A DNA stretch of 64,000 nucleotides from Prevotella sp. HUN102 (GTDB lineage: Bacteria > Bacteroidota > Bacteroidia > Bacteroidales > Bacteroidaceae): the NCBI RefSeq assembly GCF_000688375.1, contig NZ_JIAF01000003.1, forward strand, positions 62,001 through 126,000, in the 5' to 3' direction. Each line of letters opens with the position of its first letter. Position 1 is the first letter of the stretch. Below are positions 1 through 64,000 of this stretch, in pieces. The notes beneath the pieces were generated by a model, which saw only the letters and a program-made list of their open reading frames with translations, was not told where the DNA came from and searched no databases. The translations under genes were made by a program, and so were the position numbers.

Positions 1-53
1 CTTGCTTCGGTGCGAGGGAATAATCACTCCAAAGTCGTAATTAAGAAAACAGA

Positions 54-473
54 ATGGATATGAATAAGAAAGAGGAACATCGTTCAGAGCGGAAACGGGT
101 AGACAAGCCCCGTTGGGACAACTGGCATGTACGGCTGCCCAACCCGAAAGACCAGCAGAGAGCGATAGATTTGTTTCAGCGTTCGGGAGCAGAAACCAAG
201 TCGGATTTTGTGCGCGGACGTATTCTTGGAGAGAGTTTTAAGGTTATCACGGTGGATAAATCCGCCGTGGAATACTATCGGAAACTCTCCGAACTAATTG
301 TTCAAATCCATAAAATTGGCGTGCTGTACAACCAGACCGTGCGTGCCATCAACAGCTATCACAGCGTGAAGACCGCACAAATTCTGCTTGAAAAGTTGGA
401 GAAATTGTCTGCTCAAATTATTACGTTACAACAGAGAGCCATCCAACTGACCGAACAATTTGATAACAGATAA
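54..473 (+). CDS. mobA: Relaxosome accessory protein MobA (MobC/RHH-like mobilization protein)
   Basis: A 139-residue, strongly basic protein. It carries the signature of small relaxosome proteins that bind oriT: a short beta strand (about residues 24-30, WHVRLPN), then two helices with an sG...SDFVRGRILG pattern (about 44-60), and a C-terminal coiled-coil-like helix (about 75-135). By family knowledge such proteins bind the origin of transfer and help the relaxase nick it. It ends 6 nt before mobB, so the two are co-transcribed. The first ATG (54) is used; a second ATG lies two codons later. Its oriT presumably lies in or just left of the first 53 bases, where I see no gene. Confidence in the class is good, but Bacteroidales naming of mobA/mobC varies. 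Confidence 0.75.
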   Translation: MDMNKKEEHRSERKRVDKPRWDNWHVRLPNPKDQQRAIDLFQRSGAETKSDFVRGRILGESFKVITVDKSAVEYYRKLSELIVQIHKIGVLYNQTVRAINSYHSVKTAQILLEKLEKLSAQIITLQQRAIQLTEQFDNR

Positions 474-479
474 GCGAGT

Positions 480-1760
480 ATGATTGCCAAAATTTCAGCT
501 ACTGAAAATCTCGGAGGGGCGTTGGGCTACAACTTCAAGAAGGTGGAGCGTGACGAGGCATCCGTTCTATGCGTAAATGAATTAAGGAAAGCCTTTGACG
601 GTACTTACCGAATGGATAAGGTGCTTAGCGATATGCAGAAGGATATCCCGGAGAAGTGTCGAACAAAAAAAGCGGTGTTCCATTGCTCGCTCAATCCGCA
701 CCCGGACGAGAAACTCTCTGATGAACTTCTTGTGCAGATTGCCAAGGAGTATATGGAGGCACTCGGCTACGGCAAGCAACCCTATATCGTGTTCAAGCAT
801 AACGACATCGCCCGTGAGCATGTACATATCGTGTCGCTTCGGGTGGATAGTAATAGAAGAAAAATCAATGACCGCTTCGAGAAGCGAAGGAGCAAGCAGA
901 TTACCGATGCACTGGAAAGAAAGTATAACCTTATCCCAAGTTCAAAGGTTAGCGAGCAAGCCGTAACAGAAACGCCCAAAGTGGATATTGATAGAGGAAA
1001 CATCAAGGAGCAGGTGGCAAGTGCCCTCCGCATGGTGCTGAAGCATTATCGCTTCTGTTCCTTGGGCGAACTGAACGCTATCCTTTCCGCATACAATCTT
1101 GCCGTGGAAGAAGTAAAGACGGAGTTTAGGGGAAAGAAATACGACGGACTTGTATATGTCCCGATAGATGATAAAGGTAACAAAGCAAGCACACCCATCC
1201 ATGCCTCAGACATCGGTCGTGGTATGGGCTATACTGCCGTACAGAATAAGGTGCAGAAATCGAAGCAAGCCATCAAACCACTGATACCAACCATTAGAAG
1301 GAAAGTATTGGAAGTTATGTGTACTTCTCCTGATACAGAAGAAAAACTCCGACAAAGATTGGAGGAACAGGGTTTGCGTGTGGTAATTCGCAAGAACGGA
1401 AGCGGACGTATCTATGGCATTACCTTCATTGATGACAAAGAGGGCATTGCTCTCAATGGCTCACGGTTGGGCAAGGGGTATGCCGCCAATGTTTTTAATG
1501 CCTATTTCTCCAATTCTACCCATAACCCATTCTTGGACGAAACATTGTATGGCAGTCCGTCTGTCCGTTTGGAACCATCGACAACCGTTCAACCCTCGCA
1601 ACAGAATACAGAGGAAGAAGACAACCTCATCGATGAACTTATCGAGGATATGGTGGGCGAGTCATTCGGAACGATGGGCAACGATGATTGGAAGGAAGTG
1701 GCATGGCAGCGTAAACTCCGCAAACTAAGTAAGGTTAATCTCAAACGAAGAAAGCGGTAA
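480..1760 (+). CDS. mobB: Relaxase MobB (MOBP-like mobilization nuclease)
   Basis: A 426-residue relaxase that should nick one strand at oriT and lead the DNA into the recipient. The catalytic histidine cluster is visible as H107, H114 and H116 in the segment KHNDIAREHVHIVSLRVD. An earlier FHCSLNPHP segment (about 67-75) is typical of Bacteroidales relaxases. The nucleophilic tyrosine is not certain from sequence; Y17 near the N terminus is a candidate. The C terminus is acidic and then basic (about 375-426), as expected for a DNA- and partner-binding tail. The ATG at 480 follows mobA by 6 nt and precedes mobC by 155 nt. Length agrees with the Bacteroidales mobilization relaxases (about 400-430). 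Confidence 0.88.
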   Translation: MIAKISATENLGGALGYNFKKVERDEASVLCVNELRKAFDGTYRMDKVLSDMQKDIPEKCRTKKAVFHCSLNPHPDEKLSDELLVQIAKEYMEALGYGKQPYIVFKHNDIAREHVHIVSLRVDSNRRKINDRFEKRRSKQITDALERKYNLIPSSKVSEQAVTETPKVDIDRGNIKEQVASALRMVLKHYRFCSLGELNAILSAYNLAVEEVKTEFRGKKYDGLVYVPIDDKGNKASTPIHASDIGRGMGYTAVQNKVQKSKQAIKPLIPTIRRKVLEVMCTSPDTEEKLRQRLEEQGLRVVIRKNGSGRIYGITFIDDKEGIALNGSRLGKGYAANVFNAYFSNSTHNPFLDETLYGSPSVRLEPSTTVQPSQQNTEEEDNLIDELIEDMVGESFGTMGNDDWKEVAWQRKLRKLSKVNLKRRKR

Positions 1761-1820
1761 TTCTCTCGTTCAAACGGCAATCAAAGAGTATTCTAACACA
1801 ATATAAATCACCTATGGAAA

Positions 1821-1885
1821 ATTGTCTTATAGGAGAATAAAAATTGTCCTATAAGACAATTTGAAAAGTCTTATAAGACAATTTT
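1821..1885. promoter_or_regulatory. Cluster of GTCTTATAAGAC-type palindromes upstream of mobC
   Basis: Three related units lie in the 155-nt gap between mobB and mobC. ATTGTCTTATAGGA at 1821-1834 is the exact inverted complement of TCCTATAAGACAAT at 1847-1860 (14-bp stem, 12-nt loop). The second arm also belongs to a near-palindrome at 1843-1860. A perfect 12-bp palindrome GTCTTATAAGAC sits at 1868-1879 and continues into another ACAATT. This looks like a multi-site operator or an RNA structure setting mobC expression against mobAB. No U tract follows the stems, so a simple terminator is less likely. Confidence 0.6.
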
Positions 1886-1915
1886 AGAGATAAGGGTAGA
1901 TAATAAAAATATGTT

Positions 1916-3919
1916 ATGGCACAGGAAGACGATTTAAGGGCATTGGGTAAAGTCATGGACTTTATGCGGGGTATATCGGTGATATTCCTTCTGATTAACT
2001 GTTATTGGTTCTGTTTCGAGATATTTCAACAGTGGCACTTTACACTCGGTATCATCAACAAGATACTGATGAACTTTCAGCGAACTACGGGATTATTCTC
2101 CTCCATCCTTTGGACAAAACTCTTTTGTGTGGTGTTCCTTGCCTTGTCCTGTCTTGGGACAAAGGGCGTGAAAGAAGAGAAAATCACGTGGCCAAAGATT
2201 TGGACGGTGCTTTTCTCCGGCTTCGTCTTTTTCTTTCTCAACTGGTGGCTGCTGGCATTGCCCATCGGCAAGGTCGGTGCAGCTTCGCTCTATATATTCA
2301 CGCTGTCTGTGGGCTATATCTGCCTGCTGATGGGTGGCGTATGGATGAGCCGACTGCTTAAAAACAATCTGATGGACGATGTTTTCAATACGGAGAATGA
2401 GAGTTTTATGCAGGAGACAAGATTGATGGAAAACGAATACTCGGTAAACCTCCCTACACGCTTTTACTATAAGAAGAAGTGGAACAACGGCTGGATAAAT
2501 GTAGTCAATCCCTTCCGTGCCTCGATGGTGCTCGGTACACCGGGGTCGGGTAAGTCCTATGCCATTGTGAACAACTATATCAAGCAACAGATTGAGAAAG
2601 GCTTTGCCATGTATATTTACGATTACAAGTTCCCTGATCTTTCCGAAATAGCCTACAATCACCTGCTCCATCATTTGGATGCTTACAAGGTAAAACCACA
2701 GTTCTATGTCATCAACTTTGACGATCCTCGCAGGTCGCATCGCTGTAATCCCATCAACCCTGCCTTTATGACGGACATATCGGATGCTTATGAGAGTGCT
2801 TATACCATTATGCTCAACCTTAACCGTTCGTGGATTCAGAAGCAGGGAGATTTCTTTGTGGAGTCTCCGATTATCTTGCTGGCTGCCATCATTTGGTTTC
2901 TCAAAATCTATGAGAACGGCAAGTATTGCACCTTTCCTCATGCCATCGAGTTTCTGAACCGCCCTTACGCACAGATTTTCCCGATACTCACTTCCTACGA
3001 TGAGCTTGCCAACTACCTTTCGCCCTTTATGGACGCTTGGGAGGGTGGTGCGCAAGACCAGTTGCAGGGACAGATTGCCAGTGCCAAAATACCGCTGTCC
3101 CGTATGATTTCACCAGCCCTTTATTGGGTGATGACGGGTGATGACTTCTCGCTCGACATCAACAATCCCAATGAGCCGAAGGTGTTGGTTGTAGGCAATA
3201 ATCCCGACCGTCAGAATATCTATTCGGCAGCACTTGGACTTTACAATAGCCGTATCGTAAAGCTCATCAACAAGAAGAAGCAACTTAAATCATCGGTGAT
3301 TATTGATGAGTTGCCAACGATTTATTTCCGAGGCTTGGACAACCTTATTGCTACTGCCCGAAGCAACAAAGTGGCGGTATGCTTAGGCTTTCAAGACTTC
3401 TCACAGCTCACTCGTGATTATGGGGACAAGGAAAGCAAGGTGATACAAAACACCGTGGGTAATGTCTTTTCTGGGCAGGTGGTTGGAGAAACAGCCAAGA
3501 CACTCTCCGAGCGTTTCGGTAAGGTGCTCCAGCAACGCCAGTCCATGACCATCAACCGCAATGATAAATCTACATCTATCTCCACGCAAATGGACAGTCT
3601 TATCCCTGCATCAAAAATCAGTAACCTTACACAGGGTATGTTTGTGGGTGCCGTGTCCGACAACTTCGATGAACGCATCGACCAAAAGATTTTCCATGCG
3701 GAGATTGTCGTGGATAGTGCCAAGGTGTCGGCTGAAATGAAAGCATACCAGCCCATCCCAGTGATAGTGGAATTCAAAAATGAAGATAGCTCCGACAATC
3801 TCAAAGAAACCATCGAAGCCAATTATCGTAAGGTAAAGCAAGAAATACTCTCGCTGGTTGATTCAGAAATGGAAAGAGTTAAAAATGACCCATTACTTTC
3901 TCATTTGATCAAAGAGTAA
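1916..3919 (+). CDS. mobC: Type IV coupling protein MobC (VirD4/TraG family ATPase)
   Basis: A 667-residue membrane ATPase that links the relaxosome to the conjugation channel. The N-terminal third has several hydrophobic segments (about 17-36, 68-80, 97-115, 124-141), the usual inner-membrane anchor. Walker A is GTPGSGKS at 207-214; a Walker B-like segment SSVIIDELPT lies at about 460-469, followed by an IATARSNKVAVCLGFQDFSQL stretch typical of TraG/VirD4 proteins. The start is the ATG at 1916 after an AT-rich leader; the gene is downstream of mobAB but separated by the palindrome cluster at 1821-1885. The 34-nt gap to the next, oppositely oriented gene ends the mob operon. No mating-pore (tra) genes lie in the window, so they must be elsewhere or supplied in trans. 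Confidence 0.9.
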   Translation: MAQEDDLRALGKVMDFMRGISVIFLLINCYWFCFEIFQQWHFTLGIINKILMNFQRTTGLFSSILWTKLFCVVFLALSCLGTKGVKEEKITWPKIWTVLFSGFVFFFLNWWLLALPIGKVGAASLYIFTLSVGYICLLMGGVWMSRLLKNNLMDDVFNTENESFMQETRLMENEYSVNLPTRFYYKKKWNNGWINVVNPFRASMVLGTPGSGKSYAIVNNYIKQQIEKGFAMYIYDYKFPDLSEIAYNHLLHHLDAYKVKPQFYVINFDDPRRSHRCNPINPAFMTDISDAYESAYTIMLNLNRSWIQKQGDFFVESPIILLAAIIWFLKIYENGKYCTFPHAIEFLNRPYAQIFPILTSYDELANYLSPFMDAWEGGAQDQLQGQIASAKIPLSRMISPALYWVMTGDDFSLDINNPNEPKVLVVGNNPDRQNIYSAALGLYNSRIVKLINKKKQLKSSVIIDELPTIYFRGLDNLIATARSNKVAVCLGFQDFSQLTRDYGDKESKVIQNTVGNVFSGQVVGETAKTLSERFGKVLQQRQSMTINRNDKSTSISTQMDSLIPASKISNLTQGMFVGAVSDNFDERIDQKIFHAEIVVDSAKVSAEMKAYQPIPVIVEFKNEDSSDNLKETIEANYRKVKQEILSLVDSEMERVKNDPLLSHLIKE

Positions 3920-3953
3920 TCTTCAATAAAGTTTTTTTAAAAATGAGAAAAGA

Positions 3954-4358
3954 TTATATTACAGCATAGAAAAATATTATCCATGTTGAACTACAATAAA
4001 AAACAAAAAAGACTTTTCCCCAAAATAGACGCTTAGGACTTTTCTCCTGATATTCACCAACAAGATGGGATATTCTTGACTTCCTAAAATAGCATCTATA
4101 CATGTATGTTACTATTGGCATGATTATTATGACAGACCATACCCATGAAAGTAAATCATTTCTGCTTTTTATGGGTAGATGTCGTAATATATTTAATCCT
4201 ATATGCTGTTCCGCGATATAAACTATAGTAAGTATATTTACAAATAATAAAACAGAAACAATTAAGGCTGAGTCTATGCGAGTATCTGCAGATTTTCCAT
4301 AGCTCTTATTTTTTGATAAAAAATAATATGTCCAATATGCAATCTCTTTTAATAGCAT
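3954..4358 (-). CDS. Small polytopic membrane protein, candidate immunity protein for the 4363-5178 effector
   Basis: A 134-residue protein with about four hydrophobic segments (a short one at the N terminus, then SALIVSVLLFVNILTIVYI, WSVIIIMPIVTYMY, and a C-terminal FFVFYCSSTWIIFFYAVI) and short charged loops. The ATG at 4358 is preferred over a longer frame starting at 4460, because it has an AAGGAG ribosome site 9 nt upstream and begins just after the stop of the preceding gene (4363). I do not recognise a family. Position directly after a hydrophobic effector-like gene at the end of the tssBC operon suggests it protects the inner membrane from that protein. That role is inferred from arrangement only. 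Confidence 0.6.
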   Translation of the reverse strand: MLLKEIAYWTYYFLSKNKSYGKSADTRIDSALIVSVLLFVNILTIVYIAEQHIGLNILRHLPIKSRNDLLSWVWSVIIIMPIVTYMYRCYFRKSRISHLVGEYQEKSPKRLFWGKVFFVFYCSSTWIIFFYAVI

Positions 4359-4362
4359 AATC

Positions 4363-5178
4363 TTATCTCCTTGATTTTGATGCAGGACCAATGAAAGTTT
4401 GTCTGGGGCTAAAACGTCTTTTGATAATTGATGGTGGGAAAGAATGAATAGGTAGGACAACTCTTAGATTATCTACAGGTTGAATATATGGATCTTTTCG
4501 TATATTTGGGGCAAGCGTTGGAGAGTAAAATGCTCCTAACAAATCGAGCCCCCAATAAACTAGACCTATGGTTAAGCCGATAGGACCACCAAATGTAGCT
4601 AATGCAGAAAATCCTATATTTGTAATTCCTTTAAGTGCAGAAATCTGACCTGTAACTACTCCTGCAGCATCAGTTACAACTCCTATAATAAAGACTTTCC
4701 TCCCAACACTTTTTGCAATATGAGTTATCTTATACGTTTTTATCCTGGCTCTACTTCCCCCTCCCCATCCAGATGGGTACACTTTAGGAGAGAAATGTCC
4801 TTTAGAGTTAAAACGCACAGTCGTTCTTGTATTAGAGAGTTCAGTAAACCCTAAAGAAGTGCCAGCAGCGGTTAACGCGTTGGATATTTGTCCATGCCAT
4901 GTATATGTTGGAATTCTGGTGCTGTCAATATTCTGAGGAGCAGACCCCCACAGAGGCATGGAGTCTGAGAATGATATTAACCCAAAAGGAGGTAAGGTCG
5001 AGGTTTTAATGACTTTATTTCCTAAGGGTTCAACTTCAATTTCTGCAGTTTTATGATTTTCAAATGTAACATGACCCTTTATAAACTGCCCAGCAAGCAT
5101 TTTTTGCCCTAGTTCATGCTGGGTTAGTCTATCTTGTTGATGGATTGGCATAAATTTCAATATAAAAAGATGGGACAT
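4363..5178 (-). CDS. Putative T6SS effector with hydrophobic glycine-rich core (pore-former-like), no Rhs or PAAR
   Basis: A 271-residue protein of unknown family. The N-terminal 150 residues are soluble and beta-rich. They are followed by two long Gly/Ala-rich hydrophobic stretches, at about 157-180 (IIGVVTDAAGVVTG) and 190-216 (ALATFGGPIGLTIGLVYWGL). The tail (about 225-271) is basic, with RKDP and KRRFSPRQ segments. A soluble head with a glycine-zipper hairpin is a common layout of pore-forming toxins. It starts 45 nt after tssC in the same operon and is followed 4 nt later by a small polytopic membrane protein, the usual order effector then immunity. It could instead be a structural accessory of the sheath operon. 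No signal peptide is visible. Confidence 0.55.
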   Translation of the reverse strand: MSHLFILKFMPIHQQDRLTQHELGQKMLAGQFIKGHVTFENHKTAEIEVEPLGNKVIKTSTLPPFGLISFSDSMPLWGSAPQNIDSTRIPTYTWHGQISNALTAAGTSLGFTELSNTRTTVRFNSKGHFSPKVYPSGWGGGSRARIKTYKITHIAKSVGRKVFIIGVVTDAAGVVTGQISALKGITNIGFSALATFGGPIGLTIGLVYWGLDLLGAFYSPTLAPNIRKDPYIQPVDNLRVVLPIHSFPPSIIKRRFSPRQTFIGPASKSRR

Positions 5179-5222
5179 ATATATATTTAATACATATATC
5201 CCATCTATAATTAAAATGTGGG

Positions 5223-6599
5223 TTATTCCTGCTTATACTCACTCTCCCAAACAGTGTCTTCAGGATTATCTCCTTTGTGTCCTGCGAGTTGTATCACAAA
5301 ACTCTTTGCAGGAAAATACGGGGTGATATGGATGTCCAAAAGAACCCTGTCTTTCTGATCCTTGTCTTGCTCAATCTTAAGAACCTTAAACTTTTCAATG
5401 AGTTTGCTTGGTCCCTGAACTCCATCCAAGAACTTGACAATTTGAGAACGCAAATCAGCCTCTGTGCGTGTTGTCCAGTTCTCAAACGCCCTGCGGTTCA
5501 AAAAGTCAAAGAGCACTTTGGTGATATAGTCAAAGACACGAACAACGGAATAGGTTTGCAAACCGATGTTGTCTCCATTGAAGAGCGTCTTTGCCGAAAA
5601 TGCCATTACACGGCTATACTCATTCACCATAGGAACGAGTCCCATACGTTCCAGTTCTGAAATTTCGCTTTTCTTTAAATCAAAGCGGACACTTTCTACT
5701 TCGTTCAGTCCACCAAATTTCTTTCCTGCAACAACTTGGGACATCAATGTCATGTAGATTTTTCCTGCCAAAGCACCAGAAGGGGCAACATATAAGTTCT
5801 CTTCTTCGCCAACAGCATCTACTTTCGGACGCCCAAGCAACCAGTTGCAAGTCATGATAGTATTTGCCTTAAAGACTTCGCCACCTGTGTGATCTGCATT
5901 GAAAAAGACATCTACAACATCATCCGGACTTTCCAAGTCTTGGAAATCCGTAATCAAAACTGCCTTGGTTTCATGTGCCATTTTAGACCATTTGTCTAAG
6001 ACGGCATTAGAGCCAAGATAGCCTGGGACAACTAGAAGTGAGTAGTTACGACGCAAATCAAGTCGGTCGTAATTCTGCTTTAACTCATTGCCGATATAAT
6101 CAATGAAGAGAGTATTGTCTAGGTCTCGGAGCTGTTCAAGGTCTGCATTGACAATCGTAATGTTCTTGACCTTATCTGCTTCTGTGTTTTTGTAGAATAA
6201 AGCGATGGAACGATAAGCAGCTTCCAACTCGCGTGTACGTGAGAGAGCCGCCAGAAGATTGGCATTTAAGTTCTCTTCAACTTGCAAAGCCCGTTGCTTT
6301 GCCTCGTCTCTCATTTTCTCGACAGACTCTCCGGATTTGAGGAGTTCTATCCATACTTTCAAACGACTGGAAAGTAATTTTCGTTCCCCTGCCCACTGTT
6401 CGTCAGTCAGAAAGATATTCCTCCTCGCCTTGCGATTGGGATTAAGGTTTGACATTCCGTCAATTGTATTCTCAATGAAAGCAAAACCTCCAAACTCTTT
6501 GAGTTTGTCTAGCGCAGATGAAGATGGCGATGTTGCTTGAGAGGACTGTGCAACTGAACTTACCTGCTGACTGCTTTTAGTCTTCTTCTCTGTATCCAT
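5223..6599 (-). CDS. tssC: T6SS contractile sheath large subunit TssC (DUF5458 type)
   Basis: A 458-residue sheath protein. With TssB it forms the contractile tube around the Hcp rod that drives T6SS firing. The N terminus is a Ser/Gln-rich leader (1-25). A KLKEFGGFAFIENTIDGMSNL segment (about 32-52) marks the Bacteroidota form, which is divergent from proteobacterial TssC. The C-terminal half has the conserved VAPSGALAGKIYMT and FDYITKVLFDFLNRRAFENW stretches involved in sheath packing. It starts 2 nt after the tssB stop. Length matches the family (about 455). Function is assigned from family resemblance and from lying beside tssB and a full T6SSiii set. Confidence 0.9.
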   Translation of the reverse strand: MDTEKKTKSSQQVSSVAQSSQATSPSSSALDKLKEFGGFAFIENTIDGMSNLNPNRKARRNIFLTDEQWAGERKLLSSRLKVWIELLKSGESVEKMRDEAKQRALQVEENLNANLLAALSRTRELEAAYRSIALFYKNTEADKVKNITIVNADLEQLRDLDNTLFIDYIGNELKQNYDRLDLRRNYSLLVVPGYLGSNAVLDKWSKMAHETKAVLITDFQDLESPDDVVDVFFNADHTGGEVFKANTIMTCNWLLGRPKVDAVGEEENLYVAPSGALAGKIYMTLMSQVVAGKKFGGLNEVESVRFDLKKSEISELERMGLVPMVNEYSRVMAFSAKTLFNGDNIGLQTYSVVRVFDYITKVLFDFLNRRAFENWTTRTEADLRSQIVKFLDGVQGPSKLIEKFKVLKIEQDKDQKDRVLLDIHITPYFPAKSFVIQLAGHKGDNPEDTVWESEYKQE

Positions 6600-6601
6600 A
6601 G

Positions 6602-7069
6602 TTATTCTTCATTTGATGGATTAGACTTTGATATTTCTTCTATGGCTTTTTCCAATAGCTCAATCATTGCCGAACGTGTTTCAGCGTTCTCCACTGCTTT
6701 CAGCAAAGCACGATTGGAGGATAACTGACGAGCAATCTTTACATACTGCTCTTTTTCCACATCCAATTGAGAAAGGAAAGGGCTGTTCTCTTTAAGATTC
6801 TTGGCACCAAAATCGCCAAGATTATGAAAACTCATGGTTTCCACGACAGGCGTTCCTTCCTGATCTTGGTGTTCTAGTTGAACTGTCGGATTAAAACGCT
6901 CGAAGACATCCTCGACTGTCTCTAAACCATAGACAGCTTCTGGATTTACCGGAGCTTCATCCGTAAGTTTCTGAACAAACAATGTTCGATTCGAAGGAAT
7001 CTCAGCAATTGACTCATTGGCATCTACTTTTACTTCATTGCCACCTACACCGTATTGATATAGTCCCAT
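6602..7069 (-). CDS. tssB: T6SS contractile sheath small subunit TssB
   Basis: A 155-residue partner of TssC. It opens with MGLYQYGVGG and contains the EDVFERFNPTVQL segment and the FHNLGDFGAKNL...SPFLSQL motif of the TssB family, followed by a helical C terminus (ARQLSSNRALLKAVENAETR). It is the first gene of the unit tssB-tssC-effector-membrane protein. A Bacteroidota promoter lies at 7128-7160. The sheath genes are therefore transcribed separately from the baseplate/envelope genes, although both read on the minus strand. Confidence 0.88.
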   Translation of the reverse strand: MGLYQYGVGGNEVKVDANESIAEIPSNRTLFVQKLTDEAPVNPEAVYGLETVEDVFERFNPTVQLEHQDQEGTPVVETMSFHNLGDFGAKNLKENSPFLSQLDVEKEQYVKIARQLSSNRALLKAVENAETRSAMIELLEKAIEEISKSNPSNEE

Positions 7070-7127
7070 AATTTGTATGATTTAATATTTTCTATATATT
7101 CGATTATTCAAGCCATTAGGGTGCTGG

Positions 7128-7160
7128 CAAATATAATCATTTTTACTGTGAATACCAAAG
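7128..7160 (-). promoter_or_regulatory. Promoter of the tssBC operon
   Basis: Read on the minus strand, TTTG at 7160-7157 and TATATTTG at 7135-7128 are separated by 21 nt, close to the Bacteroidota consensus TTTG-N19/20-TAnnTTTG. The leader to the tssB ATG (7069) would be about 50 nt. Confidence 0.65.
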
Positions 7161-7562
7161 AAAATCTGATTTTTTTGTTATTTCACTGCAAAAATGTTGA
7201 TAATCAGCTGTATTAACCAACATGGTCATGATACAAATTAGGTATAATTACGTTTTATCGCATCTGGGTTCATAGGTCTCACTTTTGTACTTGTTGCACT
7301 AATACCTCCTCTGGAGTCATTAGGATCCTTTAAACTCTCAAAACTTTAAGGTCAGAGATAAAAAACAGTTCCCGCACTGCCTCATAGCCCAAAACGAACT
7401 CAAAGAACACAAAAAATCCGCAAAAAGCCAAAAACAGCTTCCTGCGGACAAAGGTAACCCCAATTCGGTTTAAGGGCATCTCTTTTTAGTCCGGATTATC
7501 GTCCATAACGCTTCTTTCGACCTCGTTTTAGGTCGAAGAATCATTGTTTCACGCCAATAGGT

Positions 7563-7988
7563 TTAGAAAAGTGAGAGCTGCCTTACTTCTGCTTCGGCCT
7601 CCATCTCAAATTCCATATTGTTGGCTGTTTTTGAGGGCTTGGTTTTGCTTGGGTTCGGATTTGTTATTCTTTGTTTATTATTTGATTTATAATGTCTTGT
7701 ATTTTGTTTATGTCTGCCTTTGGCAGATATTTTTTGCCTCCCCTTTTTTTGCCCGCTCTTCGGGCTGTTTTTATTGGTTATAGATTGTTTTTGGGGGTGT
7801 TCTACGGCTTGATTGGTATTCCTATCGGCTCGGCGGTTATCGGAGTGTTTTGTATGTGGTTCTGCCTGTTTTTTTAAGGGGTGTTGTTGCGGGTCTGTTT
7901 TGCTACCTCTCCCCCCGCTCAAAAGCCTTTGGGAAAGGGGCGAGGGAAACAGGGCGTAAACCCTGATAAACAAAGGGATTGACGGCAA
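7563..7988 (-). CDS. Doubtful hydrophilic basic protein ending in a sliding-clamp-like motif
   Basis: A 141-residue frame, very rich in Lys, Ser, Asn, Gln and Pro (about residues 30-115), with an acidic run MEFEMEAEAEV and the C-terminal end RQLSLF. QLSLF fits the consensus QL[SD]LF by which bacterial proteins bind the DNA polymerase III beta clamp. Only a TTG start is available at 7988 and no clear ribosome site is seen, so the frame may be fortuitous. The composition is unlike the neighbouring T6SS genes. I do not recognise a family; reported because of the tail motif. Confidence 0.3.
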   Translation of the reverse strand: MPSIPLFIRVYALFPSPLSQRLLSGGRGSKTDPQQHPLKKQAEPHTKHSDNRRADRNTNQAVEHPQKQSITNKNSPKSGQKKGRQKISAKGRHKQNTRHYKSNNKQRITNPNPSKTKPSKTANNMEFEMEAEAEVRQLSLF

Positions 7989-8112
7989 AAAAGCGGATTG
8001 GCGATAATTTTCTTCAAAAACACGAAGATTTAAGAATATTTAACTATATCCGAGCCAAAAAGAGGGTGAAAAACGGACAAAAACAGGCAAAAAAGCTCCC
8101 GAATAGAATTAG

Positions 8113-8162
8113 CCAAAAAAAACATACCCTAATGAACCATGGATAGGGCATGTTCTTTTTGG
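8113..8162. terminator. Long imperfect hairpin, possible terminator of the Rhs/immunity unit
   Basis: CCAAAAAAAACATACCCTA (8113-8131) pairs with TAGGGCATGTTCTTTTTGG (8144-8162) with few mismatches and a 12-nt loop. A-tracts and T-tracts in the arms allow it to act on either strand. It lies about 390 nt beyond the last immunity gene, so the assignment is tentative. Confidence 0.4.
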
Positions 8163-8554
8163 TTATCTGTAACGTATGAAAGCCTCCAATAAAGAAAATA
8201 GAATCAGTAAATTTAAAAGTGTCAGTTTTTGGCAGGGGTAATCTCTATTTATCCCCTTCTTTTTGATGTTACGCATTTTTGTTAATAAAATCCGTCTTTT
8301 CCTTATCCTTATAGACCAATCCCAGAGTTGTTCAATAGCTCCATACCTGTTCTCCCTTTAAATGAACTGGATAAAGAAAGCCCCAATAATCAGACTAAAA
8401 AAAGAAAGAGAAAAACGGACAAATATACATGAAAAACGAAACATACCCCAATCCCTTAAAACCATCAGAAGAAAAAAAGGGAAAAACAAGCAAAAGACCT
8501 GTTGATAACTTTTTGACATAGTCTATATAAAACTTTATCGGATAAGTAGATATA

Positions 8555-8845
8555 TTATTTTATAGGTAATGTCTTTTTTATCTTGTTGTATTCTTCAATG
8601 ATAGACCATGTTTTTTTGGTAATTAAGTTATCCCAAGGCCAAGAATCTATTGACCAGCGCATAATCTTATCTAAATCATTGGATAAATTATCACCAAATG
8701 ATTTAGATGAAATATTATCACGTATGATAGAAAAGATATAAATTGCTTTCTCCAGTTGATGGGCAGGAAAGTAACTATCTTTCTTCTGAAGTTCTGCCTT
8801 CAACTCTGATATTAAACAAATTAAATTATTAGCAAAACTTTCCAT
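8555..8845 (-). CDS. Putative immunity protein for the first Rhs toxin (8851-13116)
   Basis: A 96-residue, all-helical-looking soluble protein with no signal peptide or membrane segment and a tryptophan cluster (MRWSIDSWPWDNLITKKTW). It starts 5 nt after the stop of the Rhs gene, the standard position for the cognate immunity gene of a polymorphic toxin. A cytoplasmic immunity protein suggests that the toxin acts in the cytoplasm. I do not recognise its family; the role is inferred from position and size. Confidence 0.65.
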   Translation of the reverse strand: MESFANNLICLISELKAELQKKDSYFPAHQLEKAIYIFSIIRDNISSKSFGDNLSNDLDKIMRWSIDSWPWDNLITKKTWSIIEEYNKIKKTLPIK

Positions 8846-8850
8846 ATGAA

Positions 8851-11800
8851 TTAAATTAAACTGGTTACAGGGTCATCTACCACAAATTTTTGAATTTGCC
8901 CTCCGCTTAAGTTCCCTTGAGGAGCAGCAACGCCTTCAAAAAGTAATGTTCCTTTTTTTATTTGCCATTGTTTTATATCTGTCATGTTATTCCATTCGGG
9001 CTTAATAGCAAGACTATTACGTGAAGCTGGAAAAGTTTCAAATAAATAACGCCCATTTGCCGTAGCTTTCAAACCCTTGTCATGGAATCTTATACCATAT
9101 TCATTAGTGCGAGCTAATCGTACTTTGATTGTTCGCACATCAAAAGATTGTAGTATATTTTTTCTAACTTGGCGGGGTAAACCTCGTTCTTTTAATATTT
9201 GCGATGCCTCTTGCACTCCCTTATAAATATTAGATTGTGCTTTACAGTCCAACCCAAACGGGTCTATTTCTATATTACTATCAAACACATATCCGTATAG
9301 CGTAGGATTACCACCTGCCAACCCTATCGGGTCTTGAGTGATAAACGCCCCTGTATCTGCTGAATAGTACCGATGTCGCACATAGCAAAGTTCAGTTTCC
9401 GTATCATAATACATCCCCTGAAACCTGAAAGGTATGAAGTCTCGTTTCCCTCTGAGTTCCAGTACATCTCCATAGATGTCAAGGATGCAGTCCCAGACCA
9501 CATTTCCCTTGCTGTCAAGAGCCTGTATAGGCGTACCCAAGTAGTCTTGCACGATGGTATAACTATCATCCTCGGTGAGCTTTGCCACCGGGGTATAACT
9601 TCCACCGTCATACACCCATGTAATGAGATTGGTGTACGGTTCCTGTCTGTCATAACGGATACGCCCCAATTCATCCTGCTGTGTCCTCGGCTTTTCCCGC
9701 TTGTCATAACTCCACTCGTGCAGCAGCACGTTGCCGTCCCAGGCATAGCGATAGCATGTGTCGTGCGTCTCCTTAAGGGTACGCCTGCCCAAGGCATCGT
9801 ACTCAAACCTTATGGTGGCACCTTCGGGTGTGCGTACGCTCTTGAGCATGCCGTTGCCGTACCACTCGTAAGCGGTGTCTCCCTGTTGCCAGCCATAATG
9901 AGCCTGCAGTTCCTTGTCGTTGGGTGTGGTTCTCGTGAAGAGCTTGTCAAGCCAATCCTTGGGTTGCGGCATCACGGGAGGTTCCAAGACATTGCGAGTG
10001 CTCTTGAGGATAAGATTGCCTTCCCCGTCATAGCGGTAAAAGAAATTCTCATCCCTGAGCAGTCTGCCGCCCCTGTCATAGACACGTCCCTCGGCATCCC
10101 TGTCCCGATAGACGTTGCCGATGATGTCGGGAGTCTTGAAGAGATGCTCGCTCATGTCAAGCGATGCGCCGACAAGGGTACCGAAGCTGTCATAGTCGTA
10201 CGTCACGGGATCTTTCCTCAGGTGGGACCGCATGGAAAGCAGCCTGTCGTTCCTTCTCCATGCATAGAAGCGGTGCCCGCGCGATTCCGTCCCCGCATAG
10301 GTACACCTTGCCTCCAGACGTCCCGCAAAGTCGTATTCCGAGGTAATGCGCACGCCACCCGTGGCAAAGCGCTCTATCTCGCGTCCCCTCTCATCGTAGC
10401 GGATACGGCTTTCCCAAGCGTCCGATTCCTCAGCTTGCCGGGCATGGAGGGTTTCCGTTTCCCCAAGTGGGGTGTAGGAGGTATTCTGCTCCGCCCCGAG
10501 AGAACTCCGCAGCCCCACGTGTCCGCCCCATTGGTCGTAGTCGTGCTCAATGGTAACCCTGTCAGCCTTTTTCCCTCCGGGGAGTATCTGCTCTTCCTTG
10601 ATGACGCGCCCCTTTTTGTCACGGCTGAAGGTTACTTCGCCATGCGCGTTGGCGGCACCACACAGCCTGCCGTCCTTGTCGTAGAAGAAGGATTCCCATG
10701 TGCCGTCGGAATAGCGTGCCTTGCTGATACGACCGAAGGCATTGTGCTCATAGATGGTATGGCGTCCATCGGGACGGTCTACGCGGATGACGTCTCCCGA
10801 CCTGTTGAGTGTGAAGCGCCGCTCCATACCGTCAAAGCCAACCTCACGGATGACGTTGCCCGCCTTGTCGCGCAGGAACCGATAGAGGCTGCCACGCTCG
10901 TTGCGCAGGGTGGTGAGGCGTTCCATTGCGTCATAGAAGAACTCCACGGACGTGCCCTGTTCCTCACGGCGTCTCAGGCTGCCCATTGGGGTGTAGTCCA
11001 TCCTCACATGGCGGTCCTTGTCTTTTACCTCGGTGACGCTGTCGTAACAGTCGTAGCCGATGTCTATAATGTTCCCGTCGGGACGGTAGATACGCCGCAC
11101 GCGGTCAAGGAGGTCGTACTCGTATTGAAGGGGGCGTGCGGACGGACCCTGCTCCATAACAGGACGTCCCCGGTAGTCGTACTCCCGGCGCATGAGTACC
11201 CTGCCTTCAGAATGGCAACTGCTGAGATTGCCCATGTCGTCATAGTGCAGGACTATGCTCCTGCCACCCTTCTCCATCATGGAGAGACTGCCGTCAGAGT
11301 TATAGTGAAGGTTGGTCTGGGTGTCGTCTTCCTCGATGACGGTGCGTACCCTATGGGGGTGCTCGGTGTCATAGACGTAGATCTGTCTGGTGCCTTTGGG
11401 TGACATTTGGAGAATCATGCGGTCCTTCTCATCAAACACACGCATGGATAATGTGCCATCGGGATAGGTCGTGCCTGTCTGGTTGCCGCGTCCGTCATAG
11501 TGCCAGCCCGTAATGCGCCCCTCGGGGTCTATTTCCCGGTAGGGCTCCATCTCCTCGGTATAGTCATAGCGGGTCGTGTTGCCAAGAGCATCGGTGATGG
11601 AGCGGACAAGCTGATTGGCATCGTAGCGGTATGTACTCTCCGCACCACAGGCGTCACGGACAGTGTTATATCCCTTCTCGGGGAAATAGGAGATCCAGCC
11701 CTCCTGATCACCATCTTCTCCGTGTGTATGGATGCAGCGCCCCTCCTTGTCGTATTCCCAATAGAACGTGTACCCGTTACGGTCGGTCTTCTCCACCATA

Positions 11801-13116
11801 CGGTGCTCCTCGTAGCGGATTCCTGTCGTCTGCCCCAATGCGTCGGTGATGCCTACCATGTCGCCCTGCTCGTCATAGGAATAGCGAACAAGTTGCTCGG
11901 AATTTCCGTCCGGCATCCTCAGGTGAAGGCTCTCGATGAATCCCTCATCCGTAAGTCGGACTGTGATTTGACGACCACAGGCATCGGTGAGCGTCGCAAG
12001 CACGCCATTCTCATAGGAAAGGCGAATGCTCCTGCCCTCCAAGTCGGTAACAGTGGAAAGACGATGGGTGGAATACCCCCTGTCTTTTCCGGGAATGGTG
12101 AAGTGGAAGGACAGGTTGCTGTCGTGTTCAAATGCAACGTACCCTTCCTTCGTTCGGGAAAGGGTGATGCGCTCGAGGCGGTTATATGAGTCTTCTCCCT
12201 CATCAAGCACGGGGAAGGAGGCGAGGCGACCGTCACTCAATCTTAAAACAAGGATATCCTCTTCGGGAAGGAAGGTGACGCTCCTGTCGTACGAGCAGTG
12301 CACCCCGTGTCCCAGCCAGCCCTTATAGTCGGAATCGGAATACCAGACACGCTCCCATGACAAGGACGGCATGCCGGGGAAGAAGAAGTCTTCACCTTCA
12401 TAGACTACGACGCCATTGACAAGGTTCACAGGCTCAAAACCGTGCTTGCAAAGTTTCTTTGACAGGGATCGTGTCGCTCTCATTTTCTTGCAGATGCCTT
12501 TCTTAAGGACTTTATGGTTGAAAGCCGTCAATCCTTTTTTCCCCGCTTTCTTCATAGCCTTCAATATGGCAGGGGCAAAACTGAGCAGCGTGCTGAAGCC
12601 GATGCTTGACAAAAGCCCCGTCAGCATACCGCCCCAGTCGGGGACGTAAGGACCGCCGACCATGACGGGCGCACCTGTCGGAATGGGAATGGAGAAAGAT
12701 GTCGGGGCGAAGAGGGTTGGGGTAAACTTGAGTTTTTTCTTGCCGGCCTTGCTCAATGCTCCCGAGAAGGGAATACCCACGTCGTTGCAGGTCATGAGCA
12801 TGTGTCCCTTGGGGCTTAAACGCGTACCCTCTGCAAAGACCGTCTGTGAGGAGAAGAAGTTCACGCTCTCGTGTCCGATGATGGGCATCATGATGAAGGC
12901 TCCCACCAAGGGGATGTGCTGGAAGGTGATCAGCACACCGCTCGTGTCGGACACGCCACGCTTCAGACCGTTGATGTTGACGTTGCTGCCGAGGAAGGGA
13001 ATATAGTCAAAGGGGTCTATGACCATACCTATATAGGGATGGAAAGGATTACCGGAGGTCGCAAGATGCAAATCCAGACCTACAACAGGGGTCAAATGAG
13101 TACTGACGGGTAACAT
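8851..13116 (-). CDS. PAAR-like/Rhs T6SS effector with unrecognised C-terminal toxin (Rhs1)
   Basis: A protein of about 1421 residues. The true start is the ATG at 13116 (the sister gene begins identically, MLP.STHL.PV); the longer frame would use TTG. The N terminus (about 1-155) resembles the PAAR-like tip domain of Bacteroidota effectors, with VFAEGTRLSPKGHMLMTCND. Then come a hydrophobic helix (about 165-195), a DUF6531 segment (about 225-295) and many YD/Rhs repeats forming a cocoon (about 300-1230). The core ends at DPIGLAGG...DPFGL near residue 1289. The toxin is the final 130 or so residues (DNA 8851-9250), with AIKPEWNNMTDIKQW and EGVAAPQGNLSGGQIQKF. I cannot name its fold. The immunity gene follows at 5 nt. 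Confidence 0.85.
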   Translation of the reverse strand: MLPVSTHLTPVVGLDLHLATSGNPFHPYIGMVIDPFDYIPFLGSNVNINGLKRGVSDTSGVLITFQHIPLVGAFIMMPIIGHESVNFFSSQTVFAEGTRLSPKGHMLMTCNDVGIPFSGALSKAGKKKLKFTPTLFAPTSFSIPIPTGAPVMVGGPYVPDWGGMLTGLLSSIGFSTLLSFAPAILKAMKKAGKKGLTAFNHKVLKKGICKKMRATRSLSKKLCKHGFEPVNLVNGVVVYEGEDFFFPGMPSLSWERVWYSDSDYKGWLGHGVHCSYDRSVTFLPEEDILVLRLSDGRLASFPVLDEGEDSYNRLERITLSRTKEGYVAFEHDSNLSFHFTIPGKDRGYSTHRLSTVTDLEGRSIRLSYENGVLATLTDACGRQITVRLTDEGFIESLHLRMPDGNSEQLVRYSYDEQGDMVGITDALGQTTGIRYEEHRMVEKTDRNGYTFYWEYDKEGRCIHTHGEDGDQEGWISYFPEKGYNTVRDACGAESTYRYDANQLVRSITDALGNTTRYDYTEEMEPYREIDPEGRITGWHYDGRGNQTGTTYPDGTLSMRVFDEKDRMILQMSPKGTRQIYVYDTEHPHRVRTVIEEDDTQTNLHYNSDGSLSMMEKGGRSIVLHYDDMGNLSSCHSEGRVLMRREYDYRGRPVMEQGPSARPLQYEYDLLDRVRRIYRPDGNIIDIGYDCYDSVTEVKDKDRHVRMDYTPMGSLRRREEQGTSVEFFYDAMERLTTLRNERGSLYRFLRDKAGNVIREVGFDGMERRFTLNRSGDVIRVDRPDGRHTIYEHNAFGRISKARYSDGTWESFFYDKDGRLCGAANAHGEVTFSRDKKGRVIKEEQILPGGKKADRVTIEHDYDQWGGHVGLRSSLGAEQNTSYTPLGETETLHARQAEESDAWESRIRYDERGREIERFATGGVRITSEYDFAGRLEARCTYAGTESRGHRFYAWRRNDRLLSMRSHLRKDPVTYDYDSFGTLVGASLDMSEHLFKTPDIIGNVYRDRDAEGRVYDRGGRLLRDENFFYRYDGEGNLILKSTRNVLEPPVMPQPKDWLDKLFTRTTPNDKELQAHYGWQQGDTAYEWYGNGMLKSVRTPEGATIRFEYDALGRRTLKETHDTCYRYAWDGNVLLHEWSYDKREKPRTQQDELGRIRYDRQEPYTNLITWVYDGGSYTPVAKLTEDDSYTIVQDYLGTPIQALDSKGNVVWDCILDIYGDVLELRGKRDFIPFRFQGMYYDTETELCYVRHRYYSADTGAFITQDPIGLAGGNPTLYGYVFDSNIEIDPFGLDCKAQSNIYKGVQEASQILKERGLPRQVRKNILQSFDVRTIKVRLARTNEYGIRFHDKGLKATANGRYLFETFPASRNSLAIKPEWNNMTDIKQWQIKKGTLLFEGVAAPQGNLSGGQIQKFVVDDPVTSLI
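11645..13068. repeat. Copy A of an approximately 1.42 kb block shared by the two rhs genes
   Basis: Reading both lines side by side I found no difference between 11645-13068 and 16707-18130 (offset 5062). The first mismatches are at 11644/16706 (a/g) and after 13068/18130, where the extreme 5' ends differ at several bases. Beyond the left edge the copies are still similar but carry scattered changes, and the toxin tips are unrelated. The block encodes the PAAR-like domain, hydrophobic helix, DUF6531 and the first YD repeats. Confidence 0.85.
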
Positions 13117-13208
13117 TAAGAACAATGTAATTTCTTTGTTCGCTCTCTCGTTTTTTAAGGTGTTTAACTTTTACGTTTTGTCGCCTTAAAGAGATGGACG
13201 ACTTCTTG

Positions 13209-13931
13209 TCAATGATTCCTTACTAAGATATTATTTATAACTACCAATTTTAAGTTACCATCAATTTCAGTGATGCTTTCCACAGGAGTCTTGCCATTTT
13301 CTATATTATCGAATTGTGATTGATTTAGAATGTTTATTGGATATAGCTTAGGGAGAAAGCCATCATTTAAATTTAATAACCCATCTCTTCTTAAGATGTC
13401 CTCTTTGGTTACAGATACAGAAGAACCCCAAAATGAGCTTTTAACTATTCTCTCAGAGCGGACATCCATCCCCTTTTCAAGCGGGAGTACATATCCGTAA
13501 TCTATTGGGAATATTTCTAGCAATGCTTTAATGAATGCATATGCCTTATCTTTGCTTATGTCATTGTGTCCTGAGCAGATGTCAAATTCTATAACCCCTG
13601 CCCCCTCTTGATGAACCTGATTTAGCAAGCTATTCGAATATAATATTTTATTAGCCTTCTCTTTACTCGAGATTATTAAATCACAAATTTCAAGATCGCC
13701 CGAAACTCCATTTATTTGTTCTAAGAAAACTGTCAGTTTTTTGTACGTTTTGACCCCATAATTCAATTCAATACAATCAAAAACAGAGTCCTCAAAAAAA
13801 GAATCAATAGACAACTTTATTGCATTCTTGATCGCCTGCGGATTATACAAGGATAAATCCTTGTATCTAACCACTTTGAATAATTTCAGCACACTCCCTG
13901 TGGGAACTTTCTTGTTGTTCTTGAATATCAT
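13209..13931 (-). CDS. Putative immunity protein for the second Rhs toxin (13928-18178)
   Basis: A protein of about 240 residues, soluble, without signal peptide. The ATG at 13931 overlaps the TGA of the upstream Rhs gene (ATGA), which couples translation and is typical of toxin-immunity pairs. The longer reading from 13937 would use TTG. It contains a mixed alpha/beta pattern (NGVSGDLEICDLIIS, PIDYGYVLPLEKGMD). Its size and a GYVLPL element recall large immunity proteins of the DUF3396/SUKH kind, but I cannot assign a family. A low-GC sequence relative to the Rhs core suggests that toxin and immunity travelled together as a cassette. Confidence 0.65.
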   Translation of the reverse strand: MIFKNNKKVPTGSVLKLFKVVRYKDLSLYNPQAIKNAIKLSIDSFFEDSVFDCIELNYGVKTYKKLTVFLEQINGVSGDLEICDLIISSKEKANKILYSNSLLNQVHQEGAGVIEFDICSGHNDISKDKAYAFIKALLEIFPIDYGYVLPLEKGMDVRSERIVKSSFWGSSVSVTKEDILRRDGLLNLNDGFLPKLYPINILNQSQFDNIENGKTPVESITEIDGNLKLVVINNILVRNH

Positions 13932-16900
13932 CGACAAGGCTTAAATTTATTAATAATACCTTTCAATCGTTCATTTAGTCTGTCTGCTATTTGTGCTAAC
14001 TTGCTGATTTTCACATCGCCAGTTATCCTATTTTGCCACATAAAACCGCTATTTCGTAGTCTTAAGTTTTCAACAACATCAGTTTTAGAAGCTACTTCAA
14101 TCACTCTTACCGTACCATCTTTATATAGTATTCCAACATCAGGTCTTGGACCATACTTAAAGTTGCCTCCTCCTAAAAGTCGTTTATATCCTAGATTCAT
14201 TGTTACTCTCTCTACATTAGGGTTAAGTGAATAAATTTGAGCATACATCTTGGAAACAAATGCGTGTCCAAGAGTCCCTGTAGACTGTGCCGAACCAATA
14301 ATTTTACCAAAAAACAATCCAAACGGATCCATTTCTGTATTACTATCAAAAACATACCCATACATCGTAGGGTTGTTTCCAGCCAGTCCTATCGGGTCCT
14401 GACTAATGTAGTTTCCGGTATGTGGCGAGTAATACCTGAACCTGTTGTAGTACAGTCCTGTTTCCCCATCTTCGTATTGACCTTGGAAACGGAAGGGTAT
14501 AAAGTCTCGTTTCCCTCTCAGTTCCAGTACATCTCCATAGATGTCGAGGATGCAGTCCCAAACCACCTCACCCTTGCTGTCGAGAGCCTGAATAGGTGTA
14601 CCCAGATAATCCTGCACGATACTGTAGCTGTCCTCCTCGGTGAGCTTTGCCACAGGGGTATAACTACCACCGTCATACACCCATGTAATGAGATTGGTAT
14701 ACGGCTCCTGCCTGTCATAGCGGATGCGCCCGAGTTCATCTTTCTCCATTCTCGGCTTTTCCCGCCTGTCATAGTTCCACTCATGCAGCAGCACGTTGCC
14801 GTCCCAGGCATAGCGATGGCATGTATCGTGCGTCTCCTTAAGCGTACGTCTGCCCAAGGCATCGTACTCAAACCTTATGGTGGCACCCTCGGGAGTGCGT
14901 ACGCTCTTGAGCATGCCGTTGCCGTACCACTCGTAGGCGGTATCTCCCTCCTGCCAGCCATAATGAGCCTGCAGCTCCTTCTCGTCTGGCTTATCCATGA
15001 AGAGGCGGTCTGCCCAACTCTTCGGTCGGGGTATCAGCGGCGGTTCGAGAACGTTCCTTCGGCTCTTGAGAATCAAGTTACCCTCACCGTCATAGCGGTA
15101 AAAGAAATCCTCATCCCTGAGCAGCCTGCCGCTCCTGTCATAGACACGTCCCCTGGCATCCCTGTCCCGATAGACGTTGCCGATGATGTCGGGAGTCTTG
15201 AAGAGACACTCGCTCATGTCAAGCGATGCACAGACAAGGGTGCCGAAGCTGTCATAGTCGTACATCACGGGAGACTTCCTCAGGTGAGACCGCATGGAAA
15301 GCAGCCTGTCGTTCCTTCTCCATGCATAGAAGCGGTGTCCGCGCGATTCCGTCCCCGCATAGGTACACCTTGCCTCCAGACGCCCCGCAAAATCGTATTC
15401 CGAGGTAATGCGCACGCCACCCGTGGCAAAGCGCTCTATCTCGCGTCCCCTCTCATCGTAGCGGATACGGCTTTCCCAAGCGTCTGATTCCTCTGACTGC
15501 CGGGCATGGAGGGTCTCCGTCTCCCCAAGTGGGGTGTAGGAGGTATTCTGCTCCGCTCCGAGAGAACTCCGCAGTCCTGTGTGTCCGCCCCATTGGTCAT
15601 ATTCATGCTCAATGGCAATCCTGTTTGCCTTGCCTCCGTTCGGGAGTATCTGCTCTTCTTTAATGACACGACCCTTTTTGTCGCGGCTGAAGGTCACTTC
15701 TCCCTGTGCGTTGGCGGCACCACACAGCCTGCCGTCCTTGTCGTAGGAGAAGGATTCCCATGTGCCGTCGGAATAGCGTGCCTTGCTGATACGCCCGAAA
15801 GCGTTGTGCTCATAGGTGGTATGGCGTCCATCGGGACGGTCAACGCGGATGACGTCCCCCGATGCGTTGAGCGTGAGGCGGCGCTCCATACCATCAAAGC
15901 CAACCTCACGGATGACGTTGCCCGCCTTGTCGCGCACGAACCGATAGAGGCTGCCACGCTCGTTGCGCAGGGTGGTGAGGCGTTCCATTGCGTCATAGAA
16001 GAACTCCACGGACGTGCCCTGTTCCTCACGGCGTTTCAGGCTGCCCATTGGGGTGTAGTCCATCCTCACATGGCGGTCCTTGTCCCTCACCTCGGTGACG
16101 CTCTCGTAACAGTCATAGCCGATGTCTATAATGTTCCCGTCGGGACGGTAGATACGCCGCACGCGGTCAAGGAGGTCGTACTCGTATTGGAGGGGGCGTG
16201 CGGACGGGCTCTGCTCCATAACAGGACGTCCCCGGTAGTCGTACTCCCAGCGCATGAGCTCCCTGCCCTCCGAATGGCAACTGCTGAGATTGCCCATCTC
16301 GTCATAGTTCAGGGCTATGCTCCTGCCGCCCTTTTCCAACATGGCGAGACTGCCGTCAGAGTTATAGTGAAAGTTGGTCTGGGTGTCGTCTTCCTCGATG
16401 ACGGTGCGTACTCTATGGGGGTGCTCGGGGTCATAGACGTAAATCTGTCTGGTGCCTTTGGGTGACATTTGGAGAATCATGCGGTCCTGCTCATCGAACA
16501 CCCACATGGACAGTGTTCCGTCGGGGTGGGTCGTGCCCGTCTGATTGCCGCGCTCGTCATAGTGCCATCCCGTAATGCGCCCCTCGGGATCTATTTCCCG
16601 GTAGGGCTCCATCTCCTCGGTATAGTCATAGCGGGTCGTGTTGCCCAGGGCATCGGTGACGGAGCGGACAAGCTGGTCGGGGTCATAGCGGTAGGTAGTC
16701 TCCGCGCCACAGGCGTCACGGACAGTGTTATATCCCTTCTCGGGGAAATAGGAGATCCAGCCCTCCTGATCACCATCTTCTCCGTGTGTATGGATGCAGC
16801 GCCCCTCCTTGTCGTATTCCCAATAGAACGTGTACCCGTTACGGTCGGTCTTCTCCACCATACGGTGCTCCTCGTAGCGGATTCCTGTCGTCTGCCCCAA

Positions 16901-18178
16901 TGCGTCGGTGATGCCTACCATGTCGCCCTGCTCGTCATAGGAATAGCGAACAAGTTGCTCGGAATTTCCGTCCGGCATCCTCAGGTGAAGGCTCTCGATG
17001 AATCCCTCATCCGTAAGTCGGACTGTGATTTGACGACCACAGGCATCGGTGAGCGTCGCAAGCACGCCATTCTCATAGGAAAGGCGAATGCTCCTGCCCT
17101 CCAAGTCGGTAACAGTGGAAAGACGATGGGTGGAATACCCCCTGTCTTTTCCGGGAATGGTGAAGTGGAAGGACAGGTTGCTGTCGTGTTCAAATGCAAC
17201 GTACCCTTCCTTCGTTCGGGAAAGGGTGATGCGCTCGAGGCGGTTATATGAGTCTTCTCCCTCATCAAGCACGGGGAAGGAGGCGAGGCGACCGTCACTC
17301 AATCTTAAAACAAGGATATCCTCTTCGGGAAGGAAGGTGACGCTCCTGTCGTACGAGCAGTGCACCCCGTGTCCCAGCCAGCCCTTATAGTCGGAATCGG
17401 AATACCAGACACGCTCCCATGACAAGGACGGCATGCCGGGGAAGAAGAAGTCTTCACCTTCATAGACTACGACGCCATTGACAAGGTTCACAGGCTCAAA
17501 ACCGTGCTTGCAAAGTTTCTTTGACAGGGATCGTGTCGCTCTCATTTTCTTGCAGATGCCTTTCTTAAGGACTTTATGGTTGAAAGCCGTCAATCCTTTT
17601 TTCCCCGCTTTCTTCATAGCCTTCAATATGGCAGGGGCAAAACTGAGCAGCGTGCTGAAGCCGATGCTTGACAAAAGCCCCGTCAGCATACCGCCCCAGT
17701 CGGGGACGTAAGGACCGCCGACCATGACGGGCGCACCTGTCGGAATGGGAATGGAGAAAGATGTCGGGGCGAAGAGGGTTGGGGTAAACTTGAGTTTTTT
17801 CTTGCCGGCCTTGCTCAATGCTCCCGAGAAGGGAATACCCACGTCGTTGCAGGTCATGAGCATGTGTCCCTTGGGGCTTAAACGCGTACCCTCTGCAAAG
17901 ACCGTCTGTGAGGAGAAGAAGTTCACGCTCTCGTGTCCGATGATGGGCATCATGATGAAGGCTCCCACCAAGGGGATGTGCTGGAAGGTGATCAGCACAC
18001 CGCTCGTGTCGGACACGCCACGCTTCAGACCGTTGATGTTGACGTTGCTGCCGAGGAAGGGAATATAGTCAAAGGGGTCTATGACCATACCTATATAGGG
18101 ATGGAAAGGATTACCGGAGGTCGCAAGATGGAGGTCCAGACCGATAACGGGCATCAAATGGGTACTGCTCGGTAGCAT
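13928..18178 (-). CDS. PAAR-like/Rhs T6SS effector with predicted PD-(D/E)xK nuclease toxin (Rhs2)
   Basis: A protein of 1416 residues with the same architecture as Rhs1: PAAR-like tip (about 1-155), hydrophobic helix, DUF6531, YD repeats, and a core end DPIGLAGN...DPFGL near residue 1288. The last 128 residues (DNA 13928-14315) are unrelated to Rhs1. They contain TGTLGHAFVSKMYAQ and then GPRPDVGILYKDGTVRVIEV followed by ASK. That D...E-x3-K arrangement after a PD is the pattern of the PD-(D/E)xK nuclease fold, so a DNase is likely. It is the first Rhs after vgrG and the TPR-like gene (18197). Immunity is encoded by the ATGA-overlapping gene. The 5' part is apparently identical to Rhs1 over about 1.4 kb. 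Confidence 0.87.
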   Translation of the reverse strand: MLPSSTHLMPVIGLDLHLATSGNPFHPYIGMVIDPFDYIPFLGSNVNINGLKRGVSDTSGVLITFQHIPLVGAFIMMPIIGHESVNFFSSQTVFAEGTRLSPKGHMLMTCNDVGIPFSGALSKAGKKKLKFTPTLFAPTSFSIPIPTGAPVMVGGPYVPDWGGMLTGLLSSIGFSTLLSFAPAILKAMKKAGKKGLTAFNHKVLKKGICKKMRATRSLSKKLCKHGFEPVNLVNGVVVYEGEDFFFPGMPSLSWERVWYSDSDYKGWLGHGVHCSYDRSVTFLPEEDILVLRLSDGRLASFPVLDEGEDSYNRLERITLSRTKEGYVAFEHDSNLSFHFTIPGKDRGYSTHRLSTVTDLEGRSIRLSYENGVLATLTDACGRQITVRLTDEGFIESLHLRMPDGNSEQLVRYSYDEQGDMVGITDALGQTTGIRYEEHRMVEKTDRNGYTFYWEYDKEGRCIHTHGEDGDQEGWISYFPEKGYNTVRDACGAETTYRYDPDQLVRSVTDALGNTTRYDYTEEMEPYREIDPEGRITGWHYDERGNQTGTTHPDGTLSMWVFDEQDRMILQMSPKGTRQIYVYDPEHPHRVRTVIEEDDTQTNFHYNSDGSLAMLEKGGRSIALNYDEMGNLSSCHSEGRELMRWEYDYRGRPVMEQSPSARPLQYEYDLLDRVRRIYRPDGNIIDIGYDCYESVTEVRDKDRHVRMDYTPMGSLKRREEQGTSVEFFYDAMERLTTLRNERGSLYRFVRDKAGNVIREVGFDGMERRLTLNASGDVIRVDRPDGRHTTYEHNAFGRISKARYSDGTWESFSYDKDGRLCGAANAQGEVTFSRDKKGRVIKEEQILPNGGKANRIAIEHEYDQWGGHTGLRSSLGAEQNTSYTPLGETETLHARQSEESDAWESRIRYDERGREIERFATGGVRITSEYDFAGRLEARCTYAGTESRGHRFYAWRRNDRLLSMRSHLRKSPVMYDYDSFGTLVCASLDMSECLFKTPDIIGNVYRDRDARGRVYDRSGRLLRDEDFFYRYDGEGNLILKSRRNVLEPPLIPRPKSWADRLFMDKPDEKELQAHYGWQEGDTAYEWYGNGMLKSVRTPEGATIRFEYDALGRRTLKETHDTCHRYAWDGNVLLHEWNYDRREKPRMEKDELGRIRYDRQEPYTNLITWVYDGGSYTPVAKLTEEDSYSIVQDYLGTPIQALDSKGEVVWDCILDIYGDVLELRGKRDFIPFRFQGQYEDGETGLYYNRFRYYSPHTGNYISQDPIGLAGNNPTMYGYVFDSNTEMDPFGLFFGKIIGSAQSTGTLGHAFVSKMYAQIYSLNPNVERVTMNLGYKRLLGGGNFKYGPRPDVGILYKDGTVRVIEVASKTDVVENLRLRNSGFMWQNRITGDVKISKLAQIADRLNERLKGIINKFKPCR
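16707..18130. repeat. Copy B of the approximately 1.42 kb rhs block
   Basis: Direct-repeat partner of 11645-13068. Same orientation, 5062 bp apart. Homologous recombination between the copies would delete one rhs core plus one toxin/immunity set. Confidence 0.85.
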
Positions 18179-18196
18179 AGGCTGAAGTATTATGAG

Positions 18197-19552
18197 TTAT
18201 TGAGGCACTTTATTCTCCTTTTCTATGCGCCTGATGGCGTCTTTAGGACTTTCCTGCCAATGAACTCCGTAGAGAGTGACCATACGATTATCTATTTCCC
18301 GCTCCAACTTTCGGCTGACATTTTCTCCCTTAGATATGAAAGCTTGCGCGATGAATGAAATGTTGATAAGTTTCAATTCTTCGTCAGTGAGGGAATAACC
18401 ATATTCAAAAGCTTCTTTCAATATAGGCGTGTAATCAGTCCTTTCTTTTTTTAGAAGCACCAAGAGAATACTATTGTAGCAATTGATGGTTTGTGCATGA
18501 TTCTCTGTCTGTTTAGAGATACGGACAGCATTCATAAAATGAGAACTTGCTTTCTCCAAATCTTTTGCCATAGCATAGGCAGCTCCTTTATACAGGTAGC
18601 AATGAATCATAAGATCAGCATACATCAAAGGTTCATCTGCAGGTGTCGCCTCTTGTATGACTGCCAGGGCTTTGTCAAGCATCTGTTGCAAATGTCCACC
18701 TTCTTCTTTTATAAAATGCATCAGGAACCCGCTTACTGCCAAATAACCGGAAACCCAAAGATTTGTATCTCCTATCTTTTTGCATAACGGGAAAAACTCC
18801 TCTGTTGCAATTTTATAGAGTCGTTTCCTATTGCTCTTGGCTGTTTCTTCGCCCATTTCCAGCAACAACCTCCTATATTGGACCTGTGGATCATTAGGGT
18901 CTCCCTGTGTGATAATTTCCTTATAGGCTGCTCCCATATTTTGGTTTGGAAGTTCTACAACACACCCCTTATCTTCCATCTTTTTAATGATAGGAGAAAA
19001 TATTTCTTCTCCCTTGGCTTCCATGAAGAGTAGCCCGATGTCACCGTCTGTGGCATCCAAGAACTCTTTTAGGACTTCGTGCAGTACATCAAGGCTTTCA
19101 ACACGCTCAATTACAAGAACCAATACAAGCAGATTACCTGTTACCCCCTCAAATCGCTTAAAACTATGTAGCAATTGGGAATAAAAGGACAGCAGGTTAT
19201 GCTCATCCTTAGGGGATAATTTATGGTATTGCTCCTTGAGATGGGCAAAATCGTTCCAATGCCATTCCGGATGACTCTCTAAATCTTTGTCAAATGCGGT
19301 AATCCATTGTTCTATTAAGGATTTGTAAAAATCTCCTTTGTTGTCAAGAAGAGTGCGAAAAACGAGAAATGTGTCATCTGAAATTCCATGTGGAGTAGAT
19401 TCAATACCGATAAACCCTTCTATAAGAGCATAATCTTCAGGGGTATAGTTCATCACAAAAGCACGGGCGTGTGGTTTTTCACTGCGTACTTTCAGCCAAA
19501 GGTCTTGAACTTGCCTTATGCGGATAGAAATAGGGTTGTGTTCATTGTCCAT
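18197..19552 (-). CDS. TPR-like protein between VgrG and Rhs, candidate effector adaptor
   Basis: A 451-residue soluble protein. The C-terminal half (about 210-400) is a series of paired helices of TPR type (for example LYKIATEEFFPLCKKIGDTN, YKGAAYAMAKDLEKASSHFM). The N-terminal half contains GVTGNLLVLVLVIERVESLD, an alpha/beta element. It starts 3 nt after the vgrG stop and ends about 19 nt before rhs2. In other T6SSs this slot between spike and effector is occupied by adaptor/chaperones (DUF4123, DUF1795, DUF2169) that load the effector. This protein does not look like any of those, so I infer a Bacteroidota-specific adaptor serving one or both Rhs proteins. Confidence 0.6.
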   Translation of the reverse strand: MDNEHNPISIRIRQVQDLWLKVRSEKPHARAFVMNYTPEDYALIEGFIGIESTPHGISDDTFLVFRTLLDNKGDFYKSLIEQWITAFDKDLESHPEWHWNDFAHLKEQYHKLSPKDEHNLLSFYSQLLHSFKRFEGVTGNLLVLVLVIERVESLDVLHEVLKEFLDATDGDIGLLFMEAKGEEIFSPIIKKMEDKGCVVELPNQNMGAAYKEIITQGDPNDPQVQYRRLLLEMGEETAKSNRKRLYKIATEEFFPLCKKIGDTNLWVSGYLAVSGFLMHFIKEEGGHLQQMLDKALAVIQEATPADEPLMYADLMIHCYLYKGAAYAMAKDLEKASSHFMNAVRISKQTENHAQTINCYNSILLVLLKKERTDYTPILKEAFEYGYSLTDEELKLINISFIAQAFISKGENVSRKLEREIDNRMVTLYGVHWQESPKDAIRRIEKENKVPQ

Positions 19553-19555
19553 AAA

Positions 19556-21352
19556 TCAGTTCAAATTTAGGAGTCCTCCCTTTACATTTGTCATAGCTGT
19601 GCCATCTACATTTACAGTTGCACCATTTATGGCAACTTCTGCGGTACCCTCAACCTTGGTGGAGGGAGCAGTGACACCAGCCTTGGTGGTACTTGTTACT
19701 TCGACTTCCGTAGTACCCTCCAACTTTGTTTTCTCTCCCTTGATATAGACTTCCGTAGTACCTTCTATCTTAACTTTTTCATTACCCTTAATCTCAATTT
19801 CTTTTGATTCAAAAGTAATTTTATCAGCAGATTTTATGGAAATGGTGTTGTCTCCATTCAGCACGACTATACTTCCCGATGGATCTACGATGGTAGCACT
19901 TCCTTTGCTGTCATCCAACGTGACGGCAACGCCGCTTCTTGTGGTCAGGCTCTTCACGTTGTTGTCGGCTCCGCCCCCGCCTCCGTTGGTTCCATTGAAC
20001 AGGCTTCCTTGTATATAGGGTCTGTTGGGGTCATTGTAACGGAAGGCAACCATGACTTGGTCGCCGACTTCCGGGATAAAGACAAATCCTCTGTTGGAGG
20101 ATACCTTTTCACTTCCTCCCGCATCCGGTGAGAGCACACGCACCCACGAGGTCTTCATCCCGTTTATCTGCCAGTTCATTCTCACTTGGACACGTCCCTG
20201 TTTCTTGGGGTCATCATTGCTGATGACGGTCGCCATCTGTGGCTGGGCAATGGGAAGGGGGACGTCAGGGGTCGGCAATGACCTTACGGATGCAGGAATC
20301 GCAGTGAATTGGCAGGAATAGCCTCCGTCGCCCTCCGCGAAGTGGACTATCTCAGTGATAAGGTAAGTTCCCAGCAACTCCTCCCTGTAGGAAACGCCTG
20401 CCAGTTGAACGGTGCTTTTTATGTCCACGACACTGCCCAGCATCAGACCCACATAGTCGCTCTCCGCCGTGACAAAGTGGGACATGGAGGCGTCCGATTG
20501 CTGTTTCTTCTGAAGATAGGCGTCCAACTCTCCTTTGTTCGTGACACGGGAGGTGGCATAATGATTGGCGGGAGGACCAAACATCTTGATGGATTCCTGA
20601 AAAGCCTGCTGCCCGAGCTTGTTCAGTCCCGCCGGCTCGTCCGGCGACGAGGATTTCAGCGTATTGTTGCTTCCCGACAGATGGGCGAAGGAGGAAAGGG
20701 CACGGGCTCCGGTCTGGATGCAGATGTCCAAGGAGTTCAAATCCCTCTTGGAGTCCAGCGTGATGGAGGGAGGTAATTCCGGCTTGCCGAAAATCAATTT
20801 CTCTCCATCATAATAGAGCCATTCGAAATGCTGTCTCGCTAGTCTTTGTATGAATGCGAAATTGCTCTCCTGATATTGACACTCATATTCCAGTTTTGCG
20901 CTCCTTTCCGGTTTCACCAATGCCTGCACATTGGACTTTTCTGCCAGTTCCCCGACAATGTCCGCCAAAGTCTTCTCGTTCCAAGACGCAAAGTGCAAAT
21001 CGCCCTCCAAACGGTAGGTTGTGGAGAAACCCGAGACTTTCAGGAAAGTATATCCCTCGGACTTGTGCAAGCCTACCTGCGCCACAAGACCGTAAAAGTT
21101 CCTCTCACCAATAGTTATGGCAATTGATTTTCCCAGCCAGTCAGCGGATTTGGTGAGTGTGGCTGCCTGAAACACTTCACCGACTTCATAGTCAAGAAGC
21201 ATTTCAAAATAATGGTGTTCGTTAATTGACTGGTTCAGACGAAGGGACTTGAACGAAGACAACTCAACACCACCAATACAAATTGTCACCGGTTTGTTTG
21301 GCAAAAAATCCATACATGCATTTTTTTGATGAGTAAAAGCAACATTCTCCAT
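19556..21352 (-). CDS. vgrG: T6SS spike protein VgrG (TssI)
   Basis: The spike that caps the Hcp tube and carries effectors. From the ATG at 21352 it has about 598 residues; an ATG at 21313 (MDFLPNKPV) is an equally plausible start, while the longer frame from 21472 would run into hcp. The gp27-like part has SVQLAGVSYREELLGTYLITEIVHF. It is followed by the gp5 OB-fold (NDDPKKQGRVQVRMNW, VGDQVMVAFRYNDPNRPYIQGSLFNGTN) and a C-terminal beta-helix of repeated short strands (IEIKGNEKVKIEGTTEVYIKG). No toxin extension follows the needle, so effectors are separate proteins, as the downstream Rhs genes indicate. The gene follows hcp by about 58 nt. Confidence 0.88.
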   Translation of the reverse strand: MENVAFTHQKNACMDFLPNKPVTICIGGVELSSFKSLRLNQSINEHHYFEMLLDYEVGEVFQAATLTKSADWLGKSIAITIGERNFYGLVAQVGLHKSEGYTFLKVSGFSTTYRLEGDLHFASWNEKTLADIVGELAEKSNVQALVKPERSAKLEYECQYQESNFAFIQRLARQHFEWLYYDGEKLIFGKPELPPSITLDSKRDLNSLDICIQTGARALSSFAHLSGSNNTLKSSSPDEPAGLNKLGQQAFQESIKMFGPPANHYATSRVTNKGELDAYLQKKQQSDASMSHFVTAESDYVGLMLGSVVDIKSTVQLAGVSYREELLGTYLITEIVHFAEGDGGYSCQFTAIPASVRSLPTPDVPLPIAQPQMATVISNDDPKKQGRVQVRMNWQINGMKTSWVRVLSPDAGGSEKVSSNRGFVFIPEVGDQVMVAFRYNDPNRPYIQGSLFNGTNGGGGGADNNVKSLTTRSGVAVTLDDSKGSATIVDPSGSIVVLNGDNTISIKSADKITFESKEIEIKGNEKVKIEGTTEVYIKGEKTKLEGTTEVEVTSTTKAGVTAPSTKVEGTAEVAINGATVNVDGTAMTNVKGGLLNLN

Positions 21353-21410
21353 CACCCAATCAGAGTTGTATCTGCCGGATGATGGAGAAAAGAAATGTTG
21401 GCAAGGCAAA

Positions 21411-21809
21411 TTAAGCCTTAGGCCAACGATTGTCATGTTCTGCAGCACCCACGGTGATGTGCTCTGCCGCAAAAGTCATAGTAATGGTCATCGGAACGTC
21501 ATTGTTTACATCCAAGGTTTCCTTATAATGCACAATATAGGCGTTCTTGAATTCAACCTCTTTCATCTTGGCGTCCTCATCCGTCTTCTTGTAGATGATT
21601 TTTCCTTCAACGGGTTTGAACTGACTATTCAGCATAGCTTCGATGGTAGAGGTGTCCTCTGTGGACTCGATGGTAACGACAACTCGTCCTCCGGTAATAC
21701 TTGAAGAAGGCTTACCCTTACTGTCTGTTGAGCGAGAGAACTCATAATTTGAGAAGAGGACGTCAAATTCTTTTCCTCCCAACTCCAGTGATGCACGGAA
21801 TGATCCCAT
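21411..21809 (-). CDS. hcp: T6SS tube protein Hcp (TssD)
   Basis: A 132-residue protein that stacks as hexameric rings inside the sheath. It begins MGSFRASLELGGKEFDVLFSN and has the beta-barrel pattern of the Bacteroidota TssD family, including DVNNDVPMTITMTFAAEHI near the end. It lies between the membrane winged-helix gene and vgrG. The 290-nt gap upstream (21810-22096) contains no gene; hcp is often the most strongly expressed T6SS gene, but I could not find a clean TAnnTTTG box there. Confidence 0.88.
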   Translation of the reverse strand: MGSFRASLELGGKEFDVLFSNYEFSRSTDSKGKPSSSITGGRVVVTIESTEDTSTIEAMLNSQFKPVEGKIIYKKTDEDAKMKEVEFKNAYIVHYKETLDVNNDVPMTITMTFAAEHITVGAAEHDNRWPKA

Positions 21810-22096
21810 AATTTTGTAAAATTAAAAAGTTGAACATAAAAGGTCGATTTCGCTCAACATACGTATTAAAGCAAAAAAGAAACCTCCAAACTCTTGTTTG
21901 AAAATTTCCCATTCTCCATTGACTTGGTTATGCGGAAGAAAGAGAAGAAAACAAACGCAAGTCCTATATCATGGGCAAATATATGATTTACTTTTTATAT
22001 CTCCAAATTTTTAGTCGTATTTTTTTATCCCAGCCCTATTATTTAACAAATCAAGCAGAAGATTGCAGGAAAAACGGGTATATTTTTCTTGCCCGT

Positions 22097-22870
22097 TCAT
22101 TCTTTCTTCCTGACCAGCAAGGCAATAACCAATATGACAAGCAGTCCGGCAAGGAGAAGAGAAACTGTAAGTATCAAATCTCTTTCTTCCTGAAGACGGG
22201 CATTTTGCTTGTTGTTCGTTTCTGAAACATAAGCCCTCAGTCTTTCAACGGACATTCTCACACTGTCTGCTTGCAGATTCAGCAGGCGGTTGACTTTCTG
22301 CTGTTCCGTAAACTCTGTCTCTATCTTTCGCAGATTTTTGGTTTGGTTTTCTTTCTTGGACGACAAAAAAACGGAACGGTCAGATACTTGCAGTTGGTTC
22401 TGGGGAAGCTGAAGTTCCGGGAAGGAGAATGGTTGATTCTGTTTGTGATTCATGAGTAACAAGCACAAAAGAAAACCGAAGATTATACAAGACAAGCATA
22501 CCAAGAGACTGACAAGACCTTGACCATTCCATTCTCGGACTGAGGGGCGGGAACAGTTTTTTTCCCCACTTTCTTTTTCCACGTTGTTGTTTTGCCCTAC
22601 GCTTTCAGATAATCCCAAGGAGACAGGAGAGTCAAGCCTTTCCTTGATGGCAAGAAATTCGACTTTCTCTATTTGATATTTCCCCACCTTCTTCATAACC
22701 CTGCGCTGGTAAACAAGACGACCCAAGGCTTCCCGCACGTCTCTCTCCGTTACATTCATGTCCGGGATACTCCAATAGATTTCACTTTCGGTGACCCAGA
22801 GCGGTGAGGATATACTCTTTTGGTATAGAATTTCCAGCACCCTTTCCTCTAATTCATTGACATTCTTCAT
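22097..22870 (-). CDS. Membrane-anchored winged-helix protein of the T6SSiii locus
   Basis: A 257-residue protein. Residues 1-75 look like a winged helix (ELEERVLEILYQKSI...TERDVREALGRLVYQRRVMKKVGKYQIE). There is a linker, a membrane helix at about 119-140 (VSLLVCLSCIIFGFLLCLLL), a coiled-coil region of about 85 residues, and a second membrane helix near the C terminus (about 229-252). The topology predicts a cytoplasmic N-terminal DNA- or protein-binding head and an extracytoplasmic coiled coil. It lies 3 nt downstream of tssR and upstream of hcp, a place where other Bacteroidales T6SS loci have a similar gene (perhaps DUF5457). Function unknown. Confidence 0.6.
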   Translation of the reverse strand: MKNVNELEERVLEILYQKSISSPLWVTESEIYWSIPDMNVTERDVREALGRLVYQRRVMKKVGKYQIEKVEFLAIKERLDSPVSLGLSESVGQNNNVEKESGEKNCSRPSVREWNGQGLVSLLVCLSCIIFGFLLCLLLMNHKQNQPFSFPELQLPQNQLQVSDRSVFLSSKKENQTKNLRKIETEFTEQQKVNRLLNLQADSVRMSVERLRAYVSETNNKQNARLQEERDLILTVSLLLAGLLVILVIALLVRKKE

Positions 22871-22873
22871 TCC

Positions 22874-25192
22874 TTATGGTATAAGAGTTTGAGGTATAAA
22901 GTAATAAACATCATTTCCGACAAGCACCTCCTCCAACTTTGCCTCGACATAATCCTCCTCCATTTTTTGCAATTTGCGCAGGGATAAGTCATATAGTATC
23001 TCCCAGTCTTTGAACGCAGCTCCATTCCGTTTAAGTCGGGAGGGAGAAAGGTGGTAAAACAGTGAGTCATTTACATGAACTCCCGTCTTATGGTAGAACA
23101 ACTCCGCGAGGGAAGATTCTGAAGACAGTACCTTTCTGAGGTTTCTCTTATTGATATTCTTACGCTCTTGCCTGTAGAGAGAACGCAGTAGCTTCAGTTC
23201 ACGCTTGCCCAAGCCTTCTGAAAAAACGGGCAATAAATCCCTGAAAGATTGCAGGAAGCCTGTAATCTCATTTTTAGAGAAGACGTATCCTTTTTGAAAA
23301 TGGTTCAAAGTCGAGTCCGGCATTAAAGCAGGAATATAGTACACGTCAGACACCGAGTTTCGATCCATCTCGTCAATGGAGGGCATTGGGGATTCCGCAT
23401 GCTGATGCACATATCTCATAAGCCGAGATGGTTTGCTCCTGAGCACGCCTAACTTATTCTCGTAACGTTCCAGACTGCTCAACAGCAACTCGTTTCGTCG
23501 GGGAATCTGCGAAAACAGGGTGTCCAACACCAATTCCACGGTAGCATTGGATATTTTTTGTCCTGCAAGGGGAAAGACTATTCCACCGGTGGCAAGGCTG
23601 CTTTTGGGTGTTTCCAACAGATAAACGTTTGCATCAGTCCCGTAATCAAAAAATAGAGAAGGCTTGAGCAGGAAGGGGTCAACTATATAGTTCTGGATGT
23701 ATTGTGAGTATTCCGCAATATTTTTATCCAAGGCTTCTTTTGCCGTTAAGAGAAAGTCCTGACTTGCCTCTCCGTTGTCACTGGAGAGTTGGAAGAAAGT
23801 CATGGAGAAAGACCGGGAAGCCAATTGCTGGTGCAAATGTGAATCAATGGATATGTCCTGACTCTTGCCAAAGAGGAACAAGAGATTATCTTCGAAACAG
23901 TCATTTCGTGTCTGAAGGACTAAATTCCTAAAGGCATCCTTCACCCCTGCATCCTTATTCCTGGTCACATGGGGCGGGGACAGGACAAAATCCAGCCATT
24001 GCACCAGACTGTCGGTAAGGGGTAGATATTGGTTCCCCAATTCTGAAATCATTGTCGCGGAAAAAGCATATTTCCGGTTCGGAGACATTCGGAGCGCCAC
24101 ATTTTGTAATGCACTGATGAGTTTCCCGACCTCATGTTTGTCCTGTGCGAAGAAAAAGACATGAATGTTCATCTGTTTCTGACCGTTCTTCATCCTCCGG
24201 ACATCCGAAACATAGGTATCCCCACCTTTCACATTGATGAACTTATTTGCCTTGCCGTCCCATACCGAAACGGGCAGCCAAACCGAATGCAGGGAGTCTG
24301 AACCGACATCCCGGCCTGTTGACGATTGAAGGGACAAGTTCCCTGCATCAAACAGATAATGACTTTGGAAGTCTAGGGGATGTATGGACAAGGTATCATT
24401 TCCGATGATGCCGGTGCAAGCAAGATGCTGGACATCGGGCATAATCCTGTAAACATCGTGCTGCCCCACGGCGGTTATCATGTCCATAGAGACCCATCCC
24501 AAAACATGAGTGCTGTCTGTAGAAAGCCGGAGGCAATCGGAAATTAAGACCGTCTTGTGTACATCGTCCCGTTTATATGCATATACGGATTGTCCCGCAT
24601 GGATTTTATAGGGACATGGGGTCTTTAGAAAAGGATCTGAGAAAAGAATCAGACTGTCCCCATTCAAGTATCGGCGCAAGTTGTACAACCGTTCAATTCG
24701 ATTGACACCTACACTATAACGGACAGCCCTGTTGTTGGTCGGGGACACATGGGCGTGGTCATAGTACAGCAGGTTGTTCTTCGGCATCCATCCGACATAG
24801 GAAACTTTCGCCTTGTCTGAAAAATGATTTTTTGGGGAATAGAGCCAGCCAAACAAACCTTTTGGCCTGCCAAGCAACTTCGGGTCGGCTTTGACCAGCT
24901 GATAAAATCCGTTTTTTTCGCCTATGACATAAAAAGCCTCGCCAATCCCATACTCCTTCAATGAATGTTGTCCGTAGGCAGTAGAGAATGCCTTATTGGA
25001 GTTCCTGTCCGAAAAGACAACCCTTGCTTCGTGGTTACTCCTCAAACGAGAGGGAGATCTGGTATCGGGATAAAAGTTGAATGTTTTCCCCTTGATTCTT
25101 TGTACCGCTTGATAAGTGGAAACCTGTCCAAATGAGAAAAGGGGGAAACAACCCACAAAAAGGAATGTAATAAAGGCTATCTTCTTTTTCAT
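22874..25192 (-). CDS. tssR: T6SSiii envelope protein TssR
   Basis: A 772-residue exported protein. The N-terminal 22 residues (KKKIAFITFLFVG...FSFG) form a signal peptide; a cysteine within it (FVGC) could also serve as a lipobox. The body is long with no further membrane segments, which fits TssR of the Bacteroidota subtype iii T6SS, a periplasmic component unique to this lineage. It includes HLACTGIIGNDTLSIHPL and a HVFFFAQDKHEVGKL stretch resembling a von Willebrand/RNA-like fold, which I cannot confirm. It overlaps the upstream PKD gene by 4 nt (ATGA) and is followed 3 nt later by the winged-helix gene. Confidence 0.75.
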   Translation of the reverse strand: MKKKIAFITFLFVGCFPLFSFGQVSTYQAVQRIKGKTFNFYPDTRSPSRLRSNHEARVVFSDRNSNKAFSTAYGQHSLKEYGIGEAFYVIGEKNGFYQLVKADPKLLGRPKGLFGWLYSPKNHFSDKAKVSYVGWMPKNNLLYYDHAHVSPTNNRAVRYSVGVNRIERLYNLRRYLNGDSLILFSDPFLKTPCPYKIHAGQSVYAYKRDDVHKTVLISDCLRLSTDSTHVLGWVSMDMITAVGQHDVYRIMPDVQHLACTGIIGNDTLSIHPLDFQSHYLFDAGNLSLQSSTGRDVGSDSLHSVWLPVSVWDGKANKFINVKGGDTYVSDVRRMKNGQKQMNIHVFFFAQDKHEVGKLISALQNVALRMSPNRKYAFSATMISELGNQYLPLTDSLVQWLDFVLSPPHVTRNKDAGVKDAFRNLVLQTRNDCFEDNLLFLFGKSQDISIDSHLHQQLASRSFSMTFFQLSSDNGEASQDFLLTAKEALDKNIAEYSQYIQNYIVDPFLLKPSLFFDYGTDANVYLLETPKSSLATGGIVFPLAGQKISNATVELVLDTLFSQIPRRNELLLSSLERYENKLGVLRSKPSRLMRYVHQHAESPMPSIDEMDRNSVSDVYYIPALMPDSTLNHFQKGYVFSKNEITGFLQSFRDLLPVFSEGLGKRELKLLRSLYRQERKNINKRNLRKVLSSESSLAELFYHKTGVHVNDSLFYHLSPSRLKRNGAAFKDWEILYDLSLRKLQKMEEDYVEAKLEEVLVGNDVYYFIPQTLIP

Positions 25193-26139
25193 TTGTCTGC
25201 TACGCTTTGTGTCACTTGAATTGTTCTCACACAGTTCAGGTTGTCAATTTTTACTTCTTGGATTTTAACTCGCCTCTTAGGACTGCTTTCCAAAAAGTGC
25301 AAGCCTTGGCAATATCCTGGAAAGTCATTGTATTTATCCCCATTGACGACTACGACGACTTGGTTTGACGGAACACAGAAATATGTGTCGCGAATATAGT
25401 TCACTTGTTCTTTGTAAGCCCTGTTGTCCCTTACGGAAAGATTCGCTATAATCTGCAGTCTTCTGCGAATATCGTCTTGGGCTAACCCCAGCGAATCTAC
25501 AGGTGGTTCGGTTATGGTTTCCTCTACTTTTTCAAATTTCGGTAAAATCTTAATCTTATGTTCTATTGGATATTTCGTTGTATTGGTCTGTAGGTGTACG
25601 ATATAATTTCCAGGCGTTTCGTAAGTGTATGTCACTTGCTGTTCGTAAGCATCAACGGTACCCGTCTCGCCAAACTCCCACATCCATGTGTCCACGCCGA
25701 CTCCATTTGCGGAAAAGGTAAGTTCCTCCCCTTGATATGCCTCGGATACAGCATAAATCCTTGGCACCGAATCGATAGCTGACGCTTCTGTACAAGAAAC
25801 GACCTGTATGTAACGGTTTGCCACTGTATGACCATTCACCTTTAAGGTTACCAAATACTTGCCAGAAGTCCGGTAAGCATACTTGGCTACCGTCTTGTCA
25901 TTGATAGAGTCTCCATTGCCCATTTGCCAGAGAATGGACGTACCTTTGACACGTTCCGGCTCGTTAATGGTAAATTCCAATACCTCCCCAACCTCGTAAT
26001 GAAAATTGCTGTTACTGTCATGGACACTGAAGTCAACATCACCCTTCATTCTCTGGAAAGGAAGCCCTATTATCATGATTATACCGATAAGTACAAGTAT
26101 ACCAAGTAATATGGATAAAATCTTTTGTCGTTCCGTCAT
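25189..26139 (-). CDS. Membrane-anchored PKD-domain protein of the T6SSiii envelope complex (TssP/TssQ-like)
   Basis: A 316-residue protein from the ATG at 26139 (the longer frame starts with GTG inside the upstream gene). A single membrane anchor lies at about 7-25 (ILSILLGILVLIGIIMIIG). Two PKD-like beta domains follow, marked by WQMGNGDSINDKTVAKYAYRTSGKYLVTLKVNG and WEFGETGTVDAYEQQVTYTYETPGNYIV, with the typical W.FG...Y.t.G.Y.v signature. The C-terminal 90 residues form a separate small domain. T6SSiii lacks TssJLM and uses its own envelope proteins (TssN, O, P, Q, R); by position and anchor this is one of them, but I cannot say which letter. Confidence 0.65.
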   Translation of the reverse strand: MTERQKILSILLGILVLIGIIMIIGLPFQRMKGDVDFSVHDSNSNFHYEVGEVLEFTINEPERVKGTSILWQMGNGDSINDKTVAKYAYRTSGKYLVTLKVNGHTVANRYIQVVSCTEASAIDSVPRIYAVSEAYQGEELTFSANGVGVDTWMWEFGETGTVDAYEQQVTYTYETPGNYIVHLQTNTTKYPIEHKIKILPKFEKVEETITEPPVDSLGLAQDDIRRRLQIIANLSVRDNRAYKEQVNYIRDTYFCVPSNQVVVVVNGDKYNDFPGYCQGLHFLESSPKRRVKIQEVKIDNLNCVRTIQVTQSVADK

Positions 26140-26141
26140 AA

Positions 26142-26594
26142 CTATAAATTTGCTTTGCACTCCTCCAAATACTGCTCTATCACCTTGTTGTTTTCCGTTG
26201 TGGCGGAAAGCTCTTCCTTGACATCAAAATATCCCTTGACAATACGAAACGAATGAGAGCCAAAAAGATATTTTGAACTGTTGTTGTGTTTCTGGTAGAT
26301 GTTCTGTAGCTGGAACATTTCCTCTTTGATTTCATCCAACCGCTGAACTTGTCGGACGCTAAAGTCCAAGGAATCAATCTTGCTGCCGATTTCCTTGACC
26401 CGCTCGGCACATTTTTTCTGCTCATCAAAAAGACGCTCGGTCTCCTTGATGCTGGAAATGTAGTGGTCGCTCTCTACTACAGGTATGCGAAAAATGTATT
26501 TACATAGGCATGTAAATACTGCGACTGTAAAAAAGACTAGTAGCAGGATGAAACGAAAATTCGTCCACGCCTGCTCGTCATTGGTTCTTTTCAT
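26142..26594 (-). CDS. Single-pass coiled-coil T6SSiii envelope protein (TssO/TssP-like)
   Basis: A 150-residue protein with one membrane helix near the N terminus (about 13-31, FRFILLLVFFTVAVFTCLC) and an extracytoplasmic alpha-helical domain rich in heptads (ETERLFDEQKKCAERVKEIG). It overlaps the end of the upstream gene, which has the same layout, so the two look like diverged paralogues forming one membrane complex. It replaces the TssL/TssM type anchor of proteobacterial systems. The exact Tss letter is uncertain. Confidence 0.6.
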   Translation of the reverse strand: MKRTNDEQAWTNFRFILLLVFFTVAVFTCLCKYIFRIPVVESDHYISSIKETERLFDEQKKCAERVKEIGSKIDSLDFSVRQVQRLDEIKEEMFQLQNIYQKHNNSSKYLFGSHSFRIVKGYFDVKEELSATTENNKVIEQYLEECKANL

Positions 26595-27084
26595 TTTTTA
26601 GACGGGTTTGTTCTTGATACTTTTGCCTGCACTTCTCAAGCTGATCCATATTATACACTCTCTTGCGACTTTCCGCATCAGAGGCATCCAATGTCTCCTG
26701 CATCTTCTTAACGACTTCCAAGATTTGAGAGAATATGACATAGTGTTCTTGCTCCTCCGGAGAAAGGGACACTATTTCCTGCTCCATCATCATCCTCTGC
26801 CCGGTGATGATTTTCTGCATTTGCTTGTATTCATTCATTGTCCGCGGTTGTGTCCTAAGGTTGTGCAAATCCTTGAAAATATGCTCCAATTGGAAATTGA
26901 ACTCAGCCTGCTTTTGAATGGTCCGTTCGTAGGCGGCTTTTTTCTCTTCCAAGAGGGCGGCACCCCTTTGTGCTGTCACCAACGTGACGACTCCCGCCAC
27001 GAACATGACGGTTAACAACAGGAAGAAGACCAGACAGAACTGCCGGATCGTTCTTCTTCTATCTTCTTTATTCTTGATTTCCAT
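26578..27084 (-). CDS. tssO: T6SSiii transmembrane protein TssO
   Basis: A 168-residue protein. A short basic N terminus (KNKEDRRRTIRQF) precedes one membrane helix (about 15-36), then a long coiled coil (EEKKAAYERTIQKQAEFNFQ) reaches the periplasm. This is the layout of TssO in Bacteroidota. It follows tssK by 4 nt and overlaps the next gene by 17 nt. With TssN and the following proteins it should form the inner-membrane platform on which the baseplate docks. Confidence 0.68.
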   Translation of the reverse strand: MEIKNKEDRRRTIRQFCLVFFLLLTVMFVAGVVTLVTAQRGAALLEEKKAAYERTIQKQAEFNFQLEHIFKDLHNLRTQPRTMNEYKQMQKIITGQRMMMEQEIVSLSPEEQEHYVIFSQILEVVKKMQETLDASDAESRKRVYNMDQLEKCRQKYQEQTRLKNEKNQ

Positions 27085-27088
27085 AAGC

Positions 27089-28234
27089 CTAATCTAAGAA
27101 ACGCCACGTCTTTTGGGTTTTCTCCTGCTCGGCATTGCTGTCATCACTGATAATGATATTCTCACGAATTAAGCCAATGTAATCCAGCTCACTCATTTTC
27201 TTGACGATAGTGTCAAGTGTGGTCACAAGCCTCTGGACGACACGGTTGGTCTTTGCAATGTCCAAGTGGTTGTATTTCAAAGAAAGGACATCTCCGACAG
27301 TTGTCTCAAAACTTGACGGACTGATTTCTGTCCATTCATAGAAATACTGCAGCATATATTCGTACTCCTTATTGGGGATTGTCCTTAATGCGTTGAAGAT
27401 TGAACGAGCCAGAATATTGATGCTTTGGAGATAGCGGATTGGCGGCTCTTCGATGAGTATGTTCTCAATTTGGAAGAACTGGTGTGCGTAATACTCGTCT
27501 ATTGCCCGACATAGAGTAAATACGTTGGATGTCAAAGTACTCCTTCGGCTGTCATCTACGTTCTTTTGGTAAATTTGACCAATGCAATCCTCCATATGAT
27601 TCAGATGGACAATGGTGCCATTCAAAGATGTCCTTAACTTCTGGCTATAGGCCAACTTCTGTACAGGTGGGATGTACTCGTCATCCAAAACAAATCCATG
27701 ACCTTCGAGCAAGCCTTTTCCTATGATGACAAAATCCTTGTTTAGGAAATGTTCGTTGCCGGACTGCACCGGGACGGCGGTTATCCGAATCTCAGGAAGC
27801 AGATGGGGGTGGCGAAGCGGTATCTCGTTCGGGTCTGGATAACCGACAGGAATGAGACGATCGTAAGAAGCTGTTACCGCTATATAAACGCCACCGTCAG
27901 CTGCATCTTTTCCAAGATCGGAAAGCGTAAACTCCGGAGAGAAACTGCCATAAAGTTCCGGTTCAAAAACAATGGTGCTGCCACCCAGCGTAATGGCATT
28001 GCAATGGTTGAGCCTGATGGTTGAGCTCTCTGCCCCTGCTCCGACAACCTCTACTGATACAGAAGATGAATGGTGTTCCAAAGGCATACCAATGCCGTAA
28101 TTGTATTCCGTGACATGCTCTGCCCTGAGATGTTGAAAACACTCTACCATGTGAAGGTGGGCATCAATGAAGTGCTGCCCGGACAATTTCAGTCCATTGC
28201 TCCAGTTGATTGGAAGGTATTTAATCTGTTTCAT
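27089..28234 (-). CDS. tssK: T6SS baseplate protein TssK
   Basis: A 381-residue baseplate subunit that joins the baseplate to the membrane complex. The N terminus carries the TssK signature INWSNGLKLSGQHFIDAHLHM; a C-terminal helical domain (about 270-381) follows. The ATG at 28234 is chosen because the longer frame to 28252 would start with TTG. The gene overlaps the end of tssN by 14 nt, consistent with translational coupling. Length is somewhat below proteobacterial TssK (about 440), as expected for subtype iii. Confidence 0.82.
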   Translation of the reverse strand: MKQIKYLPINWSNGLKLSGQHFIDAHLHMVECFQHLRAEHVTEYNYGIGMPLEHHSSSVSVEVVGAGAESSTIRLNHCNAITLGGSTIVFEPELYGSFSPEFTLSDLGKDAADGGVYIAVTASYDRLIPVGYPDPNEIPLRHPHLLPEIRITAVPVQSGNEHFLNKDFVIIGKGLLEGHGFVLDDEYIPPVQKLAYSQKLRTSLNGTIVHLNHMEDCIGQIYQKNVDDSRRSTLTSNVFTLCRAIDEYYAHQFFQIENILIEEPPIRYLQSINILARSIFNALRTIPNKEYEYMLQYFYEWTEISPSSFETTVGDVLSLKYNHLDIAKTNRVVQRLVTTLDTIVKKMSELDYIGLIRENIIISDDSNAEQEKTQKTWRFLD

Positions 28235-29111
28235 GTGCTTTTGATTCTTCAACGATAATTCGTTTTATGTATATGATCTGGTTCTTTCTTATTGCATTTT
28301 CCTTTCTGTCTTGTTCTGGATTCAGCACCCTGATGAACAATGGGTAATTGATCCATCGTGTCGTATAGAAAATCCACCCTGCATTCACACTTGAATCATT
28401 GACATCTATCTGGTGCATCGGGGAACGCCTGTTCTGGTCTTCCACCAGCCAGTTGAACCAGTCCCCTAGGCTTATGTTGTCCTGAAGGCGGACGGTCAGA
28501 GAGGCATATTCCTCGTCTTCCTGTCTCCTTTTTATTCGGACTTTGACAGGAATAGCTTGAAAATTATCCGTATTATCCCATTGATTCCTATTGAACCCAC
28601 TCTGACCGAAAGACCACAACCCATATAAAGGAGGCGGAATCTTGTGGAAAGCCCTAAGGCTAAGTAGTGTCAAAAAAGGCAAGGTGTACCAAATGACAGA
28701 CAGCATGGACCAAGGGGCATATGGCATTCCGCCCAATTTCTCAAAAAGCAGAAAATGTATCCATCCTCCGAGCAACCCACAAACCAGCATGACAAGGACC
28801 TGAGATGCCACATTGCCGTCAACGCCTATCCTCCTTGCCACATTGTTGTTCATAGTATAGGTGAACAAGCATCCCAAGAAAAGATATAAGGCATTGCCAA
28901 TAAAGACTCCTCCCCAAACGAACTCATCTTTGAGGATGGACAAGCAACCGGGTATTCCCAAAAGCAATCCTGCTACTAAGATATATACGATTACATTTTT
29001 AAATTTCAGTTGCTTCTTTATTGCCTTTACTCCATTCATTATCAATAAAATGACGGTCACCAGCAGGGGTGCTAAAAGAAATTTAAGAAAATATGTTGTC
29101 AAAACTTCCAT
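28221..29111 (-). CDS. tssN: T6SSiii membrane protein TssN
   Basis: A 296-residue protein. The N-terminal 165 residues carry about five hydrophobic segments (for example FLLAPLLVTVILLIMNG, VIVYILVAGLLLGIPGCL, VLVMLVCGLLGGWIHFLLF, SMLSVIWYTLPFLTLLSL), followed by a soluble cytoplasmic domain (IPVKVRIKRRQEDEEYASLT). This is the TssN layout, specific to Bacteroidota T6SS, where it is thought to replace part of the TssJLM complex. It begins 19 nt after tssG. Confidence 0.8.
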   Translation of the reverse strand: MEVLTTYFLKFLLAPLLVTVILLIMNGVKAIKKQLKFKNVIVYILVAGLLLGIPGCLSILKDEFVWGGVFIGNALYLFLGCLFTYTMNNNVARRIGVDGNVASQVLVMLVCGLLGGWIHFLLFEKLGGMPYAPWSMLSVIWYTLPFLTLLSLRAFHKIPPPLYGLWSFGQSGFNRNQWDNTDNFQAIPVKVRIKRRQEDEEYASLTVRLQDNISLGDWFNWLVEDQNRRSPMHQIDVNDSSVNAGWIFYTTRWINYPLFIRVLNPEQDRKENAIRKNQIIYIKRIIVEESKAHETD

Positions 29112-29129
29112 AGTTGCACTTTTTTTAAT

Positions 29130-30062
29130 TTATAACTGAGTGTCATATCCCAAACGGTTGTTTCCCAAGATAAAATCCATAGTCCCGTCAAGTGTGAACT
29201 TGATGTAAGTTTTCCTTGATGACAAGACAAAGAAGTCCAATACATACTTGACGGACTCGATGTGCTTTTGTACCTCTTGCATTGTAGGTACGTTATCGTG
29301 ATAGTGGATCATACCCTCGACATCCTCTATTTCGGACTGTATAACTCCATCCAGCCCTGCATCCAAACCAAGCCGGGTCTCTCCAAGTGCAGGATATGGC
29401 AAATTCTCCACCTTACATGGCTTAAATTGTAATTTCACTTCTAGATTTAAAATCTCGCGAAGGAGGATGCCTATTTCCGAAAGGTTCTCCTTGGATGTAT
29501 CTGACTTCCCGACAAAGAAGAAAAGGCGCCGGCATTCGTCCGGGGAAAGTGTTTTATTGTCAAATAGGATGGATTTTGTCAACGCCTTTCTTATGGGATG
29601 CTCGTCTTTTTCCGAAAAGAAATTCAGATAGCGTCTGTGAATCCGTACCCGTTCTTTGAAAAAGGCTGTATCAAAAGGGGCAAAAAAGTGCAGGGCTTCT
29701 TTCTCCTTTCTGCGATTTTGCCTGATAGCCTCTATCAATTCTCTCTGGGACATATTTGGCTTACTCAGAGTCAATGGATGGAAGAGGCTTTCGGGAAGCT
29801 GGTGGTAGATGCTGTTACGGGCCAGAACCAACTCTACCAACTCTCCCAAGGCATAAACGTGGCGCAACTTTACATCAAGGATGTCCTTGGACTTTACACG
29901 AGGATTCATGCCTTGATTTGCCACAACCACTTGTTCAAGGATATCCTCGCCCAAGATAAATTGCAGCTCATCGAGGAACACTTCCGCCAGAAGATTGCTT
30001 GACTCACTTCTGCGAAAGAGTGCCAGCCTTTCCTCCTTACTTATATATCCAGTCTTTTCCAT
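29130..30062 (-). CDS. tssG: T6SS baseplate protein TssG
   Basis: A 310-residue baseplate wedge protein, partner of TssF. It contains the conserved central stretch CRRLFFFVGKSDTSKENLSEIGILL and the LPYPALGETRLGLDAGLDGV region near residues 215-235, which resembles the TssG family rather than proteobacterial sequences. The ATG at 30062 overlaps the end of tssH by 22 nt, so the genes are coupled. Identification rests on these blocks plus its place between tssH and tssN. Confidence 0.78.
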   Translation of the reverse strand: MEKTGYISKEERLALFRRSESSNLLAEVFLDELQFILGEDILEQVVVANQGMNPRVKSKDILDVKLRHVYALGELVELVLARNSIYHQLPESLFHPLTLSKPNMSQRELIEAIRQNRRKEKEALHFFAPFDTAFFKERVRIHRRYLNFFSEKDEHPIRKALTKSILFDNKTLSPDECRRLFFFVGKSDTSKENLSEIGILLREILNLEVKLQFKPCKVENLPYPALGETRLGLDAGLDGVIQSEIEDVEGMIHYHDNVPTMQEVQKHIESVKYVLDFFVLSSRKTYIKFTLDGTMDFILGNNRLGYDTQL

Positions 30063-32491
30063 TCCAAACCGTTGTCTCGGTAATAAACTTTGACACTGTC
30101 TCCTTCCTTGATACCCTCGGAAACGATTAAGCGAGATATGCTTTTTTTAAGATAGGTACGTACAACGCCAGCGATGGGACGAGCCCCGTACTGAGGGGAG
30201 TATCCCTTGGCTGACAGGAAACGCAAGGCTTCGTCACTGATCTGTATGTGAATGTTCTTTTGCTCTTGCAGTTGCTGTTGCAAACGAGAGAAGTGCAAAC
30301 GGAAAATGGACTGGGCTATCGTTTCGTTAATGGGTGCAAACGGTACGACCTCAGTCAATCGTCCCAAAAATTCAGGTCTGAAATGCTGAGACATCACTTC
30401 TATCAGATGTTTTGAATCAGGGGTCATTCCTTGATGAAATTGCTCTGCAATCCAATTGCTTGCAATGTTTGAGGTGAATATGATGATGGCGTTTGAAAAA
30501 TCCCCTTCCCGCCCTAACTTGTCGTGTATCTTTCCTTCGTCCATGATTTGTAGGAAGACATCATATACACTCGAGTGAGCCTTCTCGATTTCATCAAAAA
30601 GAATGACAGAATAGGGCTTTTGGCGGATTTTTGTCACCAGCAAGCCACCTTCCTCATATCCCACATATCCAGGAGGTGCACCATAAAGCAAAGCTGCTGA
30701 ATGTTCCTCCTTAAACTCGGACATGTCAAACCTTATCATGGCATTCTCGTCGTCAAAAAGCAATTCGGCAAGGGATTTGGCAAGTTCGGTCTTTCCTGTA
30801 CCTGTAGGACCTAAGAAAAAGAAAGAACCTATGGGCTTGCGAGGGTCGCTGAGTCCGCTTCTGGACTCTATGATGGCGTCCGAAAGCGTTGTGATTGCTT
30901 TATCTTGTCCCTTGACCCTTTCTTCCAAACGGCTCTCAATTCCTAACAGTCGGTCTTTTTCTTGGGCTTGAATCTTTCCCAAGGGAATACCGGTCATCTC
31001 CGCGACAACCGCTTCGACCTCACTTGGAGAAACACACGGAATGCCATTCTTGGCTAGGATAGACAAGTTCTGGAGAGTCTCAGAGATTTTCGCCAGTTCT
31101 TCTTCCAAAGTGTTTTCTGAAAAACTGATTCCATCAGGGAGCTTGGAGGTCAGCACTACGCTGATTTTCGATTTCAGACTGTTGGAGAAAAGATGTAAAT
31201 CCTGTTGCAGAAAGCTCGGTTCCTCCTGTTTGAGAGATTCAAACTTGGAAAGGAAGACATCCAACTCATTCAGGGCATTTTTGTTGCTCAAGCGTACTGC
31301 GGCGGCAGTCGCGTCCAACAGGTCTATTGCTGCGGCAGGCTGTTTCTTCTCTTTAAAATATCTAGAAGACAAAGATAGCGACTCCTGCGTGGCATTGTCA
31401 CTTATAGAAAGACCATAGTGTTCTTCCATCCGGTTGGAATGCTCCCTAAGCATTCTTAGGACTGTAAATTTGTCCGGTTCCGAAATCTCCAAAATGTCCA
31501 ATTTGCTCTCTATGCTGTTTTTCTCGATATGCTTCCTGTATGCATCTGGCGTAATCGTAAACACGATACTTGTTGAGCTATCGCTAATTTGGGAGTTGAG
31601 TATATTGATGAGGGTTGGAGTTTTTGTTTGTCCTCCAAATTCCAACAGCATTTGCAGATCGTCTATCAGTAAAACGGTCTGTCCCTCCATCTCATCCAAT
31701 TTCCCAAGAAAACTGGAGAGTTTCTGGGTAAGTTCTGTTTCATTGCCGGAAGAAGCCAACAGCTTTGCTGTGTGTAAGCCGATAAGTTTGATTTGAGAAA
31801 TCAACTCGTCGTGGTTCTCGCAGACCTCCTTTACCAGAGAATGAATAATAGCCGTTTTGCCTACACCGGAATCTCCTATAAGCATTATAGCTTTATTGGC
31901 ACAACGCTCTAAGCCTTCCAAGATAGTACGTACTTCTTTCTCACGTCCCAAAACAATCCTTCCTCGAAGGATATATGCCTCTTCTTTTAGATTATACGCG
32001 AAAGGGAAACTCGCCAAGAGCTTATTCTCCTCTCCTTGATAAAAATGATTAACCGCTTGTGCATTGAAGAAAGAAAGGACATCATCCTCAGAAACGGCCA
32101 AGGACTCAATTTGACTGTCCGAGAAAACAACACCTTGGCGAATAATCGCTGTAAATACACATAAAGCGTCTATGCTGTCGGAGCCCAACTTTATCTTTGA
32201 GCGTTCCGCTTCCTCAAGCACAAGGGTCACTTGGCTGTCTGCGACAATACCATCACCTTCATGCTCCTCAGACACGTACATCTCACGGCGTACGTCAAAC
32301 CATTCATGAATATAGCCGACATCCTTGTTCATTGAGCTCAGTATATTGGACAATCCGGTCCCTGTCCCCTCTGAAAGCAAAGCAAGCACCAGATGGGAAA
32401 TGCCGTAACTCGTATGGTTGTCCGCATTTGCCATAGAAGCTGACAGGCGCATGGCAGATTGTACACTACTGCTTATGTTTCTTTCCATCAT
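30041..32491 (-). CDS. tssH: T6SS disassembly ATPase TssH (ClpV)
   Basis: An 816-residue AAA+ unfoldase that strips contracted TssBC sheath for reuse. Domains in order: Clp N-domain (about 1-150), first AAA with Walker A GDSGVGKT (206-213) and Walker B VLLIDDLQML, a coiled middle domain, and a second AAA with GPTGTGKT (about 560) and Walker B VILFDEIEKAHSS. A ClpB-small domain closes the protein (GYSPQYGARPIAGVV). The start overlaps the tssF stop by 4 nt. The first Walker B ends D-D rather than D-E, so the first ring may hydrolyse ATP weakly. Length is close to ClpV/ClpB. Confidence 0.9.
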   Translation of the reverse strand: MMERNISSSVQSAMRLSASMANADNHTSYGISHLVLALLSEGTGTGLSNILSSMNKDVGYIHEWFDVRREMYVSEEHEGDGIVADSQVTLVLEEAERSKIKLGSDSIDALCVFTAIIRQGVVFSDSQIESLAVSEDDVLSFFNAQAVNHFYQGEENKLLASFPFAYNLKEEAYILRGRIVLGREKEVRTILEGLERCANKAIMLIGDSGVGKTAIIHSLVKEVCENHDELISQIKLIGLHTAKLLASSGNETELTQKLSSFLGKLDEMEGQTVLLIDDLQMLLEFGGQTKTPTLINILNSQISDSSTSIVFTITPDAYRKHIEKNSIESKLDILEISEPDKFTVLRMLREHSNRMEEHYGLSISDNATQESLSLSSRYFKEKKQPAAAIDLLDATAAAVRLSNKNALNELDVFLSKFESLKQEEPSFLQQDLHLFSNSLKSKISVVLTSKLPDGISFSENTLEEELAKISETLQNLSILAKNGIPCVSPSEVEAVVAEMTGIPLGKIQAQEKDRLLGIESRLEERVKGQDKAITTLSDAIIESRSGLSDPRKPIGSFFFLGPTGTGKTELAKSLAELLFDDENAMIRFDMSEFKEEHSAALLYGAPPGYVGYEEGGLLVTKIRQKPYSVILFDEIEKAHSSVYDVFLQIMDEGKIHDKLGREGDFSNAIIIFTSNIASNWIAEQFHQGMTPDSKHLIEVMSQHFRPEFLGRLTEVVPFAPINETIAQSIFRLHFSRLQQQLQEQKNIHIQISDEALRFLSAKGYSPQYGARPIAGVVRTYLKKSISRLIVSEGIKEGDSVKVYYRDNGLEWKRLDI

Positions 32492-34272
32492 ACAAAATTA
32501 ATTTTATAGGTACTATGACTAACGGATTTCTTTTGCATTTCCTCAGCAAGTGCATTCGCCAAGAAATCCAATTGGTTCATCTCGGAGAATCTTGTTTTCA
32601 TTTCCGATGACAGATGTATACTGACATCCGTAGTCCGGACTATTCCTTGAAGCGGACCGTTGGATATGGAAATGCCGTCTTTTATATCAACTCCGTTCAC
32701 CATAGTTCCTAGGCGATGGTAAATATAACTTTTGACATCTTCCTCAGAAACAATGCGATTATGGCATAGCAAGCCATATCGCAAGCTGTTGATAAAATCT
32801 TGTTCGTCTGCATGCACTCTTCCATCTACAGTAGGTGTCTGGAATTTAATGCTGGACGAGTCAAATTTGTCCATGTCTAACTGCAGGACAAGATTTCTTT
32901 GGTCTATTCCATTGGCACTTTCACCCTGGGTCTGCCAATATTTCAATTCTGCAAAATGGCTTCCTTTATAAGGCACGGTCAAAAGGAAAGCCTTGTTCCT
33001 GTTCCCCCTGAAGTTTTGACGATTTATGCTCTTTTCTGTGGCGTCCAACTTTTCTTGCAGAACCTTTAGGTCAGAGGAAAGGCTGTCTGTATCAAGGGAA
33101 GCGAAAGCATTTCCTTCCTCTCGGATTAAGCGCAAGACTTTGCTGATCTCACTCTGGGCATTGTCACTGTCAAAACGCTCCAAATCTCCGAAATACAGAC
33201 TATAGACACCTTTTGCTTCCTTTTGGTGCGAGGAAAGCCTATTACGGAACTCACAACCGGCATTGTCCTCAAATTTATGTATGTTCAACAATGAGGCATT
33301 GTGTGAGCAAGGTAATGAAACTATTCTCCCGTGTGTCCTGAAGCTATGATTTACCAAGAGCAACTGTCTGTTCACGACAGGAAATGTGTTAAACAGAATC
33401 TTGATGTTTCCCAGTTCCTCCCTGTTGAAGACCTCAGGAAATACCAGACGAATCCAAACCGCATTTTCTGTTCCTTCAATCTGATTCAATTCTGACAAGG
33501 CATTCGGAAAAATGTCTCTTACTGGCTTCGTTGCGGGGGCGGTCGGAAGATTTAAGTCAATATATGCTTGTTGGTAACAGGTTGCTATTTCTTCAAAATA
33601 ATGCTCTTCTTCGTGAGATTGTTTCAGCTGATGAGGTGCTGTATTTAGTTCGCGACCTTGGTCATCATAAGCCCTGACATTCTGAATGAAAGGAAGCAGA
33701 GACCTGTCTTCCGGCAAAATACAAACAGGCAGTGCTGTAATCTTTCCCAACAGAGAATCCGGGATGGACAGACCAATCCACAACGTGAAATCTTTTATGC
33801 GCTGGTTGTCAGGAAGAAAATCGATGTATTCCGTTCGTTTACGAACATTATATTGAAGTTCTGTTCCGTATGCCAGGAACGGAATTCTTATGTCAAACAA
33901 GGGCTCTTCCACCAAAGGGGTGAAATAGAAAGGCGTATCATCCTTGCCTAAAGCCACCTTGCGCGCATAGAATTGGTCTTCTGTTCCCAATATTGTGGAG
34001 TTGTCTCCGGATTGGGGATGTACGGTCAGCAATCCGTGAGCAGGGAATGGGAGCGACCATTTTTGCGGAATCAGAATTCTGGCGAGACGATTCAATATTT
34101 GGGCATCGGACTTCTCTACTTCTTGGTGCAACTTATAAGACTCATAAGCGAATACGTCCAGCAGCAAATCAACCACAGGATCTATCAACCTTGCATCATC
34201 TATTTCCCACAAAGACATGGCATAGTCTAAAACCCGCTCTTTTATTCGTATAAAATTCTTATCTGTTGCCAT
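32488..34272 (-). CDS. tssF: T6SS baseplate protein TssF
   Basis: A 594-residue baseplate wedge subunit. The N terminus has the characteristic block around SYKLHQEVEKSDAQILNRLARILIP, which ends in a proline-rich PAHGLLTVHP segment. The middle carries VTEFE-like beta modules, and the C terminus (about 485-594) has the IVSEEDVKSYIYHRLGTMVNGV region. It lies 11 nt after tssE in the same operon and overlaps tssH by 4 nt. Assigned by these blocks and the order E-F-H-G. Confidence 0.8.
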   Translation of the reverse strand: MATDKNFIRIKERVLDYAMSLWEIDDARLIDPVVDLLLDVFAYESYKLHQEVEKSDAQILNRLARILIPQKWSLPFPAHGLLTVHPQSGDNSTILGTEDQFYARKVALGKDDTPFYFTPLVEEPLFDIRIPFLAYGTELQYNVRKRTEYIDFLPDNQRIKDFTLWIGLSIPDSLLGKITALPVCILPEDRSLLPFIQNVRAYDDQGRELNTAPHQLKQSHEEEHYFEEIATCYQQAYIDLNLPTAPATKPVRDIFPNALSELNQIEGTENAVWIRLVFPEVFNREELGNIKILFNTFPVVNRQLLLVNHSFRTHGRIVSLPCSHNASLLNIHKFEDNAGCEFRNRLSSHQKEAKGVYSLYFGDLERFDSDNAQSEISKVLRLIREEGNAFASLDTDSLSSDLKVLQEKLDATEKSINRQNFRGNRNKAFLLTVPYKGSHFAELKYWQTQGESANGIDQRNLVLQLDMDKFDSSSIKFQTPTVDGRVHADEQDFINSLRYGLLCHNRIVSEEDVKSYIYHRLGTMVNGVDIKDGISISNGPLQGIVRTTDVSIHLSSEMKTRFSEMNQLDFLANALAEEMQKKSVSHSTYKINFV

Positions 34273-34283
34273 AATACCAAGAT

Positions 34284-34706
34284 TTATTGAGATAAAGGAC
34301 TGATATAGACCAAAGTGTTAAAAACAAAAGGTATGTCTGTCGATTCTATCTGGGCATGAATCGTAATATTGGCTTGACGGCGGATATTCGGGTTCTTTCC
34401 CAGCAAGTCCTCCTCTATCTCAGAAAGATGTACATCCACACGAACATCTTTAAGCCGTCGCTCATAAGCCGTGATTGATTGCATAAGGGAGTTTCTTACT
34501 GTTTCTTCCCAATCTCTGACTTTAACCAGTTGATTGAATTCCAACTCCCAAATAATCGACCCATATTCATTTTTTCCGAAAATTTCACCGGGATGTGACA
34601 CAATCAAAAGCATTATATTTTGTGCAATAGATTCTTCGGGGGTACATCTTGCTAAAGTCCCCTTCAAAGCGGCAGGCCAATCTAATGGAATCTTCAAATA
34701 ATCCAT
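34284..34706 (-). CDS. tssE: T6SS baseplate protein TssE (gp25-like)
   Basis: A 140-residue gp25-like wedge protein and the first gene of the long T6SS operon. The core motif is visible as HPGEIFGKNEYGSIIWEL (turn after the first helices) and ITAYERRLKDVRVDV. The ATG at 34706 (MDYLKIPLDW) is chosen; the longer frame from 34739 would start with TTG. The promoter lies 47-78 nt upstream. Confidence 0.82.
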   Translation of the reverse strand: MDYLKIPLDWPAALKGTLARCTPEESIAQNIMLLIVSHPGEIFGKNEYGSIIWELEFNQLVKVRDWEETVRNSLMQSITAYERRLKDVRVDVHLSEIEEDLLGKNPNIRRQANITIHAQIESTDIPFVFNTLVYISPLSQ

Positions 34707-34752
34707 TGTACATTTTTGTTTATAGTTTACCACCACCAATTATGGTAATTCG

Positions 34753-34784
34753 CAAATATAACATATTAAATTCAGACAACCAAA
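34753..34784 (-). promoter_or_regulatory. Promoter of the tssE-F-H-G-N-K-O... operon
   Basis: On the minus strand TTTG (34784-34781) and TATATTTG (34760-34753) are separated by 20 nt, an excellent match to the Bacteroidota housekeeping consensus. The -7 box is the same TATATTTG as in the tssBC promoter (7128), so the two units may be co-regulated. Confidence 0.75.
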
Positions 34785-34913
34785 TTTTTACGTATGAAAA
34801 TTTAATAATTCTTGAAATTTGTACAGAACAAAAGAAAAAAAAGTGCTGTTTTTCTTCTTTTTCCCTATATTTCCCACTTTTCCCGAAAACTTTATTATCT
34901 ATTCATATACCCA

Positions 34914-34921
34914 TACTTTTG
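34914..34921 (+). promoter_or_regulatory. Possible -7 box for the DUF3945/topB operon
   Basis: TACTTTTG on the plus strand, 33 nt before the ATG at 34955. The expected -33 position reads TTTA rather than TTTG, so the call is weaker than the divergent T6SS promoter 130 nt away. Confidence 0.45.
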
Positions 34922-34954
34922 TTGTTTGAAAACGATTTATTCACTCAATAACAA

Positions 34955-36364
34955 ATGATTATGGAATCAAACAGCAATGACAACTATGTATTGGTCTTGG
35001 AAGACCGCACAGAGGTAAAGAACGAGAAAGAAATGGGGAAACTCTCCGTAGTATCCGGTATCGACGACAAGGGCAACCTGCAAACAACGGAAGCCACAGC
35101 CGCCAACCAAGCGGCGTTCCTGAAGTTCAACAGCAAGGACGGACTTCTGAAAAACTTCATGAGCAACTTTCTCAAACAGTTCAACGACCCGACCCGCTTT
35201 GGACTGTACAAGGTTTTGTCCAACAACGTGGAGCAAGGTGTGGACAACCTGCGCACTCTGCTCCAAAGCCGTGAGAAGCCCGAAAGCAAACAACAGTTGA
35301 CCGAGGTGGGCGTACCCTTTGAGGACTATCTGCCTCGGCAGAAGAACACCACAACCATCGATGCGGAGAAAGTGGACTGGAAACAACTCGACAATCTCGG
35401 ACTTTCCCGTGAACAGTTGGAGCAGAGTGGTGAACTTGACAAGATGCTCAATTGGCAGAAGAGCGACCTCATTACGATTGCCATCCCGATGGGTGACACC
35501 ACTATCTACACCGATGCCCGACTTGCTTTCCGCACGGACGGCGAGGGCAATATCGGGCTGGCTATCCACCCTTTGAGAAAGGAGCCACAGCTCGACTTTC
35601 CCTATATGGGTTACAAGTTCTCGCCCGAAGAAAAGGAGCAACTACTCACGACAGGCAACCTTGGCAAGACCATTGAGGTAACACCCAAGAACGGAGAGTC
35701 TTTCTCTGCCTACGTCTCCATCGACCCACAGACCAATGAACTTATCGCCCTGCGTGCCGACCGGGTGAACATTCCCAAGGACATCAAGGGCGTTACGCTT
35801 TCCGATGCCCAATACAAAGACCTCGTGGAGGGTAAAGCCGTGAAGGTGGAGGGTATGACGGCCAAGAGTGGCAAGACTTTCAATGCCACATTGCAAGTCA
35901 ATGCCGAGCGAAAGGGCATTGAGTTCATCTTCGATGGCAACCGTGGGTTCAAGGAACGCCAGCAGCAGACACAACAGCAGGGCGCACCCCGTAAGCTCTG
36001 TGGATTGGAACTTTCCGACAAGCAGCGCGAAGCCTTGGACAGTGGTCGCACGCTCTATCTGAAGAATATGGTCGATAAGGAGGGAAACTCCTTCAATGCC
36101 TACGTCCGCATGGACAAAGAGCAGAACCGTCCCCGTTTCTATAAATGGAATCCGGACAAGAAGCAAGATGCAGGCAAGGAAAAGGTTGTGGCAGTTGCCG
36201 AAGAACACAAGACACAGGTAGCGGTCAATAATGACGGCAAGACCAACGAAGCCACGAAGCATGTAAATGAACCACTGAAGACCGGGCAGACACAGCCCAC
36301 CGCTGCCCAGAAGCAGAAGCAAGACGAGAGCAAGCAGAAGAAATCGCGTGGACGCAAGATGTAA
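34955..36364 (+). CDS. DUF4099/DUF3945-repeat protein of Bacteroidales mobile elements
   Basis: A 469-residue soluble protein. After an N-terminal domain (1-205) there are three repeats of about 50-60 residues starting near 215, 283 and 348. Each reads roughly hydrophobic-SxxQxxxLxxGxxxxxxGMxxKxGxxFxAxxxxxxxxxxxxF (for example VTLSDAQYKDLVEGKAVKVE; LELSDKQREALDSGRTLYLK). The C terminus is Lys/Gln-rich and disordered. The same repeat occurs once at the C terminus of the adjacent topoisomerase. The gene is 21 nt upstream of topB and is found with it in many Bacteroidales ICEs; the molecular role is unknown, probably DNA processing during transfer. Confidence 0.75.
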   Translation: MIMESNSNDNYVLVLEDRTEVKNEKEMGKLSVVSGIDDKGNLQTTEATAANQAAFLKFNSKDGLLKNFMSNFLKQFNDPTRFGLYKVLSNNVEQGVDNLRTLLQSREKPESKQQLTEVGVPFEDYLPRQKNTTTIDAEKVDWKQLDNLGLSREQLEQSGELDKMLNWQKSDLITIAIPMGDTTIYTDARLAFRTDGEGNIGLAIHPLRKEPQLDFPYMGYKFSPEEKEQLLTTGNLGKTIEVTPKNGESFSAYVSIDPQTNELIALRADRVNIPKDIKGVTLSDAQYKDLVEGKAVKVEGMTAKSGKTFNATLQVNAERKGIEFIFDGNRGFKERQQQTQQQGAPRKLCGLELSDKQREALDSGRTLYLKNMVDKEGNSFNAYVRMDKEQNRPRFYKWNPDKKQDAGKEKVVAVAEEHKTQVAVNNDGKTNEATKHVNEPLKTGQTQPTAAQKQKQDESKQKKSRGRKM

Positions 36365-36385
36365 CCCTTAACCCAATCAACGACT

Positions 36386-38467
36386 ATGATTACTTGTATT
36401 ATCGCCGAGAAACCCTCGGTAGCCAGAGATATAGCCCGTATCGTAGATGCTAATACCAGACAAGACGGATATTTGGAAGGTAATGACTATGTGGTTACAT
36501 GGGCAATGGGGCACCTCATCACCCTTGCCATGCCCGAAGCATACGGTTTTTCAGCCTACAAAGCCGAAGACCTGCCCATCCGTCCCAATCCTTTCCAGCT
36601 TGTCGTCCGCCAAGTGCGTAAGGATAAGGAGTACATATCCGACCCCGCAGCACTCAAACAACTCAAAGTCATCCGTTCCTGCTTTGAAAAGGCAGACCGT
36701 ATCATCGTCGCTACTGATGCAGGCAGGGAGGGTGAACTTATCTTTCGCTGGATTTACACACATCTTAATTGTAGGAAACCTTTTGACCGACTTTGGATAA
36801 GTTCTCTCACGGACAAAGCCATCCATGAGGGACTTTCCTGTCTCAAACCCGGAAGCGACTACGACAACCTATATCATTCCGCCAAGGCAAGAAGCGAAGC
36901 CGACTGGCTCGTGGGTATCAATGCCAGCCGAGCCCTTTCCATAGCCCGAAAAGGCGGCTATTCCTTGGGACGGGTACAGACCCCAACCCTCGCTATGGTC
37001 TGCCGTCGGTACATAGAGAACCGTGATTTTTCTTCCGTGCCTTATTGGAAACTCTCCGCTCTCTTGGAGAAAGGGGGCATATCGCTGAAAGCCGTGTGTG
37101 AAACCGCATTTGACAATGAAGATTTCGCCCAATCATCCCTCGCTGCGCTAAGAGGAATAGGCTCACTTAAAGTAGAGTCGGTCACAAGACAGGTAACGCA
37201 TACGTCGCCACCCCTCTTGTACGACCTTACTACCTTACAGAAGGAAGCCAACAGGCGCCACGGCTTTTCAGCAGACAAGACCCTCTCAATTGCCCAGAGC
37301 CTCTATGAGAAGAAAATCACGACCTATCCCCGTACAGGCAGCCGATACATCAGCGAGGATGTTTTCGAGGAAATACCCGCCCTGCTCCGAAAGATAGGCA
37401 AGACGCTATCAAACCCACTTAACCGCCATTCGATGGACAATGCAAAGATAACCGATCACCACGCCATTATCCCCACAGGCGAAACGCCTTCAGGCTTGTC
37501 AGCGGACGAAGCAACCATTTACAATATGGTAGTAACTCGCTTCATTGAAACCTTTTCTCCTGACTCAGAGGAAGAGCGTATGCAGGTGCTGTTCACGGAC
37601 GGCACCAATGCCTTTACTTGGAAAGCGTACAGGCAAATTTCCTTGGGCTGGAAAGTCGTGCAGAAAGAAAAGGCAACAGCTGCGGAGAAGAAAGAGGATG
37701 GAGACGAGCAGGTAGTATCTTCATTACCCAACTTGACGGAAGGTGAAGTCCTGCCACTTATTGATGCCGAAATTACTGAACATAAAACCAAACCGAAGCC
37801 CCTCTATACCGAAGCCACCCTGCTCTCCGCTATGGAGAACGCAGGCAAGGATGTGGAGGATGCAGAGAGCAAGAAGGCAATGGCGGAGTGTGGCATCGGC
37901 ACGCCAGCCACAAGAGCCAATATCATCGAAACACTTATCCTCCGTGACTATATCCGCAGGGACAGGAAATCCATCATCCCGACAGAGAAAGGCTTGGCAG
38001 TCTATGAGATTGTCAAGGACAAGAGGATCTCCAATGCCGAGATGACAGGCAGTTGGGAACTGGCTCTTGCCGCTATCGAGGCAGGTCAGATGCCGGCAGA
38101 GAAGTTTGCGCAAGGCATTAACTCATACGTCGGCACCATATGCGAGGAACTTTTATTGCTGGCTTCAGAGCAAAAATCCTATCCTGTGTATCGCTGTCCC
38201 AAATGTGGCAGTGAGAGCGTGGGCATCTATGCCAAGGTCGCCAAGTGCAGGCATGAGGGCTGCGACTTCCACATTTTCCGAGAAATATGCGGCACGCTGC
38301 TTACAGAGGACAATATCCAAGATTTGCTGACCACTGGACGAACGCCAGTCCTCAAAGGCTTGACCGGCAAGGCAGGCAAGAAGTTCAACGCCCGTCTGGT
38401 TCTGAATGAAGACTACACCACATCCTTTGAATTTGAAAATAAGAAAGGAAAACAACGAGGGAGATAG
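36386..38467 (+). CDS. topB: DNA topoisomerase III (TopB), ICE type
   Basis: A 693-residue type IA topoisomerase. The TOPRIM domain is visible as CIIAEKPSVARDIA (about 4-17) and ATDAGREGELIFRWI (about 110-124). The core includes SLGRVQTPTLAMV (about 193-205) and the active-site tyrosine in TYPRTGSRYIS (about 312-322). A C4 zinc element CPKCG...CRHEGC (about 604-630) is followed by one DUF3945/topoisomerase C-repeat (about 642-685) and a basic tail. It relaxes and decatenates single-stranded regions, as needed when element DNA is nicked and replicated for transfer. It sits between the DUF3945 gene and the large methylase-helicase. Confidence 0.9.
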   Translation: MITCIIAEKPSVARDIARIVDANTRQDGYLEGNDYVVTWAMGHLITLAMPEAYGFSAYKAEDLPIRPNPFQLVVRQVRKDKEYISDPAALKQLKVIRSCFEKADRIIVATDAGREGELIFRWIYTHLNCRKPFDRLWISSLTDKAIHEGLSCLKPGSDYDNLYHSAKARSEADWLVGINASRALSIARKGGYSLGRVQTPTLAMVCRRYIENRDFSSVPYWKLSALLEKGGISLKAVCETAFDNEDFAQSSLAALRGIGSLKVESVTRQVTHTSPPLLYDLTTLQKEANRRHGFSADKTLSIAQSLYEKKITTYPRTGSRYISEDVFEEIPALLRKIGKTLSNPLNRHSMDNAKITDHHAIIPTGETPSGLSADEATIYNMVVTRFIETFSPDSEEERMQVLFTDGTNAFTWKAYRQISLGWKVVQKEKATAAEKKEDGDEQVVSSLPNLTEGEVLPLIDAEITEHKTKPKPLYTEATLLSAMENAGKDVEDAESKKAMAECGIGTPATRANIIETLILRDYIRRDRKSIIPTEKGLAVYEIVKDKRISNAEMTGSWELALAAIEAGQMPAEKFAQGINSYVGTICEELLLLASEQKSYPVYRCPKCGSESVGIYAKVAKCRHEGCDFHIFREICGTLLTEDNIQDLLTTGRTPVLKGLTGKAGKKFNARLVLNEDYTTSFEFENKKGKQRGR

Positions 38468-38555
38468 TCCCGACAGACACGGAGAGTAACAGATAAGGTC
38501 GGGAGGTAATACGAACATCTTCCGACCTTTTATTCCTTAATTAAAACAGTTTACT

Positions 38556-41500
38556 ATGGCATACAATAAGAAAAACGTCCTTGAAGCCAACACGGAAGCC
38601 ATCCGTGTAGTCCTTCGCTTGGAGAAAGAACGCCGTGAAGCCACTGAAGCAGAAAAAGGCATATTGCGCGGCTATCAGGGCTTCGGTGGCTTGAAATGCG
38701 TACTGAACCGATGTGACAGCCCCGACGACCTCCGTTATTGGAGCCAATCAGAGCAACAGCTCTTTGAGCCTACCCAAAGGCTCAAGCAGATGATTTACCG
38801 TGATGCCGTCGATGCCAATACCGCCAAACGCTATTGGGAGAGCATCAAGGCAAGCGTATTGACATCCTTCTATACAGATACCCGTATCGTTGCCGCCATT
38901 TCGGATGCACTCACTTCTGTAGATGTTCCCATACGTCGCTGCTTAGACCCTTCGGCAGGTATGGGTGCCTTTGCCGAGACTTTCGCAAAGAAGGCAAGCA
39001 CGGTCGATGCTATGGAGAAAGACCTGCTCACAGCTCGTATCTCACAAGCCCTGCATCCCTACGGACATGGCAATATCTTTGTCCGCCAAGATCCCTTTGA
39101 AGCCATCGGGGAACTGGAGGATAAGGACAAATACGACCTCGTAACAAGCAACATTCCCTTTGGCGACTTTATGGTCTATGACCGTGAGTACAGCAAGGGC
39201 AAGGACATTCTCAGACGCGAATCCACACGTACCATCCACAATTACTTTTTTGTAAAGGGATTGGACTGTATCAAGGAGGGCGGACTGTTGGCTTTCATCA
39301 CCTCGCAGGGAGTATTGGACAGCCCCAAGAACGAAGCTATCCGCCGTTACCTCATGCAGAACAGCCGGCTTATCTCCGCTCTCCGTCTGCCATCGGGTAT
39401 GTTCAGTGAGAATGCAGGAACGGAAGTAGGCAGCGACCTCATCGTCCTGCAAAAACAGTCAGGAAAGGAAATCGGCGAAGGCATTGAGCAGCAGTTCGTG
39501 GAAACGGTCTCCGTTCCCAAGGGTGATGGTTTCTCCATTGCCTTTAACCACAACTCGCTCTTTGAGGGCGAATGGAAAGATATAGCCCACCGGACTATTG
39601 CCACGGAGCGCACGATGGGTACTGACCCTTACGGCAAACCTGCATGGGAGTACCGCTTCGATGGCATCATTGACGATATGGCGGAGAGTATCAGGACGCA
39701 ACTCTCCTTGGAATTTGAGCAACGCTTTGACCGAAAGCTCTATGAAACGGGCATACCGATGACGGAGGAGGAACGACAGAAAGAAGCAGAGAAGCAACTG
39801 CGCAAGTTAGGTGTAACTGTCGATTTACCTGAAGAGGAACCAAAAACGGACAAGGAGACGGAGAATGTCTACAATCTGATGCCCGACAGCATCAGGAAGC
39901 AACTGCCCAAACTATACAGCACGGAGAAAGAACTCATTGGTGATAAAACAGCCTACGCACGCTATTTCTTCCCAATGGGAGCATATACGGCTTATCTCCT
40001 GGAATATGATCCAAAAAGTCGTATCGGTTTCGGTGCCGTCACGATGGGCTACGGCTGGGAGTTGGGCAACATGTCGCTTGATGAGATGGAGGAAGTGAAG
40101 ATTCACGGGCTGGGCATAGAACGCGACCTGTATTTTACCCCGAAGAAACTGCACGAGATAGCCGAATTGGAGGAGATTGTCAGAGGTCGGTTCACCAAAG
40201 AACCGATTATTGAGGAAATCAAGGAAAAGGCGGAGCCGACAGTTCAGATTCAGTCAATAGAGGATAACCTTTCCACGGAAGAACGCAAAGAGGAAATCCA
40301 AGCTGAAAAGGTAAGTGGGCAAGTGGATAAAATGAGTGATGAGCAGACAGTACAGACACAAGAGACAGACTCTACTATTGAAGAATCCGCTCCTGTAGGC
40401 GTACCCGTGCTTAGCCTTCACCGCCAATATGAGCAGGAGGCAAGAGAAATCCGCACGGACGTGGAAGCCCCTCGTGAGATGAACGGACAGACAGTCTATT
40501 TCGATGATGACCACCATCCGGTGATGGACGGAATGGAAGAAAGACAGGAATCAGAGCAATATTCGCTATTTGGTCCGGAGGAGTACAGCCTCTGGACGCA
40601 GGAAGTGACGCGCGTGAACAATGAGATCAGGGAAGCCCCCAAAACGCAGATGCAGGCAGCCCAGAAACAGGCACAGTCGGGAGACAGGCAGGGCAAGGAA
40701 AAACGGGCGACACCTATGGCTGGACGCAGGACCAAGGGCAGAGGCGGCAGGAAGACTGCCTCTCCGTCTTTCCGCGAGCCGTCTCTCTTTGATTTCATGG
40801 ATGAAGCCGAAGAACGCAAGCCACAACCCATAGCGGAGATAAAAAAGGAGTTTGATTCCTCTCCCCGTCCCTTTCTCTCATCACCTGATGCCCATCTGAG
40901 GGACGGTTCCATTGTCATGCAAAAAGGGCAGATAGGTTTTCTCTCCGACCTGAAACGGCATCCTACCTTCAATCCGATGGATTTGCCTTATTCGCAACTC
41001 TCACGGCTGAAATCCTATATAGAAATCAGAGAGAGCTACCACCGCCTATATGACTATGAGGCAAACAACCGGACCGAGGACAAGGAAGAACGCGAGAAAC
41101 TCAACCGCCTGTATGACGGCTATGTGTTGCAATGGGGTTACTTGAATCAAAAGGCAAATGCAGATGTCATCAAGATGGATGCCACGGGTATGGAAATGCT
41201 GTTCCTGGAACGCTCCGAGAACGGCAGATATATCAAGGCGGACATCTTCGACCACCCCACGGCATTCTCCACCACCGAACTGTCCGTTGCCGCAGACCCG
41301 ATGGAGGCACTGGGCGCATCGCTCAACAAATACGGTTCGGTGGAACTTGACTATATGAGTTCCCTGCTTCCCGATATGGAAGAGAGCGACATCATATCAG
41401 CTTTGGAGGGACGCATCTTCTACAATCCGGAAGAAGGCGGCTACGAGGTCGCCGACAAGTTCATTTCGGGTAACGTGATCGAAAAGGCGGATCGTATCGA

Positions 41501-44500
41501 GTCATGGCTCTTGGACCATCCGGAGCATGAGGAAGCGAAGCAGAGCCTTGCCGCCTTGCGTGCCGCCACGCCGACACCCATTCCTTTTGCCGACCTTGAC
41601 TTCAACCTCGGTGAGCGATGGATACCCTCAAAGGTCTATGGCAGGTTCGCCTCGGAGTTCTTCGAGACAGACATCAGCGTGTCCTACCATTCCAATATGG
41701 ACGAGTATTCCATTGTCTGTGACCGGAAAAATGCCAATATCTGGCACAAGTATGCAGTACAAGGTGAATTTAGAAAGTATGATGGTATTAACCTTTTGAA
41801 ACACGCTCTCCATAACACTATCCCCGACATCACCAAGAGTAAAGAAGTACGTGATGCCGTAACGGGCGAGACCAAGACCGTCAAGGTGCGTGACGGGCAC
41901 GCCATACAGATGGCGAACGCCAAGATTGAGGAAATACGGCAGGGCTTTGTCGATTGGCTCGGACGGACACCCGACACGTTCAAGCAGCAGCTCTCCGACC
42001 GCTACAACCGTCTTTTCAACTGTTTTGTGCGACCCAACTTCGATGGTACGCACCAGAATTTTCCCGACCTTGACCTAAAAAGATTGGGCATTGCCGACCT
42101 GTACAAGAGCCAGAAGGATGCTGTATGGATGCTCAAGACCAACGGTGGCGGAATCTGTGACCACGAGGTCGGGGCGGGCAAGACGCTCATCATGTGTGCG
42201 GCAGCATACGAGATGAAGCGGTTGGGACTGGCGAACAAGCCGATGATTATCGGACTGAAGGCGAATGTTTTCGACATTGCAGATACCTTCCGCAAGGCTT
42301 ATCCCAATGCCAAGGTACTCTATCCGGGCAAGAACGATTTCAGCAAGCAGAACAGGCAGCGCATCTTTAACGACATCAAGAACAATGACTGGGACTGCAT
42401 CATCCTCACGCACGAACAGTTCGGCATGATACCGCAGGCATTGGAGATACAGGAGGCTATCCTGCAGAAGGAGATGGACTCCGTGGAGGAAAACCTTGAA
42501 GTACTTCGTATGCAGGGAGCGGACATCTCCCGCGGTATGCTCAAAGGCTTGGAGAAGCGCAAGCAGACGCTCGAAGCCAAGCTGCAGAACATACAGGACA
42601 GCATAGCCGAGCGCAAGGACGATGCTGTGGATTTCAAGATGATGGGCATAGACCACCTCTTTGTCGATGAGTCGCACCAGTTCAAGAACCTGATGTTCAA
42701 CACCCGCCACGACAGGGTGTCGGGCTTGGGCAATCCGGACGGCTCGCAGCGTGCCCTCAACATGCTCTTTGCCATCCGCACCATACAGGAGCGGTCGGGC
42801 AAGGACTTGGGAGCGACTTTCCTTTCAGGAACGACCATCAGCAACTCATTGACCGAGTTGTACCTTCTGTTTAAGTACCTCCGTCCGCAGGCGTTGGAGC
42901 GGCAGGGCATCAACAGCTTTGATGCTTGGGCAGCGGTCTTTGCCAAGAAATCAACCGACTATGAGTTCTCCATCACCAATGAGATTATCCAAAAGGAACG
43001 TTTCCGCACCTTCATCAAGGTGCCGGAGCTGGCGGCGTTCTATGCGGAGATTTGCGACTTCCGTACAGCCAAGGACATCGGTATCGACCGACCCGAGAAA
43101 AACGAGATACTACACAACATACCACCCACACCAGAACAGGAGGAGTTCATCGACAAGCTGATGGAGTTCGCCAAGACGGGCAATGCCACACTCTTGGGAC
43201 GTGCACCGCTCAGCGAGAGTGAGGAGAAAGCCAAGATGCTCATCGCAACTGACTACGCCCGGAAGATGAGCTTGGATTTACGCATGATTGATGAAAATGG
43301 ATACTCAGACCATATCGACAACAAGGCGAGCCATTGTGCGAAATTGCTCAATGACTATTATCTGAAATACGATGCACAGAAAGGAACGCAGTTTGTTTTC
43401 TCTGATTTAGGGACTTACAAGCCCGGTGGAGATTTCAATATCTATTCGGAAATCAAGAGAAAGTTGGTGGAGGACTACCATATTCCAGCATACGAGATTC
43501 GCTTCATTCAGGAATGCAAGAACGAGAAGGCAAAGAAAGCAATGGTCGATGCCATGAACCGAGGAGACATCCGCATTATCTTTGGCTCTACCTCCATGTT
43601 GGGTACGGGTGTGAATGCCCAGCAACGTGCCGTGGCCGTCCATCATTTAGACTGTCCTTGGCGCCCTTCGGATTTGGAACAGCGCGATGGGCGTGCCGTG
43701 CGCAAGGGCAATATAATTGCCAAGGAGTTTGCAGACAATAAAGTAGATGTGATTATCTATGCCGTGGAGCGTTCATTGGACAGTTACAAGTTCAATCTGC
43801 TGCACAACAAGCAGCTTTTCATCAATCAGTTAAAGACGAACACGCTCGGTAGCCGTACCATTGACGAGGGAAGTATGGATGAGGACAGCGGCATGAACTT
43901 CTCCGAGTATGTAGCAGTGCTTTCAGGTAATACCGACCTTTTAGAGAAAGCGAGATTGGATAAGAAGATTACCACCTTAGAATCAGAACGTAAGAACTTC
44001 CTCCGTGAACGTGATGCAGCAACGGGGAAATTGGCGGAAATTGAGAGTTCCGTGTCTTTCCATTCGGATAAAATCAAGGAAGCCAAGGATGACCTTGCAC
44101 TTTTTCAGCAAAGAGTGGAACGTGACACGGAAGGCAACCCTATCAACAGGATTACCATCAAGGGGGTGGAAAACTCCACGGACATCAAGGTCATTGCCGC
44201 ACGCCTGCAGGAGATCGAGGAAAAAGCCCGTACCAATGGTGAATACAATAAGATCGGTGAGATTTATGGCTTCTCCATCATGGTCAAGACTGAAAATTCT
44301 TCCAAAGAGTTGTTCGACTGCTCCATCAATCGCTTTCTGGTCAAGGGGCAGGAAAGCATTTTCTACACCTATAACAATGGTAAACTCGCAAGCGACCCGA
44401 AACTTGCCTGCCAGAATTTTATCAATGCCTTGGAGCGTATCCCCAAGGTGATAGAGACGCATGAGAAGGAAATGGCAAAGGTTGTGGCCAACAAGGACGT

Positions 44501-44762
44501 TTACACGAATATTGCCAACAGTTCTTGGAAGAAAGAGGACGAACTGCGTGCGCTCAAAGGAGAGGCAGCAGAACTTGACAGAAAAATTGCGCTTACGCTT
44601 GCACCGCCGGAGGAGGAAAAAGAGGAAACGGAGGAAATGAAGCAAGGAGAGAACTTGTCCGACAATAAACAGTCATCCGAAATAAAGAGCGAGAGTTATA
44701 CTGCCCAAGACAAGGAAGAAGACTACCGTTCACAAAACTTCAGACCCAAATGGAGACACTAA
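38556..44762 (+). CDS. Giant N6-adenine methyltransferase / SF2 (SNF2-like) helicase fusion
   Basis: A 2068-residue protein. The N-terminal methyltransferase has the AdoMet-binding block [14 protein letters not shown] (about 129-142) and the catalytic tetrapeptide in the form SNIPFGDF (about 198-205). A variable acidic/Gln-rich linker follows (about 545-760). The helicase half has Walker [13 protein letters not shown] (about 1203-1214), DESH box [10 protein letters not shown] (about 1368), and motifs [23 protein letters not shown]...[11 protein letters not shown] (about 1687-1720). Such fusions, related to phage P1 DarB-like and large plasmid proteins, occur in Bacteroidales ICEs. They may protect incoming DNA from host restriction. 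A strong hairpin terminator follows at 44783. Confidence 0.85.
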
Positions 44763-44782
44763 ACAGATGTCAGGGGCAAAAT

Positions 44783-44817
44783 AAAAGTCAGACATTCGTA
44801 TCGAATGTCTGACTTTT
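44783..44817. terminator. Bidirectional terminator between the methylase-helicase and abiE genes
   Basis: A perfect 16-bp stem, AAAAGTCAGACATTCG (44783-44798) with CGAATGTCTGACTTTT (44802-44817) and a 3-nt loop. A- and T-runs at both feet suit termination of the converging plus-strand methylase and minus-strand abiE transcripts. Confidence 0.85.
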
Positions 44818-44821
44818 GTCA

Positions 44822-45727
44822 TTATATCCGCAAATGACGTTTTAATTTATCCACTCCTTCTTTGTGCTTATCGGGAGCCTGTTTCTTGAGTTTGTCTATA
44901 TTCAGTAATTTCCATTGTACAGATGGATATTGGCTTAAATTCCCTGCGCAACATTTCTCCCACAGTGGTGTTCCATCCTCAAAGGAAACGAGGAATTCCT
45001 TGTCTGAATTTGTAAGGCTGTCATTTACCTTTTTAATAATGGATTCACGAGCCTGCTCATAGTCTGTATAGGTAAATGGAATATCTGACATTCCCTTGAA
45101 TTGGTTTTCAAGTGCCTCCTCTTGGTTTATGTTATTAGGAGACAGAGATTCCACGATAGGCTTGTCGCTTCCCAATAGGCATAAGATGAGCCCGTCTTTT
45201 ACATCTTCAAGCGTTTGGTCTTTCATGTATTTGCAGTCAAACATGTCACGTGGGTGCTGGCGGCTGAGGGCAGCTGTAATTTTTCCTCCATAAAGTTGGG
45301 AATAAGGAACTATGCGTGCCTTACAGTTGGCTTGAAACTCTTCCTTTGCTTTCGGACAGAGTTCCATTATTTCAACATCTCCAAGTATGCCTCGTTTTGT
45401 ACCATTTACCTCTATTTTCACCGTGGCGCCATCATACGTGCATTGCAATTTCCATACTTTGGATTTATGTATCACATGTATTCCGGGAATGGCACGTTCT
45501 ATACTTGTTTTCAGCTCTCCGAGATGTTGATTTATCTTTTCTAAACTCGCCGTGCGTGACTCTATCGGAATATAGGTAAGGTCAATATCAACCGAGTAAC
45601 GTGGCATATTCTGGTGGAACAGGTTAATAGCCGTGCCTCCATGGACTGCAAAATCCGTTATCTTGTAAACCAAGGGCATAATGCGTAGTAACAATGCCAC
45701 CTGTTTTTTATATTGTTGATCATTCAT
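44822..45727 (-). CDS. abiEii: AbiEii-type nucleotidyltransferase toxin
   Basis: A 301-residue toxin of the type IV AbiE system. The nucleotidyltransferase signature GGTAINLFHQNMPRYSVDIDLTY (split as GGTAINLF and YSVDIDLT) is complete near residues 32-54. A KIEVNGTKRG strand and the KITAALSRQHPRDMFD segment (about 147-165) follow, as in AbiEii/MenT proteins, which transfer nucleotides to tRNA or other targets and arrest growth. It overlaps the antitoxin gene by 8 nt. Within an element, AbiE can defend against phage and stabilise the element against loss. Confidence 0.88.
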   Translation of the reverse strand: MNDQQYKKQVALLLRIMPLVYKITDFAVHGGTAINLFHQNMPRYSVDIDLTYIPIESRTASLEKINQHLGELKTSIERAIPGIHVIHKSKVWKLQCTYDGATVKIEVNGTKRGILGDVEIMELCPKAKEEFQANCKARIVPYSQLYGGKITAALSRQHPRDMFDCKYMKDQTLEDVKDGLILCLLGSDKPIVESLSPNNINQEEALENQFKGMSDIPFTYTDYEQARESIIKKVNDSLTNSDKEFLVSFEDGTPLWEKCCAGNLSQYPSVQWKLLNIDKLKKQAPDKHKEGVDKLKRHLRI

Positions 45728-46484
45728 AATCGTTTAATTCTTTTGGGATAATCATCTTATACTTGCTGATATATATACCGGATTTGACGAGTTGGAGTTT
45801 ATGTGTCCCCAAATCTATTTTTTTTAAGTCTAAGTCTTCATACCAATAATGCCCCGCTTTTTCAGCCATATATAGAAACAGCCTCTTCATTTTGTAATGT
45901 TTTGTGGTTTCCAATAACGATTGGACAACATTCGGACGCAAAGTGGTCAGCTGTTCCATTATATAAAATAAATCCATATAGTTATATTGGCGTGGCGTCA
46001 GTAGCAGACATTCCATAAAAGCCTGCTCAGGGGAGGATATAAGCAGCCTCCAGTCCAAGTATGTTAAAGTTGTTATCTGTGCACTGATAAATACCTCTGT
46101 CTTGAAAAACTTAAATTCACGGTCGAAAACGTCATGCTTCATCCATTGTGGCATTTTGTCACTTGCCGTTGATACCATTAACAGGGGTTTGCCCATAGGA
46201 ACATAATGGTTGAAGCCCCAAAGCTCCAAAGCAGAATGCGCCGCAACACGAAAACTCTTTCCTACCTGTTCGTTGAAGGACTGCAAAGCACCAAAAGCGG
46301 ACAGCGTGTCACCTGTGCGGTACATGACTCCCTTGCATAGAGAGGATAACCAACCGGAAGAACGATACCTGCTCAACAACTGCCTGGAATAGCCATGCTC
46401 TACAAGCCATGTCGCAAACAGCAATCCGTTCTTTTGCCCGGATTGAAGCATTTGGTTTATTTTTTTTCCTTTTAGTACACTCAT
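45720..46484 (-). CDS. abiEi: AbiEi-type antitoxin and autorepressor
   Basis: A 254-residue protein. The N-terminal winged-helix part (about 14-65) includes FATWLVEHGYSRQLLSRYRSSGWLSSLCKGVMYRTGD, typical of AbiEi, followed by the antitoxin domain with RVAAHSALELWGFNHYVP. AbiEi proteins counteract AbiEii and repress their own promoter by binding inverted repeats. The gene starts 30 nt downstream of a TACCTTTG box and inside a set of TAGTTKAC repeats that look like its operator. Confidence 0.85.
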   Translation of the reverse strand: MSVLKGKKINQMLQSGQKNGLLFATWLVEHGYSRQLLSRYRSSGWLSSLCKGVMYRTGDTLSAFGALQSFNEQVGKSFRVAAHSALELWGFNHYVPMGKPLLMVSTASDKMPQWMKHDVFDREFKFFKTEVFISAQITTLTYLDWRLLISSPEQAFMECLLLTPRQYNYMDLFYIMEQLTTLRPNVVQSLLETTKHYKMKRLFLYMAEKAGHYWYEDLDLKKIDLGTHKLQLVKSGIYISKYKMIIPKELNDYE

Positions 46485-46593
46485 AGTTTACTTGCTGTAA
46501 TAAAAACCAACCGCAAAGGTACAAAAGACTTTGCTAATTACAGACGGCTGGTTGAATTATTTTCCCGAAAGTAAACTAATAGTTGACTTGCAG
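46483..46593 (-). promoter_or_regulatory. abiE promoter and probable AbiEi operator repeats
   Basis: The -7 box TACCTTTG is on the minus strand at 46521-46514. Two direct 15-mers, ATAGTTTACTTGCTG (46483-46497) and ATAGTTGACTTGCAG (46579-46593), flank it with two mismatches between them. GTAAACTA at 46571-46578 makes an inverted pair with TAGTTGAC at 46580-46587. Repeats on both sides of the promoter fit cooperative autorepression. Confidence 0.6.
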
Positions 46594-46677
46594 GGTAAAA
46601 TTTCAACCATTGTAAGGAAAAGGAAGATGAAATAAAACATGAAGACATTTCCCAACATACTTGTATGAAACTGACTT

Positions 46678-46986
46678 TTACCAACCATCTCGCTTCCGTA
46701 CCATTTCATCTATCTCTTCCCGAAGGAAAAGCAATCGACCGTTGGCTTTGAGATAAGGAATCTTCCCTGCCCAAACCCAGTTATAGATGGTCTTTTGTTC
46801 CACTTTGAGAATCTTGGATACATCAATGATATCCAAGTACTCCGGCTTCAAAGGTGGACGGACAGTCGTATCGACGGATTGCTCTTGCAGGACAAGTAGC
46901 TGGTTGAGTTTTTCCTCGACACTCATCAGTTTATCGAACAGGCATTTTTGCCAAGTGTCTTCTGTATTGTAATCTATGTACGGCAT
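46678..46986 (-). CDS. Excisionase-like helix-turn-helix protein
   Basis: A 102-residue protein. The C-terminal 55 residues form a MerR-type HTH_17 domain ([20 protein letters not shown], then [22 protein letters not shown]), the fold of Bacteroidales excisionases and relaxation regulators. The N-terminal 45 residues are a helical dimerisation-like segment. The start overlaps the end of the primase gene by 13 nt, so it is the last gene of the operon beginning at 49753. It may direct excision of the element or regulate this end of it. Confidence 0.75.
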
Positions 46987-49034
46987 AGTTCTCCTTTTTG
47001 ATAGTTACCATTGGTATCTTGTGCCAAGATACGTTGTTCTTTCATGTAGGCGATGTATTTCTTTGCGGTTCTGTCCTTGATTTCCATTTCGCACATCAAG
47101 ACCTCACAAAGTTCTTGGTAAGTGAGCTTGAAGGAACTTCGGAATGCTTCTTTGACAACGCCAATAAGTTCATCGGTCTTGCGCTTTTCCTTGTCCTCCT
47201 TAGACTTCTCACCGCGATAGACGTGCATTTCTTCAGCCTTATCCCACCCGAAGAGCATCATCGGCACGTCCAACGGGCTTCCGTCACGGACTTTCAGAGC
47301 CTTCACCACAGAGTATTCGGGATTGTCATCTTTCTCTATGGAGAGTATTCCTGCCGCCTTGCGTTGAAGCTCCGAACCGATATGCCCACGGAGTTTGATG
47401 CCATTCGGTACAAAATGGAGAACGCAGATAATGCAGGTATTATAAATCCCTGCCAAGCGGTAAAGTTCGTCCACGATGGCAATACTTTCCGTTTCATCGT
47501 TGGCTGAACGTATCAAGTCGGCTATGCCGTCAATCACCACGAAATGGATACCTCCATGTCTGTGGTGAAACAAATCCATACTCTCGCGGATAAGTTTCAG
47601 CCTGTCCTTGCGGGACAGAGAGGCGAGATACAGGGAATGGTAAAACTCCGGCACTGCCTTCAATGAAGCCCGGCGCAAAGTCTTACCCAGATTTTTGTGG
47701 AGCTGTGCTTCAGACTGTTCTGTGTCATAGTGCAGTACAGCCAAGCCTTTGGGATTGGCGGTAATCTCCAATCCCAAGGTTCTCTCTATTGGCAATCGTT
47801 CTTCTCCCAATGCTCCGGAAAGAATCGCACCCACATAGTTGCTCTTGCCCGTACCCTCACCTCCGGTGATGCAGAACAGGTTATCCTGCGTGCCGAGTGG
47901 CACACCGTTTACTGCCACTACTGACTTGGAAATATCCGGGGGGTTATCGTAGTCTATCTCACAGGAGCGAAGCATCATCATGGTTTGGCTGTATAGGTCT
48001 GTAAACATCTTGGCAAGCAGTTCTTTCAGTTCCTTCGCCCCGTTGCCTAAGGCAAAGAAATCGGAAATGTCTTTTTCTGTCTTGGTTCCGCTGAGCGGAA
48101 GTGAAAGGTTCAAGACCTTGTATTCCGCCAGATGTTCAGCCTGTTTATGCGCCTCCCGTACGCCTGTCTCGTCGGCATCATACAGAAGTATGATATGCCG
48201 AAAGCGAAGTTGAAGGCTCTCAATGATGCTTGTCGGTATCTGTGCCGTTTCACTGTTGAAGCAGATCGCATTAAAGCCGTGTGCATACAATGATAGCACA
48301 TCCTTTTCCCCGCCTGTAATGAAGAGCATGTCGCCTTTAGTGGGAATCTGCTCCATACCGAAGCAATAAGTGGCAGGCATCCGTCCGCCATAGAGAAAGC
48401 GGATTTTCGGGCTGTGAGGGCGGTATATTTTGACATAGCCGTTTCCGAGATAGGCAAACATTGGTTCTGTCGGTGAACTGCAAAGTTCAAACTTCCTGCC
48501 TTCAGCAGATACGCTTTCATACCGTTTAAGGCTTCGTACCCGAAAAAGCCGAAGCGTATCCTCATGGATACCGTAATGAGCCCAATAGTTCAGCAATCCA
48601 TCGTCAAAAGGCTGTATTTCGAAATTGTATGGGCGTTCTTCCGCACTTTGGGTAATGTCAGCCTTAGGGCTGGAAACGATAGGGCTTTTACGGGGCGGTG
48701 CAGCGCGCTTGCCATGCTTCCCACCGTCATACAAGGAATACAGTCCAAGTTCTTGGACGATGATTTTCAAGACTTCGGGGAAATCGGTTTTCAGATTTAA
48801 GCCTCGCATGGTTGCCACAAACCAGAAACAATCCCCCGAATAGGTGGTATCCCCATGATCATAGAACTTATAGGAAGAAGTTTTCCTATCATAATAGATA
48901 TGGCATGAAGCCCGCCTGTCGTCATAAAAAGGACTGCGGAAGTTACGGTGAAGGTTCACCTCAAAGCCAAGGAAATGGGAAAACACATTAAGCCCTCCTT
49001 GTGTAAGTGATAGTATCTGCTCCTTTTCTATCAT
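46974..49034 (-). CDS. Primase/TOPRIM and RecA-like ATPase fusion (ICE replication protein)
   Basis: A 686-residue protein. The N-terminal 90 residues resemble the CHC2 primase fold without all zinc cysteines ([20 protein letters not shown]). A TOPRIM domain follows at about 215-310 ([20 protein letters not shown] and [14 protein letters not shown]). The second half is a RepA/RecA-like ATPase with Walker [12 protein letters not shown] (about 387-397) and Walker [15 protein letters not shown]-terminal winged-helix-like part (about 620-680) ends it. Together these are primase and helicase/loader activities of mobile-element replication. It overlaps the upstream HTH gene by 4 nt. Confidence 0.78.
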
Positions 49035-49411
49035 AGTTGTCGGTTTTTAGGGTTAAGGCATGAACTCATGATAAGATTATCCTTGAAGCGGTTGAGTCGA
49101 CCAAGAACCTCGTCGTTCCTCATGCCTGAGACACGAAGGCGGTTGCATTTTGTGGCTATCACGATAGACTTGAAGAAGTAACGCACATCACCACTCTCCG
49201 TGTAGCGATACCGTACTAACTGTTTCTTGCGCCAGCGGTAAAGAGTGGACTCTGAAACATTCAGAGTCCCGATAAGATCTTTGGTGGTCATTTCCAGCTC
49301 ATCATCTATATCCTGGATAAGACGAGAAGTTCGTTCGACAAACTGCTCAATTCTATTGAGCCTGTCTATCAGTTCCTGATAGGCCCGGCTTTCTACTGCG
49401 ATTATTTCCAT
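49031..49411 (-). CDS. Helix-turn-helix DNA-binding protein (HTH_17-like)
   Basis: A 126-residue protein with an N-terminal coiled coil (about 5-38) and a helix-turn-helix at about 40-75 (TTKDLIGTLNVSESTLYRWR, followed by a KKQLVRYRYTESGDVRYFF wing). It sits 6 nt after the Xre gene and overlaps the primase gene by ATGA. Its type is common in Bacteroidales elements next to primases and excisionases; it probably regulates or assists excision and replication. Confidence 0.7.
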   Translation of the reverse strand: MEIIAVESRAYQELIDRLNRIEQFVERTSRLIQDIDDELEMTTKDLIGTLNVSESTLYRWRKKQLVRYRYTESGDVRYFFKSIVIATKCNRLRVSGMRNDEVLGRLNRFKDNLIMSSCLNPKNRQL

Positions 49412-49417
49412 CTGTCA

Positions 49418-49753
49418 TCATAGTTTGGTCTGTAAGATAATATGTTGCGGACCCAGTTCTTTAACGAGCTCCATCATCCTTCCATAAGTTTCCTCATCAA
49501 ACACATCAATGTTCAGTCGGACAAACGGAAGCGGTATTTCCTGCCTTCTTCTTGCAATGGATGCAAGCAGGTCACCCTCGTCCATATCCAAAGCCTTGGC
49601 ATAGTTGTAAATCTGTACGACACTCATTGATATGGCACCGGTCTCCCATCTTGAGATGGTGCTTGAGCTAACTTTCAGTTTTTCAGCGATATACTCCTGA
49701 GAGTAACCTTCATGCTCTCGTTTTTCCTTTAGGGTTTTGTGCAACTGTTTCAT
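49418..49753 (-). CDS. Xre-family transcriptional regulator
   Basis: A 111-residue protein. An HTH_3 domain occupies about residues 5-60 (LKEKREHEGYSQEYIAEKLK then VSSSTISRWETG), followed by a short C-terminal helical region. The ATG at 49753 is preferred over a longer frame from 49834, since the HTH starts immediately after it. It is the first gene of the minus-strand module leading to the primase and excisionase-like gene, so it likely controls that module. Confidence 0.75.
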   Translation of the reverse strand: MKQLHKTLKEKREHEGYSQEYIAEKLKVSSSTISRWETGAISMSVVQIYNYAKALDMDEGDLLASIARRRQEIPLPFVRLNIDVFDEETYGRMMELVKELGPQHIILQTKL

Positions 49754-49956
49754 ATCTATAAAGTTACAAAGACACCTAAATTTGAGCAACCCGCTACATT
49801 CAAATGTTTGCGTCCCATGCAAGGTGGCTTGCATTAGGTGCAGATGAATATTGTGAGCAGTGTCAGCATGGGATGTTTGTTCTGATTTCTATAATCTATA
49901 ACGAAAATACTTTGTAATCATTCCAGAACGGCAAAAACAAACAGTTTTTTGAAGAA

Positions 49957-50008
49957 CCAGTGCACGGTGCAAGACCCTTTATATATAAGGGCTTGCACCG
50001 TGCACTGG
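49957..50008. repeat. 52-bp near-perfect palindrome
   Basis: CCAGTGCACGGTGCAAG (49957-49973) is the exact inverse complement of CTTGCACCGTGCACTGG (49992-50008). Inside, CCCTT (49975-49979) pairs with AAGGG (49987-49991) around TATATAT; only one base is unpaired in the outer arm. It could extrude as a cruciform or form a very stable RNA hairpin. No clear T-run follows, so it may be a protein or replication site at the element end as well as a terminator. Confidence 0.85.
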
Positions 50009-50050
50009 AAGGTGTAGCAGTAAAATATCTAAATATTTGTTGCACAAAGA

Positions 50051-50082
50051 TTTGGAGGTTAGTACAATTTTATATACCTTTG
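50051..50082 (+). promoter_or_regulatory. Outward-facing Bacteroidota promoter near the element end
   Basis: TTTG (50051-50054), 20-nt spacer, TACCTTTG (50075-50082) on the plus strand. No gene starts within 300 nt downstream on the element side; transcription would cross the attachment end. Confidence 0.7.
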
Positions 50083-50116
50083 TACCCAAGAAAAGAGAGC
50101 AGTTGTGCTTTCAAAA

Positions 50117-50171
50117 GGTAGTCAGAATGGTAGTCATTAGGCAGTCAAAATACTGCTACAAAAATGCTACA
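50117..50171. repeat. Helically phased short repeats, candidate recombinase arm sites
   Basis: GGTAGTCA at 50117 and 50129, GGCAGTCA at 50140, then GCTACA at 50155 and 50166. Spacings of 12, 11 and 11 nt keep sites on one DNA face. Such arrays next to an att core are typical of tyrosine-recombinase or excisionase arm-type binding sites. Confidence 0.55.
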
Positions 50172-50236
50172 CTACTGATTCGTCAAAAAGGATAGGAGAT
50201 TTAATTACAGCGATTTAGCAGAGTTTGGTTCATAAA

Positions 50237-50250
50237 CCTCTCTCTCCGCA
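50237..50250. other. Candidate right attachment core (tRNA-Ser 3' end fragment)
   Basis: CCTCTCTCTCCGCA matches the acceptor-strand 3' end common to bacterial serine tRNAs, while the tRNA body is absent here. That is expected at the distal end of an element integrated into a tRNA gene. The upstream bases GGTTCATAAA weakly recall a T-loop. The intact gene would be at the other end, outside the window. Confidence 0.5.
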
Positions 50251-50254
50251 AACA

Positions 50255-50290
50255 AGGGTGTAAATCAACGAATTACGTGATTTACACCCT
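50255..50290. terminator. Perfect 13-bp hairpin just beyond the att core
   Basis: AGGGTGTAAATCA (50255-50267) pairs with TGATTTACACCCT (50278-50290), loop 10 nt. If the core is a tRNA-Ser 3' end, this is probably the original terminator of that tRNA gene, displaced by integration. Confidence 0.65.
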
Positions 50291-50394
50291 TTATTACACC
50301 CAAAAACTTCAACATTTTAGAAAATCTTATCGTATTTCTTTTATTGCAATATCCGTTTGTATTTGTGAAAGTAATAACTATCACACATGCAACT

Positions 50395-51006
50395 ATGATT
50401 TACGGATATATTAGAGTAAGCAGCGATAAGCAAACAGTAGAAAATCAACGTTTCGAGATTAGTAACTTTTGTGAACATCAAAATCTTTCGATTGACGACT
50501 GGATTGAAGAAACTATCAGTGGCACGAAAAACTATACTAAACGGCAGTTGGGCAACCTATTGAAGAAAATCAACAAGGACGACATTATCATTTGTAGCGA
50601 ATTATCACGTCTTGGCAGGAATCTCTTTATGATAATGGAGATATTAAACATCTGTATGACTAAGGAATGTAGAGTTTGGACTATCAAAGACAATTATCGC
50701 CTTGGCGATGATATTCAGAGCAAAGTCCTTGCCTTTGCTTTTGGCTTGTCAGCGGAGATAGAGCGCAATCTTATCAGCCAGCGCACAAAAGAAGCGTTGG
50801 CGAGAAAGAAAGCAGAGGGTGTTGTGCTGGGACGACGTAAGGGCAGTAAAAATAAGAAACACAAATTGGATAACAAAGAAATGCTGATAAAAAAGAGTTT
50901 GGAAAGAGGTATATCTAAAACAGATTTAGCCCATAAACTAAAAGTCAGTCGCAATACACTTTATTTATTTCTACAACGAACTAATCTGTCGGAGGTTAAA
51001 GAATGA
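50395..51006 (+). CDS. Mpi-type serine recombinase / DNA invertase
   Basis: A 203-residue small serine recombinase. The catalytic serine is S9 in YIRVSSDKQT; the conserved arginine block is ICSELSRLGRNLFMI (about 62-76). The C-terminal HTH (about 165-200) reads SKTDLAHKLKVSRNTLYLFL. It strongly resembles Mpi of Bacteroides fragilis, the master invertase that flips promoters of capsule loci. The ATG at 50395 is preferred because it begins directly before the YIRVS motif. The stop overlaps the next ORF by ATGA. No full-size invertible segment is evident beside it, so its targets may be elsewhere. Confidence 0.85.
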   Translation: MIYGYIRVSSDKQTVENQRFEISNFCEHQNLSIDDWIEETISGTKNYTKRQLGNLLKKINKDDIIICSELSRLGRNLFMIMEILNICMTKECRVWTIKDNYRLGDDIQSKVLAFAFGLSAEIERNLISQRTKEALARKKAEGVVLGRRKGSKNKKHKLDNKEMLIKKSLERGISKTDLAHKLKVSRNTLYLFLQRTNLSEVKE

Positions 51007-51509
51007 CATTTATTGGTATCGATATATCTACCGCTAACATCGAACGCATAATTTCCTCCGAAAGAAATCTCTGGAGCTACAATCTTTGGAATATTTCCAT
51101 AGGAGAGTCCTTGCCTCCTTCCAAATTGAAACCATTGTCCGTCAATATCAAACCTCCGATTTTCAACAACCACCTTGTGGTGAAGAATGCTACGCTGAAA
51201 ACGCCATACATCAATTATCTGAAATCCATTACTCTCATCGACTGCCATATACAAAGCCCCGAGGGAGGACACGTTATCGACATAGACGGAGGGCAGTGTG
51301 TTGTTGATGCAAACGGCAAGTTCTCTTCTAATGGAATCGTCATCGTGCCCGACAATACCACCGGCATCACCTCGCCCGAAGCCTCTGCCACAGCCACCGT
51401 GCAGGAGATTTACTCCCTCGACGGCAGCCGACAGCCACGGATGCAGTGCGGTGTGAACATCGTCAAGATGAGCGACGGAACAACCCGAAAAGTCGTCTGC
51501 CGACAGTAG
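51003..51509 (+). pseudogene. C-terminal remnant of a secreted/surface protein with sorting-like tail
   Basis: A 168-residue frame with no signal peptide. The last 55 residues (ATVQEIYSLDGSRQPRMQCG, VNIVKMSDGTTRKVVCR) match the recurrent C-terminal tail of Prevotella-type exported proteins, which resembles type IX secretion sorting domains. The preceding residues look like the end of a beta-rich repeat domain (GGHVIDIDGGQCVVDANGKF). The natural start is missing; the ATG overlaps the invertase stop. It is either a decayed fragment left by a rearrangement or a silent C-terminal cassette for recombination. Confidence 0.55.
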
Positions 51510-51517
51510 TCCCAAAG

Positions 51518-51573
51518 GGTGTTTAACACCAATCGTCAAGAGTGTTTAACACTGACTGGCAACAGTGTTCAAT
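51518..51573. repeat. 23-bp tandem repeats with GTGTTTAACAC palindromes
   Basis: GGTGTTTAACACC (51518-51530) and AGTGTTTAACACT (51541-51553) are both perfect 13-nt palindromes 23 nt apart; a third half copy, CAGTGTTCAAT, lies at 51563-51573. They fill the gap between the surface-protein remnant and the HU-like frame and replace that frame's normal N-terminal coding sequence. Confidence 0.65.
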
Positions 51574-51918
51574 AAGATGGTGGTGGACCGCATTGTCCGC
51601 GAGACTTCGCTCTCTGCCGGCGACGTCTCCAACGCCCTCATCTCGCTCGGCGCCATCGTGCGCGACGCCCTGCTGATGGGAGCCAGCGTGGACCTTGCCG
51701 ACCTCGGCTCGTTCCGCGTCATCGCCCCTCCGACGATGGTGGACAATGAAATCGACGTGACCGCCGCCACGCTCAAGACCCCGAAAATCGTCTTCACGCC
51801 CAAGATGCAGATGCGCGACTCGGCAAAGAGCGTGGAACTGGTGGTAGACAACCCCAAGCGGCGCAAGCAGCAAGGTACGCAGGGCGAAAATGGCAGCGGC
51901 GAGGATGACAACCCATAG
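51565..51918 (+). pseudogene. 5'-truncated HU/IHF-like DNA-binding protein
   Basis: A 117-residue frame (GTG at 51565 or ATG at 51577). It shows the HU fold pattern: helices (VVDRIVRETSLSAGDVSNAL), the hallmark MGASVDLADLGSFRVI, and KTPKIVFTPKMQMRDSAKS. The tail is Lys/Gln/Gly-rich. Bacteroidota HU-HIG proteins usually have some 25-35 more N-terminal residues; here an in-frame TAA at 51547 and the 23-bp repeats stand in their place. It may still be translated, but looks truncated. Confidence 0.55.
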
Positions 51919-52246
51919 CCCCCGAGCCGAAACCTCCCCCAAAAGCCCTGCAAAGGAGGGGGAGACAGGGCTATAGCCGTAGCGACAGCCCCCGTGTCTG
52001 TCCGACCTAACGAGAAAAAGGAGTGCGCCTCACGGCGCAGACGAGTTGATGAGCCGACAGGCGAGTAAATCCTACAAATAGAAACAAAATCTCACATAAT
52101 AATATATATAATGAATAAAAAGATTTGGAATGATTTGTAAGATTTCTCGCTCGGCAGAGCGACTACATCAAACAGGAGTGCCTAACGGCAGAAATCTATC
52201 AAATCTGCACAAATTAAACAGATATAAAAGTAAAACATTAACCAAT
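51919..52246. other. Gene-free stretch with GC-rich hairpins
   Basis: Contains CTCCCCC (51934-51940) pairing with GGGGGAG (51958-51964), nested with AGCCCT/AGGGCT, then an A/T-rich leader before the GxxExxY gene. A short frame running through 52130-52246 lacks coding character. Nothing else is seen. Confidence 0.5.
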
Positions 52247-52762
52247 ATGAATTTGATACAAGAACATAACAGGCGATATGCTTTCTTTCGCGACATAGCA
52301 GGAGAAGCAATGAGGGTGCATCGGGAATACCGCTACGGACTGCTCGAGAATGCCTACGAAGTGGCATTGAAATATCTGCTGGAACAGAAAGGCTACACCG
52401 TAGAGCGACAAGTATTCCTGCCTATATTCTGGAAAGAAGTAAAACTCGACCAGAGTTATCGCATGGACTTGGTGGTAAACGGCAACATCATCGTCGAGCT
52501 GAAAGCCATCGCCCATATCGACACGCCCCATCGTCGCCAGTTATGGAACTATCTCAACCTGACGCATCTACCCTATGGCATGCTGATAAACTTCAGTCCC
52601 ACAGGATTGTATTCGGAGTGGTTGCCGATATTCCGTGCAGGCGTTCTGTTTTCGGCAATCGCAGCCGACTGCGCCATTATCAGGGTTTCGTCGCTTCGGT
52701 ATTCGTCGCAGAAAGGATCGGTGTTCGTTTCCCAGTCCACGTATTTATCTTTTCCTCCCTGA
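52247..52762 (+). CDS. GxxExxY protein, apparently with a replaced C terminus
   Basis: A 171-residue frame from the ATG at 52247. The name-giving motif is GLLENAYE (about 29-36). A nuclease-like core MDLVVNGNIIVELKA carries D...E-x-K of the PD-(D/E)xK superfamily. Family members usually end soon after the LINF strand (here GMLINFSPTG, about 113-122). This frame continues for about 45 more residues that are simply the antisense of the convergent MORN gene. The true 3' end was probably lost in a rearrangement near 52.6 kb. Biological role of the family is unclear. Confidence 0.65.
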   Translation: MNLIQEHNRRYAFFRDIAGEAMRVHREYRYGLLENAYEVALKYLLEQKGYTVERQVFLPIFWKEVKLDQSYRMDLVVNGNIIVELKAIAHIDTPHRRQLWNYLNLTHLPYGMLINFSPTGLYSEWLPIFRAGVLFSAIAADCAIIRVSSLRYSSQKGSVFVSQSTYLSFPP

Positions 52763-53262
52763 TGCTCGCTGACTTTCGAGCCATTGCGCCATACGGTGGT
52801 GTACTCCAGTCTTCCTGACTCGCTGTAAGTATAGGTGGTACCGTCGAGAACGCCGTTCTTGTAGTTCAGTTTCATTCCCACGTTTCCACTCGGAAAGAAC
52901 GAGACAGCGCGTCCGTGTGCCTTTCCGTTTCGGTATTGCATAATGGACTCTACCCTGCCTGACTTGTGGAAAGTGCGGCAAAGTCCCGACAAAACCGTCC
53001 GCTTGTCGTCTTGCCTGTTGATGGAAACATAGTGTTTTTCGGCACGGAGCTGCCCACTGATGTAATAATCATAGAACATCTTCTGCCCTTTATCGTCAAT
53101 AGCAATCATTCTGTAATATGCAGCCTGCGACGCCTTCGGCACTCCCTTCCAACTGCTGTTATAGAAGATTGCCCCTTGAGGGATATTCGGATTGACTGTG
53201 CGCTGCGCCAACAATGCCAGTGGAAACGCTGCCAACAATATGATTATGCGTAATGCTTTCAT
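52573..53262 (-). CDS. Secreted MORN/YwqK-repeat protein
   Basis: A 229-residue protein with a signal peptide (KALRIIILLAAFPLALLAQ) from the ATG at 53262; the longer frame adds residues with no coding character. Several MORN-type repeats follow (GRVESIMQYRNGKAHGRAVS, GNVGMKLNYKNGVLDG, GRLEYTTVWRNG). These are the repeats of YwqK-like proteins, sometimes annotated as antitoxins. Its last 60 or so residues overlap the GxxExxY frame on the other strand. Exported location suggests a role in the envelope; function not known. Confidence 0.7.
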   Translation of the reverse strand: MKALRIIILLAAFPLALLAQRTVNPNIPQGAIFYNSSWKGVPKASQAAYYRMIAIDDKGQKMFYDYYISGQLRAEKHYVSINRQDDKRTVLSGLCRTFHKSGRVESIMQYRNGKAHGRAVSFFPSGNVGMKLNYKNGVLDGTTYTYSESGRLEYTTVWRNGSKVSEHQGGKDKYVDWETNTDPFCDEYRSDETLIMAQSAAIAENRTPARNIGNHSEYNPVGLKFISMP

Positions 53263-53412
53263 TTTCTTCTCTCTGTTACTTTTTCTGTATGCCCACATTG
53301 TGCGAAACATTCAATATGCAAACGTACGAAAAAAATGTGAAGTAGCATTACATATAGCGAAAAAGCGAAGAAAAATATTGGAAACAGTACATATAACGCC
53401 CATAAACCAAAC

Positions 53413-53438
53413 AAGGGTTGCAGAAACCTGCAACCCTT
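53413..53438 (-). terminator. Terminator of the rpmB-rpmG-DUF4295 operon
   Basis: A perfect 11-bp stem AAGGGTTGCAG/CTGCAACCCTT with an AAAC loop, 22 nt after the DUF4295 stop, and T-rich (TTGTTTGGTTT) on the minus strand. Confidence 0.8.
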
Positions 53439-53460
53439 ATTCTATCTTGTAATAAGAATA

Positions 53461-53619
53461 TTAATCCTTAAAGAAGTCCTTAACAGCCTCGTTAGGAACC
53501 ATCTGCTCATCAAAGACGTAAGCACCCGTCTTAGGGCTCTTAACCATCTTGATTACCTTTGTGTATGCGCGACCATCCGTAGAACCTTCACGAAGGGTAG
53601 CGACCGCTTTCTTTGCCAT
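53461..53619 (-). CDS. DUF4295 small ribosome-linked protein
   Basis: A 52-residue basic protein (begins MAKKAVATLREG, ends EAVKDFFKD). It belongs to the Bacteroidota-specific family DUF4295, always found next to rpmG and rpmB and believed to be ribosome-associated. It is the third gene of this ribosomal operon, 40 nt after rpmG. Confidence 0.85.
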   Translation of the reverse strand: MAKKAVATLREGSTDGRAYTKVIKMVKSPKTGAYVFDEQMVPNEAVKDFFKD

Positions 53620-53659
53620 AGTCTAATTGTTTTTAACTATTAACTTGTTATAAACGTGC

Positions 53660-53848
53660 TTACTTAATCTCCTTGTGAAGAGTCATCTTCTTCAGAATCG
53701 GATTGTACTTCTTGAGCTCAAGACGCTCAGCAGTATTCTTGCGATTCTTTGTTGTTATATAACGGCTTGTACCTGGCAGACCGCTACTCTTCATTTCAGT
53801 GCATTCAAGAATAACCTGAACTCTATTTCCTTTAGCTTTCTTTGCCAT
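53660..53848 (-). CDS. rpmG: Ribosomal protein bL33
   Basis: A 62-residue large-subunit protein, with [26 protein letters not shown] and [10 protein letters not shown] of the L33 family. The zinc-binding CxxC pairs of the C+ form are absent, so this is a C- type. It follows rpmB by 4 nt. Confidence 0.95.
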
Positions 53849-53852
53849 TATA

Positions 53853-54116
53853 TTACTCTCCTATAACTTTAATATCCTTCCAGTCGACATAGCCCTTTGA
53901 AACTGCCTGCTTCAAAGCCTGATCCAAGCCAACCTTATTAATGAGACGAAGACCAGCAGCACTAATCTTCAAAGAAATCCAACAAGACTCTTCTACATAG
54001 TAGAACTTCTTGCTGAAGAGGTTTACGTCAAAGCTGCGCTTTGTGCGATGCTTTGAGTGAGACACATTATTACCTCGCTGTGCCTTCTTTCCTGTGATTT
54101 GACAAATCTTAGACAT
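53853..54116 (-). CDS. rpmB: Ribosomal protein bL28
   Basis: An 87-residue large-subunit protein. The N terminus [20 protein letters not shown] and [11 protein letters not shown] match bL28. It is the first gene of the rpmB-rpmG-DUF4295 operon, with a strong promoter 54-84 nt upstream. Confidence 0.95.
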
Positions 54117-54169
54117 CTCTATCGTTAAGTTTTGTAATTCGTTAATTGATTCCTATTCCAAACAGGGTG

Positions 54170-54200
54170 CAAAATTACAAAAAAAATCTAAACAAGCAAA
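54170..54200 (-). promoter_or_regulatory. Promoter of the rpmB operon
   Basis: TTTG (54200-54197), 19-nt spacer, TAATTTTG (54177-54170) on the minus strand, a near-ideal Bacteroidota promoter. Confidence 0.8.
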
Positions 54201-54243
54201 AGAATCTGCAAGATAATCAGTGCAATTAATCTTTTTTGTGATT

Positions 54244-54747
54244 TTATACGTCCTTGGGCAGCTTTTCTGTCAGAAAATCAAGCATTAAGCGCATTGCCTT
54301 GTTGGTGGCAATGGCGAGGTTGATGTCGCGTCCGAAGTTTTCCGTGAGCTTGAAAGTTCGCACTTCGTCCCTGTTGCCGTAGCCAATCCATATCATTCCC
54401 ACCGGAGTTTCCGGTGTTCCGCCGCCCGGCCCCGCGATGCCTGTTGCCGAAATGGCGAAATCAACGTTCAGGGTTTTCAACGCTCCCTCCACCATCTCGC
54501 GTGCAGTTTCCTCGCTGACAGCCGTTTTCTCCGCCAAGGTCTGTGCAGAGACGCCCAGAATCTGCTCCTTAGCCTCATCGGTATAAGCCACTACGCCTCC
54601 CTTGAAATAGTTGGAAGAGCCGGGAATGGCGATGACAGCCTGACTGATCCGGCCTCCGGTGCAGCTTTCAGCCGTACCGAGTGTAAAGCCTGATGCGTAT
54701 AATAAGTCGCCGATCTGGCGGGAAATAATCTTGCTTTCAAATTCCAT
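54244..54747 (-). CDS. CinA C-terminal-type nicotinamide-nucleotide amidohydrolase
   Basis: A 167-residue stand-alone amidase domain (PncC/CinA C-terminal), which deamidates nicotinamide mononucleotide to nicotinic acid mononucleotide in NAD recycling. The signature GTAESCTGGRIS (about 23-34) carries the catalytic serine, and ISATGIAGPGGGTPETPVG (about 99-117) the second conserved loop. It lacks the molybdopterin-binding N-terminal half of full CinA. It follows tsaD by 28 nt. Confidence 0.88.
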   Translation of the reverse strand: MEFESKIISRQIGDLLYASGFTLGTAESCTGGRISQAVIAIPGSSNYFKGGVVAYTDEAKEQILGVSAQTLAEKTAVSEETAREMVEGALKTLNVDFAISATGIAGPGGGTPETPVGMIWIGYGNRDEVRTFKLTENFGRDINLAIATNKAMRLMLDFLTEKLPKDV

Positions 54748-54775
54748 CTGTAATTGTTTTTAGCCTTTCGGCAGA

Positions 54776-55807
54776 TTATTCAAATGTTACCTTGCTGAAT
54801 GCGGGCATATCTATCGAGCCAAACTTCCTGTCCCGATACTTGAATGTGCCCACACTCGCAATCATTGCCGCATTGTCCGTGGTATAGCTGAACTTCGGAA
54901 TGTAGATAGTCCAGCCGTACTTGGCTGCGTGCTCTTGGAAGGAGTTGCGCAAACCATTGTTGGCAGAAACGCCGCCTGCCACGGCAACGTGCCTGATGCC
55001 GGTGTCTTTCACGGCCTTACGGAGCTTCTTCATAAGAATGTCCACTATCGTGAACTCAAGACTTGCCGCCAAATCCTCCTTATGGTTCTCGATGAAATCC
55101 GGCTCATCCTTGATCCATTCACGCAGATTGTAGAGGAAAGAGGTCTTCAACCCCGAGAAAGAATAGTCGTAACCCGGCACATTCGGTTCGGCAAACTTAT
55201 AGGCCTTGGGGTTTCCCTGACGTGCCAGTCTGTCGATGATGGGGCCGCCCGGATAGCCCAGTCCCATCACTTTGGAGCACTTGTCGATGGCCTCTCCGGC
55301 AGCGTCGTCGATGGTCTGTCCCATCACTTCCATATCGTTGTAGGCATTTACCTTGACAATCTGCGAGTTGCCTCCCGACACCAGCAGGCAGATGAACGGG
55401 AACGGAGGCATACTGCTGTCGTCGTCGCTCTCCTTTATGAAGTGTGCCAACACGTGTCCCTGCAAGTGGTTCACGTCGATCAGGGGAATACCGAGCGAAC
55501 GCGCAAAGCCCTTTGCAAAGCTCACGCCCACCAACAGGCTGCCCATCAGGCCCGGACCGCGTGTGAAGGCTACGGCCGACAACTGTTCCTTAGTGATGCC
55601 CGCACGCTTGATGGCCTGATCCACCACCGGCACGACGTTCTGCTGATGCGCACGCGATGCCAGTTCGGGAACCACTCCTCCGTATGCCTTGTGCACATCC
55701 TGCGACGCCGTAACATTGCTCAGGATGACACCATTCCTCAAGACAGCCGCACTCGTGTCGTCGCAACTGCTTTCTATACCTAATATATATATATCCTGAT
55801 TTTCCAT
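54776..55807 (-). CDS. tsaD: tRNA N6-threonylcarbamoyladenosine synthase subunit TsaD
   Basis: A 343-residue protein of the t6A37 tRNA modification pathway. It transfers threonylcarbamoyl to A37 of ANN-decoding tRNAs. Motifs: LGIESSCDDTSAAV (about 7-20), the iron-binding VNHLQGHVLAH (about 109-119), FICLLVSGGNSQIV, and VAVAGGVSANNGLR (about 268-281) near the end. The ATG at 55807 (MENQDIYILGIE) is preferred to the upstream frame from 55849, which overlaps map. Confidence 0.95.
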   Translation of the reverse strand: MENQDIYILGIESSCDDTSAAVLRNGVILSNVTASQDVHKAYGGVVPELASRAHQQNVVPVVDQAIKRAGITKEQLSAVAFTRGPGLMGSLLVGVSFAKGFARSLGIPLIDVNHLQGHVLAHFIKESDDDSSMPPFPFICLLVSGGNSQIVKVNAYNDMEVMGQTIDDAAGEAIDKCSKVMGLGYPGGPIIDRLARQGNPKAYKFAEPNVPGYDYSFSGLKTSFLYNLREWIKDEPDFIENHKEDLAASLEFTIVDILMKKLRKAVKDTGIRHVAVAGGVSANNGLRNSFQEHAAKYGWTIYIPKFSYTTDNAAMIASVGTFKYRDRKFGSIDMPAFSKVTFE

Positions 55808-55826
55808 CTGATCGCTTTCCTCGTTC

Positions 55827-56687
55827 CTAATATGTAAGAATCTCCACACCGTGCTCGGTCATCACGAACGTATGCTCCCACTGCGCGGAGGGAAGTTCGT
55901 CGCCCGTGATGATTTCCCAACCGTATGGGTCGTCGGCATCGAGAAACACTTTCCACGTGCCCTGATTGATCATCGGCTCGATGGTGAACACCATTCCCGG
56001 CACGAGCAGCATACCCGTGCCCCGGTAGCCAAAGTGGGTTACCTCGGGTTCTTCGTGGAAATCCAGCCCCACTCCGTGCCCGCACAGGTCGCGCACAACG
56101 CCGTAGCCGTGCTTTTCGGCGTGCTTCTGCACAGCGTGTCCGATGTCGCCTACGAAAGAATACGGCTTCGCCGCCTCGGCACCTATCTCCAGACACTCCT
56201 TCGCCACACGAACGAGCTTTTCCTTCTCGGGAGAAGTCTTCCCGATGATGAACATTCGGCTTGCATCGGCATAGTAGCCGTCCACGATGCAGGTCATATC
56301 CACGTTGATGATGTCGCCCTCCTGAAGCACATCTTCCTTCTTCGGAATACCGTGGCACACCACCTCGTTGATGCTCGTACACACACTCTTGGGATAGCCC
56401 TCGTAGTTAAGGCACGCCGGAGTGGCATTGTGGTCCTTGCAGTACTGCATACAGATATCGTCAATCTCCTGTGTGTTCATCCCCACGTGTATTGCGTTGG
56501 CAACAGCATCAAGGCAGCCTGTATTCACAACACCTGCCCTACGGATTCCCTCTATCTGTTCAGGAGTCTTGATAAGGTTGCGTGTCGGAACCAACTTGCC
56601 TTTCTTCTCGAAGGCCATTATCTTCAAATCCATTTCGGTAGGCTCTTGTCCAGAAAGACAGTGCCACCTCTTTTTCTTCAATATCAT
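55827..56687 (-). CDS. map: Methionine aminopeptidase type I
   Basis: A 286-residue enzyme that removes the initiator methionine. All five metal ligands are placed as expected: NVDMTC and YADASR (Asp pair), CGHGVG (His), VFTIEP (Glu), QWEHT (Glu). An N-terminal extension of about 35 residues (KKKRWHCLSGQEP...) is common in Bacteroidota enzymes. A strong promoter precedes it; tsaD follows after 19 nt, so map-tsaD-cinA may form one unit. Confidence 0.95.
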   Translation of the reverse strand: MILKKKRWHCLSGQEPTEMDLKIMAFEKKGKLVPTRNLIKTPEQIEGIRRAGVVNTGCLDAVANAIHVGMNTQEIDDICMQYCKDHNATPACLNYEGYPKSVCTSINEVVCHGIPKKEDVLQEGDIINVDMTCIVDGYYADASRMFIIGKTSPEKEKLVRVAKECLEIGAEAAKPYSFVGDIGHAVQKHAEKHGYGVVRDLCGHGVGLDFHEEPEVTHFGYRGTGMLLVPGMVFTIEPMINQGTWKVFLDADDPYGWEIITGDELPSAQWEHTFVMTEHGVEILTY

Positions 56688-56710
56688 CTGTTACTTGATT
56701 AACTTTTATG

Positions 56711-56741
56711 CAAAAGTAATATTTATTCTGTTCACGGCAAA
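56711..56741 (-). promoter_or_regulatory. Promoter of map
   Basis: TTTG (56741-56738), 19-nt spacer, TACTTTTG (56718-56711) on the minus strand. Confidence 0.78.
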
Positions 56742-56904
56742 GGAATTAACGCTATTTTAGAGCCGTCCTCCTCCGTGTGCCACGAAAACCGAAAGGAGCA
56801 AGAATCCACCGTTCTCATCAACAGCACTCGCTGCGAAACATCGGCTTCATCCTCCCTCTTAAAATAATTTCAAGAGCGCATTCTGCGATAATCCGAAGCA
56901 CACA

Positions 56905-57384
56905 TCAGTACCTCTTCATCGCCCTGTCCATCTCTCTTCTGTCCTCCTTTTCCTTCAGCGTCTGCCGCTTGTCGTATTCCTTCTTACCACGGCACAGCGC
57001 AATGTCCACCTTCGCCCTTCCGTTGCCGTCTATGAACACGAGCGTCGGCACGATGGTGTAGCCCGGCGTCTTCGCGTCTTCCTCCAGACGGCGTATCTCG
57101 CGCTTGCTCAGGAGGAGCTTGCGCATACGCTTTGCCTCGTGATTGGAATACGAACCGTAGAAATAGGGAGAGATGTTCATTCCCTGCACCCATATCTCGC
57201 CCTTGTTGATGATGCAAAACGTATCCACCAACGAAGCCTTGCCGGCACGGATGGACTTGATTTCCGTACCCGTGAGCACGATGCCGGCAGTGAACGTATC
57301 TATAAAATAATATTCAAAGGAAGCCTTCTTGTTGCGTATCTGCACCGGCGACTTCTTTCTTATTTCCTGTTCTTCCTTATTCAT
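56905..57384 (-). CDS. smpB: SsrA-binding protein SmpB
   Basis: A 159-residue partner of tmRNA in ribosome rescue. The core reads [36 protein letters not shown] and the C-terminal [20 protein letters not shown] that enters the mRNA channel. The ATG at 57384 is chosen; the longer frame would use TTG. It overlaps the DMP19 gene stop by 8 nt. Confidence 0.95.
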
Positions 57385-57886
57385 TTTCAACAATTACAAA
57401 GTCTTCGATATGATTGTCGATGTACTCAGCCACCATACCCGTCCATTCCTCCTCGTTCACGATGAATTCGTCGTCCGAATTGTCGAACTCGGGCATCTGC
57501 TCGTAGAGAGCCATAAAGTCGTCATCCGACATTTCCTCCTCTATCCTTTCGTGATACCTGTCGTATGCCTTCTTGGCACGGCGAATGTGAAAATACAACT
57601 CCGTCAGCCCCCAGTTGCGCATCGCAGCGGCAAACGGATTCCTGAAGATGAATGCACCGAAGCCGTTATGAATCAACTGGATATATCCGCCGTCCATCAC
57701 TTCCTCGTGCAGATAGCTCCAACCGAGCAGCGTTATCTGGTCGGGACTGAGCTGCTGCATATTCTCCTGCGTCAGCACACCACCGACGGCATCGCTGATG
57801 GCATCAACAAAAACCTGCACAAATGCGTCTTCGCCTGTTTCGGCAGCAGCCCGCAAGGCTGAATCCTTAATCTTTACTTCCAACAT
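57377..57886 (-). CDS. DMP19 (DUF4375) family protein
   Basis: A 169-residue acidic protein. The conserved block [24 protein letters not shown] (about 54-77) is the DUF4375/DMP19 signature. The C terminus is rich in Asp/Glu, consistent with DNA-mimic properties claimed for DMP19 of Neisseria, though function here is unknown. Upstream of and overlapping smpB. Confidence 0.75.
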
Positions 57887-58104
57887 TCCGTAAAATATAA
57901 TAGCTTTTAAATTGCAAAGATAATTGTTTTTATCGACAATGGCTCAACCTATTGCAAAAAAGACGGTGCGCAACGCTGCAATTCCCCATAATTGTTCCTC
58001 GAACCCAAACTCTCCGCCTGCGCTGCCGTCCGTATCCGACGCATCTTCAATAAAACAAAAAAGGATATGGTCGCCCATATCCTCGATTATCCTCACGCCG
58101 ATGA

Positions 58105-58269
58105 TTATTCTTCAACAACCACGAAGTCGTCCTTGCCAACACCGCAAAGTGGGCATACCCAATCATCTGGAATATCTTCAAAAGCTGTACCCGGAGCGAC
58201 ACCTCCGTCTGGATCTCCTACTTCTGGATCGTAAACGTATCCACAAGTCTCGCATTCATACTTTTTCAT
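58105..58269 (-). CDS. Rubredoxin
   Basis: A 54-residue iron-sulfur electron carrier. The two metal knuckles are CETCG (C6, C9) and CPLCG (C39, C42). The length and [20 protein letters not shown] stretch are canonical. In anaerobes rubredoxin feeds electrons to peroxide- and superoxide-reducing enzymes. Its promoter is bracketed by an 11-bp inverted repeat. Confidence 0.95.
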
Positions 58270-58300
58270 AATGTTCTTGTATATAATTTTATTAATTCTT

Positions 58301-58358
58301 ATTTAACGCTACAAAGATAGACTTAATCTGAAAAAATTTCAAACTTATAGCGTTAAAT
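58301..58358 (-). promoter_or_regulatory. Rubredoxin promoter enclosed by an 11-bp inverted repeat
   Basis: TTTG (58343-58340), 20-nt spacer, TATCTTTG (58319-58312) on the minus strand. ATTTAACGCTA at 58301-58311 and its exact complement TAGCGTTAAAT at 58348-58358 lie immediately on either side, 36 nt apart. Confidence 0.7.
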
Positions 58359-58522
58359 TTTGTAACAACCCCGTTTTCTTGTCAGTAATGTAAAATTTCA
58401 GCGTAAAAATCATAAAAACATCTGGGAGTTTAAGGAGTGAAGGGAGTAAAAGGGAGTTAAGACAATGGTTCGGATGGCAGAAAGTTTTCACATTTTCCAT
58501 TTCCCATCTCCCATCTCACGTT

Positions 58523-59035
58523 TCACATTTCCTTAAAAATCTCTTCGCTCGCCTTGCGTTCCTTTTCCTTTCGTGGGCAGTCGGCTGCAAGATGTCCGAA
58601 AGGAACGATGACTACGGCCTCGAACCCTTCTTCGGAGAAATGCTCGCGGAGCTTAACAGGGTCGTAATGGCACACCCAGCAAGTGCCCAGACCACGTTCA
58701 GCGGCTGCCAGACAGAAATGTTCGGTGGCAATGGCAAGGTCGATGTCGGCGTGTGGCTTGCCGTCTTCCTTGCGCACCCAGCACGTTGATTCGTTCTTCA
58801 TACCTATTATATATATAGGTACCGACTGAAACCACTGCCCGGCATAGCACTCGCGCAGTTTCCGTTTTGCCTCTTCGGACCTTACGATAAGAAAACGCCA
58901 CGGCTGACGATTGGCTGCCGACGGCGCGAGACGGATGGATTCCATCAGATAGTGCAAATCCTCGTCGCTCACAGGCTCGTCGGTAAACTTGCGTGCTGCG
59001 AAGCGTTCGTTGCAGAGGTCAAGAAAATTCTTCAT
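58523..59035 (-). CDS. Nitroreductase-family FMN oxidoreductase
   Basis: A 170-residue flavoprotein of the small nitroreductase family. It shows the FMN-binding RFAARKFTDEPV (about 10-21), MESIRLAPSAANRQPWRFLI (about 32-51) and a C-terminal GLGTCWVCHYDP. No membrane segment. Substrate not predictable. Stands alone, with no clear partner gene; a 250-nt intergenic stretch separates it from the rubredoxin. Confidence 0.85.
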   Translation of the reverse strand: MKNFLDLCNERFAARKFTDEPVSDEDLHYLMESIRLAPSAANRQPWRFLIVRSEEAKRKLRECYAGQWFQSVPIYIIGMKNESTCWVRKEDGKPHADIDLAIATEHFCLAAAERGLGTCWVCHYDPVKLREHFSEEGFEAVVIVPFGHLAADCPRKEKERKASEEIFKEM

Positions 59036-59089
59036 ATTCTTTGATTGGTGTGTTGGTTGGATAAAGGGATATGAGAGCTGAATAGGAGG

Positions 59090-59165
59090 AAACGAGCGAA
59101 CAGGGAGACGTGCGTTGCTGGCTGTCGGTAGATTCCGACCGGTGCGTTTTCTCGTTCGCTCGTTT
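59090..59165. terminator. Inverted repeat between yfhO-family gene and nitroreductase gene
   Basis: AAACGAGCGAAC (59090-59101) and GTTCGCTCGTTT (59154-59165) are exact complements, with a smaller CGGT...ACCG stem inside. It lies at the 3' end of the minus-strand YfhO gene and probably terminates it. Confidence 0.5.
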
Positions 59166-59175
59166 TCCGGTCAAG

Positions 59176-61689
59176 CTATTCGCTCTTCTGTCTGCGCTTC
59201 TTCCATTCCATAAAGACTATTGCGAGAACAGCCAGAATGAGGATGGCAATGGCTGCGTATGCCACGGTTTCGGTCTTGTCGATACTTGTTGGGTGGAAGT
59301 CGAGCACCACCTTGTGCTGTCCCGGCTTCACGTTCAGCGCACGCAGAATGTAGTTTGCCCTTCCCAATTCCGCCGGCTGACCGTCTATGGTGGCCGTCCA
59401 ACCCGGATAGTATATTTCAGAGAACACCACGATGCCGCCCTTTGCGGAGCTTACGGTGTATTCAAGACGGTTCGGTTCATACTTGTCGAGCTTCACGATT
59501 GCCGAAGAATCGTTGGTCTGCGTCTGTCCGAGAACGGCTTCAAATTGCTTGTCTGCCACGGCTTCGTGGCGCACGCTGATTTTTCCAACCTGATCGTATT
59601 CTGCGTTTGCATCGTCCACGTAGGTGATTCTGTCTACAAACCATCCGTTGCCCTGTGCGTAAATATTGGTAACAGGCATCGTCTGACCACCCTGAAGTGG
59701 CACGATGAAGTATTTAGCGTTCAGCATATTGAGCACCGGGAACGCCTTGTCGCCGTCCACTTCCGCCATATTTCCGCCCTTTGCAGATATTTCCTGCATC
59801 GCGGCATTCATTTCGGGAGCGATGTACTTGTCTATCATTTCCTGATAGCGGCGCAGTTTTGCCGGATGATAGCCGCCTATGCTCTTGTGGAAGTAGGAAG
59901 TGTTGTTCTCATTGAACGCTCCCGACGAGAAATTCAGCACACGATAGTTCAGCGATTTGTCCTGAAGAATCATCTGGTCGGTCTGAGAAGCCTGAAAACC
60001 CTCGTCGCGGACGCTCTTCGGCACAAACATATCATCGTTCAGATAACGCTTGTCCACCTGCCAGAGGTCGATGAGACAGAGGACGCTGAGGCCTGCAACG
60101 AGATACACCGGTCTGAATTTCTGCGCCTTGAAGAATAGCAGCATTCCCACTCCGATGATGATGATGACGAACGAACGCCAAGCATCCGCGCTCACCATTG
60201 CCGCACGCATCGTGGAGAGACTGGTTGTCAGCGTGTTCTGAAACTCTGCCGTCATTCCCGGAATGCCGGAAATGGTCTGTATTTCCTCGTTGCTCACGAA
60301 CGGACCCATCATATTCGGAATCAAAGCCATTATCAGTGCCACGCCGGCAGTAAGCGCAAGGCTCACGTAGACGTATCGAATCTTCCTCGTGAGCACTTCA
60401 CGGTTGTCCACAATCTCTTTCAATGCGAGCATTGCAAGCAGCGGTATCGTAAATTCGGCGATGACGAGGATGCTTGCCACGGTTCGGAACTTGGCATACA
60501 TCGGCACGTAGTCGAGGAAGAAGTCTGTGAATCCCATAAAGTTGCGTCCCCAAGAGAGCAGAACGGAAAGCAGCGTGGCTGCCAGCAATGCCCATTTGAG
60601 CGGACTCTTCACGATGAAGATGCCCAGAACGAAGAGGAAGAGCACGAAAGCACCTACATATACGGGACCGCTGGTGCCCGGCTGCGAGCCGAAATACTGT
60701 GGCAGACTTTCATATATCTGCGGCAGGGCGTTCATCACGTCGCTGTTTGCCTTGTCCATTGCCGACGAGTTCATACTCAGCGGCATGCTTGCGCCACCCT
60801 TTGCATTGGGCACGAGCAGCGTCAGCGTCTCGTCCACGCCGTAGCTCCATTGTGTTATGTAGTCGCGCTCCAGTCCCGAGGAAGTCTGGTTGGCACTGTC
60901 TGCCTTCTTCAGCTCGCTCTTCCCGCGCATACTTTCCTTCTGATATTCCCAAGTATGGTAGAGATTGGAAATGTTGATGCCCACACCTATGGCTCCCGCC
61001 ACGAGCAGCACGCCCGAAGCCTTGAGGAAATGGGGAAGCTGCTTCTCACGGACAGCCTGCACGAGATAGGCAACAACCATAAAGAGCACGATGAACAGAT
61101 AGTAATAAGTCATCTGCACGTGGTTCGCCTTCACTTCAAAAGCCGTGAAAATAGCCGTTACCACGAATCCCCAAAGGTATTTCCCCCGATAGGCAAGCAC
61201 CACTCCGGCTATCATCGGGGGCAGATAGGCGAGAGCCATAACCTTCCAGATGTGTCCGGCGGCGATGATTATCAGGAAATAGGACGAGAATGCCCATATA
61301 ATACTGCCCAGAGCTGCCAGCGAGGCACGGAAATCGAAGGCGCGCAGCAGGATGTAGAAGCCCAACAGATAGGCAAAGACGAACCAGACGTTGGTGGGCA
61401 GCCAAAGGTGGTAGGCCGTCATCACGCCCGACAGCCCGTCCGTAGAATCGTAGGAAGGGGCAAGCTGATAGGTGGGCATACCTCCGAACACGGCGTTTGT
61501 CCATCGGGTGGTTTCGCCCGTGCGTTCGCTATACTCCTTCTGTTCCTGTCCCAGTCCCACGGCAGCCTCGGAATCGTGTCGGAAGAGAATCTTCCCTTCG
61601 GTAACGGGCTTGAAGAAATAGGCAAAGGAGATTGCTGCAAAGAGTACAATGACTAGTACGTCAGGCAGACATTTCTTGAAAGCATTCAT
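59176..61689 (-). CDS. YfhO-family polytopic membrane protein
   Basis: An 837-residue protein of the YfhO/GT-C-like class. It has about 12 hydrophobic segments from residue 12 onward and a large extracytoplasmic C-terminal domain (about 500-800) with YYPGWTATIDGQPA and a final membrane helix near 805-827 followed by a basic end. In Firmicutes YfhO is needed for glycosylation of lipoteichoic acid; in Bacteroidota the substrate is unknown, probably envelope glycan transfer. A promoter precedes it at 61723. Confidence 0.8.
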   Translation of the reverse strand: MNAFKKCLPDVLVIVLFAAISFAYFFKPVTEGKILFRHDSEAAVGLGQEQKEYSERTGETTRWTNAVFGGMPTYQLAPSYDSTDGLSGVMTAYHLWLPTNVWFVFAYLLGFYILLRAFDFRASLAALGSIIWAFSSYFLIIIAAGHIWKVMALAYLPPMIAGVVLAYRGKYLWGFVVTAIFTAFEVKANHVQMTYYYLFIVLFMVVAYLVQAVREKQLPHFLKASGVLLVAGAIGVGINISNLYHTWEYQKESMRGKSELKKADSANQTSSGLERDYITQWSYGVDETLTLLVPNAKGGASMPLSMNSSAMDKANSDVMNALPQIYESLPQYFGSQPGTSGPVYVGAFVLFLFVLGIFIVKSPLKWALLAATLLSVLLSWGRNFMGFTDFFLDYVPMYAKFRTVASILVIAEFTIPLLAMLALKEIVDNREVLTRKIRYVYVSLALTAGVALIMALIPNMMGPFVSNEEIQTISGIPGMTAEFQNTLTTSLSTMRAAMVSADAWRSFVIIIIGVGMLLFFKAQKFRPVYLVAGLSVLCLIDLWQVDKRYLNDDMFVPKSVRDEGFQASQTDQMILQDKSLNYRVLNFSSGAFNENNTSYFHKSIGGYHPAKLRRYQEMIDKYIAPEMNAAMQEISAKGGNMAEVDGDKAFPVLNMLNAKYFIVPLQGGQTMPVTNIYAQGNGWFVDRITYVDDANAEYDQVGKISVRHEAVADKQFEAVLGQTQTNDSSAIVKLDKYEPNRLEYTVSSAKGGIVVFSEIYYPGWTATIDGQPAELGRANYILRALNVKPGQHKVVLDFHPTSIDKTETVAYAAIAILILAVLAIVFMEWKKRRQKSE

Positions 61690-61722
61690 TTCTGTTTGTT
61701 TTATTTATATTAAATATGTGTG

Positions 61723-61751
61723 CAAAGTTACAAAAAACTCGCAACTTACAA
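61723..61751 (-). promoter_or_regulatory. Promoter of the YfhO-family gene
   Basis: TAACTTTG at 61730-61723 with TTG at 61751-61749 on the minus strand (18-nt spacer). Confidence 0.6.
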
Positions 61752-61773
61752 CTTAGTAATATCAACTTTTTCG

Positions 61774-61781
61774 TACCTTTG
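61774..61781 (+). promoter_or_regulatory. -7 box abutting the mtnN start codon
   Basis: TACCTTTG on the plus strand ends only 4 nt before the ATG at 61786. No consensus -33 box is seen at the expected distance. Confidence 0.5.
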
Positions 61782-61785
61782 CATT

Positions 61786-62484
61786 ATGAAAATAGGAATC
61801 ATCGTAGCGATGGACAAGGAGTTCGCACAACTCAGGTCCATTCTTGACAACGCCGTTGCGGAGCACCGCAACCACAAGGACTTCGTGCTTGGACAGATCG
61901 GCGGGAAGGAAATCGTATTGCAGAAGTGCGGCATCGGCAAGGTAAATTCTGCCGTCGGCGCGGTGGAAATGATCAATAATTATCAGCCCGACCTGATTAT
62001 TTCGAGCGGTTGTGCCGGAGGTGCCGACACAAGTCTCGAAATGCTCGACGTGGTGGTGGCGGAAGAGTGTGTCTACCACGACGCTTACTGTGGCGACGAG
62101 CAGCAGTTCGGACAGATTATGGGAATGCCGGCACGCTACAAAGCCTCCCGGGAACTCATAGAAAAGGCACTCTTGCTGAATAATAGCGAGGCAGATATAA
62201 AGATGAATGTGAGGGCCGGACTTACCGTCAGCGGCGAATGGTTCGTGAACCGCAAGGAAAAGATGCAGTCTATTATGGACAAATTCCCCGACGCCACGGC
62301 CGTTGATATGGAAAGCTGCTCCATTGCGCAGGTCTGCCACATCTACAATGTGCCTTTCGTGTCGTTCCGTGTCATCAGCGACGTGCCCCTGAAAGACACC
62401 AATGCCAGCCAGTATTACGACTTCTGGAGCCGCGCGGCAGAAGGAAGTTTCGAGGTTACAAGGCACTTCATTCAGTCCTTATAA
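61786..62484 (+). CDS. mtnN: 5'-methylthioadenosine/S-adenosylhomocysteine nucleosidase
   Basis: A 232-residue enzyme (MtnN/Pfs) that cleaves adenine from S-adenosylhomocysteine and methylthioadenosine. Motifs: KIGIIVAMDKEFAQL at the N terminus, ISSGCAGGAD, and the catalytic region AVDMESCSIAQVCHI...SFRVISDVP. The ATG at 61786 is preferred because the protein family starts with MKIGII; upstream codons are out of character. It supplies S-ribosylhomocysteine to LuxS, encoded 77 nt downstream. Confidence 0.94.
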   Translation: MKIGIIVAMDKEFAQLRSILDNAVAEHRNHKDFVLGQIGGKEIVLQKCGIGKVNSAVGAVEMINNYQPDLIISSGCAGGADTSLEMLDVVVAEECVYHDAYCGDEQQFGQIMGMPARYKASRELIEKALLLNNSEADIKMNVRAGLTVSGEWFVNRKEKMQSIMDKFPDATAVDMESCSIAQVCHIYNVPFVSFRVISDVPLKDTNASQYYDFWSRAAEGSFEVTRHFIQSL

Positions 62485-62561
62485 CATCCCTCCTCCGAAT
62501 TGAAAGGAGAGCCGCACCCCGATTTTGAGATTTAAACATACAGACAAAGATTTTTTAAGAT

Positions 62562-63050
62562 ATGGACAAGATACCTTCGTTTACCATCGACCACCTCAAG
62601 CTGAAGCGTGGCATCTATGTGAGCCGGCAAGACAGCGTGGGCGGCGAAGTGATAACCACTTTCGACATTCGTATGAAAGAGCCGAACCGTGAGCCTGCGC
62701 TGCACATCGGTGCGCTGCACGCCATAGAGCATCTGGCTGCCACCTATCTCCGCAACGACGGGGAATGGAAAGACAGCGTGATCTACTGGGGACCGATGGG
62801 CTGCCTGACGGGCAATTACCTTATCCTCCGCGGCGATTTGCAGTCGTCGGACATCGTGAGCCTGATGCGAAAGACCTTTGAGTTTGTTGCCGACTTCGAG
62901 GGCGAGATACCCGGTGCACAGCCGAAGGACTGCGGAAACTATCTGCTCCACGACCTCCCGATGGCAAAATGGGAGGCGAGAAAGTATCTCGACGAAGTGC
63001 TGAACCGAATCACGGACGAGAACCTTATTTATCCTACGAAGGAAGAGTAG
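62562..63050 (+). CDS. luxS: S-ribosylhomocysteine lyase LuxS
   Basis: A 162-residue zinc/iron enzyme that converts S-ribosylhomocysteine to homocysteine and DPD, the precursor of autoinducer-2. Metal ligands H53 and H57 are in HAIEH, and C124 in KDCGNY; the catalytic cysteine is C81 in GPMGCLTG. It lies 77 nt after mtnN on the same strand and is followed by two hairpins, the second resembling a terminator. Confidence 0.95.
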
Positions 63051-63078
63051 GAAATAAAAAAGCGGAAAAGACAGAAAA

Positions 63079-63104
63079 CCGAGTTCGGATAAGTACGAAC
63101 TCGG
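63079..63104. repeat. Hairpin downstream of luxS
   Basis: CCGAGTTCG (63079-63087) and CGAACTCGG (63096-63104) form a 9-bp stem with an 8-nt loop. No T tract follows, so it may stabilise the luxS mRNA 3' end. Confidence 0.55.
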
Positions 63105-63132
63105 AATACAGAAGACGGAACGACGCACAGAG

Positions 63133-63167
63133 AAGCGCAATGTCATACCATATTTGGCATTGCGCTT
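63133..63167 (+). terminator. luxS terminator
   Basis: AAGCGCAATG (63133-63142) pairs with CATTGCGCTT (63158-63167), followed by TTCCTGTTT. Confidence 0.65.
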
Positions 63168-63266
63168 TTCCTGTTTCTCAGTCTTTACAAATTCCCTGTA
63201 CCCCCTGCAGTCTGTCCGTCTGTGAACTTTCATCTCTGAACTTGGAGATAATCCGAAGTCTGATAC

Positions 63267-63596
63267 CTATTCGTTGCCCCGAATCATTGTAATCGTCATC
63301 TTGAAGGGCTGATTGGCCTTGACGGAATGGCGTGCACCACTGGGAATAACATAGCTTTCGCCTTGTTTAATGTTGTAAACAATGCCTTCTACGGTAAGTT
63401 CCATTTCGCCGTCGAACACGGACAGGAGCGCATCGAACGGAGCGAAATGCTCTGAAAGTCCCTGACCTGCATCGAAACTGAAGAGCGTTACGCTGCCTGC
63501 ATTGTTGTGGATGATTTCCTTGCTGATTACTCCGTCTTCGGCATAGTCAATCACGTTGCTCATATTAAAAACTTTTCCTTTCTCAAACTTTTCCAT
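63267..63596 (-). CDS. Single-domain cupin
   Basis: A 109-residue cupin from the ATG at 63596 (the longer frame would add residues upstream without family match). It has the barrel motifs GLSEHFAPFDALLSVFDG, EMELTVEGIVYNIKQGE and SYVIPSGARHSVKA, with two His likely binding metal. Small cupins of this type are common next to stress or sugar genes; the substrate cannot be predicted. Convergent with luxS. Confidence 0.8.
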   Translation of the reverse strand: MEKFEKGKVFNMSNVIDYAEDGVISKEIIHNNAGSVTLFSFDAGQGLSEHFAPFDALLSVFDGEMELTVEGIVYNIKQGESYVIPSGARHSVKANQPFKMTITMIRGNE

Positions 63597-63851
63597 ATAT
63601 ATAATTATTGTGTTATAATTGTTGTTGATCACAATGCAATGTGCAAATTCAGTGCCATTGGGCAGACGGGCCTAAAAGTGGTAACAAATGTTTCCCTTTA
63701 GTCGTTCGGGAAAGTGAAAAGCGCAAAAAGAGCAATATTGTTCTGCGTTTTGGATAATCCTGAATAATCATTACAAATCGACTGACAGATAAGTATTTTA
63801 TGATTTGTAAATATCTGAAAATCAATCGTTATTATATCCGTTTTCAATTTT

Positions 63852-63905
63852 GCGAAGAATGCAATCCATTCTTCGCAAAAACGCATTGCAATCTTGCGAA
63901 GATTG
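63852..63905. repeat. Two adjacent hairpins built on GCGAAGA
   Basis: GCGAAGAATG (63852-63861) pairs exactly with CATTCTTCGC (63867-63876), loop 5. Next, CAATCTT (63889-63895) pairs with AAGATTG (63899-63905), loop gcg. The word GCGAAGA recurs in both, and ATTCTTCG occurs once more nearby. Intergenic; possible repetitive extragenic element. Confidence 0.6.
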
Positions 63906-64000
63906 TGCGCCATTCTTCGGTCAGTTGCAAATCGTGCTTTGGAAGCCTGAAATGACAGTTTAATCACAAAAAGTTATTCTCATCTAACTTCTCGATGAAG

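Follow-up and report, generated by a model that had tools for sequence, protein, structure and literature searches.

Homologous recombination between two neighbouring rhs genes, termed here rhs A and rhs B, has very probably copied 1424 bp from one gene to the other in the recent past, and both genes now carry the same allele across this stretch. The window (the whole 64,000-nucleotide stretch of Prevotella sp. HUN102 DNA that was analysed) contains rhs A and rhs B as diverged full-length Rhs effectors, arranged in tandem behind a single Hcp-VgrG-adaptor set; the element that carries them appears to be conjugative. The genes of this region are as follows.

8555..8845, reverse strand: probable immunity gene for toxin A, assigned by position; the ORF starts 5 bp past the rhs A stop
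8851..13116, reverse strand: rhs A, full-length Rhs effector gene (1421 aa); its ATG at 13116 aligns with the rhs B ATG
13209..13937, reverse strand: probable immunity gene for toxin B, assigned by position; the listed ORF overlaps the rhs B end by 10 bp
13928..18178, reverse strand: rhs B, full-length Rhs effector gene (1416 aa), adjoining the adaptor-like gene
18197..19552, reverse strand: adaptor-like gene with a weak TPR match (Pfam TPR_12, E 1.5e-4, below cut-off)
19556..21472, reverse strand: VgrG (Pfam Phage_base_V and Phage_GPD)
21411..21809, reverse strand: Hcp (TssD; Pfam PF17642)

The T6SS genes encoded in the window alongside the pair are Hcp, VgrG, TssC, TssR and TssN, and the domains of T6SS Rhs effectors are present: YD/RHS repeats, DUF6531 and a Rhs-associated core domain ending ahead of the toxin. 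Using rhs B as the query, resemblance to solved T6SS Rhs cocoons was found (8qja, E 1.3e-58; 7q97, a Rhs family protein, E 3e-48). The adaptor-like gene has counterparts at the related loci L026 (P. disiens) and L027 (H. timonensis) with 95.7-97.1% amino acid identity, and neither probable immunity gene gave a Pfam, NCBIfam or PADLOC match. A search of the genome turned up no full-length rhs genes of this type beyond these two, and no further rhs match was detected in the window at E 1e-10; within 7000-8560 an rhs match appeared only at chance level (E 7.8). In Jackson-type displacement, an intact rhs is followed downstream by orphan toxin tips that lack a front; here rhs A and rhs B are both full-length.

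Base-by-base alignment of rhs A with rhs B yielded a single exact run of 1424 bp (11645-13068 = 16707-18130), returning to the base the block that the earlier note had picked out by eye as free of differences. The parts of the two genes that bear on its origin are listed below.

11645..13068, reverse strand: identical block in rhs A, the probable recipient; gene positions 49-1472, an exact run at whose toxin-side edge the divergence from relatives changes in a step
16707..18130, reverse strand: identical block in rhs B, the probable donor; an exact run; across its toxin-side edge the divergence from relatives does not change significantly
13069..13116, reverse strand: first 48 bp of rhs A, unconverted; 13/48 differences from rhs B, and 2/60 from L084 over gene positions 1-60
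18131..18178, reverse strand: first 48 bp of rhs B, unconverted; 1/48 difference from L027
9250..11644, reverse strand: rest of the rhs A core past the block; compared with P. disiens L026 it is mosaic, with alternating A-matching and B-matching blocks of sites

Calculated per 100 columns, identity between the genes was 100% in the block, mostly 81-99% in the core toward the toxin, falling to 75-76% at A 9861-10060; it was 67-72% where the core ends and 21-44% between the toxins. Both edges of the block are sharp, bearing out the description in the earlier note of an abrupt edge on the toxin side, differing extreme 5' ends, a diverged core end and tandem effectors with unrelated toxins. The 60 bp upstream of the two genes also appear unrelated. 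In the core stretch next after the block A and B differ by 6.9%, and at this rate the probability of 0 differences in 1424 sites is about 10^-44; moreover, the longest run of polymorphic columns with A=B was 150, compared with a permutation maximum of 28 (20,000 permutations). These two values exclude chance identity of the block.

Because the N-terminal module and DUF6531 fall inside the block, strong selection conserving the delivery part was considered as a source of the identity, an explanation to which we give almost no credence. The 474 codons of the block contain 0 synonymous and 0 non-synonymous A/B differences, compared with 31 and 26 in the next 324 codons, yet relatives differ by 6.4-9.5% over the same stretch; conservation of the block by selection is contradicted by both the synonymous sites and the relatives.

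Comparison with three related loci located the step in divergence. Within the block, the sequence common to A and B differs from L025, L026 and L027 by 6.4, 9.5 and 9.2%, respectively. Just beyond the toxin-side edge, A differs from them by only 2.4, 2.1 and 2.6% (Fisher p 3.3e-6, 1.5e-14 and 1.5e-11 versus the block), whereas B differs by 7.4, 7.7 and 7.2% (p 0.32, 0.14 and 0.098). At the listed polymorphic sites from 1384 to 1464, A equals B at 18/18, while from 1473 to 1611 A is unlike B at 13/14, with all three relatives like A. Thus in the window pair paralogues are more alike than orthologues within a bounded tract, the pattern by which gene conversion is recognized. A step at the edge in A and none in B, against three relatives that are not independent and have much haplotype in common (L026-L027 1.1% and L025-L026 5.0% in the block), suggests that the block is native to B and that conversion probably ran from B to A, with rhs A as the recipient. 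Donor and recipient are roles that we infer, and the markers flanking the block are themselves mosaic.

The gene starts fit the same reading. Over 60 bp, A differs from L084 (H. timonensis) at 2/60 sites, B from L027 at 2/60 and A from B at 13/60; over the following 270 bp, A and B differ at 0/270 and A and L084 at 25/270. The proposal of the earlier note that gene conversion took place is therefore upheld as far as homogenisation by recombination is concerned, by the sharp edges, the starts that each lie near another species' gene and the incongruence of the relatives in the block. The two H. timonensis loci, L027 and L084, differ after the start at 5/270 and then 13/255 sites, compared with 4/270 and 0/255 between L027 and P. 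disiens L026; being no closer to each other than L027 is to L026, they provide no added case of homogenisation.

Past position 2440 the relatives resemble B rather than A, indicating a history with several steps, and the 275 informative sites of the core form 43 runs (permutation minimum 108, 20,000 permutations). The diverged starts together with this mosaic core led us to reject a simple recent whole-gene duplication. A modified form, in which A was orphan-like and without a delivery front and gained its front by copying from B, is improbable. Its precedent is P0011, a Rhs protein of 1190 aa lacking the N-terminal module, which has the toxin of A (100% identity across the aligned 75% of the region) and matches A at 97-100% identity around residues 480-720. 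However, A has a start of its own, nearly that of another species' gene, and upstream DNA of its own; had the front been copied, the start of B would be expected to accompany it.

It is possible, although we regard it as rather unlikely, that the block arose when the pair was formed. A single crossover, accompanied by gap repair, would have inserted a circular rhs-toxin-immunity unit into the rhs already present. Both sides of the insertion would then carry one allele, and the toxin of the original gene (A) would have been shifted downstream behind a full front; this would amount to C-terminal displacement without the making of an orphan. In its favour, a B-type start (5/48 from B in L025, 1/48 in L027) is followed in these two loci by a 1473-2440 core that is 2.4-2.6% from A, while in the window the B-type start joins the B core and the A-type start the A core, such that flanking markers look exchanged. 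Also, genome G1541 and H. timonensis L027 have in common (89%) a unit that runs from the core end through the toxin and immunity gene and takes in about 530 bp of the following rhs; G258 has it from within the toxin onward (95%). However, the start of L026 is intermediate (10/48 from A, 7/48 from B), the 48-bp starts in general having few informative sites, and beyond 2440 this locus matches B and then alternates, meaning that marker exchange is not assignable to one event; further, an intermediate strain was not found in searches that included the family set (301 genomes) and the genus set (398 genomes).

An assembly or polishing artefact, in which one copy was written over the other, is very improbable. 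Assembly of Rhs regions is known to be difficult, a problem raised within the account of Bacteroidales T6SS elements in PMC4714493, and contigs C1 and C3 hold 16S fragments, which shows that some repeats of the assembly are unresolved. Nevertheless, the assembly comprises only four contigs and includes four full-length 16S genes, each a repeat of 1532 bp and no shorter than the block, and identical blocks also occur in G149 and in G1541, a one-contig genome.

In the favoured reading, recombination between two diverged tandem copies would have overwritten gene positions 49-1472, probably through a RecA-type process. Gene conversion is preferred over an equivalent series of unequal exchanges, in which one crossover would duplicate a unit and a second remove one. 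The 3' edge may mark the point where strand exchange happened to stop, and the position of the 5' edge probably reflects the loss of homology close to the start of the gene. The outcome is a single common delivery front ahead of two unrelated toxins, which selection may favour or which may have come about as a by-product of nearby homology. Looping out between the copies, also raised in the earlier note, is plausible.

Tandem rhs genes in two other genomes were compared with the window pair. In G149, the tandem copies differ at 11/70 sites at the start, 0/764 in the block and 25/766 after it. In the array of G1541, copies 2 and 3 differ at 0/1817 sites and copy 1 differs from each at 36/1817; its three starts are nearly alike (2/60 per pair), so the diverged-start feature is repeated in G149 only. 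Copies 1 and 2 have exact stretches in common near the front, while copies 2 and 3, identical mid-gene, have 44 differences over the first 1023 sites. This last observation leaves unsupported the suggestion that homogenisation keeps the delivery part fitted to one VgrG and adaptor. A tandem pair of Chitinophaga niastensis (L079) contained no long identical run (118 bp). The LT608321/G226 array, where 5-8 kb units repeat at ≥99% and which looks like misassembly or very recent amplification, was excluded from the array count, as were loci with only a partial second copy (L027, L109 and others).

Among 29 rhs pairs at separate loci, no exact run exceeded 218 bp. These were author-chosen rather than all possible pairs: from 33, one between-species control, two duplicates and the L079 tandem were removed, the duplicates being C. 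filiformis pairs (L053/L054, L081/L097) in which the whole 4.2 kb, toxin parts as well, is identical and which are probably duplicate scaffolds. Several of the 29 lie on short contigs, making their true spacing uncertain, and contig ends truncate three of them (38-89, 89-90, 91-92). The baseline identity of these pairs is below that of A/B, so tandem versus separate arrangement is confounded with divergence. Wider searching for further arrays yielded few: at the E-value used, genomes with any match numbered 10/301 (family, DNA), 6/392 (phylum), 2/392 (order) and 3/398 (genus, DNA), each including the window's own genome, and 7/158 in the genus of G149, including G149. One locus was found in IMG/VR, and all 48 plasmid records matched at <60% identity.

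A tentative and on balance doubtful idea is that tandem full-length rhs genes on conjugative elements of Bacteroidota serve as a cassette store driven by homology. Repeated conversion would keep the shared fronts and cores interchangeable, and the moving unit would extend from the core end across the toxin and immunity gene into the start of the following rhs. If so, a new toxin could be added without orphaning the old one.

The cargo of each gene was assessed from structural models of the toxin domains.

8854..9246, reverse strand: toxin domain of rhs A, predicted Tse6/TNT-like NADase fold (model pLDDT 75.7)
13931..14314, reverse strand: toxin domain of rhs B, possibly PD-(D/E)XK-like nuclease, a weak prediction (model pLDDT 83.6)

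For toxin A the best Foldseek match was Tse6 (4zv0, E 1.8e-4, TM 0.69), with Tne2 (6b12), TNT (4qlp) and Rhs1-CT (6xtd) also listed at weaker E-values, and Pfam TNT fell below cut-off (E 0.047); the model looks like a Tse6/TNT-type NADase. The best matches of toxin B were mostly nucleases (FAN1, EndoMS, VRR_NUC, Cas4-like), which we take to share the PD-(D/E)XK fold, with a best E of 0.039 and none reaching 0.001, so that toxin B is possibly, on a weak prediction, a PD-(D/E)XK-like nuclease. At the other end of the protein, a PAAR-like tip had been suggested. Residues 1-201 of rhs B matched no Pfam family even at E≤5, and in solved Rhs proteins (PDB chains) the best stretches for the front profile begin at position 179 or later, leaving the PAAR assignment without support.

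Recombination of Rhs genes is already known as C-terminal displacement, of which the homogenisation of full-length tandem copies is a variant. In the enterobacterial analysis of Jackson et al. 2009 (PMC2935791), displaced toxins form dissociated tips. As in that system, the conserved rhs core of the window pair provides recombination homology, the toxin ends differ and toxin and core histories are decoupled; in contrast, rhs A and rhs B are both full-length and mutually identical over 1.4 kb where relatives differ. The same account groups E. coli Clade I rhs genes by genomic position and calls core recombination between loci infrequent (if any), a contrast raising the idea that distance or divergence decides which of the two outcomes occurs. 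In Salmonella, main and orphan rhs recombine via 522 bp of homology at 95%, with duplication proposed as an intermediate (Koskiniemi et al. 2014, PMC3967940). Here too neighbouring rhs sequences would have recombined through common homology, but the product described there is a fusion deploying the orphan toxin, whereas rhs A and rhs B stay intact with an internal piece in common. Tandem T7SS immunity genes offer a further parallel, as tandem paralogues of an antagonism locus swap blocks by homologous recombination (Garrett et al. 2022, PMC9484751), although those are immunity genes of Firmicutes rather than effector genes. The PAAR-Rhs genes of gut Bacteroidales GA1/GA2 (Coyne et al. 2016, PMC4714493) likewise belong to a conjugative-element T6SS whose variable regions carry Rhs toxins; the GA1/GA2 PAAR-Rhs portion of that account describes no sharing of blocks by copies in tandem. 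Against this background the window pair is a clean natural case of several toxins carried on one delivery design, and a caution that Rhs front regions can mislead on which copy relates to which.

Alignment of the two tandem minus-strand genes rhs A (13116-8851) and rhs B (18178-13928) returned a single exact run of 1424 bp (11645-13068 and 16707-18130; gene positions 49-1472 of both), confirming the identical block that the earlier note had seen by eye. On its 5′ side the genes show 13 differences in 48 bases, and their immediate upstream sequences (60 bp) look unrelated. On its 3′ side the cores differ by 6.9% at gene positions 1473-2440 and by 8.4% at 2441-3060, then identity falls to 67-72% at the core end and unrelated toxins follow. 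No other full-length rhs gene of this kind turned up in the genome, the third match being a 71-residue similarity (E 7.2e-4). The assembly contains four full-length 16S genes, indicating that repeats of this size were resolved at least in part, and 16S fragments on contigs C1 and C3 indicate that not every repeat was.

The pair is surrounded by Bacteroidota-type T6SS genes (TssC, Hcp, TssR, TssN and a ClpV-like ATPase), with the minus-strand order Hcp, VgrG, adaptor-like gene, rhs B, putative immunity gene, rhs A and second putative immunity gene. The window seems to belong to a conjugative element, in which the following were located:
480-3919, relaxase and coupling-protein genes
19556-21472, minus strand, VgrG frame (TTG start)
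21411-21809, minus strand, hcp frame
44822-46484, type IV toxin-antitoxin pair AbiEi/AbiEii
The VgrG and hcp frames overlap by 62 bp, and the true start of VgrG may lie further inside its reading frame.

A genome-collection scan identified the nearest public relatives as rhs loci L025 (a MAG contig), L026 (Prevotella disiens) and L027 and L084 (Hoylesella timonensis). Over gene positions 1-60, A differs from L084 at 2 sites and B from L027 at 2, compared with 13 between A and B; over positions 61-330, A and B are identical while each differs from that same relative at 25/270 sites. At its start, each window gene therefore resembles a gene from another species, and immediately after that its own neighbour, which argues for homogenisation within this genome. 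Together with a step in divergence from relatives at the block edge, this supports the recombinational homogenisation proposed in the earlier note. The H. timonensis genes do not provide a second case: along successive stretches from the start, comparison of L027 with L084 gives 15/60, 5/270 and 13/255 differences, and comparison with L026 gives 4/270 and 0/255 for the second and third stretches, so that past the start L027 is not closer to L084 than to L026. An exact 851-bp run common to the L026 and L027 rhs genes, across species, suggests recent transfer.

Inside the block, the shared A/B sequence differs from L025, L026 and L027 at 91/1424, 134/1409 and 130/1409 sites, these relatives not being independent (L026 and L027 are only 1.1% different there). 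Just past it, A differs from them at 23, 20 and 25 of 968 sites and B at 72, 75 and 70. For A the decrease is significant (p 3.3e-6, 1.5e-14 and 1.5e-11, respectively), whereas B shows no significant change (p 0.32, 0.14 and 0.098). Among the listed polymorphic sites at the edge, the 18 within 1384-1464 all show the same base in A and B, and 13 of the 14 within 1473-1611 separate A from B, with the three relatives all agreeing with A. Because A's divergence drops past the edge and B's does not, the block fits the background of B, and on these comparisons copying probably ran from B to A.

Past the block, sites where L026 agrees with only A or only B fall into blocks (runs of at least four sites, strays ignored; gene positions):
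1473-2385, agreement with A
2484-3054, agreement with B
3070-3232, agreement with A
3416-3558, agreement with B
3585-3681, agreement with A
3687-3822, agreement with B
The 275 sites form 43 runs (mean 138 and minimum 108 in 20,000 permutations), a pattern that indicates more than one recombination event along the genes. Recombination between the A and B copies is considered very probable, and would be RecA-dependent. One integration event could stand in place of later conversion, since a circular rhs-toxin-immunity unit inserting into a resident rhs would form the pair and leave the same allele on both sides; we regard this as rather unlikely.

Five arrays with the full front in at least two copies were examined, window included, with LT608321/G226 left out of the count as possibly misassembled; its rhs units of 5-8 kb (L105, L106) are repeated at ≥99%, possibly through very recent amplification or misassembly. 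Blocks of at least 764 bp occur in three of the four counted arrays, window included. In genome G149 (two rhs; L104) the copies show 11/70 differences in their start region, 0/764 within the block and 25/766 past it; their toxins are unrelated, and G1476, used as outgroup, has 165/764 differences from each copy within the block. In the one-contig genome G1541 (three rhs; L117), a 1817-bp stretch (gene positions 1024-2840) is the same in copies 2 and 3, and copy 1 departs from each of them there at 36 sites. Nearer the start, copies 1 and 2 match exactly over 250-506 and 721-1023, with copy 3 showing 28/257 and 5/303 differences in these two stretches. All three starts are alike (2/60 for every pair), so G1541 lacks the diverged-start feature. 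The tandem pair of C. niastensis (L079) has no long block (longest identical run 118 bp). The 29 same-genome pairs chosen from separate loci had exact runs of 218 bp at most, their baseline identity being below that of A/B so that spacing is confounded with divergence. Two C. filiformis locus pairs (L053/L054 and L081/L097), on different scaffolds, are identical over 4.2 kb. Since the longest block of G1541 lies mid-gene, homogenisation extends beyond the delivery part, a result that weakens the function that the earlier note had attached to it, of keeping that part fitted to VgrG and adaptor while toxins diversify.

One G1541 stretch runs from a core end through the toxin and immunity gene into the next rhs, of which it includes the first ~530 bp. 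It shows 89% identity to L027 over 2.6 kb and 95% to genome G258 over 1.8 kb, the latter alignment starting inside the toxin, at the beginning of the G258 contig. Its presence in both indicates that the next gene's start can travel with a toxin-immunity unit. Travelling starts of the kind seen in this stretch could account for start differences between neighbours, and may do so for A and B. A protein-level search of 11 loci gave no match to either putative immunity gene. At the DNA level, the sequence running from the B immunity gene up to the start of A matched none of the other loci compared, except that L084 and L026 matched within A's first 48 bp. As a general reading, tandem full-length rhs genes would be a homology-driven store of such units; this is unlikely, its odds being lowered by G1541 without diverged starts and by the H. 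timonensis pair without own-genome preference.

The A toxin domain models as a Tse6/TNT-type NADase by fold (pLDDT 75.7; best Foldseek match 4zv0, E 1.8e-4), whereas the B toxin domain model (pLDDT 83.6) had weak matches, mostly nucleases (best E 0.039). An RHS_repeat Pfam domain accompanies 7/8 database matches of the A domain and 4/7 of the B domain. P0011 (1190 aa), which was inspected, carries the rhs A toxin seemingly without an N-terminal delivery module; P0007-P0010, P0012, P0013 and P0015 presumably also lack it, judging by length (1090-1203 aa) and coverage (75-76%). The beginnings of L084 frames 1481-1786 and 3226-3666 are similar to Rhs proteins seemingly without this module. A 304-aa frame at L084:9001-9915 joins the first ~195 Rhs-front residues to a short Ntox15-matching end (E 5.5e-7); RHS repeats were not found in it.

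Among the matches listed, literature titles and abstract beginnings mentioned no such rhs blocks; subscription journals lie mostly outside this coverage, and absence in print is unproven. The available portions of PMC2935791, PMC3967940, PMC10539506, PMC5361080, PMC4714493, PMC8125069, PMC5727410, PMC12247911 and PMC9484751 deal mostly with toxin-end exchange, orphan toxins or immunity arrays, and do not report intact tandem rhs genes that share identical stretches in their interior.
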